A stretch of 30,615 nt of DNA, taken from the IMG/VR virus record IMGVR_UViG_3300024346_000343, positions 1 through 30,615 of that record; one strand, 5' to 3'. The notes under the pieces were generated by a model. The model did no database searches. It was not told the origin of the DNA and saw only the letters and a program-made list of their open reading frames with translations. The position numbers and the translations under genes were made by a program. Shown one piece after another: positions 1-30,615 of the stretch; within the stretch, counting starts at the first letter, position 1, and every line of letters starts with the position of its first letter. Source of the stretch: a virus.

Positions 1-489
1 GCATCTGGTGAACAGAACAACCAGGAAGAAGAGGAAGAGCAGCCGGGGCAGAAAGAAGTGAACGCCCTGGAATCTGCTACCGCTTCTACCCAAGAAGCCA
101 CCAATGAACGTCCGCTGACTCTGCGTGAGAAAATCCGCCTTGAGCAACTGCGTCTGGTGCGTGTTCGCATCACCTGTCTCGATCCGAAGAAAAAGGATCT
201 GCCCGGTGAAATTCTGACTGTTGCCAACGAGTATCTGGGCACTGTCCGTAAGTTCATCCCTTTCGGTGAAGTCACCGATGACGGCTACCACATCCCGTAC
301 TGCCTGTACAAAATGCTGGATGCCCGGAAGTTCCTGAACATTCGTACCTTCAAGGATCGCCGTACCGGCACTGTGCGAGTGGAGAGTGGCTACGTCAAAG
401 AGTTCGCTCTGGAAATTCTCGATCCCCTCACTCCCGCTGAACTGGCCAAGTTGGCCAATGCCCAAAAAGCTGCTGGCAGTGTCGAGTAA
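1..489 (+). CDS. Conserved phage virion-region protein, 5'-truncated (N4 gp55 position)
   Basis: The reading frame is open from the first base of the window, so the gene begins upstream; at least 162 residues are present. A GTG at 58 is in frame, but the acidic stretch before it (a run of five Glu) reads as coding, so I do not use it as the start. After an acidic, Gln-rich linker comes a compact domain of about 110 residues that begins near the LTLREKIRLEQL segment and contains RITCLDPKKKDLPGEI and a GTVRKFIPF strand. It looks like a small mixed alpha/beta or beta-barrel domain. I recognise the pattern as a conserved phage protein of unknown function. Position just before the gp54-like gene matches N4 gp55, next to the major capsid gene, which would lie off the left edge. 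A role in the head or neck is inference only. Confidence 0.75.
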   Translation, partial: ASGEQNNQEEEEEQPGQKEVNALESATASTQEATNERPLTLREKIRLEQLRLVRVRITCLDPKKKDLPGEILTVANEYLGTVRKFIPFGEVTDDGYHIPYCLYKMLDARKFLNIRTFKDRRTGTVRVESGYVKEFALEILDPLTPAELAKLANAQKAAGSVE

Positions 490-512
490 TCCTCACCTGT
501 AGTAGTGTAAAG

Positions 513-545
513 CGGCCCGTTATAATGACGGGCCGTTTCATTTTA
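513..545 (+). terminator. Intrinsic terminator after the gp55-like gene
   Basis: An 8-bp perfect GC-rich stem (CGGCCCGT at 513-520 with ACGGGCCG at 528-535) closes a 7-base loop and is followed by TTTCATTTT. It sits 24 bases after the upstream stop codon and 17 bases before the next start codon, so it can limit read-through between the capsid-side genes and the ejection genes. Confidence 0.85.
521..526 (+). promoter_or_regulatory. Possible late-promoter -10 element inside the terminator loop
   Basis: The 7-base loop of the terminator contains a perfect TATAAT. No convincing -35 hexamer lies 16-18 bases upstream (TGTAGT at 498-503). From memory, N4 late genes use host sigma-70 polymerase helped by the phage SSB at otherwise weak promoters, so a lone -10 is plausible. 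It could equally be chance. Confidence 0.25.
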
Positions 546-561
546 CCAAGAGGAAAAGCAG

Positions 562-1419
562 ATGAGCTGTGGTGTAGAACTAGAAGCAAACAAACTCATC
601 CAAGATCTCACTGCTAATGACGATTTTTCGATCCCAGAGATTGACCTATCTGGGTCTCAGTATCAGTTTCCATTTGGATCTGACAGTGCCCTGTACAAGC
701 CTGTTGCCCCAATCACTCTGGCACAACTGACCGAACGTAAGGTTGGGGGCAATGGTGCCTTCGATGCCCTGATGGAAGGCATGGGTGCCCACCTAAAGGC
801 CGAGTACGAGAAGGGCCGTATCACCGGTGCAGAGTACACTAAGGCATACATCGCTCTCACTGAAGGTGCGATGAGCAATGCTGTCTCCTTTCTGATCAAC
901 CGTGATCAAGCCTTCTGGCAAGCACAGAACGCACAGGTACAAGCTATTACTGCCTTGGTTCAGCTTGAGACTGCCAAAGTGCAATTGGCCGCTGTACAGT
1001 TGGAAGCCATGAACCAACGAGCGAATTACGCACTGACCAAGATTCGTCTGGCCGGTGAATCCGTGGCGTACTGCACCGCACAGTTCAACCTGAACGACAT
1101 GCTGCCTGCACAGCTTCTGTTGAATGAAGTGCAGCGCAAGATGGTGTCCGAACAGATGGAAGCTCAGCGTGCTCAGACCATGAACACTCGTACTGACGGT
1201 ACGCAGATTGTTGGTGTGTTGGGCAAACAGAAAGATCTGTACAGTCAGCAGATCACCAGCTACATGCGTGATTCGGAGAACAAGGCAGCACGTCTGTTCA
1301 CCGATGCTTGGATCACCATGAAGACGATTGATGAAGGTTTGACCCCACCGACTAACTTCCAGAATGCCAGCGTTGATCAAGTGCTGGGCACTGTGAAGTC
1401 CAACAACAATCTGGGTTGA
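562..1419 (+). CDS. Helical virion protein, N4 gp54-like by position
   Basis: This 285-residue protein starts at an ATG with a purine-rich AGGA site 11 bases upstream and right after a terminator. The first 100 residues are mixed, and the rest is mostly helix rich in Gln, Ala and Met, with a likely coiled-coil stretch at about residues 115-225. The C-terminal part (residues 225-285, YSQQITSYMRDSENKAARLF then a TMKTIDEGL segment) reads like a conserved phage motif I associate with N4-type structural proteins. It has two cysteines (residue 3 and near residue 170). It lies 4 bases from the next gene, so the two are co-translated. In N4 the gene in this place encodes a virion protein of about 32 kDa. 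Exact role (internal or ejected protein) is inference. Confidence 0.7.
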   Translation: MSCGVELEANKLIQDLTANDDFSIPEIDLSGSQYQFPFGSDSALYKPVAPITLAQLTERKVGGNGAFDALMEGMGAHLKAEYEKGRITGAEYTKAYIALTEGAMSNAVSFLINRDQAFWQAQNAQVQAITALVQLETAKVQLAAVQLEAMNQRANYALTKIRLAGESVAYCTAQFNLNDMLPAQLLLNEVQRKMVSEQMEAQRAQTMNTRTDGTQIVGVLGKQKDLYSQQITSYMRDSENKAARLFTDAWITMKTIDEGLTPPTNFQNASVDQVLGTVKSNNNLG

Positions 1420-1423
1420 TCTT

Positions 1424-4129
1424 ATGGGCTGGTTTAGCGGCAAAAAGAAAATCTACGTGTCCTCCTCCACCTACAACTTGGCGGGGGACATCAAGGATCG
1501 TATTCGCTATTTACCTACGATCATTGCGGGACATGTGATCACTGGCTCCAAAAACACAATGACGCAATCCATTGTGGGTAGCTTGCTGAACGGCCCGGCC
1601 ATTCGTCTTCGGGCGTTTGGCCGCTGGGCGCGTTACAGCGGGTATAACAATGCTGTTGGTTGGACTCCAGGGAAAATCCGTACTGTGGTTGAACTGGATG
1701 AGGGGGTGATCATCCCTGAACTACCAGCCCCACCTGGGTCTACCGTATCCATTCAGTCTGCTGAGGTGGACATCTGTGAATACGAATACTGGGTTGACCA
1801 GTACATCTCAGAGAACATGCCTGCTCGATTGGCTGAGGATTACGAATATGATTTCGATGAAGATCTGAATATCATCGCTGTCTACTTCCCCAATGGAGAT
1901 ACCTTCACTTTTTCCCCAGCAAACTTTGACATTTATGGTGACTACCTTTACGTGCTGTACAACTACAGCTATCAGGATGTACCTGGTGTTTTAATCCCTG
2001 GGCCAAACATCACAGTACCAAATGCTGCTGCATTCCCCTCTACTACAGGGTGGACATTTGCGGGCAGTACGTCAGTGAACGAAAGTGTCACGTTGGTAGA
2101 AACAACCACCGTAGATGTGACCTACTCGGACAGCACACCTTCTGAACATTCTGTGTCCAACACAAATAGTCCGAGCAATTACATTCGCTACGACGAGGAG
2201 TGGGGTAAAGTTGAGTTCTCGGGGCAAGATCCTGCACAAGATCGTCTGACCCAAAATCGTCAGGAAATGCACACTGTCCGAACCAAGAAGATTGTCACCA
2301 CCACAGCAAGTGACACTGTGGTCACTGACATGGGAGGAGGTGTCACTAAAACCACCGTGACTACAGTAGAAAGTCAGGCATTAGAAGATGCCTTTTTCTA
2401 TCATGTGGACACTGCGGTTGACACCCTAAAAGGGTGGTCTGACCCCAAAGTATTCATTTATCAACTTGGTTCCGGTAATGCACAACTGGATACCCAGTTC
2501 GGTGTGGCATCCGAAATGTCAGGCAGTTTTTTACCGTTTATTCCTGTGCGCAGAAAGGAACGAACACTTTCACCAACGTACAAGCCTGAGTTGTTTGATT
2601 GGGCAAAGAAGGCCATGAAAAAGGCCACTAAGTCCAAGCTCACTGACATCATCAAAGAGCTGCACAAGAGTAACGATGTGGGTGACATTGACTATGCCTA
2701 CGTCATGTTTGGGGTTGCCCTGAATACCCCAGACGAAGGTGCTCGTGAATACCTGTTTCGGTTCTTCGAATACCTTTACGAAGCAGCTCACACTGGCATG
2801 AGCGAAGCTAGCTACAACGCATGGAAAGCTGCATGGCATGTGGCAGATCAGTCCAAACTTGATTGGCTCACATGGAAAGAGGCCCAGTCAAATCCGGCTG
2901 ATCCTCTGTATGGCACCCCAGATCCTCAATTCATGCGGTATCCGCCTTTACCTGGTACAACAATCAGCCTGCGTTCCGATTCCCTGAACTTCAATATCGC
3001 TATCAGTTTCAGCAGCATCTCTGAATTTAGTGGGGTTGGGCGAGGTAAGGTTGGTGCTCGCCCTGGTGACTGCTGGATAGTTGCTGGTGCTGATTATGTA
3101 TTTGAGTACACCTACAACGGTTCTATGTCAGGACTGTTAGCGCATATTGCCTACACTGATCCACATGGGAAAGTGTCGGTTTATCGACAAGAAACAGAAG
3201 ACACCTATGTTGGTTTTACTATTAACAACCTGAAACACCGCAACACGATATACAAAGGCAAAGGTGTTTCCATCGGTTCCAAGAAAGCCTTGGATGACTC
3301 CGAAGAATCTGGCTTCGTCATTCCGTTGCATGAAGATATTTTCAAAAGAATGTCTCTGGTTAATGCAACACAATCATCGTTTGGTAACTCGTATCTGCTG
3401 ATCAACTGCTACGAAGTAGTGAAGCAAAAGTGGTATCAGACCGGCGCATTCAAGATTGTGCTGATCATCATTGTGATCATCATCAGTGTCTTCACCTATG
3501 GTGCGGGGGCTGGTGCTGGTGCTGGTGCTGGTTTACTTGGTACTGCTGCATCCGTTGGTGCTGCTCTCGGTTTTGCCGGCACAATGGCCATTGTGGTGGG
3601 CACCATTGCAAATGCCCTGGCTGCAATGATGTTGAGTAAACTGATCATGGTTGCATCGACTGCGATTTTCGGTGAGAAAGTCGGCCTAATCATCGGCACC
3701 ATTGCTTCCATTATTGCTTTGAACGTCGGCACAAGCATGGCCAACGGTGGCTCTATGGCTACTGGCTTTAGTAACATGACCCGTGCAGACAACCTGATAA
3801 AGTTGTCGATGGCTGCCGGAGATGCTTACACCAAGTACATGCAGATGTCTGCTGCTGGTGTGAATCAAGAAACACAGACTCTTGCTGCGGAGTATGAGAA
3901 ACGCTCTGATGAAGTCATGGAGATGTGGGAAAAGACCTTCGGTTTCGGTGACATCAATATTGATCCACTGAACCTGACCAGCGTTTTCCGTGATCCCGTC
4001 TATGTCCCTGAAGCTCCAGATGGTTTCCTGTCACGTACCCTCATGACAGGCAACGACATCGCTGATCTCAGCTTGGACATGCTCACCAATTTCGCAGACA
4101 CTACTCTGCAAACGAATCTCCCAATTTGA
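1424..4129 (+). CDS. Large virion protein with hydrophobic, membrane-inserting block, N4 gp53-like by position
   Basis: This protein has 901 residues. The first ~650 are mainly beta-rich and Thr/Ser/Tyr-rich, with no domain I can name. At residues 676-692 a run of Ile/Val/Leu forms a clear membrane segment, followed by a (Gly-Ala)n tract at about 695-704 and further hydrophobic segments to about residue 765 with glycines spaced as in packed transmembrane helices. The last ~130 residues are charged and helical, ending in a likely extended tail. Three cysteines are present. Neighbours are a helical virion protein, a small Gly-rich protein and a murein-degrading protein, so a likely role is an ejected protein that inserts into the cell envelope to make a path for DNA and the giant polymerase. 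That role is inference; the N4 gp53 label comes from gene order. Confidence 0.7.
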   Translation: MGWFSGKKKIYVSSSTYNLAGDIKDRIRYLPTIIAGHVITGSKNTMTQSIVGSLLNGPAIRLRAFGRWARYSGYNNAVGWTPGKIRTVVELDEGVIIPELPAPPGSTVSIQSAEVDICEYEYWVDQYISENMPARLAEDYEYDFDEDLNIIAVYFPNGDTFTFSPANFDIYGDYLYVLYNYSYQDVPGVLIPGPNITVPNAAAFPSTTGWTFAGSTSVNESVTLVETTTVDVTYSDSTPSEHSVSNTNSPSNYIRYDEEWGKVEFSGQDPAQDRLTQNRQEMHTVRTKKIVTTTASDTVVTDMGGGVTKTTVTTVESQALEDAFFYHVDTAVDTLKGWSDPKVFIYQLGSGNAQLDTQFGVASEMSGSFLPFIPVRRKERTLSPTYKPELFDWAKKAMKKATKSKLTDIIKELHKSNDVGDIDYAYVMFGVALNTPDEGAREYLFRFFEYLYEAAHTGMSEASYNAWKAAWHVADQSKLDWLTWKEAQSNPADPLYGTPDPQFMRYPPLPGTTISLRSDSLNFNIAISFSSISEFSGVGRGKVGARPGDCWIVAGADYVFEYTYNGSMSGLLAHIAYTDPHGKVSVYRQETEDTYVGFTINNLKHRNTIYKGKGVSIGSKKALDDSEESGFVIPLHEDIFKRMSLVNATQSSFGNSYLLINCYEVVKQKWYQTGAFKIVLIIIVIIISVFTYGAGAGAGAGAGLLGTAASVGAALGFAGTMAIVVGTIANALAAMMLSKLIMVASTAIFGEKVGLIIGTIASIIALNVGTSMANGGSMATGFSNMTRADNLIKLSMAAGDAYTKYMQMSAAGVNQETQTLAAEYEKRSDEVMEMWEKTFGFGDINIDPLNLTSVFRDPVYVPEAPDGFLSRTLMTGNDIADLSLDMLTNFADTTLQTNLPI
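3509..3532 (+). repeat. Four tandem GCTGGT units encoding Ala-Gly repeats
   Basis: Four perfect copies of GCTGGT encode the (Ala-Gly)n tract just after the first membrane segment of the 901-residue virion protein. Such a tract could change length by slippage and would act as a flexible or tightly packing helix linker. Confidence 0.8.
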
Positions 4130-4139
4130 TGGAGGGGAT

Positions 4140-4598
4140 ATGCAACCGACAAACGAATCTCTCTGGAGCCAACTGAGCGGACTTTTTGGTCTCAACAGTG
4201 GTGGTGCCCAGTCTTATCCAGCCGGTGATACCACTGCTGGTATGACCTATGGCACTGGTGGTGCCAATGGTGCCATGACTCAAGGTCAACTGGCCGACAT
4301 GCTGAAAGGTCTGCAGGGTAACGGTGCAGGTACTGGGCTGGGCTTCAACATTGGCACTGGCCAGTTGGCTTTGGGTGGTCTGTCCTCTCTAGCCAATCTG
4401 TGGGGTGCCAATAAGCAAATGAAGTTGGCTGAAGATCAGTTCGATTTCACCAAGAAGATTGCCACCACCAACCTGAACAATCAGGTCAAGTCGTACAACA
4501 CCGCGCTAGATGATCGCATTCGCTCCCGTGCTGCGATGGAAGGTTCCAGTTCTGCAGAGGCAGAGGCGTACCTAAACAAGAACCGACTGAGCGCATAA
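4140..4598 (+). CDS. Small Gly-rich internal virion protein, N4 gp52-like by position
   Basis: This 152-residue protein has a strong purine-rich site (GGAGGGG) immediately before the ATG. Residues 1-90 are low-complexity and rich in Gly, Thr, Ala and Asn, with a moderately hydrophobic stretch near 70-88 (a GLGFNIGTG... LALGGL pattern). Residues 93-152 form a charged amphipathic helix containing QFDFTKKIATTNLNNQVKSY, a layout I know from small internal or ejection proteins of podoviruses. No cysteine is present. Its size (about 15-16 kDa) and place fit N4 gp52. It probably travels with the DNA into the host or lines the ejection channel; this is inferred from size, composition and gene order. 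Confidence 0.65.
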   Translation: MQPTNESLWSQLSGLFGLNSGGAQSYPAGDTTAGMTYGTGGANGAMTQGQLADMLKGLQGNGAGTGLGFNIGTGQLALGGLSSLANLWGANKQMKLAEDQFDFTKKIATTNLNNQVKSYNTALDDRIRSRAAMEGSSSAEAEAYLNKNRLSA

Positions 4599-4607
4599 GA
4601 GGTTTCA

Positions 4608-6563
4608 ATGGCCACTCTCACTTGGCGTAATGTCGATAACCCGAACTTCACTGGTGCGATGGCCGGGTATCGTTCGTCTGCTGAAATGTTGAACAACGCC
4701 TTCGATAACCTGCGTCAAGGCTTGGGTGATTTCCAAGCTCAACGCACTGCCGATGCTGACTCGCAAGTGCTGGCGAACTCGCTGCAGTTTTCCGATCCGG
4801 CTGCTTACCAGGAAGCTCTGAAGTCTGGTGCCATTCTTGGTGGCATCGACCCTACTCGTGTCTCCAGCCAGACCATGGGAGCACTCGCCTCCCGTGCCGG
4901 TACGCTGATCAACAACAGCGCAAACGAGTACGACCTTAATCGAGCCAAGGAAACCAATGCAGCCATGGATGCTGCTCGTCCTGCTCTGGTAGCAATAGCT
5001 GAAGCCAATGCTTCTGGCGACCCTGCCAAGATTGCTGCTGCTCAACAGCAGTATGGGCCTCAACTAGCAAACCTACCTGCTGCCGACATCCTGAAGACCT
5101 ACCTCACTGGACAGTCTCTGGAATCTGGTAGTCTGCGTAATGACGCTACTCGCTTCACCAACGACACCACTGTGCGTAACGATGAGGACACTCAAGCAGC
5201 TACTGCTCTGGTGAACCAGATTCGTGAAAACAACATCACTGTGGACGGTGCTCGTCAGGAACTGCTAGCTGCTGACCTTTCTGCTGGTGCTCGTAGCAAG
5301 GCAACTGAGCTGCTGGGTGGCATGTTCCCCGGTATGTTCGGCCCCATTGGTTCCACTCCTGGTGCTGCTCCTGGTGGTAGTAGTGGTGGTTCTGCTGCCT
5401 ATGACACTGTGGTGGGCAATGGTCAGTTTGGTTCCCCGAGCCAACCACTGAGCAGCATGAGCATCGGCCAAGCTATTGAGTTTGGTCAGAATGTTCTGAT
5501 CCCCGGCACCCGTGGTAATCGCCAGCTTGGTCTACCCGCAGACAAGGGCAGCAGTGCTATGGGTGCTTTCCAGATCACCCAAGAGACACTTCAGGATTAC
5601 GCACCGAAGGCACTGGGGTCTGACTGGCAAAAGCAACCCATGTCGGCAGCAAACCAGGACAAAATCGCTGAAGCCATCTTCAACGACCGGAAGCAGGGCA
5701 ATCTGGCAGACACTTGGGTGTCCCTGCCTGACAAGACTCCCGGTGCCTATGCAGGCAAGTCCTGGGAAGAAATGCGTCAAGTCATTGCCCGTGGTGAAGT
5801 GGGTATGGAACTTCCGGGCATTGATGACTTGTTGGCTGCATCTGCAAATGAAGTTGCTGCTGCACAGGGCCAACTCGGTTCCCGAGTCATGTCCAACAAC
5901 GCTGCAGATGGTGCTGCTCAGGATCTGGTAAATAACTTTGGCAGTAATGCCACTGTGGGTTCTGTCACTGATCAGCTTGTGAAGGGTGACTTTGCTGGGG
6001 CCGATGCGAACAAGGTTCGTAACCAGATTCGCAGCATCATGCAGATGTCCGCTTCTAAGGAGTACGGTGGCACTGGTTCTCCCAGCATCAACGCTGCTCA
6101 GGCTGGTGCGATTCTTCAACGCAGTATTGCTACGTCCGATCCACTTGCTGCTGACGGCAACACCGGGTTTACCTCTTCTTGGTTTGCTGATGAGGTGGGT
6201 GTCAGTGACGATGATGTGGCTGCTGCTGTACGCAACTTTAACTCCGGTGGCAGTCTCGATGCTGCTCTGGAAAATCAGCAAGTAGCTCAAGTCAGTCAGA
6301 TGCTGACCCAAGCGCAACAAGCCAGCCAGGGTGCGATGAATGACTTGGTGCAAGCTGCTCGACGTGCCCAGTCCCAACCGGGTGCCCGAGATGAGCTGCC
6401 TCAGTTCATCCAGCGTGTGCAGCAATCCAATCAACGTGTGCAGCGACTGCTGGACAGGCAACGTAGCAGTTCGCAATTTCAAGCAAACCGGGCTGCACCT
6501 CCAAATCAGATTCTTCCCACAGAGGAAGAACTCCAGGCTTTTCAGACTTGGGGACGCTACTAA
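4608..6563 (+). CDS. Internal virion protein with lysozyme/lytic-transglycosylase-like domain, N4 gp51-like by position
   Basis: This 651-residue protein begins 10 bases after the previous stop with a GAGG site. Residues 1-235 are helical, rich in Ala, Gln and Asn. A Gly/Pro/Ser linker (about 245-265) leads to a domain at about 284-400 with SMSIGQAIEFGQ, a Gly-Ser-Ser-Ala-Met-Gly-Ala-Phe-Gln-Ile-Thr core at 314-324, and a TWVSLPD..PGAY..KSWEE segment. This G-S-S-A-x-G-x-[FY]-Q layout is that of phage murein hydrolases carried in the virion; Glu291 is a candidate catalytic acid, not proven. Residues 400-651 are again Gln/Ala-rich helix. There are no cysteines. Likely role: local opening of peptidoglycan during DNA ejection, as in other podoviruses. 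A terminator follows, separating it from the vRNAP gene. Confidence 0.75.
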   Translation: MATLTWRNVDNPNFTGAMAGYRSSAEMLNNAFDNLRQGLGDFQAQRTADADSQVLANSLQFSDPAAYQEALKSGAILGGIDPTRVSSQTMGALASRAGTLINNSANEYDLNRAKETNAAMDAARPALVAIAEANASGDPAKIAAAQQQYGPQLANLPAADILKTYLTGQSLESGSLRNDATRFTNDTTVRNDEDTQAATALVNQIRENNITVDGARQELLAADLSAGARSKATELLGGMFPGMFGPIGSTPGAAPGGSSGGSAAYDTVVGNGQFGSPSQPLSSMSIGQAIEFGQNVLIPGTRGNRQLGLPADKGSSAMGAFQITQETLQDYAPKALGSDWQKQPMSAANQDKIAEAIFNDRKQGNLADTWVSLPDKTPGAYAGKSWEEMRQVIARGEVGMELPGIDDLLAASANEVAAAQGQLGSRVMSNNAADGAAQDLVNNFGSNATVGSVTDQLVKGDFAGADANKVRNQIRSIMQMSASKEYGGTGSPSINAAQAGAILQRSIATSDPLAADGNTGFTSSWFADEVGVSDDDVAAAVRNFNSGGSLDAALENQQVAQVSQMLTQAQQASQGAMNDLVQAARRAQSQPGARDELPQFIQRVQQSNQRVQRLLDRQRSSSQFQANRAAPPNQILPTEEELQAFQTWGRY

Positions 6564-6590
6564 CTAAAACAATTTCGGTGCAGTAACTTT

Positions 6591-6615
6591 GCCCTACTTC
6601 GGTAGGGCTTTTTAT
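6591..6615 (+). terminator. Intrinsic terminator with UUCG tetraloop before vRNAP
   Basis: A 7-bp stem GCCCTAC/GTAGGGC encloses a TTCG tetraloop (6598-6601) and is followed by TTTTTATTT. It lies 28 bases after the gp51-like stop and 64 bases before the vRNAP start. It should reduce transcription into the giant gene, or force it to use its own promoter. Confidence 0.88.
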
Positions 6616-6619
6616 TTCC

Positions 6620-6643
6620 GGTAGAGTACAATTCAGGTAGAGT
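6620..6643 (+). promoter_or_regulatory. Candidate vRNAP promoter region with GGTAGAGT direct repeat
   Basis: The 63-base gap after the terminator holds no gene. It contains GGTAGAGT twice (6620-6627 and 6636-6643, 16 bases apart) flanking TACAAT (6627-6632), one base off the sigma-70 -10 consensus. No good -35 is visible. A late promoter with a repeat for an activator is possible; evidence is weak. Confidence 0.25.
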
Positions 6644-6678
6644 CGCACCTCAAACATACATTGCAATAGGGCATCTTC

Positions 6679-9600
6679 ATGGCCGATCTGAACGACCTCC
6701 TCTCGCAAGCTGCCGGTACTCCTTCCACACAGCCGTCCATGTCTCTTCTTGATGAGAAAAAGGCTGCTGTATCTATGGCTGCTGACGAGAAGAAGGCCAG
6801 CATGGGTGGTACTGGTTTGTCTGACTACGACATGGCAACTGGCCGTATGTACGGTCGTGTTCCTCAGAATGTGTCTGATGTTGAACGGGATCTGATGACG
6901 ATGGATGCGTCGAACCTGTACGGCAAGTACGGCTCCGCAGCATCCGAACTTCTGGCTCAACGCAATGCGGCCAATCGTCAAGTGACCCAAGATGCCACCA
7001 GCGATTGGAATGGCACTCTCAGTCAGGTCGGTACTGACGTAAACGATCTGGTGTCTGGCTATGGTCTAGCTCTTGGTAGTCTGGCTGCTCTAGGTGTCGG
7101 TCTAGTCAATGATGATGCTGGTACAGCTATGGCCTCTGGCTTGGCTGACGCTAGTAAGTGGGCCAACAGTCTGCAATCTGATGAGCGTCAGGGTCGCCGT
7201 AATGTGGCTGAATCACTGAACCGTTTGGACGCCCGAGACATCCAAGCTCAGATGGAGAAGGATGTTGAAACTGACGGTGAGCTGATGGCCAGTCTGAAAG
7301 CCATTGGTCGTCAGGCGTACTCCGCTGTTTCCAATGCCACTGAAGACGACACCAACCTGATTGGCGGATCTATTCAGGCACTTGGTTCCTTATTGGCTGC
7401 TGGCCCTGTGACTAAGGGTTTGAAGGCTGTTGGTGGTTTGGCTGTGGCCAACAACACTGGTCGGGCCACTGTTTTGGCTGCTGAGATGGGCAACCCTGCA
7501 GCTCGTGCTGCTGTGACTATGGCAGAAAATGCTCCCGTTCTGACTGCTATTGGCGGTCTGGAAGCGGGGGGTGCGTATCAGCAAATCACCTCTGATGTGA
7601 TGGGCCGTGATTTCGATACCCTCTATGCAGAGTCTCCACAGTTCCGTGAACTGGTAGACGGTGGCATGGAGCCTGCTGATGCACAGATTCAAGTAGCTTC
7701 TGATGCAGGCAAGATGGCTGCTGCTATCACTGCACCCATCGCTGCTGCTACTGGCACTCTAGTCAGGGGTTTTGAGGCCAATCCTCTGGCCCGTACCAAT
7801 GCCAGTCAGATGCTGTCGAACCTGTTCAGAGAGCCAGTAGAAGAAGCGATCCAGGGTGGTACTTCTCAACTGGCTCAGAACTATTCCGAAAGCAAGACTG
7901 CCAACGAGAATCAAGAACTGGTTGAGAACGTCGGTCGTCAGATCGGTGAAGGTGCCCTGTACTCCGTTGGTTCCACGGCTGTTACCCAGATCCCCAACGC
8001 CGCTGCTCAGGTTGCTTCTACTGCCAGCAAGACAGCTATGGGTGCTCTGCGTGCCAATGCAGAATCCCGCAACAAGGCAAATGAGGCTACTTCGCCGGTA
8101 TCGGATGAAACTGTGGCTGCTGCTGTGGTAGAAGCTACCGCCAATGCTGCTCAGGATGAGCAAGCCATGCACCAAGCAGTTGCCTCTATGGAAGGCACTG
8201 ATGAGCAGAAGGATCGTGCCAGCACCTACGTCAATACGGTGATGGATTCGATTAAATTCAACGAAGATGACCTGCTTGCTATCAGCCCAAGTGCCCAGAT
8301 TCGTAGTGCCCTGGTTGGCTCTAAAAACCGTCTGGAAGCAGTACAACGTCTGACTGACATGGTGGCTTCGACTGAGCCAGCTAGCCCTGAGCACCTGCGT
8401 GCTGGCTTCGCACTCTACGAGATGCTTGGCCCATTGCAGAATGCTCTGGAATCCAACTCTGAACAGGCTGATGCTGTTCTGCCGGATTCTCCGGTAGGTA
8501 AAGTTTTGGCTGGCTACGAAGCCGTATTGACTGGCATTCAGAACAGCCCGAAAGTGCTTCAAGCTCTGCAGCAAATGCAGGCTGCAGTTGAACGTCGTGC
8601 TGCTCAGCCTACTGCTGAGATCACTGATGCCACCATCGAAACCACTGTCGGTCAGCAGGCAGCTCAGGACACTATCGACATCGCTCAAGTGGCCCCAGAC
8701 AAAGCCAGCTTACGTGCTACTGAACAGGTTCTGTTCCAGGTGAGCCAAGGCAAGCTGCAGGTCACTCCTCAGCAGAAAGCTGCCTTGGATAGCACTGTTG
8801 CACTACTTCGTGCTGCTCAAGCTGCAGATGCGGAAGCAGCTCAGCTTGGCCTTTCTGACAAGACCAGCAAGGTCACTCGCAACATTCAGAGCGAAGACAG
8901 TGAAAAAGGGGAATCTGCGTTGCAGCACTCCCAAGGCATCATGTCGGCATGGAAGGCGGGCAACTTTGACCTCGCACGAGATCGTCTCGTCCATTTGGGC
9001 GAGTTGGTTCAACACATGAAGAACAAGGTCTCGGCCCTGAACACACATGTGCTGGCCGGAAACTCGAATGCAAGCGGACTCCAGTATCAGGCGCTTACTT
9101 CCGACCGGAAGTGGGTGCCCTCTAACCTGAAAATGTTCGTCAACTTTGGTAGCAAGAAATCTATTCAGCAGGCCCAGCAAATTGGTTCTGATGCGACGTT
9201 CCTTGCCAATGTTTTCAATGGCTTGACTACCGCTTTTCCCAATCTTGGTGTTCCGCATGTTGATGTCACTCCGCTGGATTCTTCACTCAACGCTTCGGCT
9301 GATGAAATCCTATCGGCTTACAAAGCCAGCCGGGCGAAAGCCCCTACAGTGGATGCTACCACTACTGTGCCTGTCGAAACCTCAACTCAGACCGGATATG
9401 AATCCTTGTCTGATGAGGAGCTTAATGCACAACTGAACAATGCGTTTGATGCAGTTCGTGCTGATCCTCGTGATCGTCAAACTCGTACCATCTTCGATGC
9501 CCTGGATGAGGAAATGACTCGTCGTGAGGACATTGCTGCGGCTCAGAACCAACTGGAAGAGGAGGAGGGGCGAGTTCTGCTAGAAGCTCAGCAGGCTGCT

Positions 9601-12600
9601 AAACCAGCTCCTGCCCCAGTAACTGAGGAATCTTCGTCGGTTACGCCTTCTGACACTTCTGTGACCACCTTGTTCGGTGAGACTGGTTCCGAAATTGATG
9701 GTGGCACTCTGCAAGATTTGGCCGCCCTATCGGAAGATGAGTACATCTCTAAGGTAAACCCTTCTGGTAAGCGCCTCGATTCTGCGTTTGAACTGGGTAA
9801 CGGCCTGCAGAGTACCTATGCCGAAGAAGGTATCCCTATCCCTACTGATGCTGAAAAGATTGCTAGCAAGGATGGGGTTGATTACTTGTATGACAAAAAT
9901 GGTTCGTTTATCGCCGTCAAAGACGGAAAGGCCATTGGGTTCTACGGCATTCAATTTGGTGAAGTCATGGCTACCGTTCTCCCTGGTTACCGCAAGCAGG
10001 GGATCGCCAATGAGTTGGCCATGCACTTTTTCCGTAAATTCCCAATGGCTACCGCTGACGGCATGACCGTTGGTGGTGAGGCAACTCGTCGTAAAGTGTT
10101 TCGTGCCCTATCAGCCGAAGTCGCCAACTTCGTTGAGCAGGCTGCTAGTGTCAGCGAGTTGGGTGCGCGTGAACGTCTACTCGAAGGACAGAAGTTGCTG
10201 GATTCTCTTACAGAGGACTTGGATGACGCTGGCGAGGCTGCTGTCGAAAACCTCTACTCGGATATGTTCAACGAGAACAATATCCGTGAAGCCTTCGCTC
10301 CTGTGCGTGCGCGTATTACTCGACTGGCTTCCTCTGAGTTCGTGCAACGAATGGACGCCAAGATCAACGAGCTGGCTACCGATCAGGATCTGGCTTCTGA
10401 AGAAGCAGTGAGTATCCTGAAGTGGTTGGAAGGTTTGGCGGACAAGCAGGACGAATTGCAGTCCGATCTGTTTTTGGATGCTTTGTCAGGTGAGGATGCC
10501 GTAAAAGCAGTACCGACCACTACCTCTTCTGGTAGTGGTATAGCTACGCTGTATCCAGACCTCTTCGGTGAAGACAACAACTTCATCAAGTCTTTCTCCC
10601 TACCAGAAGAGCAACTCACTCGTACCATTGGTTCGGAAAACCCACTGTCCTTCATCATGGCTGGTCTGAAGAACAGTCTGACTCTGACTGATCTGATGGG
10701 CCGTGCCCCGAAGAAAGACTTCAACAAGGACGTGGCTGCCGCATATCAAAACTACTTGGCTATGGGTGCCCAGATCCAAGAGAAGCTGAACGAAAATCTC
10801 CAGCAGTTCTTGGATGATCAGTATTCCAGCAGGGTGGCTCCAACTCGTCGTGAGCTGATTCTGGGCAACCTGCCATTTGAGACCTCGACAGGCACCAAGT
10901 TGACTGGCGAGGATCTTGCTCGCCTGTCTGCTGGTAAGACCCTGAATATCACTGAAGTGAACGGGGATACCCTGACCTACAACGATGAGTTGGCACAGAC
11001 CGCCATCCTTGCTGGTCTTCAGTGGTTGTTGACTGCTGACCAACGTGTAACTCAGTACGATGACACTGACATTGCTTCCATGACTGGCCTTGATGTTGAG
11101 GCCGTTACTGAACGCCTGATTACCGATCTCAGTCGTGGTCTTGGTATGGCTGAAGCCAAACGTGCTTTGGCATCTAAGATCTCGCAATACTGGGGTCTGA
11201 AAGCCAAGAGCACTGGCCGTAAGGGCTACACCGAAGGTGTCCCTGAAGCCATGGCTGCGGAGATCCTGCGTGTGATGTTGGATAACGGTGTGATCCAACG
11301 AGAAGAAGTGACGATCACTGAAGCAGACGGCCTACCGCAATTGGACAGTGGTAAGCCCAATGTGAAGACCTTTGTGCGTCTGGTGCCCCCGGCACTGGAG
11401 AAGCCTTCCGCTACCTCCCTTGGTTCGCCTCTGCTGACCTACCCAACTGCCATTGAAGATGCAGTGATGGTGACGCCTGTTGAGCGTACTTATGTGGGTG
11501 ACGGTGAGCTGCCTGAAGTGGCTACCAAGCAATTGCGCAACCCGGACGTAGACAACACTGCACAGCAGAAGCAAGTCATAGAGAACGAGCAGAAGACTCC
11601 GTACTACGTGAACTCCCGCATGGTGAGCCTCTTCGCAGCACTGGGCCGGGACAACATCATTGCTCTCTTTGGTTCGCCTGAGAATGGCCGTGTGTTTAAC
11701 ACGAATCATGCCAAGTCTGTTGAAGGGCTGAATCGTGGGATCATTGCTGGCTTCGATCAACTGATGGGCACTGTGACTGAAGCTCAGGGTGTTGCTCGTG
11801 TGGCCGGGCAATCTGTGGAACAAGTGCCTATTCACTACGCATTCAACATGACTCGCGTGGCCCGTGCTCAGATGTTGGGTCGGTATAACCCACAGTCCAA
11901 CAAGTTGGTGCGTGAAGCCATTCTGCCTACTCGTGCCACTCTGAACATGAACACTCGTCAGGGCTACAATAACCTTATGCTGGGTGTTGCTCAGGCACTT
12001 GGCATCTCGGTTCACAAGATGCACCACAAGGATGCCATTGCTAAGGCTGAAGCCATGGTCTCTGGCACTGGTGCTTTGGCTGAAGTGCGTACCCTGCTGG
12101 GTGACTTCCTTACTGCGTACAGTGTTCCGACTGATGCCAACATTTCTGACATTCCGGCCTCTCCTGATCTGACTGCCAAGATCCAAGCTGCATTCGCCAA
12201 AGCAAAAGAACCTGTTTCTCCTGTGGCTCTACATGCCCTGATGGAACTGGCATGGCTGGACAAGCAGGATGCCCGTGGCCGTGCCCAGTTCCAAACTTCT
12301 ATGTATCTGGAAGCGGATGGGATCACCAACGGCCCAATCAATGCCATGGTGCTCTTGGCTCAAGGCGCATTCACATCTGATTGGGTACGTAACGTGGCCC
12401 GTGGTGGTCTGTTCTTTGGTCGTGGCCAGATGACCTCCAACGAGCAGTACGCTGACTTTGACAAGAATGACCTGTACCAGACTTCCACTGACAAGCTGAA
12501 AGAGCTGATGGCTGATCTACGGGGTGAGCTGGCAGGCAATCCTATAGGTGAAGAGCAGATGAATAACCTGCTGTCCCTGATGGATATCTTCATCCCTGAT

Positions 12601-15600
12601 CTGGAATACCAAGGTGGTGTCCTAACCCTGAAGCGTGGCATTGCCAAGAACCCACTCACCATCACCATCTACGGCTCTGGTGAAGCCGGTATCGCCAACA
12701 AACTGGTCAGCATCCTGACTGATGCCATCTACGAACGCATGAGTCTGCTGGCTGAAGCCCGTGCAGTGAACCCACAAGCTACCGTGGCTGATGCCATGTT
12801 CGATGGCGATGTGATTGCTGCTCAAGTGTTTGGCACTAGCTTGTCGAAATTGATTACGAACAGGGCAGTTAGAACCAAGAAGGAAGGCTTGATCTTTGAG
12901 AGAAATGTCTCTTCTCGTGGTAACGCTCAGGTAGATGCAGAGAACTTCACTTTCAATCGTATTGAGCTTGAAAACCTACGCTCCAACATGCGTCACCTGA
13001 TGGTCGTTCCTATGCGGCAAGCCATTGATTCGACCGTGGACGAAAGCACCATGTCGTCTGCCACCTTGATCCGTCAGGCTACTCAGGTGCAGTCGATCAT
13101 TCTGGAAAGCGTCTTCAAGCAAGAAGTACAGAAGGTGACTGATCGTCTGGCTCAGTCTGATAAGTGGCGGAGTCAGGATTTCCTGTCTCAGTCTGAGCTG
13201 AACCGCATCAAGAAGAACATGGCTCACCTGTCGCCGTTCATCAAAACGCCGACTCAGACTTTCTACATTGCTGGTTCACAAGCTGTTGATCTGGATGGTC
13301 TGCGGTATGGGGAAGCTCTGAACGGCACTCTTGAAACTCCAGCTGCTGTAAATGGCCCGGTCAATTCTGGTGTGGCAGGCATCCCGTTCTTGGTCATTGG
13401 TTCCGGGGATGCACAGATGATGCAGAACATCTCTGTTGATCCGAATTCACCTACTGGCACTCTCAAGATCTTCGATGGTATGAACATGCCGTTGGATCAG
13501 ATCGAAAATGGCTCTGCGGTGGCCAATAAAGCAGTATGGGATAGCTGGATGGGCAATCCCCTCAAAGCCGTACACACCAGCTACAGTGCCTTCCTCAAGG
13601 ATGCCCCTTTGGGCAACTACGATGAGGCCACTCGTGCTGCATTGACCCGTGCTCTGATGCCACCTCAGATGTGGAAGCAGAAGGTGTCTGACGCTGCTCT
13701 ACAAGAAGCCATGGAGAATGTACTAACCAATCTGAACAATGCTCAGATATCGGTTGAAGCACGTCACCGTGCCATGGCTCGGGTGCAGGTGTCGGTTGAC
13801 CAGATGGCTGCTGGTGCTACTCCGCACTTCCGTGAAGGTAATGAGGCGGATGCAATCCCTGCCGGGTACAACGAGGAGCAAGTCACCACTCACCTGAACC
13901 TGTTGTACGCAGAGGAATTGGCCAAGCTACGTGCTGAGCCTGTGGCAACTGATCGACTGACCAAGGAGATTATCGACCTTGGCACCAAGCATGAATCTGG
14001 TGTCTACGAGTTCAACTCCACCGACATCCGTAATATCTCCAAGCAGTTCAAGCTGCCCGAAGGACAAGACGGTGTGCTGCGTGATGTCGTGTCTTCCTTG
14101 GCTGCCAAGGGTTACACAATGGTGGTCGGCCCAGCTGCTAACATTCGCAAGTACATCAAGGACACTGGTTCGGTTGGTACTGGTGATCGTCAGGTCGATG
14201 GTGAGATCAAGGGCTTCACCAACATCGGTGAGAAGAAGATCTACTCCCTGAACCCGTCCACTGAAACGATGGTTCACGAGCTGGTGCATGCTGCCACCTT
14301 CGAAACCATTCTGGCTTTCTTCAACGGTGACGCTCTACATCCTGCGACCAAAGCTGCAGTGAAACGCATTGGGGTGCTGATGGATCAGTTCCTGAATATG
14401 GAGGGTGAGCTGGTGCAGCCGAATGCTGCTCTGCAACAGGCGTACAACGACGCTGTTGCTGCAATCAAGAGTTGGCAAAACGACCGTGGCCTACCTACTG
14501 CTGAGCGAAATGCCGGTGCTCTCAACGAGTTCATGGCCTGGAACTTGTCCAATCAGGAACTGATTCGCTTGGGTCAACGTACCCAGGCCAGCAAACTGGC
14601 CCGCATTGTCCACTCTGTACTGAAAGCGGTGCGCTCCCTGTTCTGGGGTAAGCATCGTGTGCCCACCCCGGCCAAGGACATGTTCACCAATCTGCGTTTC
14701 AACTCCGCGATCATCATGCGGAGCAACCCGACTACTGCCCAACGGTTCGTGTCCGGTGTGACCTTCCAGAACAGCCAGTACGGCAACAATGACCGTCTGA
14801 GCGAGATCAACAAAGCGTTCAACACCAGTGTTGCACGCTATCTCGGCACCACTGTTCAGCAAGGTGAAGTGGCACCATCCGATGCCGTGGACACTGGCAT
14901 CCTGAACTCGCTGCGTGTGGCCGATTCGTTCCAAGCCAATGGGTTCGTGATGACTCAACAGGAGGCCACCACCTTCAAGAGCATCGTGGCTGCCCTGTCC
15001 ACTGAAGCCGCACTGGATAGCAATGCACTCACCTTGGCTCAGAAGCTGTATGCCCATGTGACCAAGCAGCTCAAGGTTGAGCATTTCATGCAGGATGCAG
15101 AAAGCACCAACCCGGCTGATCGTTACTACGCACAGCGCAAATTTGACAGCATCATGGGCACCAATCTGGTGGAGGCAGACCTGAAAGGCCGCTCCACTCT
15201 GATGCCTGCTTTCTTGGCTCTGGCCACTGTTAATGATGAGTTCCGGGCTGTGCTGGCTGAGATGGACATGCCTGCTTCCCTGAAGATGGAAGAGCGTTCT
15301 GTGGATGCTGCACTGACCAACACTGGTCGTCGCATGATGGACTCTCTGGGCAACCGCATGGCTGGTGTCACCAGTGCCAGCAAGAATGTGCAGCAAGCCA
15401 TTGATGCCTTGCAGAACCACATCGCAGATCAAGTCCAGAATCGTGAGATGTTCATCGACCAACTGGCCAGCAAAGCTGGACGTGGTGTTGATCGGGCGAA
15501 CGAAATCATCGTGGAGAAGGCCAGCCGTTTGGCTGAAGTCGTGGGTGCCAAAGGTGATGCACTGAACCAAGATGGCCGCAACCTTGTGACCCGCTCGATT

Positions 15601-18120
15601 GGTGCCAGTGCTCAAGCTCTTAGCATCCTGACTTCCAATGAGCGTGCTGAGTTCGCAGCTCAGGGTGTGACTGAGGCCATGAACCAAGTGAACGGATTTG
15701 CTCCTATCCGAGCACTGTTGAATGACTTTGTTGGTCGTACTATGTCGAATGCCGGAGTCTATGACCTGATCAAAGGTGTTCGGTCGATGGTGCAACAAGC
15801 TCGTCAGCAGTTCCGTGAAGATCTGCCGCAGACCATTGCAAGTAAGTTCAGCCGAGAGCTGACCAAACAAGAATGGGCCAGCCTGTTCCGTGGTATCGGA
15901 AAGACTGACCTGGCTTCTCTGCGTAGTCACTTCAATAATGCGGACATCCGCAGCATGTTGTCTGATGCTTCTAACCTGCAGAACCGTGTGTCTACCCTGG
16001 AGACCTACATTCAGAATGTAGATCCAACACACTTTGCTCTGTATCAGGAGAAGATGGCGCAACTTGCCACCTACATGAATACTGGTGTCCCCGGTCGTAA
16101 CCTGCTGCGTAATGCTGAAGCTATTGCTCGTTTGCTCAATGAGAACACTCAAGACAACTTCTTCACCAAAGATGCAGACTTCGTTGCTGCTGTAGACCAA
16201 CTCGTTACCATGTATGCACTGCAAGACTTGTCTCAAGCAGACAAAGATGTGCTTGTGGCGATGGTTCGTAGTGAAGCAACTGGCCTGGACTTCGCTGTTG
16301 ACTACCTCGTGGGGCAACGTAAAGAAGAACAGAGCAAGATGTCTCCTGCTGCTGCACTGAACCACTACAAAGGACACATTCCGCAGGAGAACGCTCCTGG
16401 CGTCAGCATGATGATTGGTGGCCCGCGTAACCACGCTAAGCTGCTGAGCAAAAGCTACGTCCGTGTTGGAAACTACAAGGGTGGTACTGCCGAGCGTCTG
16501 CGTAATAAGGATCTGGGCTACTACTTTGCTCCGGTGGCTGCTCGTGCTGCTTTTGAGCAAGGCATCATGCAGAACGTCCGTCAGTCGGTGTCCGGTGTAG
16601 ACGCCAACACTGGCTATTCCCTGGTTCCTACCGCTGGCCGTGTGACCGAACCAACCAAGGTTCGTATCCTGGCCCGTTCCATGAAGACTGACCGCACTCA
16701 GGCTGAAGCCCTGCTGCCAGTGTTTGATATGAACGGCAATGTGATTGCTGTAGAGCGTTCTCTTGATCCGGTGGTCATGGAACGTGTTGCCGGTGAACAG
16801 CATCTAGCCAATGCCATCGGTGTGTGGCGTGGCCGTCAGCACGAAGAAGCAACTGCTGGTGAGTACAACCGTACTTTGGTGGATCGTTTGAAAGAGGTGT
16901 TCGATGCTGACATGGCCAAGTCCCGTTCCAACAGCAGCCAGTACATTGATCTCTTTGGTTCCATCGAAGATCCAGTGATTGCTGATGCTGTGAGCCTCAT
17001 GTCTCCGGAAACTCGTGCCTACGTGCAGGAGGTATTTGGCCCAGAGTTCATGGTTCGTAAGGATATGTTGCTGGATGTAATGGGTGAGCGTCAGGCTACT
17101 GTGGGTGATGCCTGGACTGGCAATACTCGCTGGTCTGAAACAACTCAAGCCACTGTGCGTGAACTGGCCCAGTCGTTATTTGGCAACAAGGCATACCAAT
17201 ACTTTGTCAACAGCGAACGTGCTGTGCAGGGTCTGGTAAGTGACATGCGTACTCTGATCGTGATCAAGTCGGTGGTGGTTCCCATGACTAACCTGATGTC
17301 GAACATGTACCAGCTTGCTAGCCGTGGCGTTCCGCTGAAGAACATCGTGCGTGGGATGCCCCGTAAGGTGGCTGAAGTGGACAGCTACGTCAGCAGCCGT
17401 CGTCGTCAGATCCAAGTGGAGGCAGAACTGCGGGCTGCTGTGGGCAACGTGGTTGCTGAGCGTCGTCTGAATGCTGAATGGCAGTCGATCCAAGATGGCC
17501 ACAAGCGTCTGAGCATCTGGCCGTTGATACAGGCGGGTGAGTTCTCCAGCATCTCGGATGCTCAGGTATCCCGTGAGGATCTGGAACTGACCAAGGGCCG
17601 TCTGGCTGAGTACATCGAAGGTGCGGTCAGCAAGCTGCCTGCTCCGATTGCCACCCTGGGTCGCTATGGTCTGATCACCAAGGACACTGCACTGTTCAAA
17701 GGGCTGCAGAAGTCGGTGGAGTACGGTGACTTCCTGGCCAAAGCAATCCTGTTCGATGATCTGACCAAGCGTAAGCAGATGAGCAAGAAGGAAGCACTGG
17801 GGCGCATCACTGAGGAGTTCGTGAACTACGACCGCCTCTCTGGACGCTTCCGGGCCACTCTGGAGAATCTTGGTCTTCTCTGGTTCTACAACTTCAAGTT
17901 GCGGATCACCAAGGTTGCCCTGAGTACCATCCGGAACAATCCGTTGCATGCTCTGTTGGCTACTGCTGCACCGGCCCCAGAACTCTTCGGTTCGGTGGGT
18001 CTGCCGACGCAGGACAACATCTTCGCCAAACTGGCCGATGGCAGTCTGGACTTCTCAATGGGGCCGGGCCAGGGCATGAATGCTCCGGGTCTGAACCCTT
18101 GGATGAATCTGGTGCAGTAA
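6679..18120 (+). CDS. vRNAP: Giant virion-encapsidated RNA polymerase (vRNAP, N4 gp50-like)
   Basis: This protein has 3,813 residues, somewhat longer than the 3,500 I remember for N4. The N-terminal ~1,000 residues are Ala-rich helix with short hydrophobic stretches (about 118-142, 235-258, 340-356). A GNAT-like motif follows at 1104-1113. The polymerase core (about 1300-2430) shows the motifs of T7-family single-subunit RNA polymerases: T1725-x-x-x-R1729 before NPQ, motif A with D1880 (EADGITNG), motif B R1986/K1990/Y1998, and motif C D2266 (KIFDGMN). An HELVH zinc-peptidase-like motif sits at 2533-2537. The C-terminal third is helical, ending in a conserved-looking FVNYDRLSG...LGLLWFYNF segment near 3715-3745. 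I find no cysteine anywhere. In N4 this enzyme is packaged, ejected with the DNA and transcribes early genes from hairpin promoters on single-stranded template; the same role is expected here. The start ATG has only a weak AGGG site. Confidence 0.93.
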   Translation: MADLNDLLSQAAGTPSTQPSMSLLDEKKAAVSMAADEKKASMGGTGLSDYDMATGRMYGRVPQNVSDVERDLMTMDASNLYGKYGSAASELLAQRNAANRQVTQDATSDWNGTLSQVGTDVNDLVSGYGLALGSLAALGVGLVNDDAGTAMASGLADASKWANSLQSDERQGRRNVAESLNRLDARDIQAQMEKDVETDGELMASLKAIGRQAYSAVSNATEDDTNLIGGSIQALGSLLAAGPVTKGLKAVGGLAVANNTGRATVLAAEMGNPAARAAVTMAENAPVLTAIGGLEAGGAYQQITSDVMGRDFDTLYAESPQFRELVDGGMEPADAQIQVASDAGKMAAAITAPIAAATGTLVRGFEANPLARTNASQMLSNLFREPVEEAIQGGTSQLAQNYSESKTANENQELVENVGRQIGEGALYSVGSTAVTQIPNAAAQVASTASKTAMGALRANAESRNKANEATSPVSDETVAAAVVEATANAAQDEQAMHQAVASMEGTDEQKDRASTYVNTVMDSIKFNEDDLLAISPSAQIRSALVGSKNRLEAVQRLTDMVASTEPASPEHLRAGFALYEMLGPLQNALESNSEQADAVLPDSPVGKVLAGYEAVLTGIQNSPKVLQALQQMQAAVERRAAQPTAEITDATIETTVGQQAAQDTIDIAQVAPDKASLRATEQVLFQVSQGKLQVTPQQKAALDSTVALLRAAQAADAEAAQLGLSDKTSKVTRNIQSEDSEKGESALQHSQGIMSAWKAGNFDLARDRLVHLGELVQHMKNKVSALNTHVLAGNSNASGLQYQALTSDRKWVPSNLKMFVNFGSKKSIQQAQQIGSDATFLANVFNGLTTAFPNLGVPHVDVTPLDSSLNASADEILSAYKASRAKAPTVDATTTVPVETSTQTGYESLSDEELNAQLNNAFDAVRADPRDRQTRTIFDALDEEMTRREDIAAAQNQLEEEEGRVLLEAQQAAKPAPAPVTEESSSVTPSDTSVTTLFGETGSEIDGGTLQDLAALSEDEYISKVNPSGKRLDSAFELGNGLQSTYAEEGIPIPTDAEKIASKDGVDYLYDKNGSFIAVKDGKAIGFYGIQFGEVMATVLPGYRKQGIANELAMHFFRKFPMATADGMTVGGEATRRKVFRALSAEVANFVEQAASVSELGARERLLEGQKLLDSLTEDLDDAGEAAVENLYSDMFNENNIREAFAPVRARITRLASSEFVQRMDAKINELATDQDLASEEAVSILKWLEGLADKQDELQSDLFLDALSGEDAVKAVPTTTSSGSGIATLYPDLFGEDNNFIKSFSLPEEQLTRTIGSENPLSFIMAGLKNSLTLTDLMGRAPKKDFNKDVAAAYQNYLAMGAQIQEKLNENLQQFLDDQYSSRVAPTRRELILGNLPFETSTGTKLTGEDLARLSAGKTLNITEVNGDTLTYNDELAQTAILAGLQWLLTADQRVTQYDDTDIASMTGLDVEAVTERLITDLSRGLGMAEAKRALASKISQYWGLKAKSTGRKGYTEGVPEAMAAEILRVMLDNGVIQREEVTITEADGLPQLDSGKPNVKTFVRLVPPALEKPSATSLGSPLLTYPTAIEDAVMVTPVERTYVGDGELPEVATKQLRNPDVDNTAQQKQVIENEQKTPYYVNSRMVSLFAALGRDNIIALFGSPENGRVFNTNHAKSVEGLNRGIIAGFDQLMGTVTEAQGVARVAGQSVEQVPIHYAFNMTRVARAQMLGRYNPQSNKLVREAILPTRATLNMNTRQGYNNLMLGVAQALGISVHKMHHKDAIAKAEAMVSGTGALAEVRTLLGDFLTAYSVPTDANISDIPASPDLTAKIQAAFAKAKEPVSPVALHALMELAWLDKQDARGRAQFQTSMYLEADGITNGPINAMVLLAQGAFTSDWVRNVARGGLFFGRGQMTSNEQYADFDKNDLYQTSTDKLKELMADLRGELAGNPIGEEQMNNLLSLMDIFIPDLEYQGGVLTLKRGIAKNPLTITIYGSGEAGIANKLVSILTDAIYERMSLLAEARAVNPQATVADAMFDGDVIAAQVFGTSLSKLITNRAVRTKKEGLIFERNVSSRGNAQVDAENFTFNRIELENLRSNMRHLMVVPMRQAIDSTVDESTMSSATLIRQATQVQSIILESVFKQEVQKVTDRLAQSDKWRSQDFLSQSELNRIKKNMAHLSPFIKTPTQTFYIAGSQAVDLDGLRYGEALNGTLETPAAVNGPVNSGVAGIPFLVIGSGDAQMMQNISVDPNSPTGTLKIFDGMNMPLDQIENGSAVANKAVWDSWMGNPLKAVHTSYSAFLKDAPLGNYDEATRAALTRALMPPQMWKQKVSDAALQEAMENVLTNLNNAQISVEARHRAMARVQVSVDQMAAGATPHFREGNEADAIPAGYNEEQVTTHLNLLYAEELAKLRAEPVATDRLTKEIIDLGTKHESGVYEFNSTDIRNISKQFKLPEGQDGVLRDVVSSLAAKGYTMVVGPAANIRKYIKDTGSVGTGDRQVDGEIKGFTNIGEKKIYSLNPSTETMVHELVHAATFETILAFFNGDALHPATKAAVKRIGVLMDQFLNMEGELVQPNAALQQAYNDAVAAIKSWQNDRGLPTAERNAGALNEFMAWNLSNQELIRLGQRTQASKLARIVHSVLKAVRSLFWGKHRVPTPAKDMFTNLRFNSAIIMRSNPTTAQRFVSGVTFQNSQYGNNDRLSEINKAFNTSVARYLGTTVQQGEVAPSDAVDTGILNSLRVADSFQANGFVMTQQEATTFKSIVAALSTEAALDSNALTLAQKLYAHVTKQLKVEHFMQDAESTNPADRYYAQRKFDSIMGTNLVEADLKGRSTLMPAFLALATVNDEFRAVLAEMDMPASLKMEERSVDAALTNTGRRMMDSLGNRMAGVTSASKNVQQAIDALQNHIADQVQNREMFIDQLASKAGRGVDRANEIIVEKASRLAEVVGAKGDALNQDGRNLVTRSIGASAQALSILTSNERAEFAAQGVTEAMNQVNGFAPIRALLNDFVGRTMSNAGVYDLIKGVRSMVQQARQQFREDLPQTIASKFSRELTKQEWASLFRGIGKTDLASLRSHFNNADIRSMLSDASNLQNRVSTLETYIQNVDPTHFALYQEKMAQLATYMNTGVPGRNLLRNAEAIARLLNENTQDNFFTKDADFVAAVDQLVTMYALQDLSQADKDVLVAMVRSEATGLDFAVDYLVGQRKEEQSKMSPAAALNHYKGHIPQENAPGVSMMIGGPRNHAKLLSKSYVRVGNYKGGTAERLRNKDLGYYFAPVAARAAFEQGIMQNVRQSVSGVDANTGYSLVPTAGRVTEPTKVRILARSMKTDRTQAEALLPVFDMNGNVIAVERSLDPVVMERVAGEQHLANAIGVWRGRQHEEATAGEYNRTLVDRLKEVFDADMAKSRSNSSQYIDLFGSIEDPVIADAVSLMSPETRAYVQEVFGPEFMVRKDMLLDVMGERQATVGDAWTGNTRWSETTQATVRELAQSLFGNKAYQYFVNSERAVQGLVSDMRTLIVIKSVVVPMTNLMSNMYQLASRGVPLKNIVRGMPRKVAEVDSYVSSRRRQIQVEAELRAAVGNVVAERRLNAEWQSIQDGHKRLSIWPLIQAGEFSSISDAQVSREDLELTKGRLAEYIEGAVSKLPAPIATLGRYGLITKDTALFKGLQKSVEYGDFLAKAILFDDLTKRKQMSKKEALGRITEEFVNYDRLSGRFRATLENLGLLWFYNFKLRITKVALSTIRNNPLHALLATAAPAPELFGSVGLPTQDNIFAKLADGSLDFSMGPGQGMNAPGLNPWMNLVQ
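9850..10062 (+). other. GNAT acetyltransferase-like segment inside vRNAP
   Basis: Residues about 1058-1128 read as alternating strands (FIAVKDGKAIGFYGIQFG, then VMATVLPGYRKQGIANEL). The P-x-Y-R-K-Q-G-I-A-x-x-L string at 1102-1113 matches the acetyl-CoA-binding motif A of GNAT proteins (R/Q-x-x-G-x-G/A). Activity is unknown; the segment is short for a complete GNAT fold, so it may be a remnant or a lookalike. Confidence 0.5.
11848..13500 (+). other. Single-subunit RNA polymerase catalytic motifs within vRNAP
   Basis: Four motifs lie in the right order: TRVAR with R1729, motif A D1880, motif B R1986-x3-K1990-x7-Y1998-G, and motif C D2266. In motif B the spacing equals that of T7 RNAP (R627, K631, Y639). 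The spacing D-to-K 110 and K-to-D 276 is near the N4 mini-vRNAP values I recall (111 and 281), and unlike T7 (94 and 181). Confidence 0.9.
14230..14560 (+). other. HExxH zinc-metallopeptidase-like segment within vRNAP
   Basis: H2533-E-L-V-H2537-A-A follows a strand-like KIYSLNP segment and is followed about 85 residues later by NEFMAW, whose Glu could be the third zinc ligand as in gluzincin-type peptidases. HELVHAAT strings are common in giant phage and conjugative polyvalent proteins. Catalysis is not shown. Confidence 0.6.
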
Positions 18121-18125
18121 GTACG

Positions 18126-18152
18126 AAAAGCCCCCAATCAAGGGGGCTTTTT
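18126..18152. terminator. Bidirectional terminator between convergent late and replication arms
   Basis: A 10-bp perfect stem (AAAAGCCCCC at 18126-18135 with GGGGGCTTTT at 18142-18151) closes a 6-base loop. The AT ends supply a T tract on both strands, so it can end the vRNAP transcript (plus) and the replication transcript (minus). The stop codon of the minus-strand 58-residue gene lies in its loop. Confidence 0.92.
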
Positions 18153-18314
18153 GTCGTCATCGTCGGGGAAATCAACATCTCGGTACACCCAGATGATGAA
18201 CCCCAACACCAGGACTACTGCTATCGCTGGTGCTGCTGAGATGATGGCCGAGGCAACTGCCCCGACCAGCACTACAACAAGGAACCCTCGTAGCAGGATT
18301 CCTTGCAGCGACAT
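18138..18314 (-). CDS. Small two-helix membrane protein at the convergence point
   Basis: This 58-residue gene is easily missed because of its size. It starts MSLQGILLRGF. Two hydrophobic helices are visible, about residues 6-24 and 28-44, split by a short SAAPA turn. An acidic, then basic, soluble tail follows (RDVDFPDDDDKKPP). The ATG shares one base with the stop of the upstream 142-residue gene (TGATG), a classic translational-coupling arrangement and the main reason to believe it. The TGA lies in the loop of the junction terminator. A helical hairpin with a charged tail would suit a holin-like, antiholin-like or host-membrane-modifying protein, but nothing in the sequence decides this. 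I know no named family for it. Confidence 0.75.
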   Translation of the reverse strand: MSLQGILLRGFLVVVLVGAVASAIISAAPAIAVVLVLGFIIWVYRDVDFPDDDDKKPP

Positions 18315-18742
18315 CAGTTCTGAGGCTTGCTGAGGCCCGAGAACAGGGACTTACGAGGGGCTTTTTCGGTAGTAGCTGCGCTTTCAGCTTCGTCCTGAAT
18401 AGGTTCCTGCCCTTCAGCTTCGCTGCCCTGTTCTCCTACCTGCTCGGCATCGTCAGCTTCCGCTTCGGCTACCGATTCAGCAACAGGCTCAGGCTCGGCT
18501 TTTGCCGAGGTGGCAGTAGTTTTCACCGATTCCGGTTTAGCCGCGATTTCACCAGAGGTACGGCTACCGCGAGTAGCTTTCGGCTTTTGCGGAACGATGT
18601 CGATGATGGCAGTGGTGCCTTCTTCGCCACGGGTGGCCTTGAGCTGGATCTCGATCTCCATGCCATCCTTCACCGACATGATGTCGTTGATGTAGTTCTT
18701 CAGAGCCTGTTCGATCTCAGACTGGATCAGGGTGATTTGCAT
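18314..18742 (-). CDS. Small protein with folded N-terminal domain, acidic linker and SSB-like C-terminal tail
   Basis: This protein has 142 residues. Residues 1-52 form a compact predicted alpha/beta domain (QSEIEQALKNYI helix, then EIEIQLKATRGEEGTTAIID strands) that I recognise as a recurring phage protein of unknown function. Residues 55-128 are a low-complexity Ala/Glu/Ser/Pro linker with strong negative charge. The tail, APRKSLFSGLSKPQN, repeats the APRKSLF string found at the very end of the SSB three genes upstream in this operon. A GAGGA site lies 6 bases before the ATG, overlapping the resolvase stop region. The gene is coupled to the 58-residue membrane gene. Possible role: an accessory of the replication or recombination complex that docks through the shared tail; this is inference. 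Confidence 0.75.
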   Translation of the reverse strand: MQITLIQSEIEQALKNYINDIMSVKDGMEIEIQLKATRGEEGTTAIIDIVPQKPKATRGSRTSGEIAAKPESVKTTATSAKAEPEPVAESVAEAEADDAEQVGEQGSEAEGQEPIQDEAESAATTEKAPRKSLFSGLSKPQN

Positions 18743-18751
18743 TGCATTTCC

Positions 18752-19324
18752 TCAGCGCAGAATGCGCAGTAAATTCTGAAATATGGGGGTGGACACCCCC
18801 GCATGTATTGCTGCTAGGGCATCGGCAACGTGTTCTGCTTCGTTCATCAGGTCTCCCTTTTTGAACTTGGCACCATTCTTGGCATGGCGAGGCCATTCGA
18901 CTGTGGGGTAGAACTCAACCCCGGCGTCGATCATCTGTTGTTTGGTGGCGTTCTTGTTGCCTGTGAACGCCAGCTTCACTTCAGTTGCTGTGACCTCGAT
19001 GATCTGGATACCCTCGGCACGAAGCGTACCGAGGATGCCACAGACCACACCATAGGCTTTCATGCCACTGGCATTTTGGGAGCCAACTGGAACTTCTACG
19101 AAGATGGCTTTGCAGCGACGACCAACTTCAAGTGCCTTTCTGGCCAGCTCCTCGCAACGGCGGAGATCATCCGAGTTGGTTCGCACTTGTTTGTGCTTGC
19201 CTTTGTCGGTGGAGACAACCTCCAGCCGTACACCGTTGAGATACCCCGTCTCCAGGTCTAATTGACCTTCAGCAATCCCCCAGTTGGTAAGGCTGGGGTC
19301 GAAGCCTGCGACGGGGATCAGCAT
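18752..19324 (-). CDS. RuvC-like Holliday-junction resolvase (RNase H fold)
   Basis: This 190-residue protein has the layout of RuvC-type resolvases. It opens with the strand and first catalytic acid in AGFDPSLTNWG (D9), the second in IFVEVPVGSQ (E77), and the C-terminal acidic cluster in NEAEHVADALAA (E164, D168), followed by a short tail. The middle segment (RAEGIQIIEVTATEVKLAF) matches the strand-helix after the E site in RuvC-like proteins. It would cut branched DNA made during replication and recombination before packaging. It lies 5 bases downstream of the ssb stop and 9 bases upstream of the next start, within the recombination block with the RecA-like ATPase and SSB. Length is close to bacterial RuvC (about 170). 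Confidence 0.85.
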   Translation of the reverse strand: MLIPVAGFDPSLTNWGIAEGQLDLETGYLNGVRLEVVSTDKGKHKQVRTNSDDLRRCEELARKALEVGRRCKAIFVEVPVGSQNASGMKAYGVVCGILGTLRAEGIQIIEVTATEVKLAFTGNKNATKQQMIDAGVEFYPTVEWPRHAKNGAKFKKGDLMNEAEHVADALAAIHAGVSTPIFQNLLRILR

Positions 19325-19329
19325 GGCTT

Positions 19330-20082
19330 TTACTTACCGAACAGCGACTTGCGTGGAGCACTGCCGGCTGCCGGTGCAGCAGCAGAAGTGCCAGCAGATT
19401 TCGGAGCACCAGCAGTACCGGCTTGACCGTCCTTGATAGTACGCTTATCGCGGATGTTGCCCTTGTTGCGTTCCAGCCAGGAGTCCCAGAACTTGGCCGA
19501 TTCGGCACCTTCACGGGCTTCAACCACGGTCATGCGGGTTTCGGTGTGGAAGACCTTATCGGTGGCGTTCAGCTCACGAGTTTCGGCAGTCGGCACGTAT
19601 TCTTCACCGACTTTCTCGCTCTTGTTCTCCAGCACCTTGGCAATGCCGAGGCTGACTTCCAGACCCAACGCTTCGACCAGCATCGGAACGGCCTTGGGCA
19701 GTTCTTTCTTGGCCTCGCTGTCGTACAGCTTGATGGTCTTTTCTTCGGTTTCTTGCTCGGCCAGGGGTTTGCCGGTAGTGACGAGGCAGAGGTCGTCTAC
19801 CAGGGTGAAGCCCGGCAGCGGAACCTTCTTGGTCTTGTCGTCTTTGTTGAGGAAGAAGTTCTCGCCCTTCTTGTTGGTGATCCAGAAGGTCTCACGGTAT
19901 TCGCTACCGTCAGCCAGCGAGAGGATCAGGGACACCGATTGAGCACCGCCAGGCGATTTACCGGCGTACAGGGCTTTGATCTTGCCGGTGTAAATGTCGG
20001 TTTCTTTCGGCTGGTAGCCACCACCGAGACGATCCTGGGTTTGTTCCAGACCGTCGGATTTCAGATTGCCAAACAGGCTCAT
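19330..20082 (-). CDS. ssb: Single-stranded DNA-binding protein, N4 gp45-like
   Basis: This 250-residue protein follows the RecA-like ATPase gene and precedes the resolvase, the place of N4 gp45 (about 265 residues). Residues 25-110 are beta-rich and aromatic (DIYTGKIKALYAG, EYRETFWITNKKGENFF), as expected for an OB-type fold. Residues 120-215 are charged and mostly helical. A Gly/Ala/Pro/Ser linker (about 218-242) leads to the end APRKSLFGK. Unlike bacterial SSB the extreme C terminus is basic, not acidic. From memory, N4 SSB also activates host sigma-70 polymerase at late promoters through residues near its C terminus, so this tail may do both jobs. The SSB name rests on synteny and on domain layout, not on a specific motif. 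Confidence 0.8.
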   Translation of the reverse strand: MSLFGNLKSDGLEQTQDRLGGGYQPKETDIYTGKIKALYAGKSPGGAQSVSLILSLADGSEYRETFWITNKKGENFFLNKDDKTKKVPLPGFTLVDDLCLVTTGKPLAEQETEEKTIKLYDSEAKKELPKAVPMLVEALGLEVSLGIAKVLENKSEKVGEEYVPTAETRELNATDKVFHTETRMTVVEAREGAESAKFWDSWLERNKGNIRDKRTIKDGQAGTAGAPKSAGTSAAAPAAGSAPRKSLFGK

Positions 20083-20110
20083 GTGCTTCTCTCTTTTACT
20101 GAGGATGGAG

Positions 20111-20136
20111 GGGAGAAAACAGCTACTTAGTAGCTG
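20111..20136 (-). terminator. Hairpin with stop codon as loop, between ATPase and ssb
   Basis: A 7-bp perfect stem (CAGCTAC at 20120-20126, GTAGCTG at 20130-20136) has a 3-base loop that is exactly the TAA stop of the ATPase gene. On the minus strand it is followed by TTTTCTCC, so it can act as a weak terminator or as a pause site setting ssb level apart from the upstream genes. Confidence 0.55.
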
Positions 20137-20897
20137 CCATAGAACTCGGTGAGGTGATCCAGCAGAACCTGGACATCGTTGTCGATGTAGGTCTCAGCTT
20201 TCTCAAACATTCCCATCGGGGAACGGATACGTTCACCAGTCGTACCTTTGGTGATGCGGGTCTGGAAGACGTGCTTGTAGCCAAGCTCACGCTCTTCTTC
20301 CGTGATAACCAGCATCTTGCTGCCGTACTTCTCCAATTCCTTGACAGGAATCTTCTTAGCCGCGACAACAGTGGTGAAGTAGGCTTCTACCCCTTGGTTC
20401 TTCAGGGCACCCTTGATAGGCACAGCCGTCTTCATTTCCTGGTTCTTCTCGTCAAGCTCATCCTTGACGTGAGCGATGATGATCACAGGTTTGCCGAAAG
20501 CGGCCACCTTCTGCTGCATCACCGTCTTGAAGAACTGCTGATACGCAGACCAGCCAGCCATTGTGTTGGCTGAACCAATGACGTACAGACTTTCGAACAT
20601 GTCCATCAGGAAGGTCATCGAGTCGATGATGATGCCATCAACTTGATCCTTGTTTGCGATGCACTCGTCCATGAAGGCGATTACATCCATAGGATCAGTG
20701 ATGTTGATCCGATTGAACTTGTTCTTGAACGGTAGTCGCTTACCAGATTCAGTGTTGAGATAAACCCAACGCTCCTGATTGCGGATATTCCGCAGACTTG
20801 CCGACTTACCCTGAGTGGAGTAGCCCACAATCAGCACAAGCTGATCGAGACTACCCTCCAACTGGGATGGCGATTCTTGCTCTTCGGTTTCGCTCAT
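20127..20897 (-). CDS. RecA-like (Sak4-type) ATPase, N4 gp44-like
   Basis: This protein has 256 residues. The start ATG is set by a GGAGG site in the 60-base gap from the primase gene. A Walker A motif GYSTQGKS is at about residues 29-36, and a Walker B strand GIIIDSMT at about 88-95. A further conserved strand GKPVIIIAHVKDEL (about 136-149) ends in the polar residue typical of RecA-fold sensors. The rest contains strands and a helical C terminus. The size and single RecA fold match the phage Sak4-type ATPases that assist strand annealing with SSB, and the gene is directly followed by ssb. Other possibilities are a packaging-unrelated AAA protein or a helicase loader; Sak4-like is my best call. 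Confidence 0.8.
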   Translation of the reverse strand: MSETEEQESPSQLEGSLDQLVLIVGYSTQGKSASLRNIRNQERWVYLNTESGKRLPFKNKFNRINITDPMDVIAFMDECIANKDQVDGIIIDSMTFLMDMFESLYVIGSANTMAGWSAYQQFFKTVMQQKVAAFGKPVIIIAHVKDELDEKNQEMKTAVPIKGALKNQGVEAYFTTVVAAKKIPVKELEKYGSKMLVITEEERELGYKHVFQTRITKGTTGERIRSPMGMFEKAETYIDNDVQVLLDHLTEFYGSY

Positions 20898-20919
20898 GGT
20901 TCCTCCAAGGGAAGTGAAA

Positions 20920-20953
20920 TTACCCCCGAACCCAGAAAAGTGTTCAGGGGCAA
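20920..20953 (-). other. Intergenic RNA hairpin between primase and ATPase genes
   Basis: Bases 20920-20931 and 20942-20953 pair over 12 positions with a 10-base loop. On the minus-strand RNA all 12 pair, two as G-U; on the plus strand the same two positions are A-C mismatches. This points to selection as minus-strand RNA. The T tract after it is poor, so it may be a stability or processing element, not a terminator. Confidence 0.6.
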
Positions 20954-20957
20954 TTGG

Positions 20958-23105
20958 TTATGCACGGGAGTAGCGTTTGGAGAGTGTCACGAAGATGGTG
21001 TTGTCGATCTCCTCTTCATCCAGAGGCGTGTTCAGCTTCTGATTGAAGGCATGCACCTGTTTACCAACGGACATGAGATCCATGCCGCTATCCACCAGGG
21101 CCAGTGCGTACTTGATCATCTGGTTGTTACGGTTGCCAGAAGCAATGCGTTGAGCGAACCAGCGTTCCAGATTGTCCAGCGATTCCACGGCTTGAAAGCC
21201 CTGCTTGAACTGCTCGTTCTTGCTGGTCTTCGGGATAAAGCCCAACACGTCCAGCAACTCACCTTCCATGTTGTAGTGGCATGCACCGTTAAAGCATTCC
21301 CACTTCTTGGCTCGCTGATTGGCAGACTCATCCGTTTTGAACGGAAGCCATGCCATCACCATGTTCATGAACTCCTTGTACTCACCGGAATCCAATTCCA
21401 GGTAGTAGTTCATGGGGATGACCAGACGGAAACGGTTCTCTTCATCAGAGTGACGTTTCGTCGTGTACGTCATGAACTTGTATTCCTTCATGAGTTCATG
21501 GACGGTATTCAGAGCAATGCCCCCGTCAACGTCAATGACGATCATGTTGAAGCCGACGAACACATTTTCTTCTGCACGGTGCCCACCTTTGAAGTGGTGG
21601 TTGGCCCAGTGCATACCGTCGGTTTGAGTCAGCACATGGAGTTGGTCAAACGGCACCTTCTCACACATGTAGTTGTAGGCCCAGTGGTCGCTGTAGCTGA
21701 TGACCATCTCGTCCAGATTGGTTTCCTTGAGGGTTTCACCCTTGAAGAACTCAATACCGTCAGTGAAGGTCTTCTTGATGATGATGTGCTTTTTGTAGCC
21801 CCAGGCGGTGGCCAGGGTCATCAACTCATTACGTGCTGCGTTGCCCGACTTGTAGAACGGTAGGGCTTCCAGCAGATCAGCATGGGTCACTTCGGTGCCC
21901 ACATCAGCGATGTACTTGGCCAGTTTCACATAGGTCTTTTCCCGGTTCAGGATCGACTGGAAAGCTGCACCAGACTCTTCCACCAGCAAGATGGCTTGTT
22001 TGAGGTGATCCATCTCCACTTCGATGCTTTCATCCACGAAGGCAAAGGCACCAGCCAGTTTGAGCGCACGGAAGTAGCGGTGGCTGATTTCAGCCTTGCG
22101 GATCTCCTCGTGATCTGCCATTTGGTCGGCAGCTTTTTCGCACTCGATCTTGTAGGTCAACAGAGCGATGCCAACGTCATCCTCTACCTGCATCCGCCAG
22201 CCGTACATGCTGGCATCGGCCAGACGGTGGAACTTGGTGGCCCATTTGTCGATCACAGCACTGTTGGAAGGCTGCGTCAGATTGGCGTAAATCTCCTCCG
22301 GTGTCTTGGTGTTGTGGGCCTTACGACTGTGCTGGCCGATACCGAACAGGCAACGACGAGCGTAGCCAGTGTCCAGCATGTCGTAGAACTGGTCTTCAGT
22401 CTGGCCACCGTCCAGCAGCTTGCTCGGAGTACCGAACAGCAGCATGTTGGTGGGCGTCTTTCCGTCCAGCTCTTCACCACGGGTGTTCTCAGCAGTGTTT
22501 TTGGTGAGCTTCTGCTTCACCAAACCCTGGTCGTACAGCTCAAGGAACAGAGTCAACACGTCAGCCGAACCCATCAGGTTGCTGCCGATTTCGTCAATCT
22601 GCAGGTTGATGGCACCACAGTTGCCCATCATGAGCTTGTGGCGAAGCTGTTTGACTGCAGGCGGGGTGCCTGAGTCGAAGGTGAATGGAATTGCACCAGC
22701 ACGTTTGAACTCGCCTTCGGCTTTCTCAAACTCTTCTTGCTGGTCAGTGCCATTGCGAGCAGCACGCTCATTGGCGATTTCCCACAGATGCTTTTCAGCA
22801 ATGATGGGGAAGGTGTCTTCCATGAAGCGCTTTTTGAAGCCCTTCAGGAACTCAGTTTCCACGATGTTGACTGAGTGACCTTTGCCGAAGCCAGAGGTGG
22901 CCAGAGCAAGTGCGTAGATGTTGACCGGAATTTCGCCCCGGTCTTTGGTGACGATGGTGGCACGCATGGAGCTAGCCATTTTGGCCAAAAAGTAGGCCAT
23001 TTCCACCCGGAAGAATCCACGGTCGGTGTTCTGCGTTTTATTGCAGAGCACTTCCACAATTTCCTCGATGGCCGGGTGATGCGAAATCCCAGTCAAGTCG
23101 ATCAT
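20958..23105 (-). CDS. DNA primase-helicase-like protein, N4 gp43-like
   Basis: This protein has 715 residues, about the size remembered for N4 gp43 primase. The N-terminal half is an ATPase of the DUF3987/SF3-like kind: Walker A-like ATSGFGKGHS (69-78), Walker B LQIDEIG with D171-E172, then a PTNMLLFGTPSKLL strand and an arginine-rich GYARRCLFG segment (248-255). The C-terminal half shows an archaeo-eukaryotic primase pattern: MIVIDVDGG with D525 and D527, TTKRHSDEENRFRLVIP with H552 and R558, and KKWECFNGA near 600-608. A helical PriCT-like tail closes it. It shares ATGA with the upstream nuclease stop, so the two are coupled. It would make primers at the phage fork. The ATPase-first, primase-second order is unusual. 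Confidence 0.82.
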   Translation of the reverse strand: MIDLTGISHHPAIEEIVEVLCNKTQNTDRGFFRVEMAYFLAKMASSMRATIVTKDRGEIPVNIYALALATSGFGKGHSVNIVETEFLKGFKKRFMEDTFPIIAEKHLWEIANERAARNGTDQQEEFEKAEGEFKRAGAIPFTFDSGTPPAVKQLRHKLMMGNCGAINLQIDEIGSNLMGSADVLTLFLELYDQGLVKQKLTKNTAENTRGEELDGKTPTNMLLFGTPSKLLDGGQTEDQFYDMLDTGYARRCLFGIGQHSRKAHNTKTPEEIYANLTQPSNSAVIDKWATKFHRLADASMYGWRMQVEDDVGIALLTYKIECEKAADQMADHEEIRKAEISHRYFRALKLAGAFAFVDESIEVEMDHLKQAILLVEESGAAFQSILNREKTYVKLAKYIADVGTEVTHADLLEALPFYKSGNAARNELMTLATAWGYKKHIIIKKTFTDGIEFFKGETLKETNLDEMVISYSDHWAYNYMCEKVPFDQLHVLTQTDGMHWANHHFKGGHRAEENVFVGFNMIVIDVDGGIALNTVHELMKEYKFMTYTTKRHSDEENRFRLVIPMNYYLELDSGEYKEFMNMVMAWLPFKTDESANQRAKKWECFNGACHYNMEGELLDVLGFIPKTSKNEQFKQGFQAVESLDNLERWFAQRIASGNRNNQMIKYALALVDSGMDLMSVGKQVHAFNQKLNTPLDEEEIDNTIFVTLSKRYSRA

Positions 23106-24082
23106 TTCTGGTACTTGTCCTTTTGTGAGCAGATGGAGAAAGCGTCACAGTAGTCGCAACGCTTTGGTTCCCCCGGTATGGTGAGAATCACGCCTTTGTT
23201 GCCCTTCTCGGCTTTGAAGGCATTCGCTTCAAGCAAAGAATCAAAGTTCTTCGTGGAGCGACCGGAGGTCTTTGCAGGGTCTGCGTAATACTTGAACTTA
23301 GGATCGGACATCCACAGTTCTTCGTCGGTGCAGTTCGGAATGTCCCGTTCCGGGGCATCCCAATACTTCATCACCAACTGCAGTTTCCATTCCACCCAAC
23401 GCTGAATTTCAGCTTCAGAAAGCAGCACAATGTCTTTCGACTCGACACGTTTCTGCGGGTAGTTCGGGTTTTGCCTGGCTTGTGCCTTCTGCCAATCAGT
23501 GAAGATGTAGTTGATGCGAATGAAGTCTTCGGTGATCTTGTCCGGATTCAACCAGCGGTACAGGGAACCCTGTTGCTGGTGTTCTTCATCACGCCCACCG
23601 TAAACCCAGGTGTAGGCCGAAGTGGATTTGTTGTCGTGAACAATGCCCTCGGCAACCATGTCGAACTTGCCACCGACCGTCCAGGTCTTGCCATTGACCA
23701 CTACGGCCTTCTTGGCTCGCTGTTCCAGATAGATTGGGATGGCGTTCGGGGTGCTGGCTAGCTCTTCCGGGGTTGGGTTGATGAGCACACGCTCGATCAC
23801 TTTTTCCGGATAGCCCAGCAAGGCTAGACTGCGTTTGTAGCCTTTGACCCAGGACTTCTCGATGGAGTCGTGCAGGGAATGTCCCAAGGCACGAGCAATG
23901 AAGTCGGAAACGTCAGTTTCCACCAGCTCACGAGGAATACGTCGTGGCAGGATGATGTGCCGCAAGGGCTTCATCAAAGTCGTGACCGAGATGTAATTCG
24001 GCTCGTTCACGTAGTCATACTCGTCATGCACCAGCCATACAGCAAGTGACAACGAGATGTTGAAGTTGTTGGTGATTTTCAT
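23102..24082 (-). CDS. Cas4/RecB-like PD-(D/E)XK nuclease with Fe-S cysteines, N4 gp42 position
   Basis: This protein has 326 residues. I choose the ATG at 24082 because it has a GGAGA site; an in-frame TTG ten codons earlier has none. RecB-family nuclease motifs appear in order: GHSLHDSIE with H71, GGKFD with D141, HDNKS with D150 and K152, and a QQGSLYRWL helix near 169-177. Four cysteines, C251 and then C309-x2-C312-x5-C318 at the C terminus, match the 4Fe-4S cluster arrangement of Cas4 and AddB-like nucleases. It likely resects or processes DNA ends for recombination-driven replication, together with the coupled primase, the RecA-like ATPase and SSB downstream. It stands alone without Cas1/Cas2, so a CRISPR role is unlikely. 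Confidence 0.85.
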   Translation of the reverse strand: MKITNNFNISLSLAVWLVHDEYDYVNEPNYISVTTLMKPLRHIILPRRIPRELVETDVSDFIARALGHSLHDSIEKSWVKGYKRSLALLGYPEKVIERVLINPTPEELASTPNAIPIYLEQRAKKAVVVNGKTWTVGGKFDMVAEGIVHDNKSTSAYTWVYGGRDEEHQQQGSLYRWLNPDKITEDFIRINYIFTDWQKAQARQNPNYPQKRVESKDIVLLSEAEIQRWVEWKLQLVMKYWDAPERDIPNCTDEELWMSDPKFKYYADPAKTSGRSTKNFDSLLEANAFKAEKGNKGVILTIPGEPKRCDYCDAFSICSQKDKYQK

Positions 24083-24086
24083 GGCG

Positions 24087-24091
24087 TCTCC
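24087..24091 (-). promoter_or_regulatory. Ribosome binding site fixing the nuclease start
   Basis: GGAGA on the minus strand lies 4 bases before the ATG at 24082. It supports that start over the in-frame TTG at 24112, which has no such site and lies inside a terminator hairpin. Confidence 0.75.
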
Positions 24092-24100
24092 AGATGTACG

Positions 24101-24131
24101 AAAATAGGGCAACCCAGAAAAGGGCTGCCCT
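24101..24131 (-). terminator. Intrinsic terminator upstream of the nuclease gene
   Basis: AGGGCA (24106-24111) pairs with TGCCCT (24126-24131) and, after one G-U pair on the minus strand, CCC with GGG; the loop is 6 bases. On the minus strand it is followed by ATTTTCG. It ends the unit containing the three small genes and splits the replication operon before the nuclease-primase block. Confidence 0.7.
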
Positions 24132-24141
24132 GTTCTTACGC

Positions 24142-24429
24142 CTATGGTTTGGGTAGCTCTCGGGTGTATTTCGCAAGATCACGTTTGGCGTAATGCACAC
24201 GCTTTTCAGCGTCGTACTTGGCCTTGTGATCTGGCTTGCCATTGCCCAAACGGGCAGCAGCAGTACGCCAAATGGCCTTGAACTCACAGAACTCGTTTGG
24301 AGTAAGCTGCAGCGCCTCAGCGATGTCCTCACACTCTGCCTGGTAAGGCGGCTGTTCGGCACGCTGGGGATGCTTCACATCCACGAGGTAGTAGTTGGTC
24401 AGCCCACCGGTGAGCTTACCTTCAGCCAT
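24142..24429 (-). CDS. Conserved small phage protein of unknown function
   Basis: This 95-residue soluble protein begins MAEGKLTGGLTNYYLVDVKHP, continues with PPYQAECEDIAEALQLT (a conserved-looking acidic helix) and KAIWRTAAARLG, and ends in a Lys/Arg/Tyr-rich helix. The NYYLV...PY..ECEDIIEAL..T...FK.IWR pattern is one I recognise as recurring among phage hypothetical proteins, with no assigned role. Its start overlaps the end of the upstream gene by 8 bases, so it is translationally coupled. The N-terminal Tyr-rich strand and acidic helix would suit a small regulatory or inhibitor-type protein, but this is not supported further. Confidence 0.75.
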   Translation of the reverse strand: MAEGKLTGGLTNYYLVDVKHPQRAEQPPYQAECEDIAEALQLTPNEFCEFKAIWRTAAARLGNGKPDHKAKYDAEKRVHYAKRDLAKYTRELPKP

Positions 24430-24733
24430 TGCTGGCTTCCTTGGTTACGCCAGGGCCGTAGAACTCTTCCTGGGTCATTTCGCCCAGATAGGAGAGGCTG
24501 TTGAACACCACATCGAGAACGATCACCTCGACACCTTCCATGCGTTGATGCAGTTGCATCTGCAGATTCTGTTGGGTCATGCCCAGATGGGCAGCGGTGA
24601 TGTTTTTCTCATCGGTGGGTAGCACAGTGTTCAGGGTGAGGGTGTTGATTTGGTCTTGCAGCTCACCATCCACTTTGGTCTGGAAGACCAGCAGAGCACA
24701 AGCGAGGTGGTAATGGCGTTTCTGAGTATTCAT
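24422..24733 (-). CDS. Small helical phage protein of unknown function
   Basis: I place the start at the ATG giving 103 residues (MNTQKRHYHLACALLVFQ...). A longer frame begins at a GTG 14 codons earlier, but it would overlap the preceding terminator hairpin. The sequence reads as an N-terminal helix or strand with a hydrophobic face, a polar middle (LTLNTVLPTDEKNITAAHL), a Gln/Met-rich amphipathic helix (residues 54-70) and a mixed C-terminal part. No membrane segment or catalytic motif is visible. It overlaps the next gene by 8 bases. I do not recognise a family. The Shine-Dalgarno is weak. Confidence 0.65.
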   Translation of the reverse strand: MNTQKRHYHLACALLVFQTKVDGELQDQINTLTLNTVLPTDEKNITAAHLGMTQQNLQMQLHQRMEGVEVIVLDVVFNSLSYLGEMTQEEFYGPGVTKEASNG

Positions 24734-24756
24734 CGGTGCATTCTCGTGTGTTGTGG

Positions 24757-24790
24757 GGAAAAAGAAGGCGATCACTCAAGGAGGATCGCC
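24757..24790 (-). terminator. Intrinsic terminator after the polymerase-linked small gene
   Basis: GGCGATC (24767-24773) pairs with GATCGCC (24784-24790), 7 bp, loop 10 bases. Read on the minus strand it is followed by TTCTTTTTCCCC. It lies 22 bases after the stop of the 111-residue gene and would end the helicase-to-polymerase transcript. Confidence 0.8.
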
Positions 24791-24811
24791 CCATGAAAAA
24801 GCTGATATTGC

Positions 24812-25147
24812 TCAGCGTGTTACGGTGTCGATGACCTCTACCTGTTCAGGGATGGTGAAGTAGGTCTCACCATCAGCTTTCTCGATTTTGACATCGAACT
24901 CCAGCAGGCCAAGTGGCCAATGCGAAGTATCTTTGATATAGACAGCGAGGGTACGGAATTTACCTTCGTCTTCTTCGGTGTCCTGCCAGACCACATCGAG
25001 TTCATCGACGTAACCAGAAGGCAGGCTGTTGCCTGTTTTCCGAATCTCTGCCTTTAGAAATGTGTCAACGAACTCACCATCCTCCACCGATTCCGGCAGG
25101 GACAGTGTTTGTGTAAAAGGGTTTCCTCGACGAATTTGCGTGGTCAC
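24812..25147 (-). CDS. Small beta-rich protein resembling phage structural beta-sandwich domains
   Basis: I choose the GTG start (111 residues) because GGAGG lies 5 bases before it inside the last codons of the polymerase gene; an in-frame TTG twelve codons earlier has no such site. The sequence is almost all strand: QIRRGNPFTQTLSLPE, FLKAEIRKTG, LDVVWQDTEEDEGKFRTLAV, a WPLGLLEFDVKIEK strand and a closing QVEVIDTVTR. This 'ligand-less beta-sandwich, closing V.V...VT' layout recalls small domains that sit beside tail-fibre genes or at the N end of baseplate proteins of the BppU kind. Finding it directly behind DNA polymerase is odd. Function unknown; the likeness is by eye only. Confidence 0.7.
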   Translation of the reverse strand: MTTQIRRGNPFTQTLSLPESVEDGEFVDTFLKAEIRKTGNSLPSGYVDELDVVWQDTEEDEGKFRTLAVYIKDTSHWPLGLLEFDVKIEKADGETYFTIPEQVEVIDTVTR

Positions 25148-25148
25148 T

Positions 25149-27872
25149 CTAGCCTCCGGTGAGGGATTTGATGTGGGAGTCAATTATCTCGCAGATTTCT
25201 TGCTCGGTGCTTCCGTTGGGTAACACCATTTCCTTGCTCCAGTCCGGATAGAAGATCGAAAGGTCTCCCCCCAGTTTCACTTGATCATGCTGAATGTCAG
25301 GGTGATCCTGCCATTGAACAGCCTTCACCAGATGCTCGTTGGTATATAGCACAGCAGAAATGCTGTCCCGAATCAACATATATTGAGCGTCGTGAATGTG
25401 GGCACAAGGCCGTATATCCAAGCGAAAATCACTATCTCGTACCTTGCCCATGAACTCGACACTAGCCCTAGTGTTTAGGAGGCACCAACTCTGCCCCAAG
25501 GCATTGCCTGCCGTTCGTCCCTCAGCTTCCGCTTCGTAGGGTGTCCGGCTGGTTCCTCGGATAACTTGGTGCAGTAAGGGTGTTCTGACACGTAACCCGA
25601 AAGCTACTGTGACGTACCCATCCTTACTTGCTTGGTCGAGCTTGTCCTGCACCCATTGGATCGAGACTGCGTAGAGTTCCTGGTACTTCTTCTCTACAGA
25701 CTTGGCCTTCGTTTCCGAAAAGCCACAGTTGACCATCAAGGTTTTGTAGGTGCCCTGGTAGGTCAAAGCGAAGGTGGGTGCCTTGGAGTCCTGACGGAAA
25801 TCCTTGTAGGCGATCTCGATGGAGTTGATGGACTCCACGGAGTCACCATTGATGTCTGGCATGTCCTCCCCGAAGTAAGCGTATGCCCGAAGGCAATGGC
25901 CATCGTAGCCATCGGTGTACACCTTCAGCTTGTTGGGATCTTTGGTGGTTAAAGCGGAGATGCGGTCTTCCAGTGAAGCGAAATCGAGTCCAGCGAAGAT
26001 CCAGCCAGGGGGTGCCTGGAAACAGGATTTGACGAGAGATCCAAGACTGAGCTTGCCCTTCTTCATGAACTTCTTGAGCAGTGGGAACAGCTCCAGAAGA
26101 GCTTCGCTCACCTTCATGGTGACGTTCGCAGGCAGGTTCTGCAGGTTCGGTGAATTGCTGCTCAGGCGTCCGGAGACTGTGCCACCCAGTACGGAGTTTC
26201 CGAACAGGTAGTGCCAGCCATCTGGGCCAGGGCAGGCATTCTTGAATGCAGGGATGAACGATCCAAGGATCTTATCCACTGCAGCGAAGTCAGCCAGGGC
26301 AGACAACAATTCCAGAATGTCTGGGTTCGTTGTGTGGTGCTGTAGTTTCTCGATGGTGTCACCATCACACGATGGCTGCTTGGTGTCAGTTAGAGCAAGT
26401 ACAGGAAGGTTGAGTTGCGTGTATAGGAGGTGTTGCAGTTGCGGATTGCTGCGTGGGTTGAACTTGATCTTGGCCGGAACCTCGGCAATCGTGATTCTCT
26501 TATTCTTCCACTCTGCGTGCTTCTTCTCGATGTACATCTCTTTCAAGGTGTACTGGAACTGTTGCACACATTGCGTGCTTTCCATTCGATGAACTGCATC
26601 GTCGTATACGCCCTTGAGGGCTTCTTCGACTTTCAACACAGTTGGCATGTGGATTGGTAGACCAGTTAGCTGCATCTGCACAATGTCCAGCGTGGCTGGC
26701 TTGAACAGAGTTTCGTAAATCTCCAACTGAGAATCAGCAACCATCTGCGGATAACGCTTTCCATGCGTGAACCAAGTGGAAAGACTGTCCACTAGGTTGT
26801 ATTCCAGCAGTTGAGGCAGGGGAATACGGCGAATGTCCTTGATGTCTTCGTCATCTTGGGCATAGTTGCCAGCAAACTCTTGAGCTTGATCTTTCAGACT
26901 CAGTTTGTTTCCTGCACAACTGTTGGTCGCCAGATAGGTGATCAACTTCGTGCAATCCCAGTTACGCAGCATGTGCCCCATGCCGGTCAACAATCCTTCA
27001 GTGTCCAGAATATCCTTCATGAACAACTGGTAGACCAGGACGTAAACGTCGAAGGCAATGTTGTGGTAGATCGCTGTTTCGAGATACCGCTCGAAAAAGT
27101 CTTTGAGCAGTGCCCTTACTTCCTTGTTGAAACCCTGCTTGCCGTGGAAATTCACTTCCTGCAGCTTGCCTGTCTTGGCGTTGACCACATTGCCAACCCA
27201 CTCTTCACTGATGTAATCCACAGCGAAGGCAATGCCTTCATGCTTGTTCCAAGCGAAAGAGATGGTGCCAATACCTGCCTTATGATGCTTCAGGTCGAAG
27301 CCTTCAATGTCGATGGCCAGGGGGCAATTCATTGCCAGCAACTTGTCCAACCATGCTTTGATGTCAGCAGTTGTGCTGGGGTACTCGGCAAAGTGAACGA
27401 TGCTACTGCCTGGTGTGCTGTAGTCACCGGTGATGTGACTGATAAGTGCCTCCATACCTTGACGGATGCGGCTTGTTACTTTGGCTGGATCGTAGAAGAT
27501 CTGCCGGTAGTTCGGCACGTAGATTACTTTTTGATTGCCAAACTTGCTGTCCATCACGTAGCCCAGGTTGGCGTCAACCTTGGCAGCACCCGTCAGCACT
27601 TTGAAGTAATCGGAATCAGCGCACAGGATGTACTGAGTTTCCATCTGTGCAAACAGTGGAGCCAGTACCTCGTTGATGTACGCCTTTATTTCTCCTACAG
27701 GGGTCTTCTTTTTCCCCTGTGAGTAGTGCAGGTTTAACACGATCAGGTCATCAGTGATCTGATCGTAGTTGGTCAGGTAGGCTTTCTGTATCTCATCCTT
27801 TCGGATGACTGGAACCAATAGGCAAATGGGGTACTTCGCCTCCTCGACCTCTGAGAAGTAAGCGTAATTCAT
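25149..27872 (-). CDS. Family A DNA polymerase with 3'-5' exonuclease, N4 gp39-like
   Basis: This protein has 907 residues from the ATG at 27872, which has a perfect AAGGAGA site; an earlier in-frame TTG has none. Residues 1-150 are an N-terminal domain I do not recognise. The proofreading exonuclease is complete: D188/E190 in LAIDIEGFD, NIAFD (D275) and YNLVD (D362). The polymerase domain has the conserved SGRLSSNSPNLQNLP (567-581), motif A DFASLEDR (D630), motif B R693-x3-K697-x7-Y705 in DSKAPTFALTYQG, and motif C HDAQ (H827, D828), where most relatives have HDE. It is the replicative polymerase of N4-like phages. The gene is preceded by the 169-residue gene with a 14-base gap and followed almost at once by the small beta-rich gene. 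Confidence 0.95.
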   Translation of the reverse strand: MNYAYFSEVEEAKYPICLLVPVIRKDEIQKAYLTNYDQITDDLIVLNLHYSQGKKKTPVGEIKAYINEVLAPLFAQMETQYILCADSDYFKVLTGAAKVDANLGYVMDSKFGNQKVIYVPNYRQIFYDPAKVTSRIRQGMEALISHITGDYSTPGSSIVHFAEYPSTTADIKAWLDKLLAMNCPLAIDIEGFDLKHHKAGIGTISFAWNKHEGIAFAVDYISEEWVGNVVNAKTGKLQEVNFHGKQGFNKEVRALLKDFFERYLETAIYHNIAFDVYVLVYQLFMKDILDTEGLLTGMGHMLRNWDCTKLITYLATNSCAGNKLSLKDQAQEFAGNYAQDDEDIKDIRRIPLPQLLEYNLVDSLSTWFTHGKRYPQMVADSQLEIYETLFKPATLDIVQMQLTGLPIHMPTVLKVEEALKGVYDDAVHRMESTQCVQQFQYTLKEMYIEKKHAEWKNKRITIAEVPAKIKFNPRSNPQLQHLLYTQLNLPVLALTDTKQPSCDGDTIEKLQHHTTNPDILELLSALADFAAVDKILGSFIPAFKNACPGPDGWHYLFGNSVLGGTVSGRLSSNSPNLQNLPANVTMKVSEALLELFPLLKKFMKKGKLSLGSLVKSCFQAPPGWIFAGLDFASLEDRISALTTKDPNKLKVYTDGYDGHCLRAYAYFGEDMPDINGDSVESINSIEIAYKDFRQDSKAPTFALTYQGTYKTLMVNCGFSETKAKSVEKKYQELYAVSIQWVQDKLDQASKDGYVTVAFGLRVRTPLLHQVIRGTSRTPYEAEAEGRTAGNALGQSWCLLNTRASVEFMGKVRDSDFRLDIRPCAHIHDAQYMLIRDSISAVLYTNEHLVKAVQWQDHPDIQHDQVKLGGDLSIFYPDWSKEMVLPNGSTEQEICEIIDSHIKSLTGG
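25153..25157 (-). promoter_or_regulatory. Ribosome binding site for the 111-residue gene, inside the polymerase C-terminal codons
   Basis: GGAGG on the minus strand overlaps the last codons (ThrGlyGly) of the DNA polymerase and lies 5 bases before the GTG at 25147. One base separates the polymerase TAG from this GTG, so reinitiation is likely. Confidence 0.75.
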
Positions 27873-27876
27873 ATGC

Positions 27877-27883
27877 TCTCCTT
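27877..27883 (-). promoter_or_regulatory. Ribosome binding site of the DNA polymerase gene
   Basis: AAGGAGA on the minus strand lies 4 bases before the ATG at 27872 and fixes it as the start over the TTG at 27890. Confidence 0.85.
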
Positions 27884-27886
27884 GGT

Positions 27887-28396
27887 TCAAAACAGCAGTC
27901 TTGTTGCTGCGTAGTATTCGATCTTGGGTTTAACTTTCAGGTACTGAGCAGTGGCCCGCTCATCCGTTCTTGTTAGAAACCCTTCGTTCATGCACCGAGG
28001 CAGGTTGAGAAAGGTTTCAGGGCTGAGTCTCACCACACATTCAGGTAAAGCATCACGCACTTCCTGAGCGGTGGTGGCTTGCCATGAGAGTTTGAAAAGT
28101 ACCTGCTTGATTTGATGCCGGTCATTTTTCAAAGTGGTGCGGTCAGCAATGAATCCCGACATGCGAGCATGCAGTGAACTGTCCAACATAACAGCCGGTA
28201 CACCTTTGCTGCGCAATGTTCGTGCATTCAGGGGGACAAACTCATCCCCCATAAACATGAAGCCTTCGTGACCGGAACGGGTGATCTCACGGTTCTGTCT
28301 GTCCAGATCAAGCAGCTCAGCAGCCAACCTGCGTGATTCTCCTTGAGTCAGGGTTTCCACGAGAAAGTCGAGAATCTTGTCCAAATTTTGGATCAC
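27887..28396 (-). CDS. Unknown protein between helicase and DNA polymerase (N4 gp38 position)
   Basis: This 169-residue protein starts with GTG preceded by an unusually strong AGGAGGT. An N-terminal helix (residues 1-32) is followed by GHEGFMFMGDEFVPLNARTL, probably a small beta element, then a basic helix rich in Arg/Lys/His and a C-terminal region with PRCMNEGFLTRTDE. No nuclease, kinase or HTH motif is clear to me. The overall basic charge would suit binding nucleic acid or partner proteins. Its place between the fork helicase and the replicative polymerase, in a tight operon (8 bases after the helicase stop, 14 before the polymerase start), suggests a replication accessory role by inference only. 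Confidence 0.75.
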   Translation of the reverse strand: MIQNLDKILDFLVETLTQGESRRLAAELLDLDRQNREITRSGHEGFMFMGDEFVPLNARTLRSKGVPAVMLDSSLHARMSGFIADRTTLKNDRHQIKQVLFKLSWQATTAQEVRDALPECVVRLSPETFLNLPRCMNEGFLTRTDERATAQYLKVKPKIEYYAATRLLF

Positions 28397-28404
28397 GTTA
28401 CCTC

Positions 28405-29703
28405 CTAGAAGATCAGGCCACCAAAACGCTCTGCCAGCTCTCCATAGAGGAATACCCGATGTCGGGCACGAGAGAAGGCCACATACAACATGCGGGCCGC
28501 TTGGTTGGGATTAGGGCAGGTTGATAGGTCACCCAGGTCGATAAACACGCTGTCGTAGGTGCTGCCCTGTGCCTTGTACACAGTGGCTGCATCACGGGGA
28601 CGCAGATCCGGGTAATTGTTCTTCAGGTGGAAGAACTTGTGCCAGTTCTTGTTTCGCTTGTAGTAGGCCAGCAGCTTGGTGAAATGATCCCGGTCAACTG
28701 GGATCGGTACACGTATGTGGCTGCCGTAGCTATCACGCAGGGTGGTCTGAATGACCTCCAGATTGACACCAGAATCAATTTCATCGAAGTGACTGAACTC
28801 AGCTTGCTCGATGATTTCAACCTCTTCTTCTACCGAAAGCATGCCTTTACCAACTCGGATGGCCGAGTTGTTGATCAGCAACTCATGCAGACCGTACATG
28901 GCAGGCAGACCACGCACTTCACGAATGAAGGCGTTGTAATCGTTCACACGGTTGTTCCGGTACGCCAGGATACGAGAAGCAGCATTCTGGGTCTTGAAGG
29001 TGTCGATCAGCAGGCTTTCCATATCGTTGCTGTTCAGCACGTCGATGATGCCAGGAACTGCACGGATCGGCTTAAACACACCAGTTTCAACTGTGTCACG
29101 TAGCTGCTGGTTAATGGCATGCAGCTCTGGCACGTTGGTACGCATGGGGATCGTCAGATCCAGGTTGCCCAGGTTGTCCCGGTATACGGGAGAAAGGGAC
29201 TCATGCACTGGAGCCATCTGGCAATGATCGCCAACGTAGACGATCTTGCAGCGAAGAGTGCCTTCGTTGATGTACTGCCGTAGAGGACTGTCCACCATTG
29301 ATGCTTCGTCCACGAAGATGATCTTGCGTTCGTGAACTACCCAAGCACCGGTCTTGCTGATCTTGGACTTGCCTGTGCCATAGTCGTCAACAACCTTCAG
29401 GTTGAAGAACGAGTGAGCTGTCTGAGCTGGGCGTCCTGTGGCGATACCCAGCACTTCAGCAGCCTTGTTGGTGGTAGCCGTCATTACCACATCGGTATAA
29501 ACAGCCTCGATGCCCATGAGGGCACAGGTTTGGAAATACTGCGGGAGTACCCGGTCAATCAGGTAACCCATCAGGTAGGTCTTACCTACACCGCCAGGGC
29601 CACGAAGATTGATCTCCTTCTCGTCGTTGAACAGGAAGGCGAAAAAGCCATCAGCAGCCGCTTGCTGCTCGGCATTCAGTGGAAGTTCGACTGCTTGGTT
29701 CAT
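28405..29703 (-). CDS. SF1 DNA helicase (Dda/RecD-like), N4 gp37-like
   Basis: This 432-residue protein carries the superfamily 1B motif series: Walker A in RGPGGVGKT (K41, T42), ATTNKAAEVL (motif Ia, near 76-85), VDEASMVDS with D132/E133 (motif II), GDHCQMAPV (motif III, near 158-166), YRNNRVNDYN (motif IV), YKAQGSTYDSVFIDL (motif V region) and VAFSRARHRVFLYG (motif VI). Length and layout match phage T4 Dda. It would unwind duplex DNA at the fork or during recombination, working with the polymerase and primase in the same operon. The ATG has a GGAGA site (about 7 bases upstream). A strong terminator separates it from the MazG-like gene. Confidence 0.93.
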   Translation of the reverse strand: MNQAVELPLNAEQQAAADGFFAFLFNDEKEINLRGPGGVGKTYLMGYLIDRVLPQYFQTCALMGIEAVYTDVVMTATTNKAAEVLGIATGRPAQTAHSFFNLKVVDDYGTGKSKISKTGAWVVHERKIIFVDEASMVDSPLRQYINEGTLRCKIVYVGDHCQMAPVHESLSPVYRDNLGNLDLTIPMRTNVPELHAINQQLRDTVETGVFKPIRAVPGIIDVLNSNDMESLLIDTFKTQNAASRILAYRNNRVNDYNAFIREVRGLPAMYGLHELLINNSAIRVGKGMLSVEEEVEIIEQAEFSHFDEIDSGVNLEVIQTTLRDSYGSHIRVPIPVDRDHFTKLLAYYKRNKNWHKFFHLKNNYPDLRPRDAATVYKAQGSTYDSVFIDLGDLSTCPNPNQAARMLYVAFSRARHRVFLYGELAERFGGLIF

Positions 29704-29714
29704 GCAATTCTCCA

Positions 29715-29745
29715 GAAAAAACCCCCAGTTACGGGGGTTTTCTTG
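29715..29745 (-). terminator. Intrinsic terminator between MazG-like gene and helicase
   Basis: A perfect stem (about AAAACCCCC / GGGGGTTTT; CCCCC at 29722-29726, GGGGG at 29733-29737) with a 6-base loop is followed on the minus strand by a run of T. It sits just after the MazG-like stop and 12-25 bases before the helicase start, so the helicase unit needs read-through or its own promoter. Confidence 0.85.
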
Positions 29746-29746
29746 T

Positions 29747-30223
29747 TTAGCCCTGAACAGGCTTAGGTAGGAATTTGACCAGATCGGGCTTGTAGTAATT
29801 CGGCCCTTTCATGATTTTCTTGTTCTCGTTGAAGATGGGGTTGCCTTCTTCATCGAACTTGCTGAAGTTGGAGCCGTTGACTTCGTGCAGAGCGCCAACG
29901 ATGTCCATGCCGTTCATGTGAGCAGTGCCCACAGCAGTGACGATTTGGTCAGCCAGACCGTCGAGAAACTCCAGCGGATCTTGGATTTCGACTTGGTTGT
30001 CCAAGGTTTTGATGGTATCAGCCAAGGCTTCCAGGCTGTCCACTGCATTGTCCAGCAGGATCTGGGTGGTGTGGTTGGTGGCCACTAGAGCCTTCAGCAT
30101 TTCAGCCACTTCTTCCAGATGCACACCCAATTGGGTGGAACGGTTCTTGTCCACCGGATTCGGTACGGCTTTCTGGAACCACAGGGCGGTATCGCTTACA
30201 GCACACTTTTCGAGAAGACTCAT
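29747..30223 (-). CDS. MazG/PRA-PH-like nucleotide pyrophosphohydrolase
   Basis: I use the ATG at 30223 (158 residues); two codons upstream lies a GTG, but the GGAGTG site fits the ATG better. The pattern is that of all-alpha NTP pyrophosphatases: HLEEVAEML (E-x-x-E helix, about residues 35-43), DPLEFLDGLADQIV (acidic helix with D and E metal ligands, about 83-96), and the highly typical end EVNGSNFSKF......NKKIMKGPNYYKPDL. This C-terminal GSN-x-SK...K-x-x-KG-x-x-Y-x-x-PDL signature is that of the phosphoribosyl-ATP pyrophosphohydrolase-like (PRA-PH) phage family. It probably hydrolyses a nucleotide triphosphate or alarmone-like compound to tune the pool for phage replication. Substrate cannot be read from sequence. 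Confidence 0.85.
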   Translation of the reverse strand: MSLLEKCAVSDTALWFQKAVPNPVDKNRSTQLGVHLEEVAEMLKALVATNHTTQILLDNAVDSLEALADTIKTLDNQVEIQDPLEFLDGLADQIVTAVGTAHMNGMDIVGALHEVNGSNFSKFDEEGNPIFNENKKIMKGPNYYKPDLVKFLPKPVQG

Positions 30224-30225
30224 GG

Positions 30226-30549
30226 TCACTCCGAGGATGTAGAGGGTTTTTGTTGCCGGGCGTACTCAGCTTGGATCAGGTCACGAACGTAGTCCTTGAT
30301 GACCTTACCATTGGCCATTTGATCGGCCAGCCAGTCCTGTTCGGCAGTGTCCAAGGTGAAGAAGATGTCCTCCATGAACGTGCGGCGAGTATCTGCTGGG
30401 GCCACGCCAAGACTCTTCAAGCGAAGGGTGATCGTGGTGGGGTGGCAATTCAGCAAACCAGCAATCGTGGAGAGAGACAATCCGACACTGTTGGCTCGGA
30501 TAATGTCGTCATCGTTTGCTTTTCGGTTGGCACGGAAGACGGTAGACAT
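30226..30549 (-). CDS. Small HTH DNA-binding protein
   Basis: This 107-residue protein has an N-terminal helix-turn-helix: DDDIIRANSVGLSLSTIAGL (residues 13-32) then NCHPTTITLRLKSLGV, the layout of recombinase- or sigma-like HTH motifs that read 'GLS..TIA..L.CH.TTI..RL..LG'. The C-terminal half is an acidic, then basic helical part (FFTLDTAEQDWLADQ..., IKDYVRDLIQAEYARQQ), perhaps for dimer formation. The ATG follows a GAGGTGA site located just 3' of a long hairpin. The stop overlaps the MazG-like ribosome binding site, so the two are co-expressed. Likely a phage transcription regulator that acts on early or middle genes; target unknown. Confidence 0.75.
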   Translation of the reverse strand: MSTVFRANRKANDDDIIRANSVGLSLSTIAGLLNCHPTTITLRLKSLGVAPADTRRTFMEDIFFTLDTAEQDWLADQMANGKVIKDYVRDLIQAEYARQQKPSTSSE

Positions 30550-30559
30550 AGCTTCACCT

Positions 30560-30600
30560 CTATAAAAGATACCTCCAGTCTAATTGACTAGAGGCATCTT
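30560..30600 (-). terminator. Long hairpin in the leader of the HTH gene, probable terminator
   Basis: Bases 30566-30580 and 30586-30600 pair over 15 positions with a 5-base loop. In minus-strand RNA every position pairs (two as G-U); in plus-strand RNA the two become A-C mismatches. It is followed on the minus strand by TTTTATAG and then the GAGGTGA ribosome site. It probably ends the upstream gene (off the edge), and it could also protect or expose the ribosome site. Bases 30601-30615 show no gene. Confidence 0.7.
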
Positions 30601-30615
30601 AGTGAAGCACTTACT

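Follow-up and report, generated by a model that had tools for sequence, protein, structure and literature searches.

A divergent GNAT-like domain in the linker of a Schitoviridae virion RNA polymerase as a candidate injected effector

The largest open reading frame of the window (the whole 30,615-base stretch of viral DNA analyzed here) encodes a giant virion RNA polymerase (vRNAP) with a divergent GNAT-like domain in the flexible linker between its N-terminal domain (NTD) and its polymerase core. The full explanation proposed for this domain (approximately residues 1047–1151), which is considered moderately probable, is that it is linker cargo that is injected with the vRNAP and acetylates a host protein to favor establishment of the infection. 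The best reading of the domain is as a swappable effector cargo that acts before phage gene expression. Its derivation from a GNAT is very probable, the chances of catalytic activity are evenly balanced, and the domain may be degenerate. We infer folding, acetyl-CoA binding, catalysis, and a target for the domain.

The ORF extends from position 6679 to position 18120 on the plus strand. Its 3,813-aa product matches PHROG 2206 along residues 26–3812 (E = 0, 2771 bits), the PDB chains of N4 gp50 (E = 0), and four Pfam vRNAP domains, which fall within residues 1629–2377. Based on these similarities, the product is a Schitoviridae (N4-like) vRNAP, a giant protein (typically about 3,500 aa) composed of an NTD, an N4-type RNAP core, and a C-terminal domain (CTD). 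The predicted gene order around it fits the canonical Schitoviridae arrangement: structural protein genes are found upstream, and a RuvC-like resolvase, an SSB, a primase, an exonuclease, a DNA polymerase, and a Dda-like helicase are encoded downstream on the opposite strand. The limits of the NTD (positions 6679–9336, plus strand, residues 1–886) come from blastp and profile comparisons with related vRNAPs, in which homology to N4-like NTDs extends to approximately residue 885–900. The RNA polymerase core (positions 10540–13944, plus strand, residues 1288–2422) was delimited with the N4 RNAP domain structures and the Pfam vRNAP domains. At the start of the CTD, the sequence contains a HExxH zincin-like motif (HELVHAAT, positions 14275–14298, plus strand, residues 2533–2540), as in the N4 C1 domain, where a HExxH zincin-like counterpart is likewise located at the start of the CTD (PMC12633501). 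A single ORF thus combines the RNAP core, the zincin-like motif, and the GNAT-like domain, and the presence of several enzyme or effector domains in one ORF is a feature of polyvalent proteins.

Between the NTD and the core lies an expanded linker of approximately 400 aa (positions 9337–10539, plus strand, residues 887–1287), which holds the insert. In N4, the NTD–RNAP linker is a 100-aa low-complexity segment (residues 907–1006; PMC12633501), and the boundaries of the insert in the window coincide with it. The domain, which the preliminary description had assigned to the N-terminal region of the vRNAP, therefore has to be relocated to the linker between the NTD and the polymerase core. Related vRNAPs were collected by alignment searches, as a scan with the single vRNAP gave none, and blastp comparison with 17 of them yielded two blocks of similarity in nearly all cases, from residue 1 to approximately 885–900 and from approximately 1272–1287 to the end. 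Both boundaries were available for 117 dereplicated vRNAPs, in which the linker has a median length of 130 aa (range 44–741), or 115 aa in the 83 proteins whose core start aligns well. Many of these linkers are merely low-complexity, and both length and content vary freely among relatives. In a tree of the RNAP core, the closest relatives carry linkers 52–80 aa long that do not contain a GNAT-like domain, and the sister sequence (L095, tree support 0.996) has a 75-aa linker that also lacks it. The insert is likewise missing from IMGVR_UViG_3300009059_000042, the nearest record in this survey. Conservation of the motif residues in close homologues had been set beforehand as a test, and all of these homologues were found to be without the whole insert. 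The absence of the domain from every close vRNAP homologue is, in other words, an absence of the entire insert and not a decay of the motif. The GC and GC3 contents of the insert differ little from those of the remainder of the vRNAP gene, so there is no compositional sign of recent foreign origin.

The same linker also includes a probable helical hairpin (LSDEELN...LDEEMTRREDI, positions 9406–9534, plus strand, residues 910–952), which was delineated with a home-made profile. This pattern of approximately 40 aa, (L/M)SDxxLNxxL...LDxEMxRRE, occurs in the linkers of at least eight vRNAPs (that of the window and L028, L042, L087, L091, L111, L112, and L123). The hairpin profile matched 8 of 130 vRNAPs, seven of which were its seeds, with all matches inside the linker and nowhere else in these proteins; a strict regular expression retrieved 3 linkers versus the 8 found by the profile.

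The preliminary description had identified a GNAT acetyl-CoA-binding segment at positions 9850–10062, and the motif itself was confirmed: read on the plus strand in the frame of the ORF, these positions encode residues 1058–1128 (AEKIASKDGVDYLYDKNGSFIAVKDGKAIGFYGIQFGEVMATVLPGYRKQGIANELAMHFFRKFPMATADG). The sequence DGKAIGFYGIQ corresponds to residues 1082–1092. The putative β4 strand (GEVMATV, positions 9958–9978, plus strand) was placed by a phmmer alignment to the N-acetyltransferase 7wx5 and by our own GNAT profile, and Glu1095 in this strand occupies the position of an acidic residue in other GNATs, where it could have a catalytic role. The acetyl-CoA (pyrophosphate) loop and the start of α3, which were assigned from the profile match, follow at positions 9982–10017 on the plus strand (residues 1102–1113, PGYRKQGIANEL, from P1102 to L1113). 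Here, the loop pattern (Q/R)-x-x-G-x-(G/A) is present as R1105-K-Q-G1108-I-A1110, with a strand predicted before it and a helix predicted after it from the sequence and a low-confidence model. The domain as a whole was assigned approximate limits of positions 9817–10131 (plus strand, residues 1047–1151), based on PF00583, PF13508, our own GNAT profile, and the low-confidence model, which contains four strands followed by a helix.

Sequence profiles place a GNAT-type loop at this site, in agreement with the earlier assignment, but the match is confined to the first half of the GNAT profile (positions 25–84 of 116), a region that comprises strands 2–4, the acetyl-CoA loop, and helix 3. When all six frames of the record were searched with PF00583, the motif was the single match (E = 1.9e-5). 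When 99 aa were excised and submitted to hmmscan, PF00583 matched with 20.8 bits (E = 4.7e-4) against a gathering cut-off of 20.7, which is a marginal crossing because the limits of the excision were set by the analyst; PF13508 (E = 8.6e-4) and PF13673 (E = 0.14) matched as well. With flanking sequence included, the PF00583 score falls below the cut-off (14.1 bits for the whole protein, 18.3 bits for 367 aa, and 18.1 bits for the linker). A home-made profile derived from 13 GNATs (12 bacterial, one from a phage) scored the domain at 14.4 bits, versus 8.6 bits for the best among 5,000 shuffles. Applied to 130 dereplicated vRNAPs, this profile ranked that of Stenotrophomonas phage Pokken and that of the window as the top two, with the window second. 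Among approximately 132 virus records with related vRNAPs, some of them redundant, only Pokken matched PF00583 at E ≤ 0.01. Judged by these profile scores, the segment resembles a GNAT beyond chance.

The canonical β5/α4 half, including the (A)xxxY-x-x-x-GF region and the general-acid tyrosine, is not recognizable in the domain; beyond profile position 84 (of 116), there is no Pfam match. The (A)xxxY-x-x-x-GF β5/α4 region is typical of GNATs, although it is not universal. Apparently in its place, the domain has T1130-VGGE-A1135 (positions 10066–10083, plus strand), which blastp and alignment show to be common to gp113 of mycobacteriophage Alice. The latter was named a polyvalent-type GNAT by Iyer et al. 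2017 (PMC5512222), and its Pfam match is likewise partial (positions 30–84). Since the match of this polyvalent GNAT also ends at position 84, the absence of the β5/α4 half is compatible with a variant GNAT. In a single blastp comparison, Alice gp113 and the window domain share 18 of 47 residues (38% identity over 47 aa, E = 0.001), and they have in common V-x-P-x-(Y/F)-R-(K/R)-x-x-(I/V)-A followed by T-V-G-G-E-A. Related segments also occur in two plasmid-encoded proteins, a polyvalent protein from Pseudomonas and a GNAT from Streptomyces. These similarities suggest, as a lead, that the window domain belongs to a variant GNAT family with Alice gp113. The subfamily is no more than a lead, because the window comes only second of 5,001 sequences when scored against shuffles with a profile of three gp113-type GNATs; a gp113-type profile run against 321 genomes retrieved mostly ordinary GNATs and lent the subfamily no further support. 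No close homologue of the domain was found by an IMG/VR scan or by tblastn searches in phages and plasmids. The best tblastn match among 50,697 phage records is prophi52-1 gp34 (E = 0.2), a true GNAT (Pfam E = 8e-9), with which the pairwise BLAST alignment places the loop out of register, so this pair alone is no proof of homology. The best plasmid match (E = 3, weak) is also annotated as a GNAT.

A GNAT is present at the same site in another lineage. The linker of the Pokken vRNAP contains a sequence (NKEW...GRGQGGARKVLTSL...GFYESMGF) that is assigned as a GNAT by PF13508, PF13673, PF14542, and others, each of which is individually weak. The same GNAT is found in the vRNAP linkers of Piffle (96%) and Xanthomonas phage PB119 (85%). 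In the vRNAP of Paxi, which is 92.6% identical to that of Pokken before this site and 94.6% identical after it, approximately 110 aa are missing exactly at the position of the GNAT. No similarity between the Pokken GNAT and the window domain is detectable by sequence comparison, and the two fall at separate places in the tree, where the sisters of each are insert-free. Because of this dissimilarity, tree separation, and the insert-free sisters, two separate gains of a GNAT are likelier than one.

Additional enzyme domains occupy this position. A Pfam scan restricted to 56 long linkers identified ART-PolyVal in 12, Peptidase_M90 in 7, and DUF3990 and NADAR in 1 each, and in the surveyed vRNAPs the ADP-ribosyltransferase (ART) domains occupy the same NTD–RNAP linker. 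We lean slightly toward a general interpretation in which the Schitoviridae NTD–core linker is a cargo bay that acquires, loses, and swaps effector enzymes (GNAT, ADP-ribosyltransferase, NADAR, zincins, and unnamed domains), with the window GNAT as one such cargo. If so, each phage would inject its own set of enzymes as part of the polymerase, ahead of gene expression.

Several other observations were made during the survey of these linkers. The 742-aa linker of IMGVR_UViG_3300035698_000573 (L152, positions 5637–7862) contains an ART-PolyVal domain (E = 1.2e-9), a NADAR-like segment (E = 9e-4, below cut-off), and an M90-like zincin; an ADP-ribosylating domain and a possibly ADP-ribose-removing domain within one injected protein would be striking. 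A stretch from ESPWLFADGTVVGSNGDHIS to TFYKGSEQPFVSLQLFD is conserved in the linkers of Escherichia and environmental vRNAPs (L006, positions 4859–5509; L038, L042, and L055) and has no convincing Pfam match. The long linkers of L168 (positions 5982–7877) and L154 (positions 6117–7856) include more apparently globular segments and HExxH motifs that have no Pfam match, and that of L154 also includes a ParB-like looking stretch (GNTRTAVA). A GNAT-like stretch between the ART and the zincin of EE36phi1 (L014) gave no Pfam match and is not claimed. Three vRNAP contigs are found in metagenome-assembled genomes called archaeon, Clostridia, and Anaerolineales (L085, L087, and L089); as N4-like phages are known from Gram-negative hosts, these are probably misbinned phage contigs. 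Lastly, a gene adjoining the vRNAP of Klebsiella phage MY01 (L092, positions 2001–3425) is publicly annotated as an acyl-CoA reductase, a label that looks wrong because the gene stands among ejection protein genes.

The resemblance to a GNAT could be due to chance, in which case four β strands and a helix would carry a coincidental R-x-x-G-x-A. The sub-threshold Pfam scores with flanks included and the second place of the window under the three-sequence gp113-type profile are in keeping with such a coincidence, as are the structural models. AlphaFold2 was run on single sequences and gave a pLDDT of 48.5 for 167 aa and of 61.5 for 105 aa, the latter with the expected succession of four strands and a helix but at low confidence. 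The Foldseek and VIA-align matches listed for these low-confidence models include no GNAT; they are small β-meanders, mostly propeller blades, and an anti-CRISPR chain (Z of 4.2). Models made without an alignment are, though, too weak to count for or against a GNAT fold. Coincidence is improbable given that several GNAT profiles converge on one place, that the excised domain reaches the Pfam cut-off and outscores all shuffles with our own GNAT profile, that the related vRNAP genomes yield almost no such matches, and that another lineage has a clearer GNAT at the same site.

A rather unlikely reading, but one that deserves more weight, is that a GNAT has decayed or lost catalysis and persists as a spacer in a permissive linker, where it may bind acetyl-CoA or nothing. 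In favor of this reading, only half of the GNAT profile is matched, a canonical β5/α4 is not seen, none of the relatives carries the same domain, and linkers range freely from 44 to 741 aa and are often low-complexity. Yet the loop retains its key residues, the reading frame stays open across 400 aa, the TVGGEA segment is like that of Alice gp113, which shows the same partial Pfam profile, and other linkers carry recognizable enzyme domains and not remnants. The domain might instead acetylate the ejection proteins or the polymerase of the phage itself, with effects on membrane tethering or vRNAP switch-off, and have no host target. Its tethering in the polymerase beside a membrane domain would suit such a role, as would, by analogy, the intramolecular regulation of the N4 vRNAP (PMC12633501). 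This alternative is highly improbable, since nearly all vRNAPs, including relatives at approximately 47% identity, are without the domain and Pokken and Paxi differ in the presence of a GNAT; for the same reasons, the GNAT is not part of the core vRNAP mechanism.

An injected effector that acts on the host remains the preferred reading, and its delivery can be modeled on N4. The virion RNAP of N4 belongs to a class that is injected into the host along with the DNA, its NTD inserts into membranes, and it is thought to traverse the tail like a string of beads (PMC12633501). Approximately 4 copies are packaged per virion; once injected, they are held at the inner membrane by a tether, and the polymerase lies in the cytoplasm. 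Packaging, injection, membrane tethering, and the number of approximately 4 copies per virion would apply to the window vRNAP by analogy with N4. The GNAT-like domain would be packaged in the head together with the polymerase, thread the tail as one of the beads in the string formed by the vRNAP, and reach the cytoplasm at the inner membrane ahead of any phage transcription. Because the N4 vRNAP is tethered at the inner membrane with its polymerase in the cytoplasm, a linker domain would face the cytoplasm at entry. Acetyl-CoA is available in the host cytoplasm, and the domain would most likely use this cellular pool to acetylate a host protein in favor of infection establishment, for which host defense or transcription proteins are conjectured as the likeliest targets. 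As approximately 4 vRNAP copies per virion would limit a stoichiometric effector, the domain would act catalytically or on a scarce or local target. Delivery with the DNA at the moment of infection, as originally envisaged, is thus supported by the membership of the protein in the N4-type vRNAP class, which is known to be injected (PMC12633501), and holds if the window phage behaves like N4.

Little is understood about the N-terminal third of vRNAPs or about the diversity of these giant proteins, and a linker that accepts different enzymes would account for part of this diversity. It would also show how an obligately lytic phage acts on its host in the minutes before the first transcript and indicate where to seek counter-defense enzymes in Schitoviridae. 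The model of bead-by-bead tail passage in N4 predicts that an extra small domain in the linker would be tolerated. The near-identical flanks of Pokken and Paxi, with and without a GNAT, make the cargo idea testable on existing isolates.

Among known systems, the literature already describes injected polyvalent proteins, the GNATs within them, and vRNAPs fused to ART. The openly searchable literature (main texts) yielded no report of a GNAT in a vRNAP. Of wider interest are the linker as a place where cargo can be exchanged and the natural comparison of Pokken with Paxi. The earlier remark that no role had been described for such a domain in this family holds for GNATs in the literature thus covered, but Iyer et al. 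2017 (PMC5512222) describe both N4-type vRNAPs that are fused to an ADP-ribosyltransferase and further injected polyvalent proteins that contain GNATs, propose host-modifying roles for them, and judge the polyvalent GNATs RimI-like and likely protein-modifying. The RNAP-module fusions reported in the text of that paper involve ART, lysozyme, and PBECR; a fusion to a GNAT, as in the window, is not mentioned in this text.

Coliphage N4 gp50 (structures 9pnq, 11gp, and others) shares the NTD, RNAP, and CTD layout of the window vRNAP, whereas it has a 100-aa low-complexity linker at the site of the 400-aa insert-bearing linker. The vRNAPs of Pokken and Piffle (Stenotrophomonas) and PB119 (Xanthomonas), which are annotated only as RNA polymerase, also carry a GNAT in this linker; the Pokken GNAT matches the second half of PF00583 (GFYESMGF), whereas the window domain matches the first. 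In the second family of polyvalent GNATs (Alice gp113 and conjugative elements; PMC5512222), to which the window domain may belong, gp113 shows the same partial Pfam profile as the window domain. Alice gp113 also resembles it in having a basic loop ahead of the helix and P-x-A ... T-V-G-G-E-A after α3, whereas gp113 is a separate protein, the window domain lies within a vRNAP, and their overall similarity is slight. Rac of phiKMV-like phages, a phage GNAT that is reported to act on the α subunit of host RNA polymerase (PMC7552054), is a precedent, by analogy, for a phage GNAT that acts on host transcription. In its description, Rac is phage-encoded and acts during infection; it is not presented as part of an injected polymerase. 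The vRNAP of Roseovarius Plymouth podovirus 1, which carries an ART (PMC5512222), combines the same kind of giant injected polymerase with an extra enzyme domain for which an action on the host at entry is predicted.

Follow-up and report, generated by a model that had tools for sequence, protein, structure and literature searches.

The minus-strand open reading frame at positions 18138-18314 of the window, that is, of the 30,615-nucleotide stretch of viral DNA analyzed here, is almost certainly a genuine protein-coding gene of a Schitoviridae phage. Its translated product, MSLQGILLRGFLVVVLVGAVASAIISAAPAIAVVLVLGFIIWVYRDVDFPDDDDKKPP (58 aa), belongs to a family of very hydrophobic proteins of 44-69 aa that share a central AAPYIA-type motif and are encoded directly after a gp47-like gene; superinfection exclusion, or sensing that triggers lysis inhibition, is tentatively favored as its role. 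Some of this was already known, since members are found in PHROG families 23833 and 19025 and as hypothetical proteins in several records. What is new is the definition of one family by position, a phage N4 member that is missing from the reference record, and an explanation for the recurring KKPP ending. The coordinates proposed in the initial annotation, which gave no strand, were exact, and the plus-strand frame over the same interval is broken by internal stops.

The window is a 30.6 kb fragment of an N4-like genome. Its structural genes lie on the plus strand and end with the giant virion RNA polymerase (vRNAP) gene (6679-18120, 3813 aa), which was recognized from its open reading frame and from C-terminal identity, the last 239 aa being 78% identical to those of locus L010 and 73% to those of Zuri. 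Convergent with it on the minus strand is an N4-type replication cluster, an arrangement that places the window in Schitoviridae. The order is DNA primase (20958-23105), Sak4-like annealing protein (20127-20897), single-strand DNA-binding protein (SSB; 19330-20082), RuvC/RNaseH-like Holliday junction resolvase (18752-19324), a gp47-like acidic protein with a C-terminal SLF tip (18314-18742), and the small gene. Primase and Sak4 were assigned from the gene order of Zuri gp65 and gp66, the SSB as the equivalent of Zuri gp67, and the resolvase from its position and the annotation of Zuri gp68. The gp47-like protein was assigned by alignment and by its match to phrog_18842 (E 8.8e-31), and has matches in 115 phage records. 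The same order is seen in Zuri and N4, and it bears out the earlier view that the small gene is terminal in the replication cluster. The closest annotated relatives are the Pseudomonas phages Ebordelon, Zuri, and Holyagarpour, with about 72% DNA identity in the small-gene region.

The start of the small gene is joined to the gene that precedes it. The ATG and the TGA that ends the 142-aa open reading frame upstream (18314-18742) have one base in common, which gives the TGATG at 18312-18316 (minus strand) that had been pointed out at the outset and that recurs with the same offset in many relatives. A Shine-Dalgarno sequence is not evident within the 18 bases 5' of the ATG; together with the one-base overlap, this suggests translational coupling or re-initiation as the likely route of translation.

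In Zuri, the corresponding protein is gp70 (YP_009883029.1), annotated as hypothetical, which is 51% identical to the window protein and resembles it in length (58 aa), position, one-base overlap, and a KKPP end built by the terminator. The equivalents in Holyagarpour and Ebordelon have the same length, position, overlap, and KKPP end; Holyagarpour lists the gene, and Ebordelon, whose protein is identical to Zuri gp70, lists none. Neither frameshifts nor stops interrupt the frame in these close relatives, in L010, or in others, so that what the initial annotation had named as refuting the gene was looked for and did not occur. Homologues at the same place are also present in inbricus and Axy24, and most of the 46 viral contigs that were collected via the vRNAP C-terminus contain a small hydrophobic open reading frame with an AAPYIA-type motif at the corresponding place. 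A tblastn search of phages with the 58-aa window protein and a single-protein scan of the viral contigs returned no match, owing to the shortness and divergence of the protein, and the search was solved by combining position with a hidden Markov model (HMM). At the profile level, the window protein matches phrog_23833 (E 3.5e-6; residues 6-43 to profile positions 3-40 of 46). Among 40 aligned members, 23 match PHROG 23833 and 21 match PHROG 19025; these are kept as separate families without function and are joined here by motif and position. Pfam and NCBIfam searches gave no usable match, and PHROG and Pfam together yielded only families without function or sub-threshold matches.

The gene is retained from the relatives of the window to the model phage N4, yet the reference annotation of N4 omits it. 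The N4 member (55 aa; NC_008720 32132-32299) lies directly after gp47 and is unannotated. When it was used as a tblastn query, 84 phage records were matched; in the best 60 of these, no gene is given at the place in 40, a hypothetical protein in 10, and a tail spike in one, and nine records are wholly unannotated, so that the gene is missing in 40 of the 51 annotated records within those best 60. The initial description of the gene as hidden is therefore right for N4, G7C, Moo19, and many other annotations, but not for several records in which it is listed as hypothetical: Zuri gp70, Holyagarpour, inbricus gp17, KP8 gp60, and bas69_0030, the last from AlfredRasser, which is of the same species as N4. 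Bas96 lists it too, with an internal start. A study that mined the core genes of N4-like phages dropped open reading frames below 50 aa (PMC10654107), and part of the family would thus be lost there. A literature search, with most subscription journals outside its coverage, found no paper on the family and no transcript or proteome evidence for the small open reading frame.

A family HMM built from 32 members, with the window protein inside the seed alignment, found a single match at E <= 0.1 in each of 26 out of 36 whole records; outside the seed it matched Frozen, L036, L046, Ea9-2, Bas96, and KP8. Position was assessed separately: a gp47-like HMM located gp47, and the same-strand downstream open reading frame was then examined at 55 distinct loci (identical records counted once, by hand). 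A family match lies immediately downstream of gp47 in 40 of the 55, and another small hydrophobic open reading frame in seven (L044, L048, L051, L053, RHph_X2_28B, S6, and SP-076). L045 has a longer hydrophobic open reading frame there, and seven loci have no small one after gp47 (PB119, Pokken, L015, L018, L032, ZC03, and Ab09). A small hydrophobic open reading frame follows random positions of the same loci in 3.2% of cases, against which the recurrence at one place in related phages, proposed as a check in the initial annotation, stands out clearly. In N4 and in Erwinia phage Ea9-2, the gene adjoins gp47 although it is at least 2 kb from vRNAP, with other genes or tRNAs between, which indicates that it belongs to the replication cluster and not to the junction. 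In the more distant XC38, JSF3, and DFL12phi1, a small hydrophobic protein is encoded after the resolvase or an SLF-tipped gene, a likeness that is positional only. The open reading frames of RHph_X2_28B (52 aa; L059:5392-5550, minus strand) and SP-076 (48 aa; L062:4872-5018, minus strand) are unannotated and lie directly after the gp47-like gene. Ab09 has a small hydrophobic open reading frame at the vRNAP junction instead, and six loci (L005, L006, L015, L018, L032, and L058) have gp47 with no small membrane gene after it.

Substitution patterns agree with a coding function. Between the window and its nearest relative, L010, the Nei-Gojobori method gave dS 0.94 and dN 0.16 (dN/dS about 0.18). 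The ratio was 0.17-0.39 in 14 of 16 close pairs, with small counts per pair, and 0.8-0.9 in the two exceptions, L025/L030 and L020/L022. Most close pairs thus show purifying selection, in a direction that fits a constrained coding gene. A28 and A32 are invariant, and L7, P29, and Y30 are frequent to nearly invariant; conservation is confined to the hydrophobic core with its AAPYIA motif, and no column of the tail is conserved.

The initial annotation had called the product a membrane protein with two clean transmembrane helices and a turn. Residues 10-45 of the window protein form a single hydrophobic stretch, about 36 residues long and with a proline midway, from which membrane insertion is inferred. 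In 35 motif-anchored sequences, positive residues precede the hydrophobic stretch (position -24 is positive in 21 and negative in none) and recur where it ends, with few charges in its center. These sequences display two hydrophobic segments around a center of small residues with Pro and Tyr, and occasional His, Asp, or Arg. Hydrophobicity and flanking charges thus favor two spans, as first proposed, with both ends inside, but AlphaFold2 draws one long helix, at residues 3-46 with core pLDDT > 90 (30 sequences, window first) or 3-44 (L014 protein first). Because the alignment is so shallow, such a prediction may be compatible with a hairpin, and the protein may span the membrane either once or twice.

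At its 3' end, the gene overlaps a two-way terminator hairpin (18126-18152, both strands), recognized from its sequence, its folding, and a like design in relatives. The arms, AAAAGCCCCC (18126-18135) and GGGGGCTTTT (18142-18151), enclose a loop (18136-18141) in which the stop codon of the small gene, TGA (18138-18140), is situated. The RNA of each strand folds far better than shuffled sequence (z -4.8 and -5.2), and a T run flanks the hairpin on both strands. As the inverted repeat starts 6 bases past the vRNAP stop (18118-18120), the hairpin can end both convergent transcripts. The overlap with the junction terminator that had been noticed initially is thereby made precise. The charged tail, also noticed then, is present, yet its last residues, KKPP, are encoded by the terminator 5' arm. 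It might be imagined that a ribosome finishing the open reading frame hinders the hairpin, which would tie translation to termination.

A reading of KKPP as a conserved protein motif was considered and discarded, because the ending coincides with the terminator 5' arm in the Zuri group and several other members, and because tails differ where the terminator lies downstream. Thus, in the window, the Zuri group, L013, L055, Arace01, S6, and XC38, the 5' arm codes KPP or KKPP and the stop is in or beside the loop, whereas in L014, L029, L050, L035, and L040, the hairpin starts a few bases from the stop and the tail ends otherwise. N4, KP8, L037, and L041 end in KPP even though they lack a hairpin of this kind, which leaves room for some residual cause at the protein level. 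The recurring KKPP is, for the most part, an imprint of the terminator, which explains its presence in otherwise diverged members, and it should not be taken as a protein motif.

Constraint in the hydrophobic core, and not in the soluble tail, suggests that the protein probably acts inside the membrane. Since phages of very different hosts carry the gene, its target is probably the membrane machinery of the phage itself or a universal host protein. We propose that the product would be made with the middle (replication) transcript, through coupling or re-initiation after gp47, and would insert into the inner membrane, its two ends facing the cytoplasm, where helix packing, against its own kind or against a different membrane protein, is its probable mode of action. 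In line with such expression, the gene is clustered with those for SSB and primase, and replication functions are encoded by middle transcripts (PMC4496689). As a regulator already made before late genes are expressed, the protein would target the apparatus by which a second N4-like phage enters. Superinfection exclusion proteins of the Imm type in phage T4 are likewise small membrane proteins made before the late phase, and it is in these two traits that we see the likeness to the window protein. A regulator of this kind, acting in exclusion or in the sensing that triggers lysis inhibition, is possible and is the role that we favor, since the core is conserved, the gene is found in phages that infect many hosts, and its neighbors are expressed ahead of the late phase. 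Against it, the conserved operon position would suit a replication role equally, and Pokkenvirus, ZC03, L015, L018, and L032 have no such open reading frame after gp47. No named family was matched in the profile libraries.

In N4, lysis inhibition is linked to superinfection, and the exclusion system is stated to be uncharacterized (PMC12642591). That the small protein is the missing membrane component of this N4 exclusion or sensing system is improbable; it is nevertheless one concrete and readily deleted candidate for what that study states as open questions, namely the exclusion system and the lysis-inhibition signal. If the exclusion or sensing reading is true, the gap in the N4 reference would explain why a micro-protein of most N4-like phages escaped study. 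No mutation at the small-gene locus appears among the N4 rapid-lysis mutants tabulated in that study (PMC12642591, Table 1). Lineages without the gene offer a comparison, as differences in superinfection or lysis behavior from the others could hint at function. As a separate observation, the mutants of that table include a cluster of changes, mostly silent, in codons 781-882 of vRNAP gp50, which is unexplained there.

The main alternative is a membrane tether or organizer of the replication-recombination complex, which would hold gp47, SSB, or the resolvase at the inner membrane. The constant end-of-cluster position and the coupling to gp47, even where vRNAP is distant, speak for it, and so does the tight membrane association of N4 RNAPII, gp2, and template DNA (PMC4496689). 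However, soluble partners could be met only by about five residues at the N-terminus and 10-25 variable ones at the C-terminus, the tail is unconserved and partly dictated by the terminator, and some lineages lack the gene; we regard a tether as unlikely. In particular, the idea that the N4 RNAPII-membrane complex needs the protein as its anchor is disfavored, because the membrane fraction contains gp2 and template DNA even after infection with RNAPII mutants, which make no middle proteins (PMC4496689).

Many small bacterial membrane proteins modulate inner-membrane proteins, and the phage protein could similarly act on a universal host protein of that membrane, such as a protease, a translocase, or an ATP synthase subunit. 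Such a modulator would fit the constraint on the membrane core, where small residues would allow helices to pack, and the presence of the gene in phages of many hosts, but no above-threshold similarity to known small regulators was found, so that this reading is unlikely.

The initial annotation had also suggested a holin- or antiholin-like function. Class II holins, for example that of phage 21, are small and very hydrophobic, with two spans and both ends inside. In size, hydrophobicity, and, if it has two spans, the inside location of both ends, the window protein resembles these and also N4 gp62, for which a two-span, both-ends-inside topology has been described (PMC12642591); gp62 differs in its length of 109 aa and in being encoded elsewhere. 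N4-like phages do regulate lysis timing (PMC12642591), and a small protein could modify the late pinholin or depolarize the membrane. However, N4 gp60-63, with pinholin gp63 and regulator gp62, form a complete lysis cassette that reportedly suffices for lysis inhibition as well (PMC12642591), and in Zuri separate holin-endolysin-spanin genes, gp85-gp87, lie about 23 kb from the small gene and on the opposite strand. Unlike a class II holin gene, the small gene is outside the lysis cassette, in the middle (replication) cluster on the other strand, not beside the endolysin or spanin genes, and no curated holin profile matches it at the cut-off, a few members having far-below-cut-off matches. Gene position and the separate cassettes of N4 and Zuri led us to reject it as the main holin, and a role in lysis timing is unlikely. 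That the open reading frame arose by chance and has no function would fit its shortness, its lack of an assigned function, and its absence in some lineages, but is exceedingly improbable given purifying selection and the conservation of frame, motif, and position.

Several observations concern the upstream partner. The gp47-like protein (18314-18742) and the SSB (19330-20082) share a tip of the type [KR]xSLF, as do many of loci L001-L068, and SLF is invariant across the gp47 alignment. The C-terminal residues of the N4 SSB are reported to be essential for the activation of late transcription (PMC4496689); given the like tips, gp47 may share the binding partner of the SSB. The recorded N4 gp47 (NC_008720.1 29000-36500, locus 2679-3113) is without the SLF tip of its relatives, but a different frame yields the tip immediately 5' of the small open reading frame; near the 3' end of gp47, the N4 record thus differs in frame from its sister phages. 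In some lineages, among them Rhizobium phages, the gp47-like domain is fused to a RusA-type resolvase, as in RHph_X2_28B (5550-6317, minus strand), where the fusion is followed by the small hydrophobic open reading frame.

Follow-up and report, generated by a model that had tools for sequence, protein, structure and literature searches.

A co-varying C-terminal tail shared by the SSB and the resolvase-associated gp47-family protein of N4-like phages

Why would two unlike proteins of one phage end in the same short peptide? The question is raised by a stretch of viral DNA of 30,615 nucleotides (IMG/VR record IMGVR_UViG_3300024346_000343, positions 1 to 30,615), referred to here as the window, which is a piece of an N4-like (Schitoviridae) genome. 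The virion RNA polymerase gene on its plus strand meets a replication module on the minus strand, in which the genes follow the N4 order of helicase, polymerase, exonuclease, primase, Sak4, SSB, RuvC-like resolvase, gp47-like protein and small membrane protein (Table 1). Within this module the SSB and a protein of 142 residues both carry the sequence APRKSLF at the C terminus.

The first carrier is homologous to the N4 SSB over its full length, and its core is predicted to be an OB-fold (AF2 pLDDT 88.9), for which the best Foldseek match is the ssDNA-binding protein PrgE (E 9e-4, Z 7.3), followed by SSBs, all with moderate scores. The second is assigned to the N4 gp47 family (PHROG 18842/7641) by its homologous N-terminal domain, residues 1-51 giving 62.7% with N4 gp47 in tblastn, and by its position after the gp46 homologue. 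Comparison of the SSB and gp47 profiles with solved structures by sequence gave no match.

Table 1. Features of the window that bear on the shared tail
Feature	Position	Strand	Identification
Virion RNA polymerase, 3,813 residues	6679-18120	+	
Small two-helix membrane protein, after gp47	18138-18314	-	
gp47-family protein, 142 aa; ~50-aa N-terminal alpha-beta domain, acidic linker, C-terminal tail	18314-18742	-	PHROG 18842, E 8.8e-31; N4 gp47 homologue
gp47-family C-terminal tail, APRKSLFSGLSKPQN	18317-18361	-	
APRKSLF in gp47-family protein	18341-18361	-	
RuvC-like Holliday-junction resolvase	18752-19324	-	PHROG 159, E 1.6e-41; N4 gp46 homologue
SSB, 250 aa; OB-fold core, disordered linker, C-terminal tail	19330-20082	-	PHROG 743, residues 1-250, E 5.5e-80; N4 gp45 homologue
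SSB C-terminal tail, APRKSLFGK	19333-19359	-	
APRKSLF in SSB	19339-19359	-	
Sak4-like RecA-family annealase, directly upstream of SSB	20127-20897	-	PHROG 124, E 5.5e-45; AAA_24
Primase	20958-23105	-	

The shared tail in the window and its relatives

The SSB ends in GSAPRKSLFGK and the gp47-family protein in EKAPRKSLFSGLSKPQN, as the original prediction had described. A degenerate pattern of the tail matches only these two proteins in the whole record, and the common 7-mer is unique among the last 30 residues of the 18 window proteins, the next best being four residues. None of 20,000 shuffles that keep composition reached seven identical residues (maximum six). The two carriers were also said to be otherwise unlike, and BLASTP outside the tail indeed finds no significant similarity (E 0.44); their genes are separated by that of the RuvC-like resolvase. 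The further claim that both tails follow Ala/Pro-rich disordered linkers holds in part. Disorder is supported by AF2 models, where the Ala/Pro/Gly linker of the SSB and the linker of one gp47 homologue both have pLDDT of ~47-60, whereas the gp47 linker is acidic in composition (Glu/Ala/Pro) and not simply Ala/Pro-rich. Unlike the tip of bacterial SSB C termini (SSB-Ct), the window tails are basic and have no terminal Phe; some relatives come near such a tip (DDPF).

Loci were drawn from IMG/VR and INPHARED using SSB and primase baits, the latter being independent of the tail, and removal of duplicates left 151 loci in which both the SSB and the gp47 homologue are complete. An [SDN]-[LIM]-F tail is present on nearly every SSB and every gp47 homologue across ~150 Schitoviridae lineages. 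The consensus is A-P-[RK]-K-S-L-F-G-K-K for the SSB and P-[RK]-[KR]-S-L-F-[AG]-[GN]-L-x-[KR]-P-x-N for gp47, with the Phe found in 107 of 107 gp47 tails. Within the last 30 residues, S[LIM]F occurs in 127/142 SSBs and 121/144 gp47 homologues, as against 2 of ~960 members of nine other module families. Elsewhere the motif lies near the C terminus in only 92 of 23,139 other ORFs, and the recurrent plausible cases among these 92 are gp47 homologues missed by the HMM. A search over ~160 lineages for any that bear the tail on just one of the two proteins gave no case that held up: apparent absences of tail or gp47 trace to the end of a contig, to gp47 homologues that had been missed or to the frameshift in the N4 record, and some seeming gaps proved to contain a gp47-like protein whose tail matches that of the SSB (SSB EEVDSLFG with gp47 GEEENLFG; DNLFM with INLFA). 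Both tails are found on essentially every locus long enough, which is the co-conservation in homologues that had been proposed as a check. Several gp47 linkers carry extra copies of the motif (phiA41, P184, RG-2014, V13, Ab2712), and the copy in RG-2014, RKSLFAPK, is almost identical to the SSB tail of the same phage, RKSLFPSK. Literature searches turned up no account of a gp47 tail.

N4 itself is an apparent counter-example, which a frameshift in gp47 explains. Annotated N4 gp47 has no tail, but the same DNA translated in a different frame gives AKEPVQAKPSLFAGLKR. A closer inspection of NC_008720.1 / EF056009.1 at 31678-32115 (L003, L178) revealed that one A is missing from a run of five relative to close phages; this deletion of 1 base shifts the frame of the annotated C terminus, so that the SLF tail, in frame in OLB145 and AlfredRasser, is hidden. 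The two N4 records are EF056009 and its RefSeq copy, and match lengths fit an intact gp47 frame in all but one other close record, BEU44 being matched in part. The deletion is either a sequencing error or a real mutation, and the N4 reference record conceals a key part of gp47.

Co-variation of the two tails

Tail charge of the SSB and that of gp47 are strongly correlated (Spearman 0.80, n = 148 pairs), with a value of 0.86 over 42 clusters at 50% SSB identity (permutation p < 2e-4). Both tails shift together from K-S-L-F-G-K-K to S-L-F-D-D and on to D-D-P-F, as can be seen in the SSB/gp47 pairs of Salmonella phage SP-076 (PTKSLFAK / PTKSLFARN), Vibrio phage D470 (KKSLFKK / RKLLFPKKK), Litunavirus (ASLFS / GSLFS), a roseophage (SLFDD / SSIFDAE), a Pectobacterium phage (SDLFL / LDLFS) and Klebsiella phage P184 (DDPFTM / DDPFANFD). 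The number of residues after the Phe also co-varies (rho 0.58). With SSB-body distance controlled, the partial Mantel correlation of the SSB tail is 0.45 with the gp47 tail (p 0.001) and 0.00 with the gp47 linker just before it, and this failure to track the linker led us to reject shared composition as the cause of the likeness. Against the C termini of other families the SSB tail gives -0.37 to 0.48 where n is at least 40, the exonuclease being highest at 0.48. Co-variation among close relatives is weak, with 15 concordant and 5 discordant sister pairs (p 0.04, r 0.27); a weak signal would be expected where individual charges drift and the match concerns the overall type alone.

Two other origins of the likeness, gene conversion and a recent duplication, were considered and rejected. 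Codons of the shared tail residues are identical in 52% against 47% expected, and comparison of the DNA of the two tails shows no long repeat. As the codon likeness is no greater than chance, the likeness of the tails is kept by selection at the protein level. The shared tail is a real, family-wide and co-evolving feature, and the original proposal of a short linear motif for a common partner gains strong support from this co-variation together with the fruitless search for one-sided tails.

gp47 and the Holliday-junction resolvases

Gene order and gene fusion both connect gp47 to resolvases. The gene directly before it encodes the RuvC-like resolvase; in other loci it follows a RusA-like gene or is itself fused to RusA, the fusion occurring in 21 loci that comprise Rhizobium, roseobacter, Vibrio, Delftia and Pseudomonas phages and many metagenomic contigs; the window's own gp47 is without a RusA domain. 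An AF2 model of one fusion has a confident RusA fold in its N-terminal half (Foldseek E 3e-5; VIA Z 10.7, rmsd 2.8 over 109 residues), a separate alpha-beta gp47 domain, a disordered linker and a tail in which pLDDT comes back up to ~79. The fusions also match PHROG RusA families, and a structure search with the fusion returned no match covering the gp47 N-terminal domain. The tail persists whether the resolvase is RuvC or RusA, which makes the resolvase an unlikely receptor of the tail.

Some variation surrounds this gene pair. In Cbunavirus and Efbeekayvirus phages, a gene with a Mu Gam-like end-protection annotation is inserted between SSB and RuvC (L182, 11625-11963; L184, 10770-11093). 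The RuvC-like resolvase of Agrobacterium phage OLIVR1 (L197, 10233-10864) is annotated as two ORFs of 145 and 54 aa, jointly of the usual length, and is therefore split or frameshifted. N4 has an unannotated equivalent of the window's small membrane protein at ~32125-32290, and similar short membrane ORFs occupy the same place after gp47 in many relatives.

Possible partners of the tail

We give a probability of about 0.6 to the reading that the S-L-F tail is a docking peptide on two proteins of one phage, both of which use the same pocket on a phage-encoded recombination or replication component, most likely Sak4. The SSB would display many copies of the tail on single-stranded DNA, while the gp47-family protein would bear the same peptide on a flexible acidic linker on behalf of a Holliday-junction resolvase (RuvC-like and adjoining, or RusA-like and fused). 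With both tails binding one pocket, probably on the Sak4 annealase, the resolvase could take over, or compete for, the joint-molecule machinery recruited by SSB-coated DNA. We infer here a single partner for both tails, its encoding by the phage, its identity as Sak4 and the order of events. A replisome docking tail, the second suggestion of the original prediction, comes closer to the evidence than its first, with a slant toward recombination, as gp47 belongs with a Holliday-junction resolvase.

Sak4 is the leading but unproven candidate receptor. In every annotated locus that was read, its gene sits immediately or almost immediately upstream of the SSB gene. In phage HK620, binding of Sak4 to SSB-coated ssDNA depends on the final six residues of the cognate SSB (PMC5928155). 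In a search for columns with charge complementary to the tail, none of Sak4, exonuclease, polymerase and RuvC rose above pseudo-traits. In the primase, the charge of residues ~490-515 (window numbering) anticorrelates with tail charge beyond pseudo-traits; this weak cluster withstood the pseudo-trait control (0 of ~107 on the clustered score) but looks confounded with deep clades. The segment is possibly a receptor surface, or possibly clade structure, and is kept as a lead.

Host RNA polymerase was the first partner suggested, on the ground that N4 SSB needs residues near its C terminus to activate it. This is correct: S260, K264 and K265 of N4SSB form the activating region, and the protein contacts the C terminus of beta prime (PMC2784036; PMC4496689). 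In N4, then, the known partners of the SSB tail include at least one host protein, which counts against a purely phage-encoded receptor. N4 SSB has 265 residues and ends in KSLFGKK, S260 being the Ser of the S-L-F core, and this Ser is kept in 96/105 SSB and 90/107 gp47 tails. If the polymerase were the common partner, the SSB tail would activate late transcription through beta prime and gp47 would share or antagonise that contact. However, tail charge flips within one host genus although beta prime is conserved, as between Klebsiella phages KP8 (KKSLFGKK) and P184 (DDPFTM) and between P. aeruginosa phages ZC08 (RKSMFKKD) and LUZ7 (SSLFGD). Such opposite tails suggest that the general partner is probably phage-encoded. 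Lysines at the K264/K265 positions are present in ~40% of SSBs and almost never in gp47; in the window, the SSB retains the Ser and, of the two Lys, the first alone, and gp47 has the Ser alone at matching positions. Moreover, gp47 is linked to a resolvase and not to transcription genes. We consider the polymerase unlikely as the common partner, and the tail charges and unconserved lysines speak against competing for or sharing its contact as a general role of gp47.

A pocket on the SSB itself is, in our judgment, a similarly improbable site. There the tail would serve self-association or autoinhibition, and gp47 would imitate the SSB terminal peptide and so bring the resolvase to SSB-coated DNA. 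The N terminus of the SSB, M-S-L-F-G-N-L in many members, is like the gp47 tail S-L-F-[AG]-[GN]-L and has a pLDDT of 78 against 59 for the C tail; the likeness is loose in divergent members, though, a basic tail cannot mimic ssDNA in a basic OB groove, and charge columns of the SSB body do not strongly track the tail. The SSB N terminus (window 20062-20082, minus strand; many basic-tail phages) is a possible third copy of the motif. The sliding-clamp consensus QL[SD]LF has the same [SD]LF core, and one Pectobacterium phage SSB ends in QSDLFL, which might suggest that the tails bind the host clamp (DnaN). This is very unlikely: the defining first-position Gln is found in 2/105 SSB and 0/107 gp47 tails, with Arg or Lys there instead (Arg in the window), and co-varying tails are not what a conserved host receptor would predict. 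Least probable of all, and hardly credible to us, is that there is no common partner and that two low-complexity C termini are alike by composition or local gene conversion. Both linkers are rich in Ala and Pro, as this would have it, but the shuffles, the codon test, the rarity of the motif in other ORFs and the zero correlation with the adjacent gp47 linker contradict it.

The docking reading has parallels in known systems. The C-terminal tip of bacterial SSB, DDDIPF, is a hub for SSB-interacting proteins. The SSB tail of phage HK620 is NDYPPF, with Sak4 as partner (PMC5928155). As in these, the SSB here has a disordered linker followed by a short peptide with a key Phe, which would recruit recombination proteins, and the Sak4 gene neighbours the SSB gene; in contrast, the tip here is mostly basic (R-K-S-L-F-G-K) with an internal Phe, and a second, unrelated protein bears the same peptide. 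In phage T7, the acidic C-terminal tail of the SSB gp2.5 docks on T7 DNA polymerase and is interchangeable with that of gp4. The gp4 helicase-primase tail, also acidic, docks on the same polymerase (PMC12593628; PMC5997990). Here too two phage replication proteins have similar C-terminal tails, and a single phage enzyme as the dock, which is known in T7, would fit the co-variation. The T7 tails are acidic and their second carrier is a helicase, whereas the tails here are mostly basic (basic in the window) and the second carrier is resolvase-associated. With the N4SSB activating region the tail shares residues and protein family; gp47 was not known as a second carrier, and the lysines are not generally conserved. 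On the best reading, the tail would work like the SSB-Ct hub and the T7 tails while belonging to neither by sequence.

A wider interpretation, which we hold as tentative, is a family-wide N4-like docking code. A phage-encoded hub would read the co-evolving S-L-F tail on the SSB and on the resolvase adaptor gp47, and so order ssDNA coating and annealing ahead of Holliday-junction resolution; the SSB tail of N4-like coliphages would later have been co-opted for host RNA polymerase, which would tie late transcription to recombination-dependent replication. The residues famous for transcription activation by N4SSB seem to belong to an older docking tail that a conserved, uncharacterised protein also carries. 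Two questions become testable, namely what partners the N4SSB tail in phages without the lysines, and how annealing and resolution are ordered in phages that encode a resolvase of their own. gp47, whose function is not annotated in PHROGs, gains a concrete hypothesis. A second recurrent motif was also seen in gp47 linkers, in which acidic residues are followed by PPF[ETD]PD; it is present in ~22 of 108 representatives (L039, L042, L053, L254, L267, L279 and others) and recalls SSB-Ct tips.
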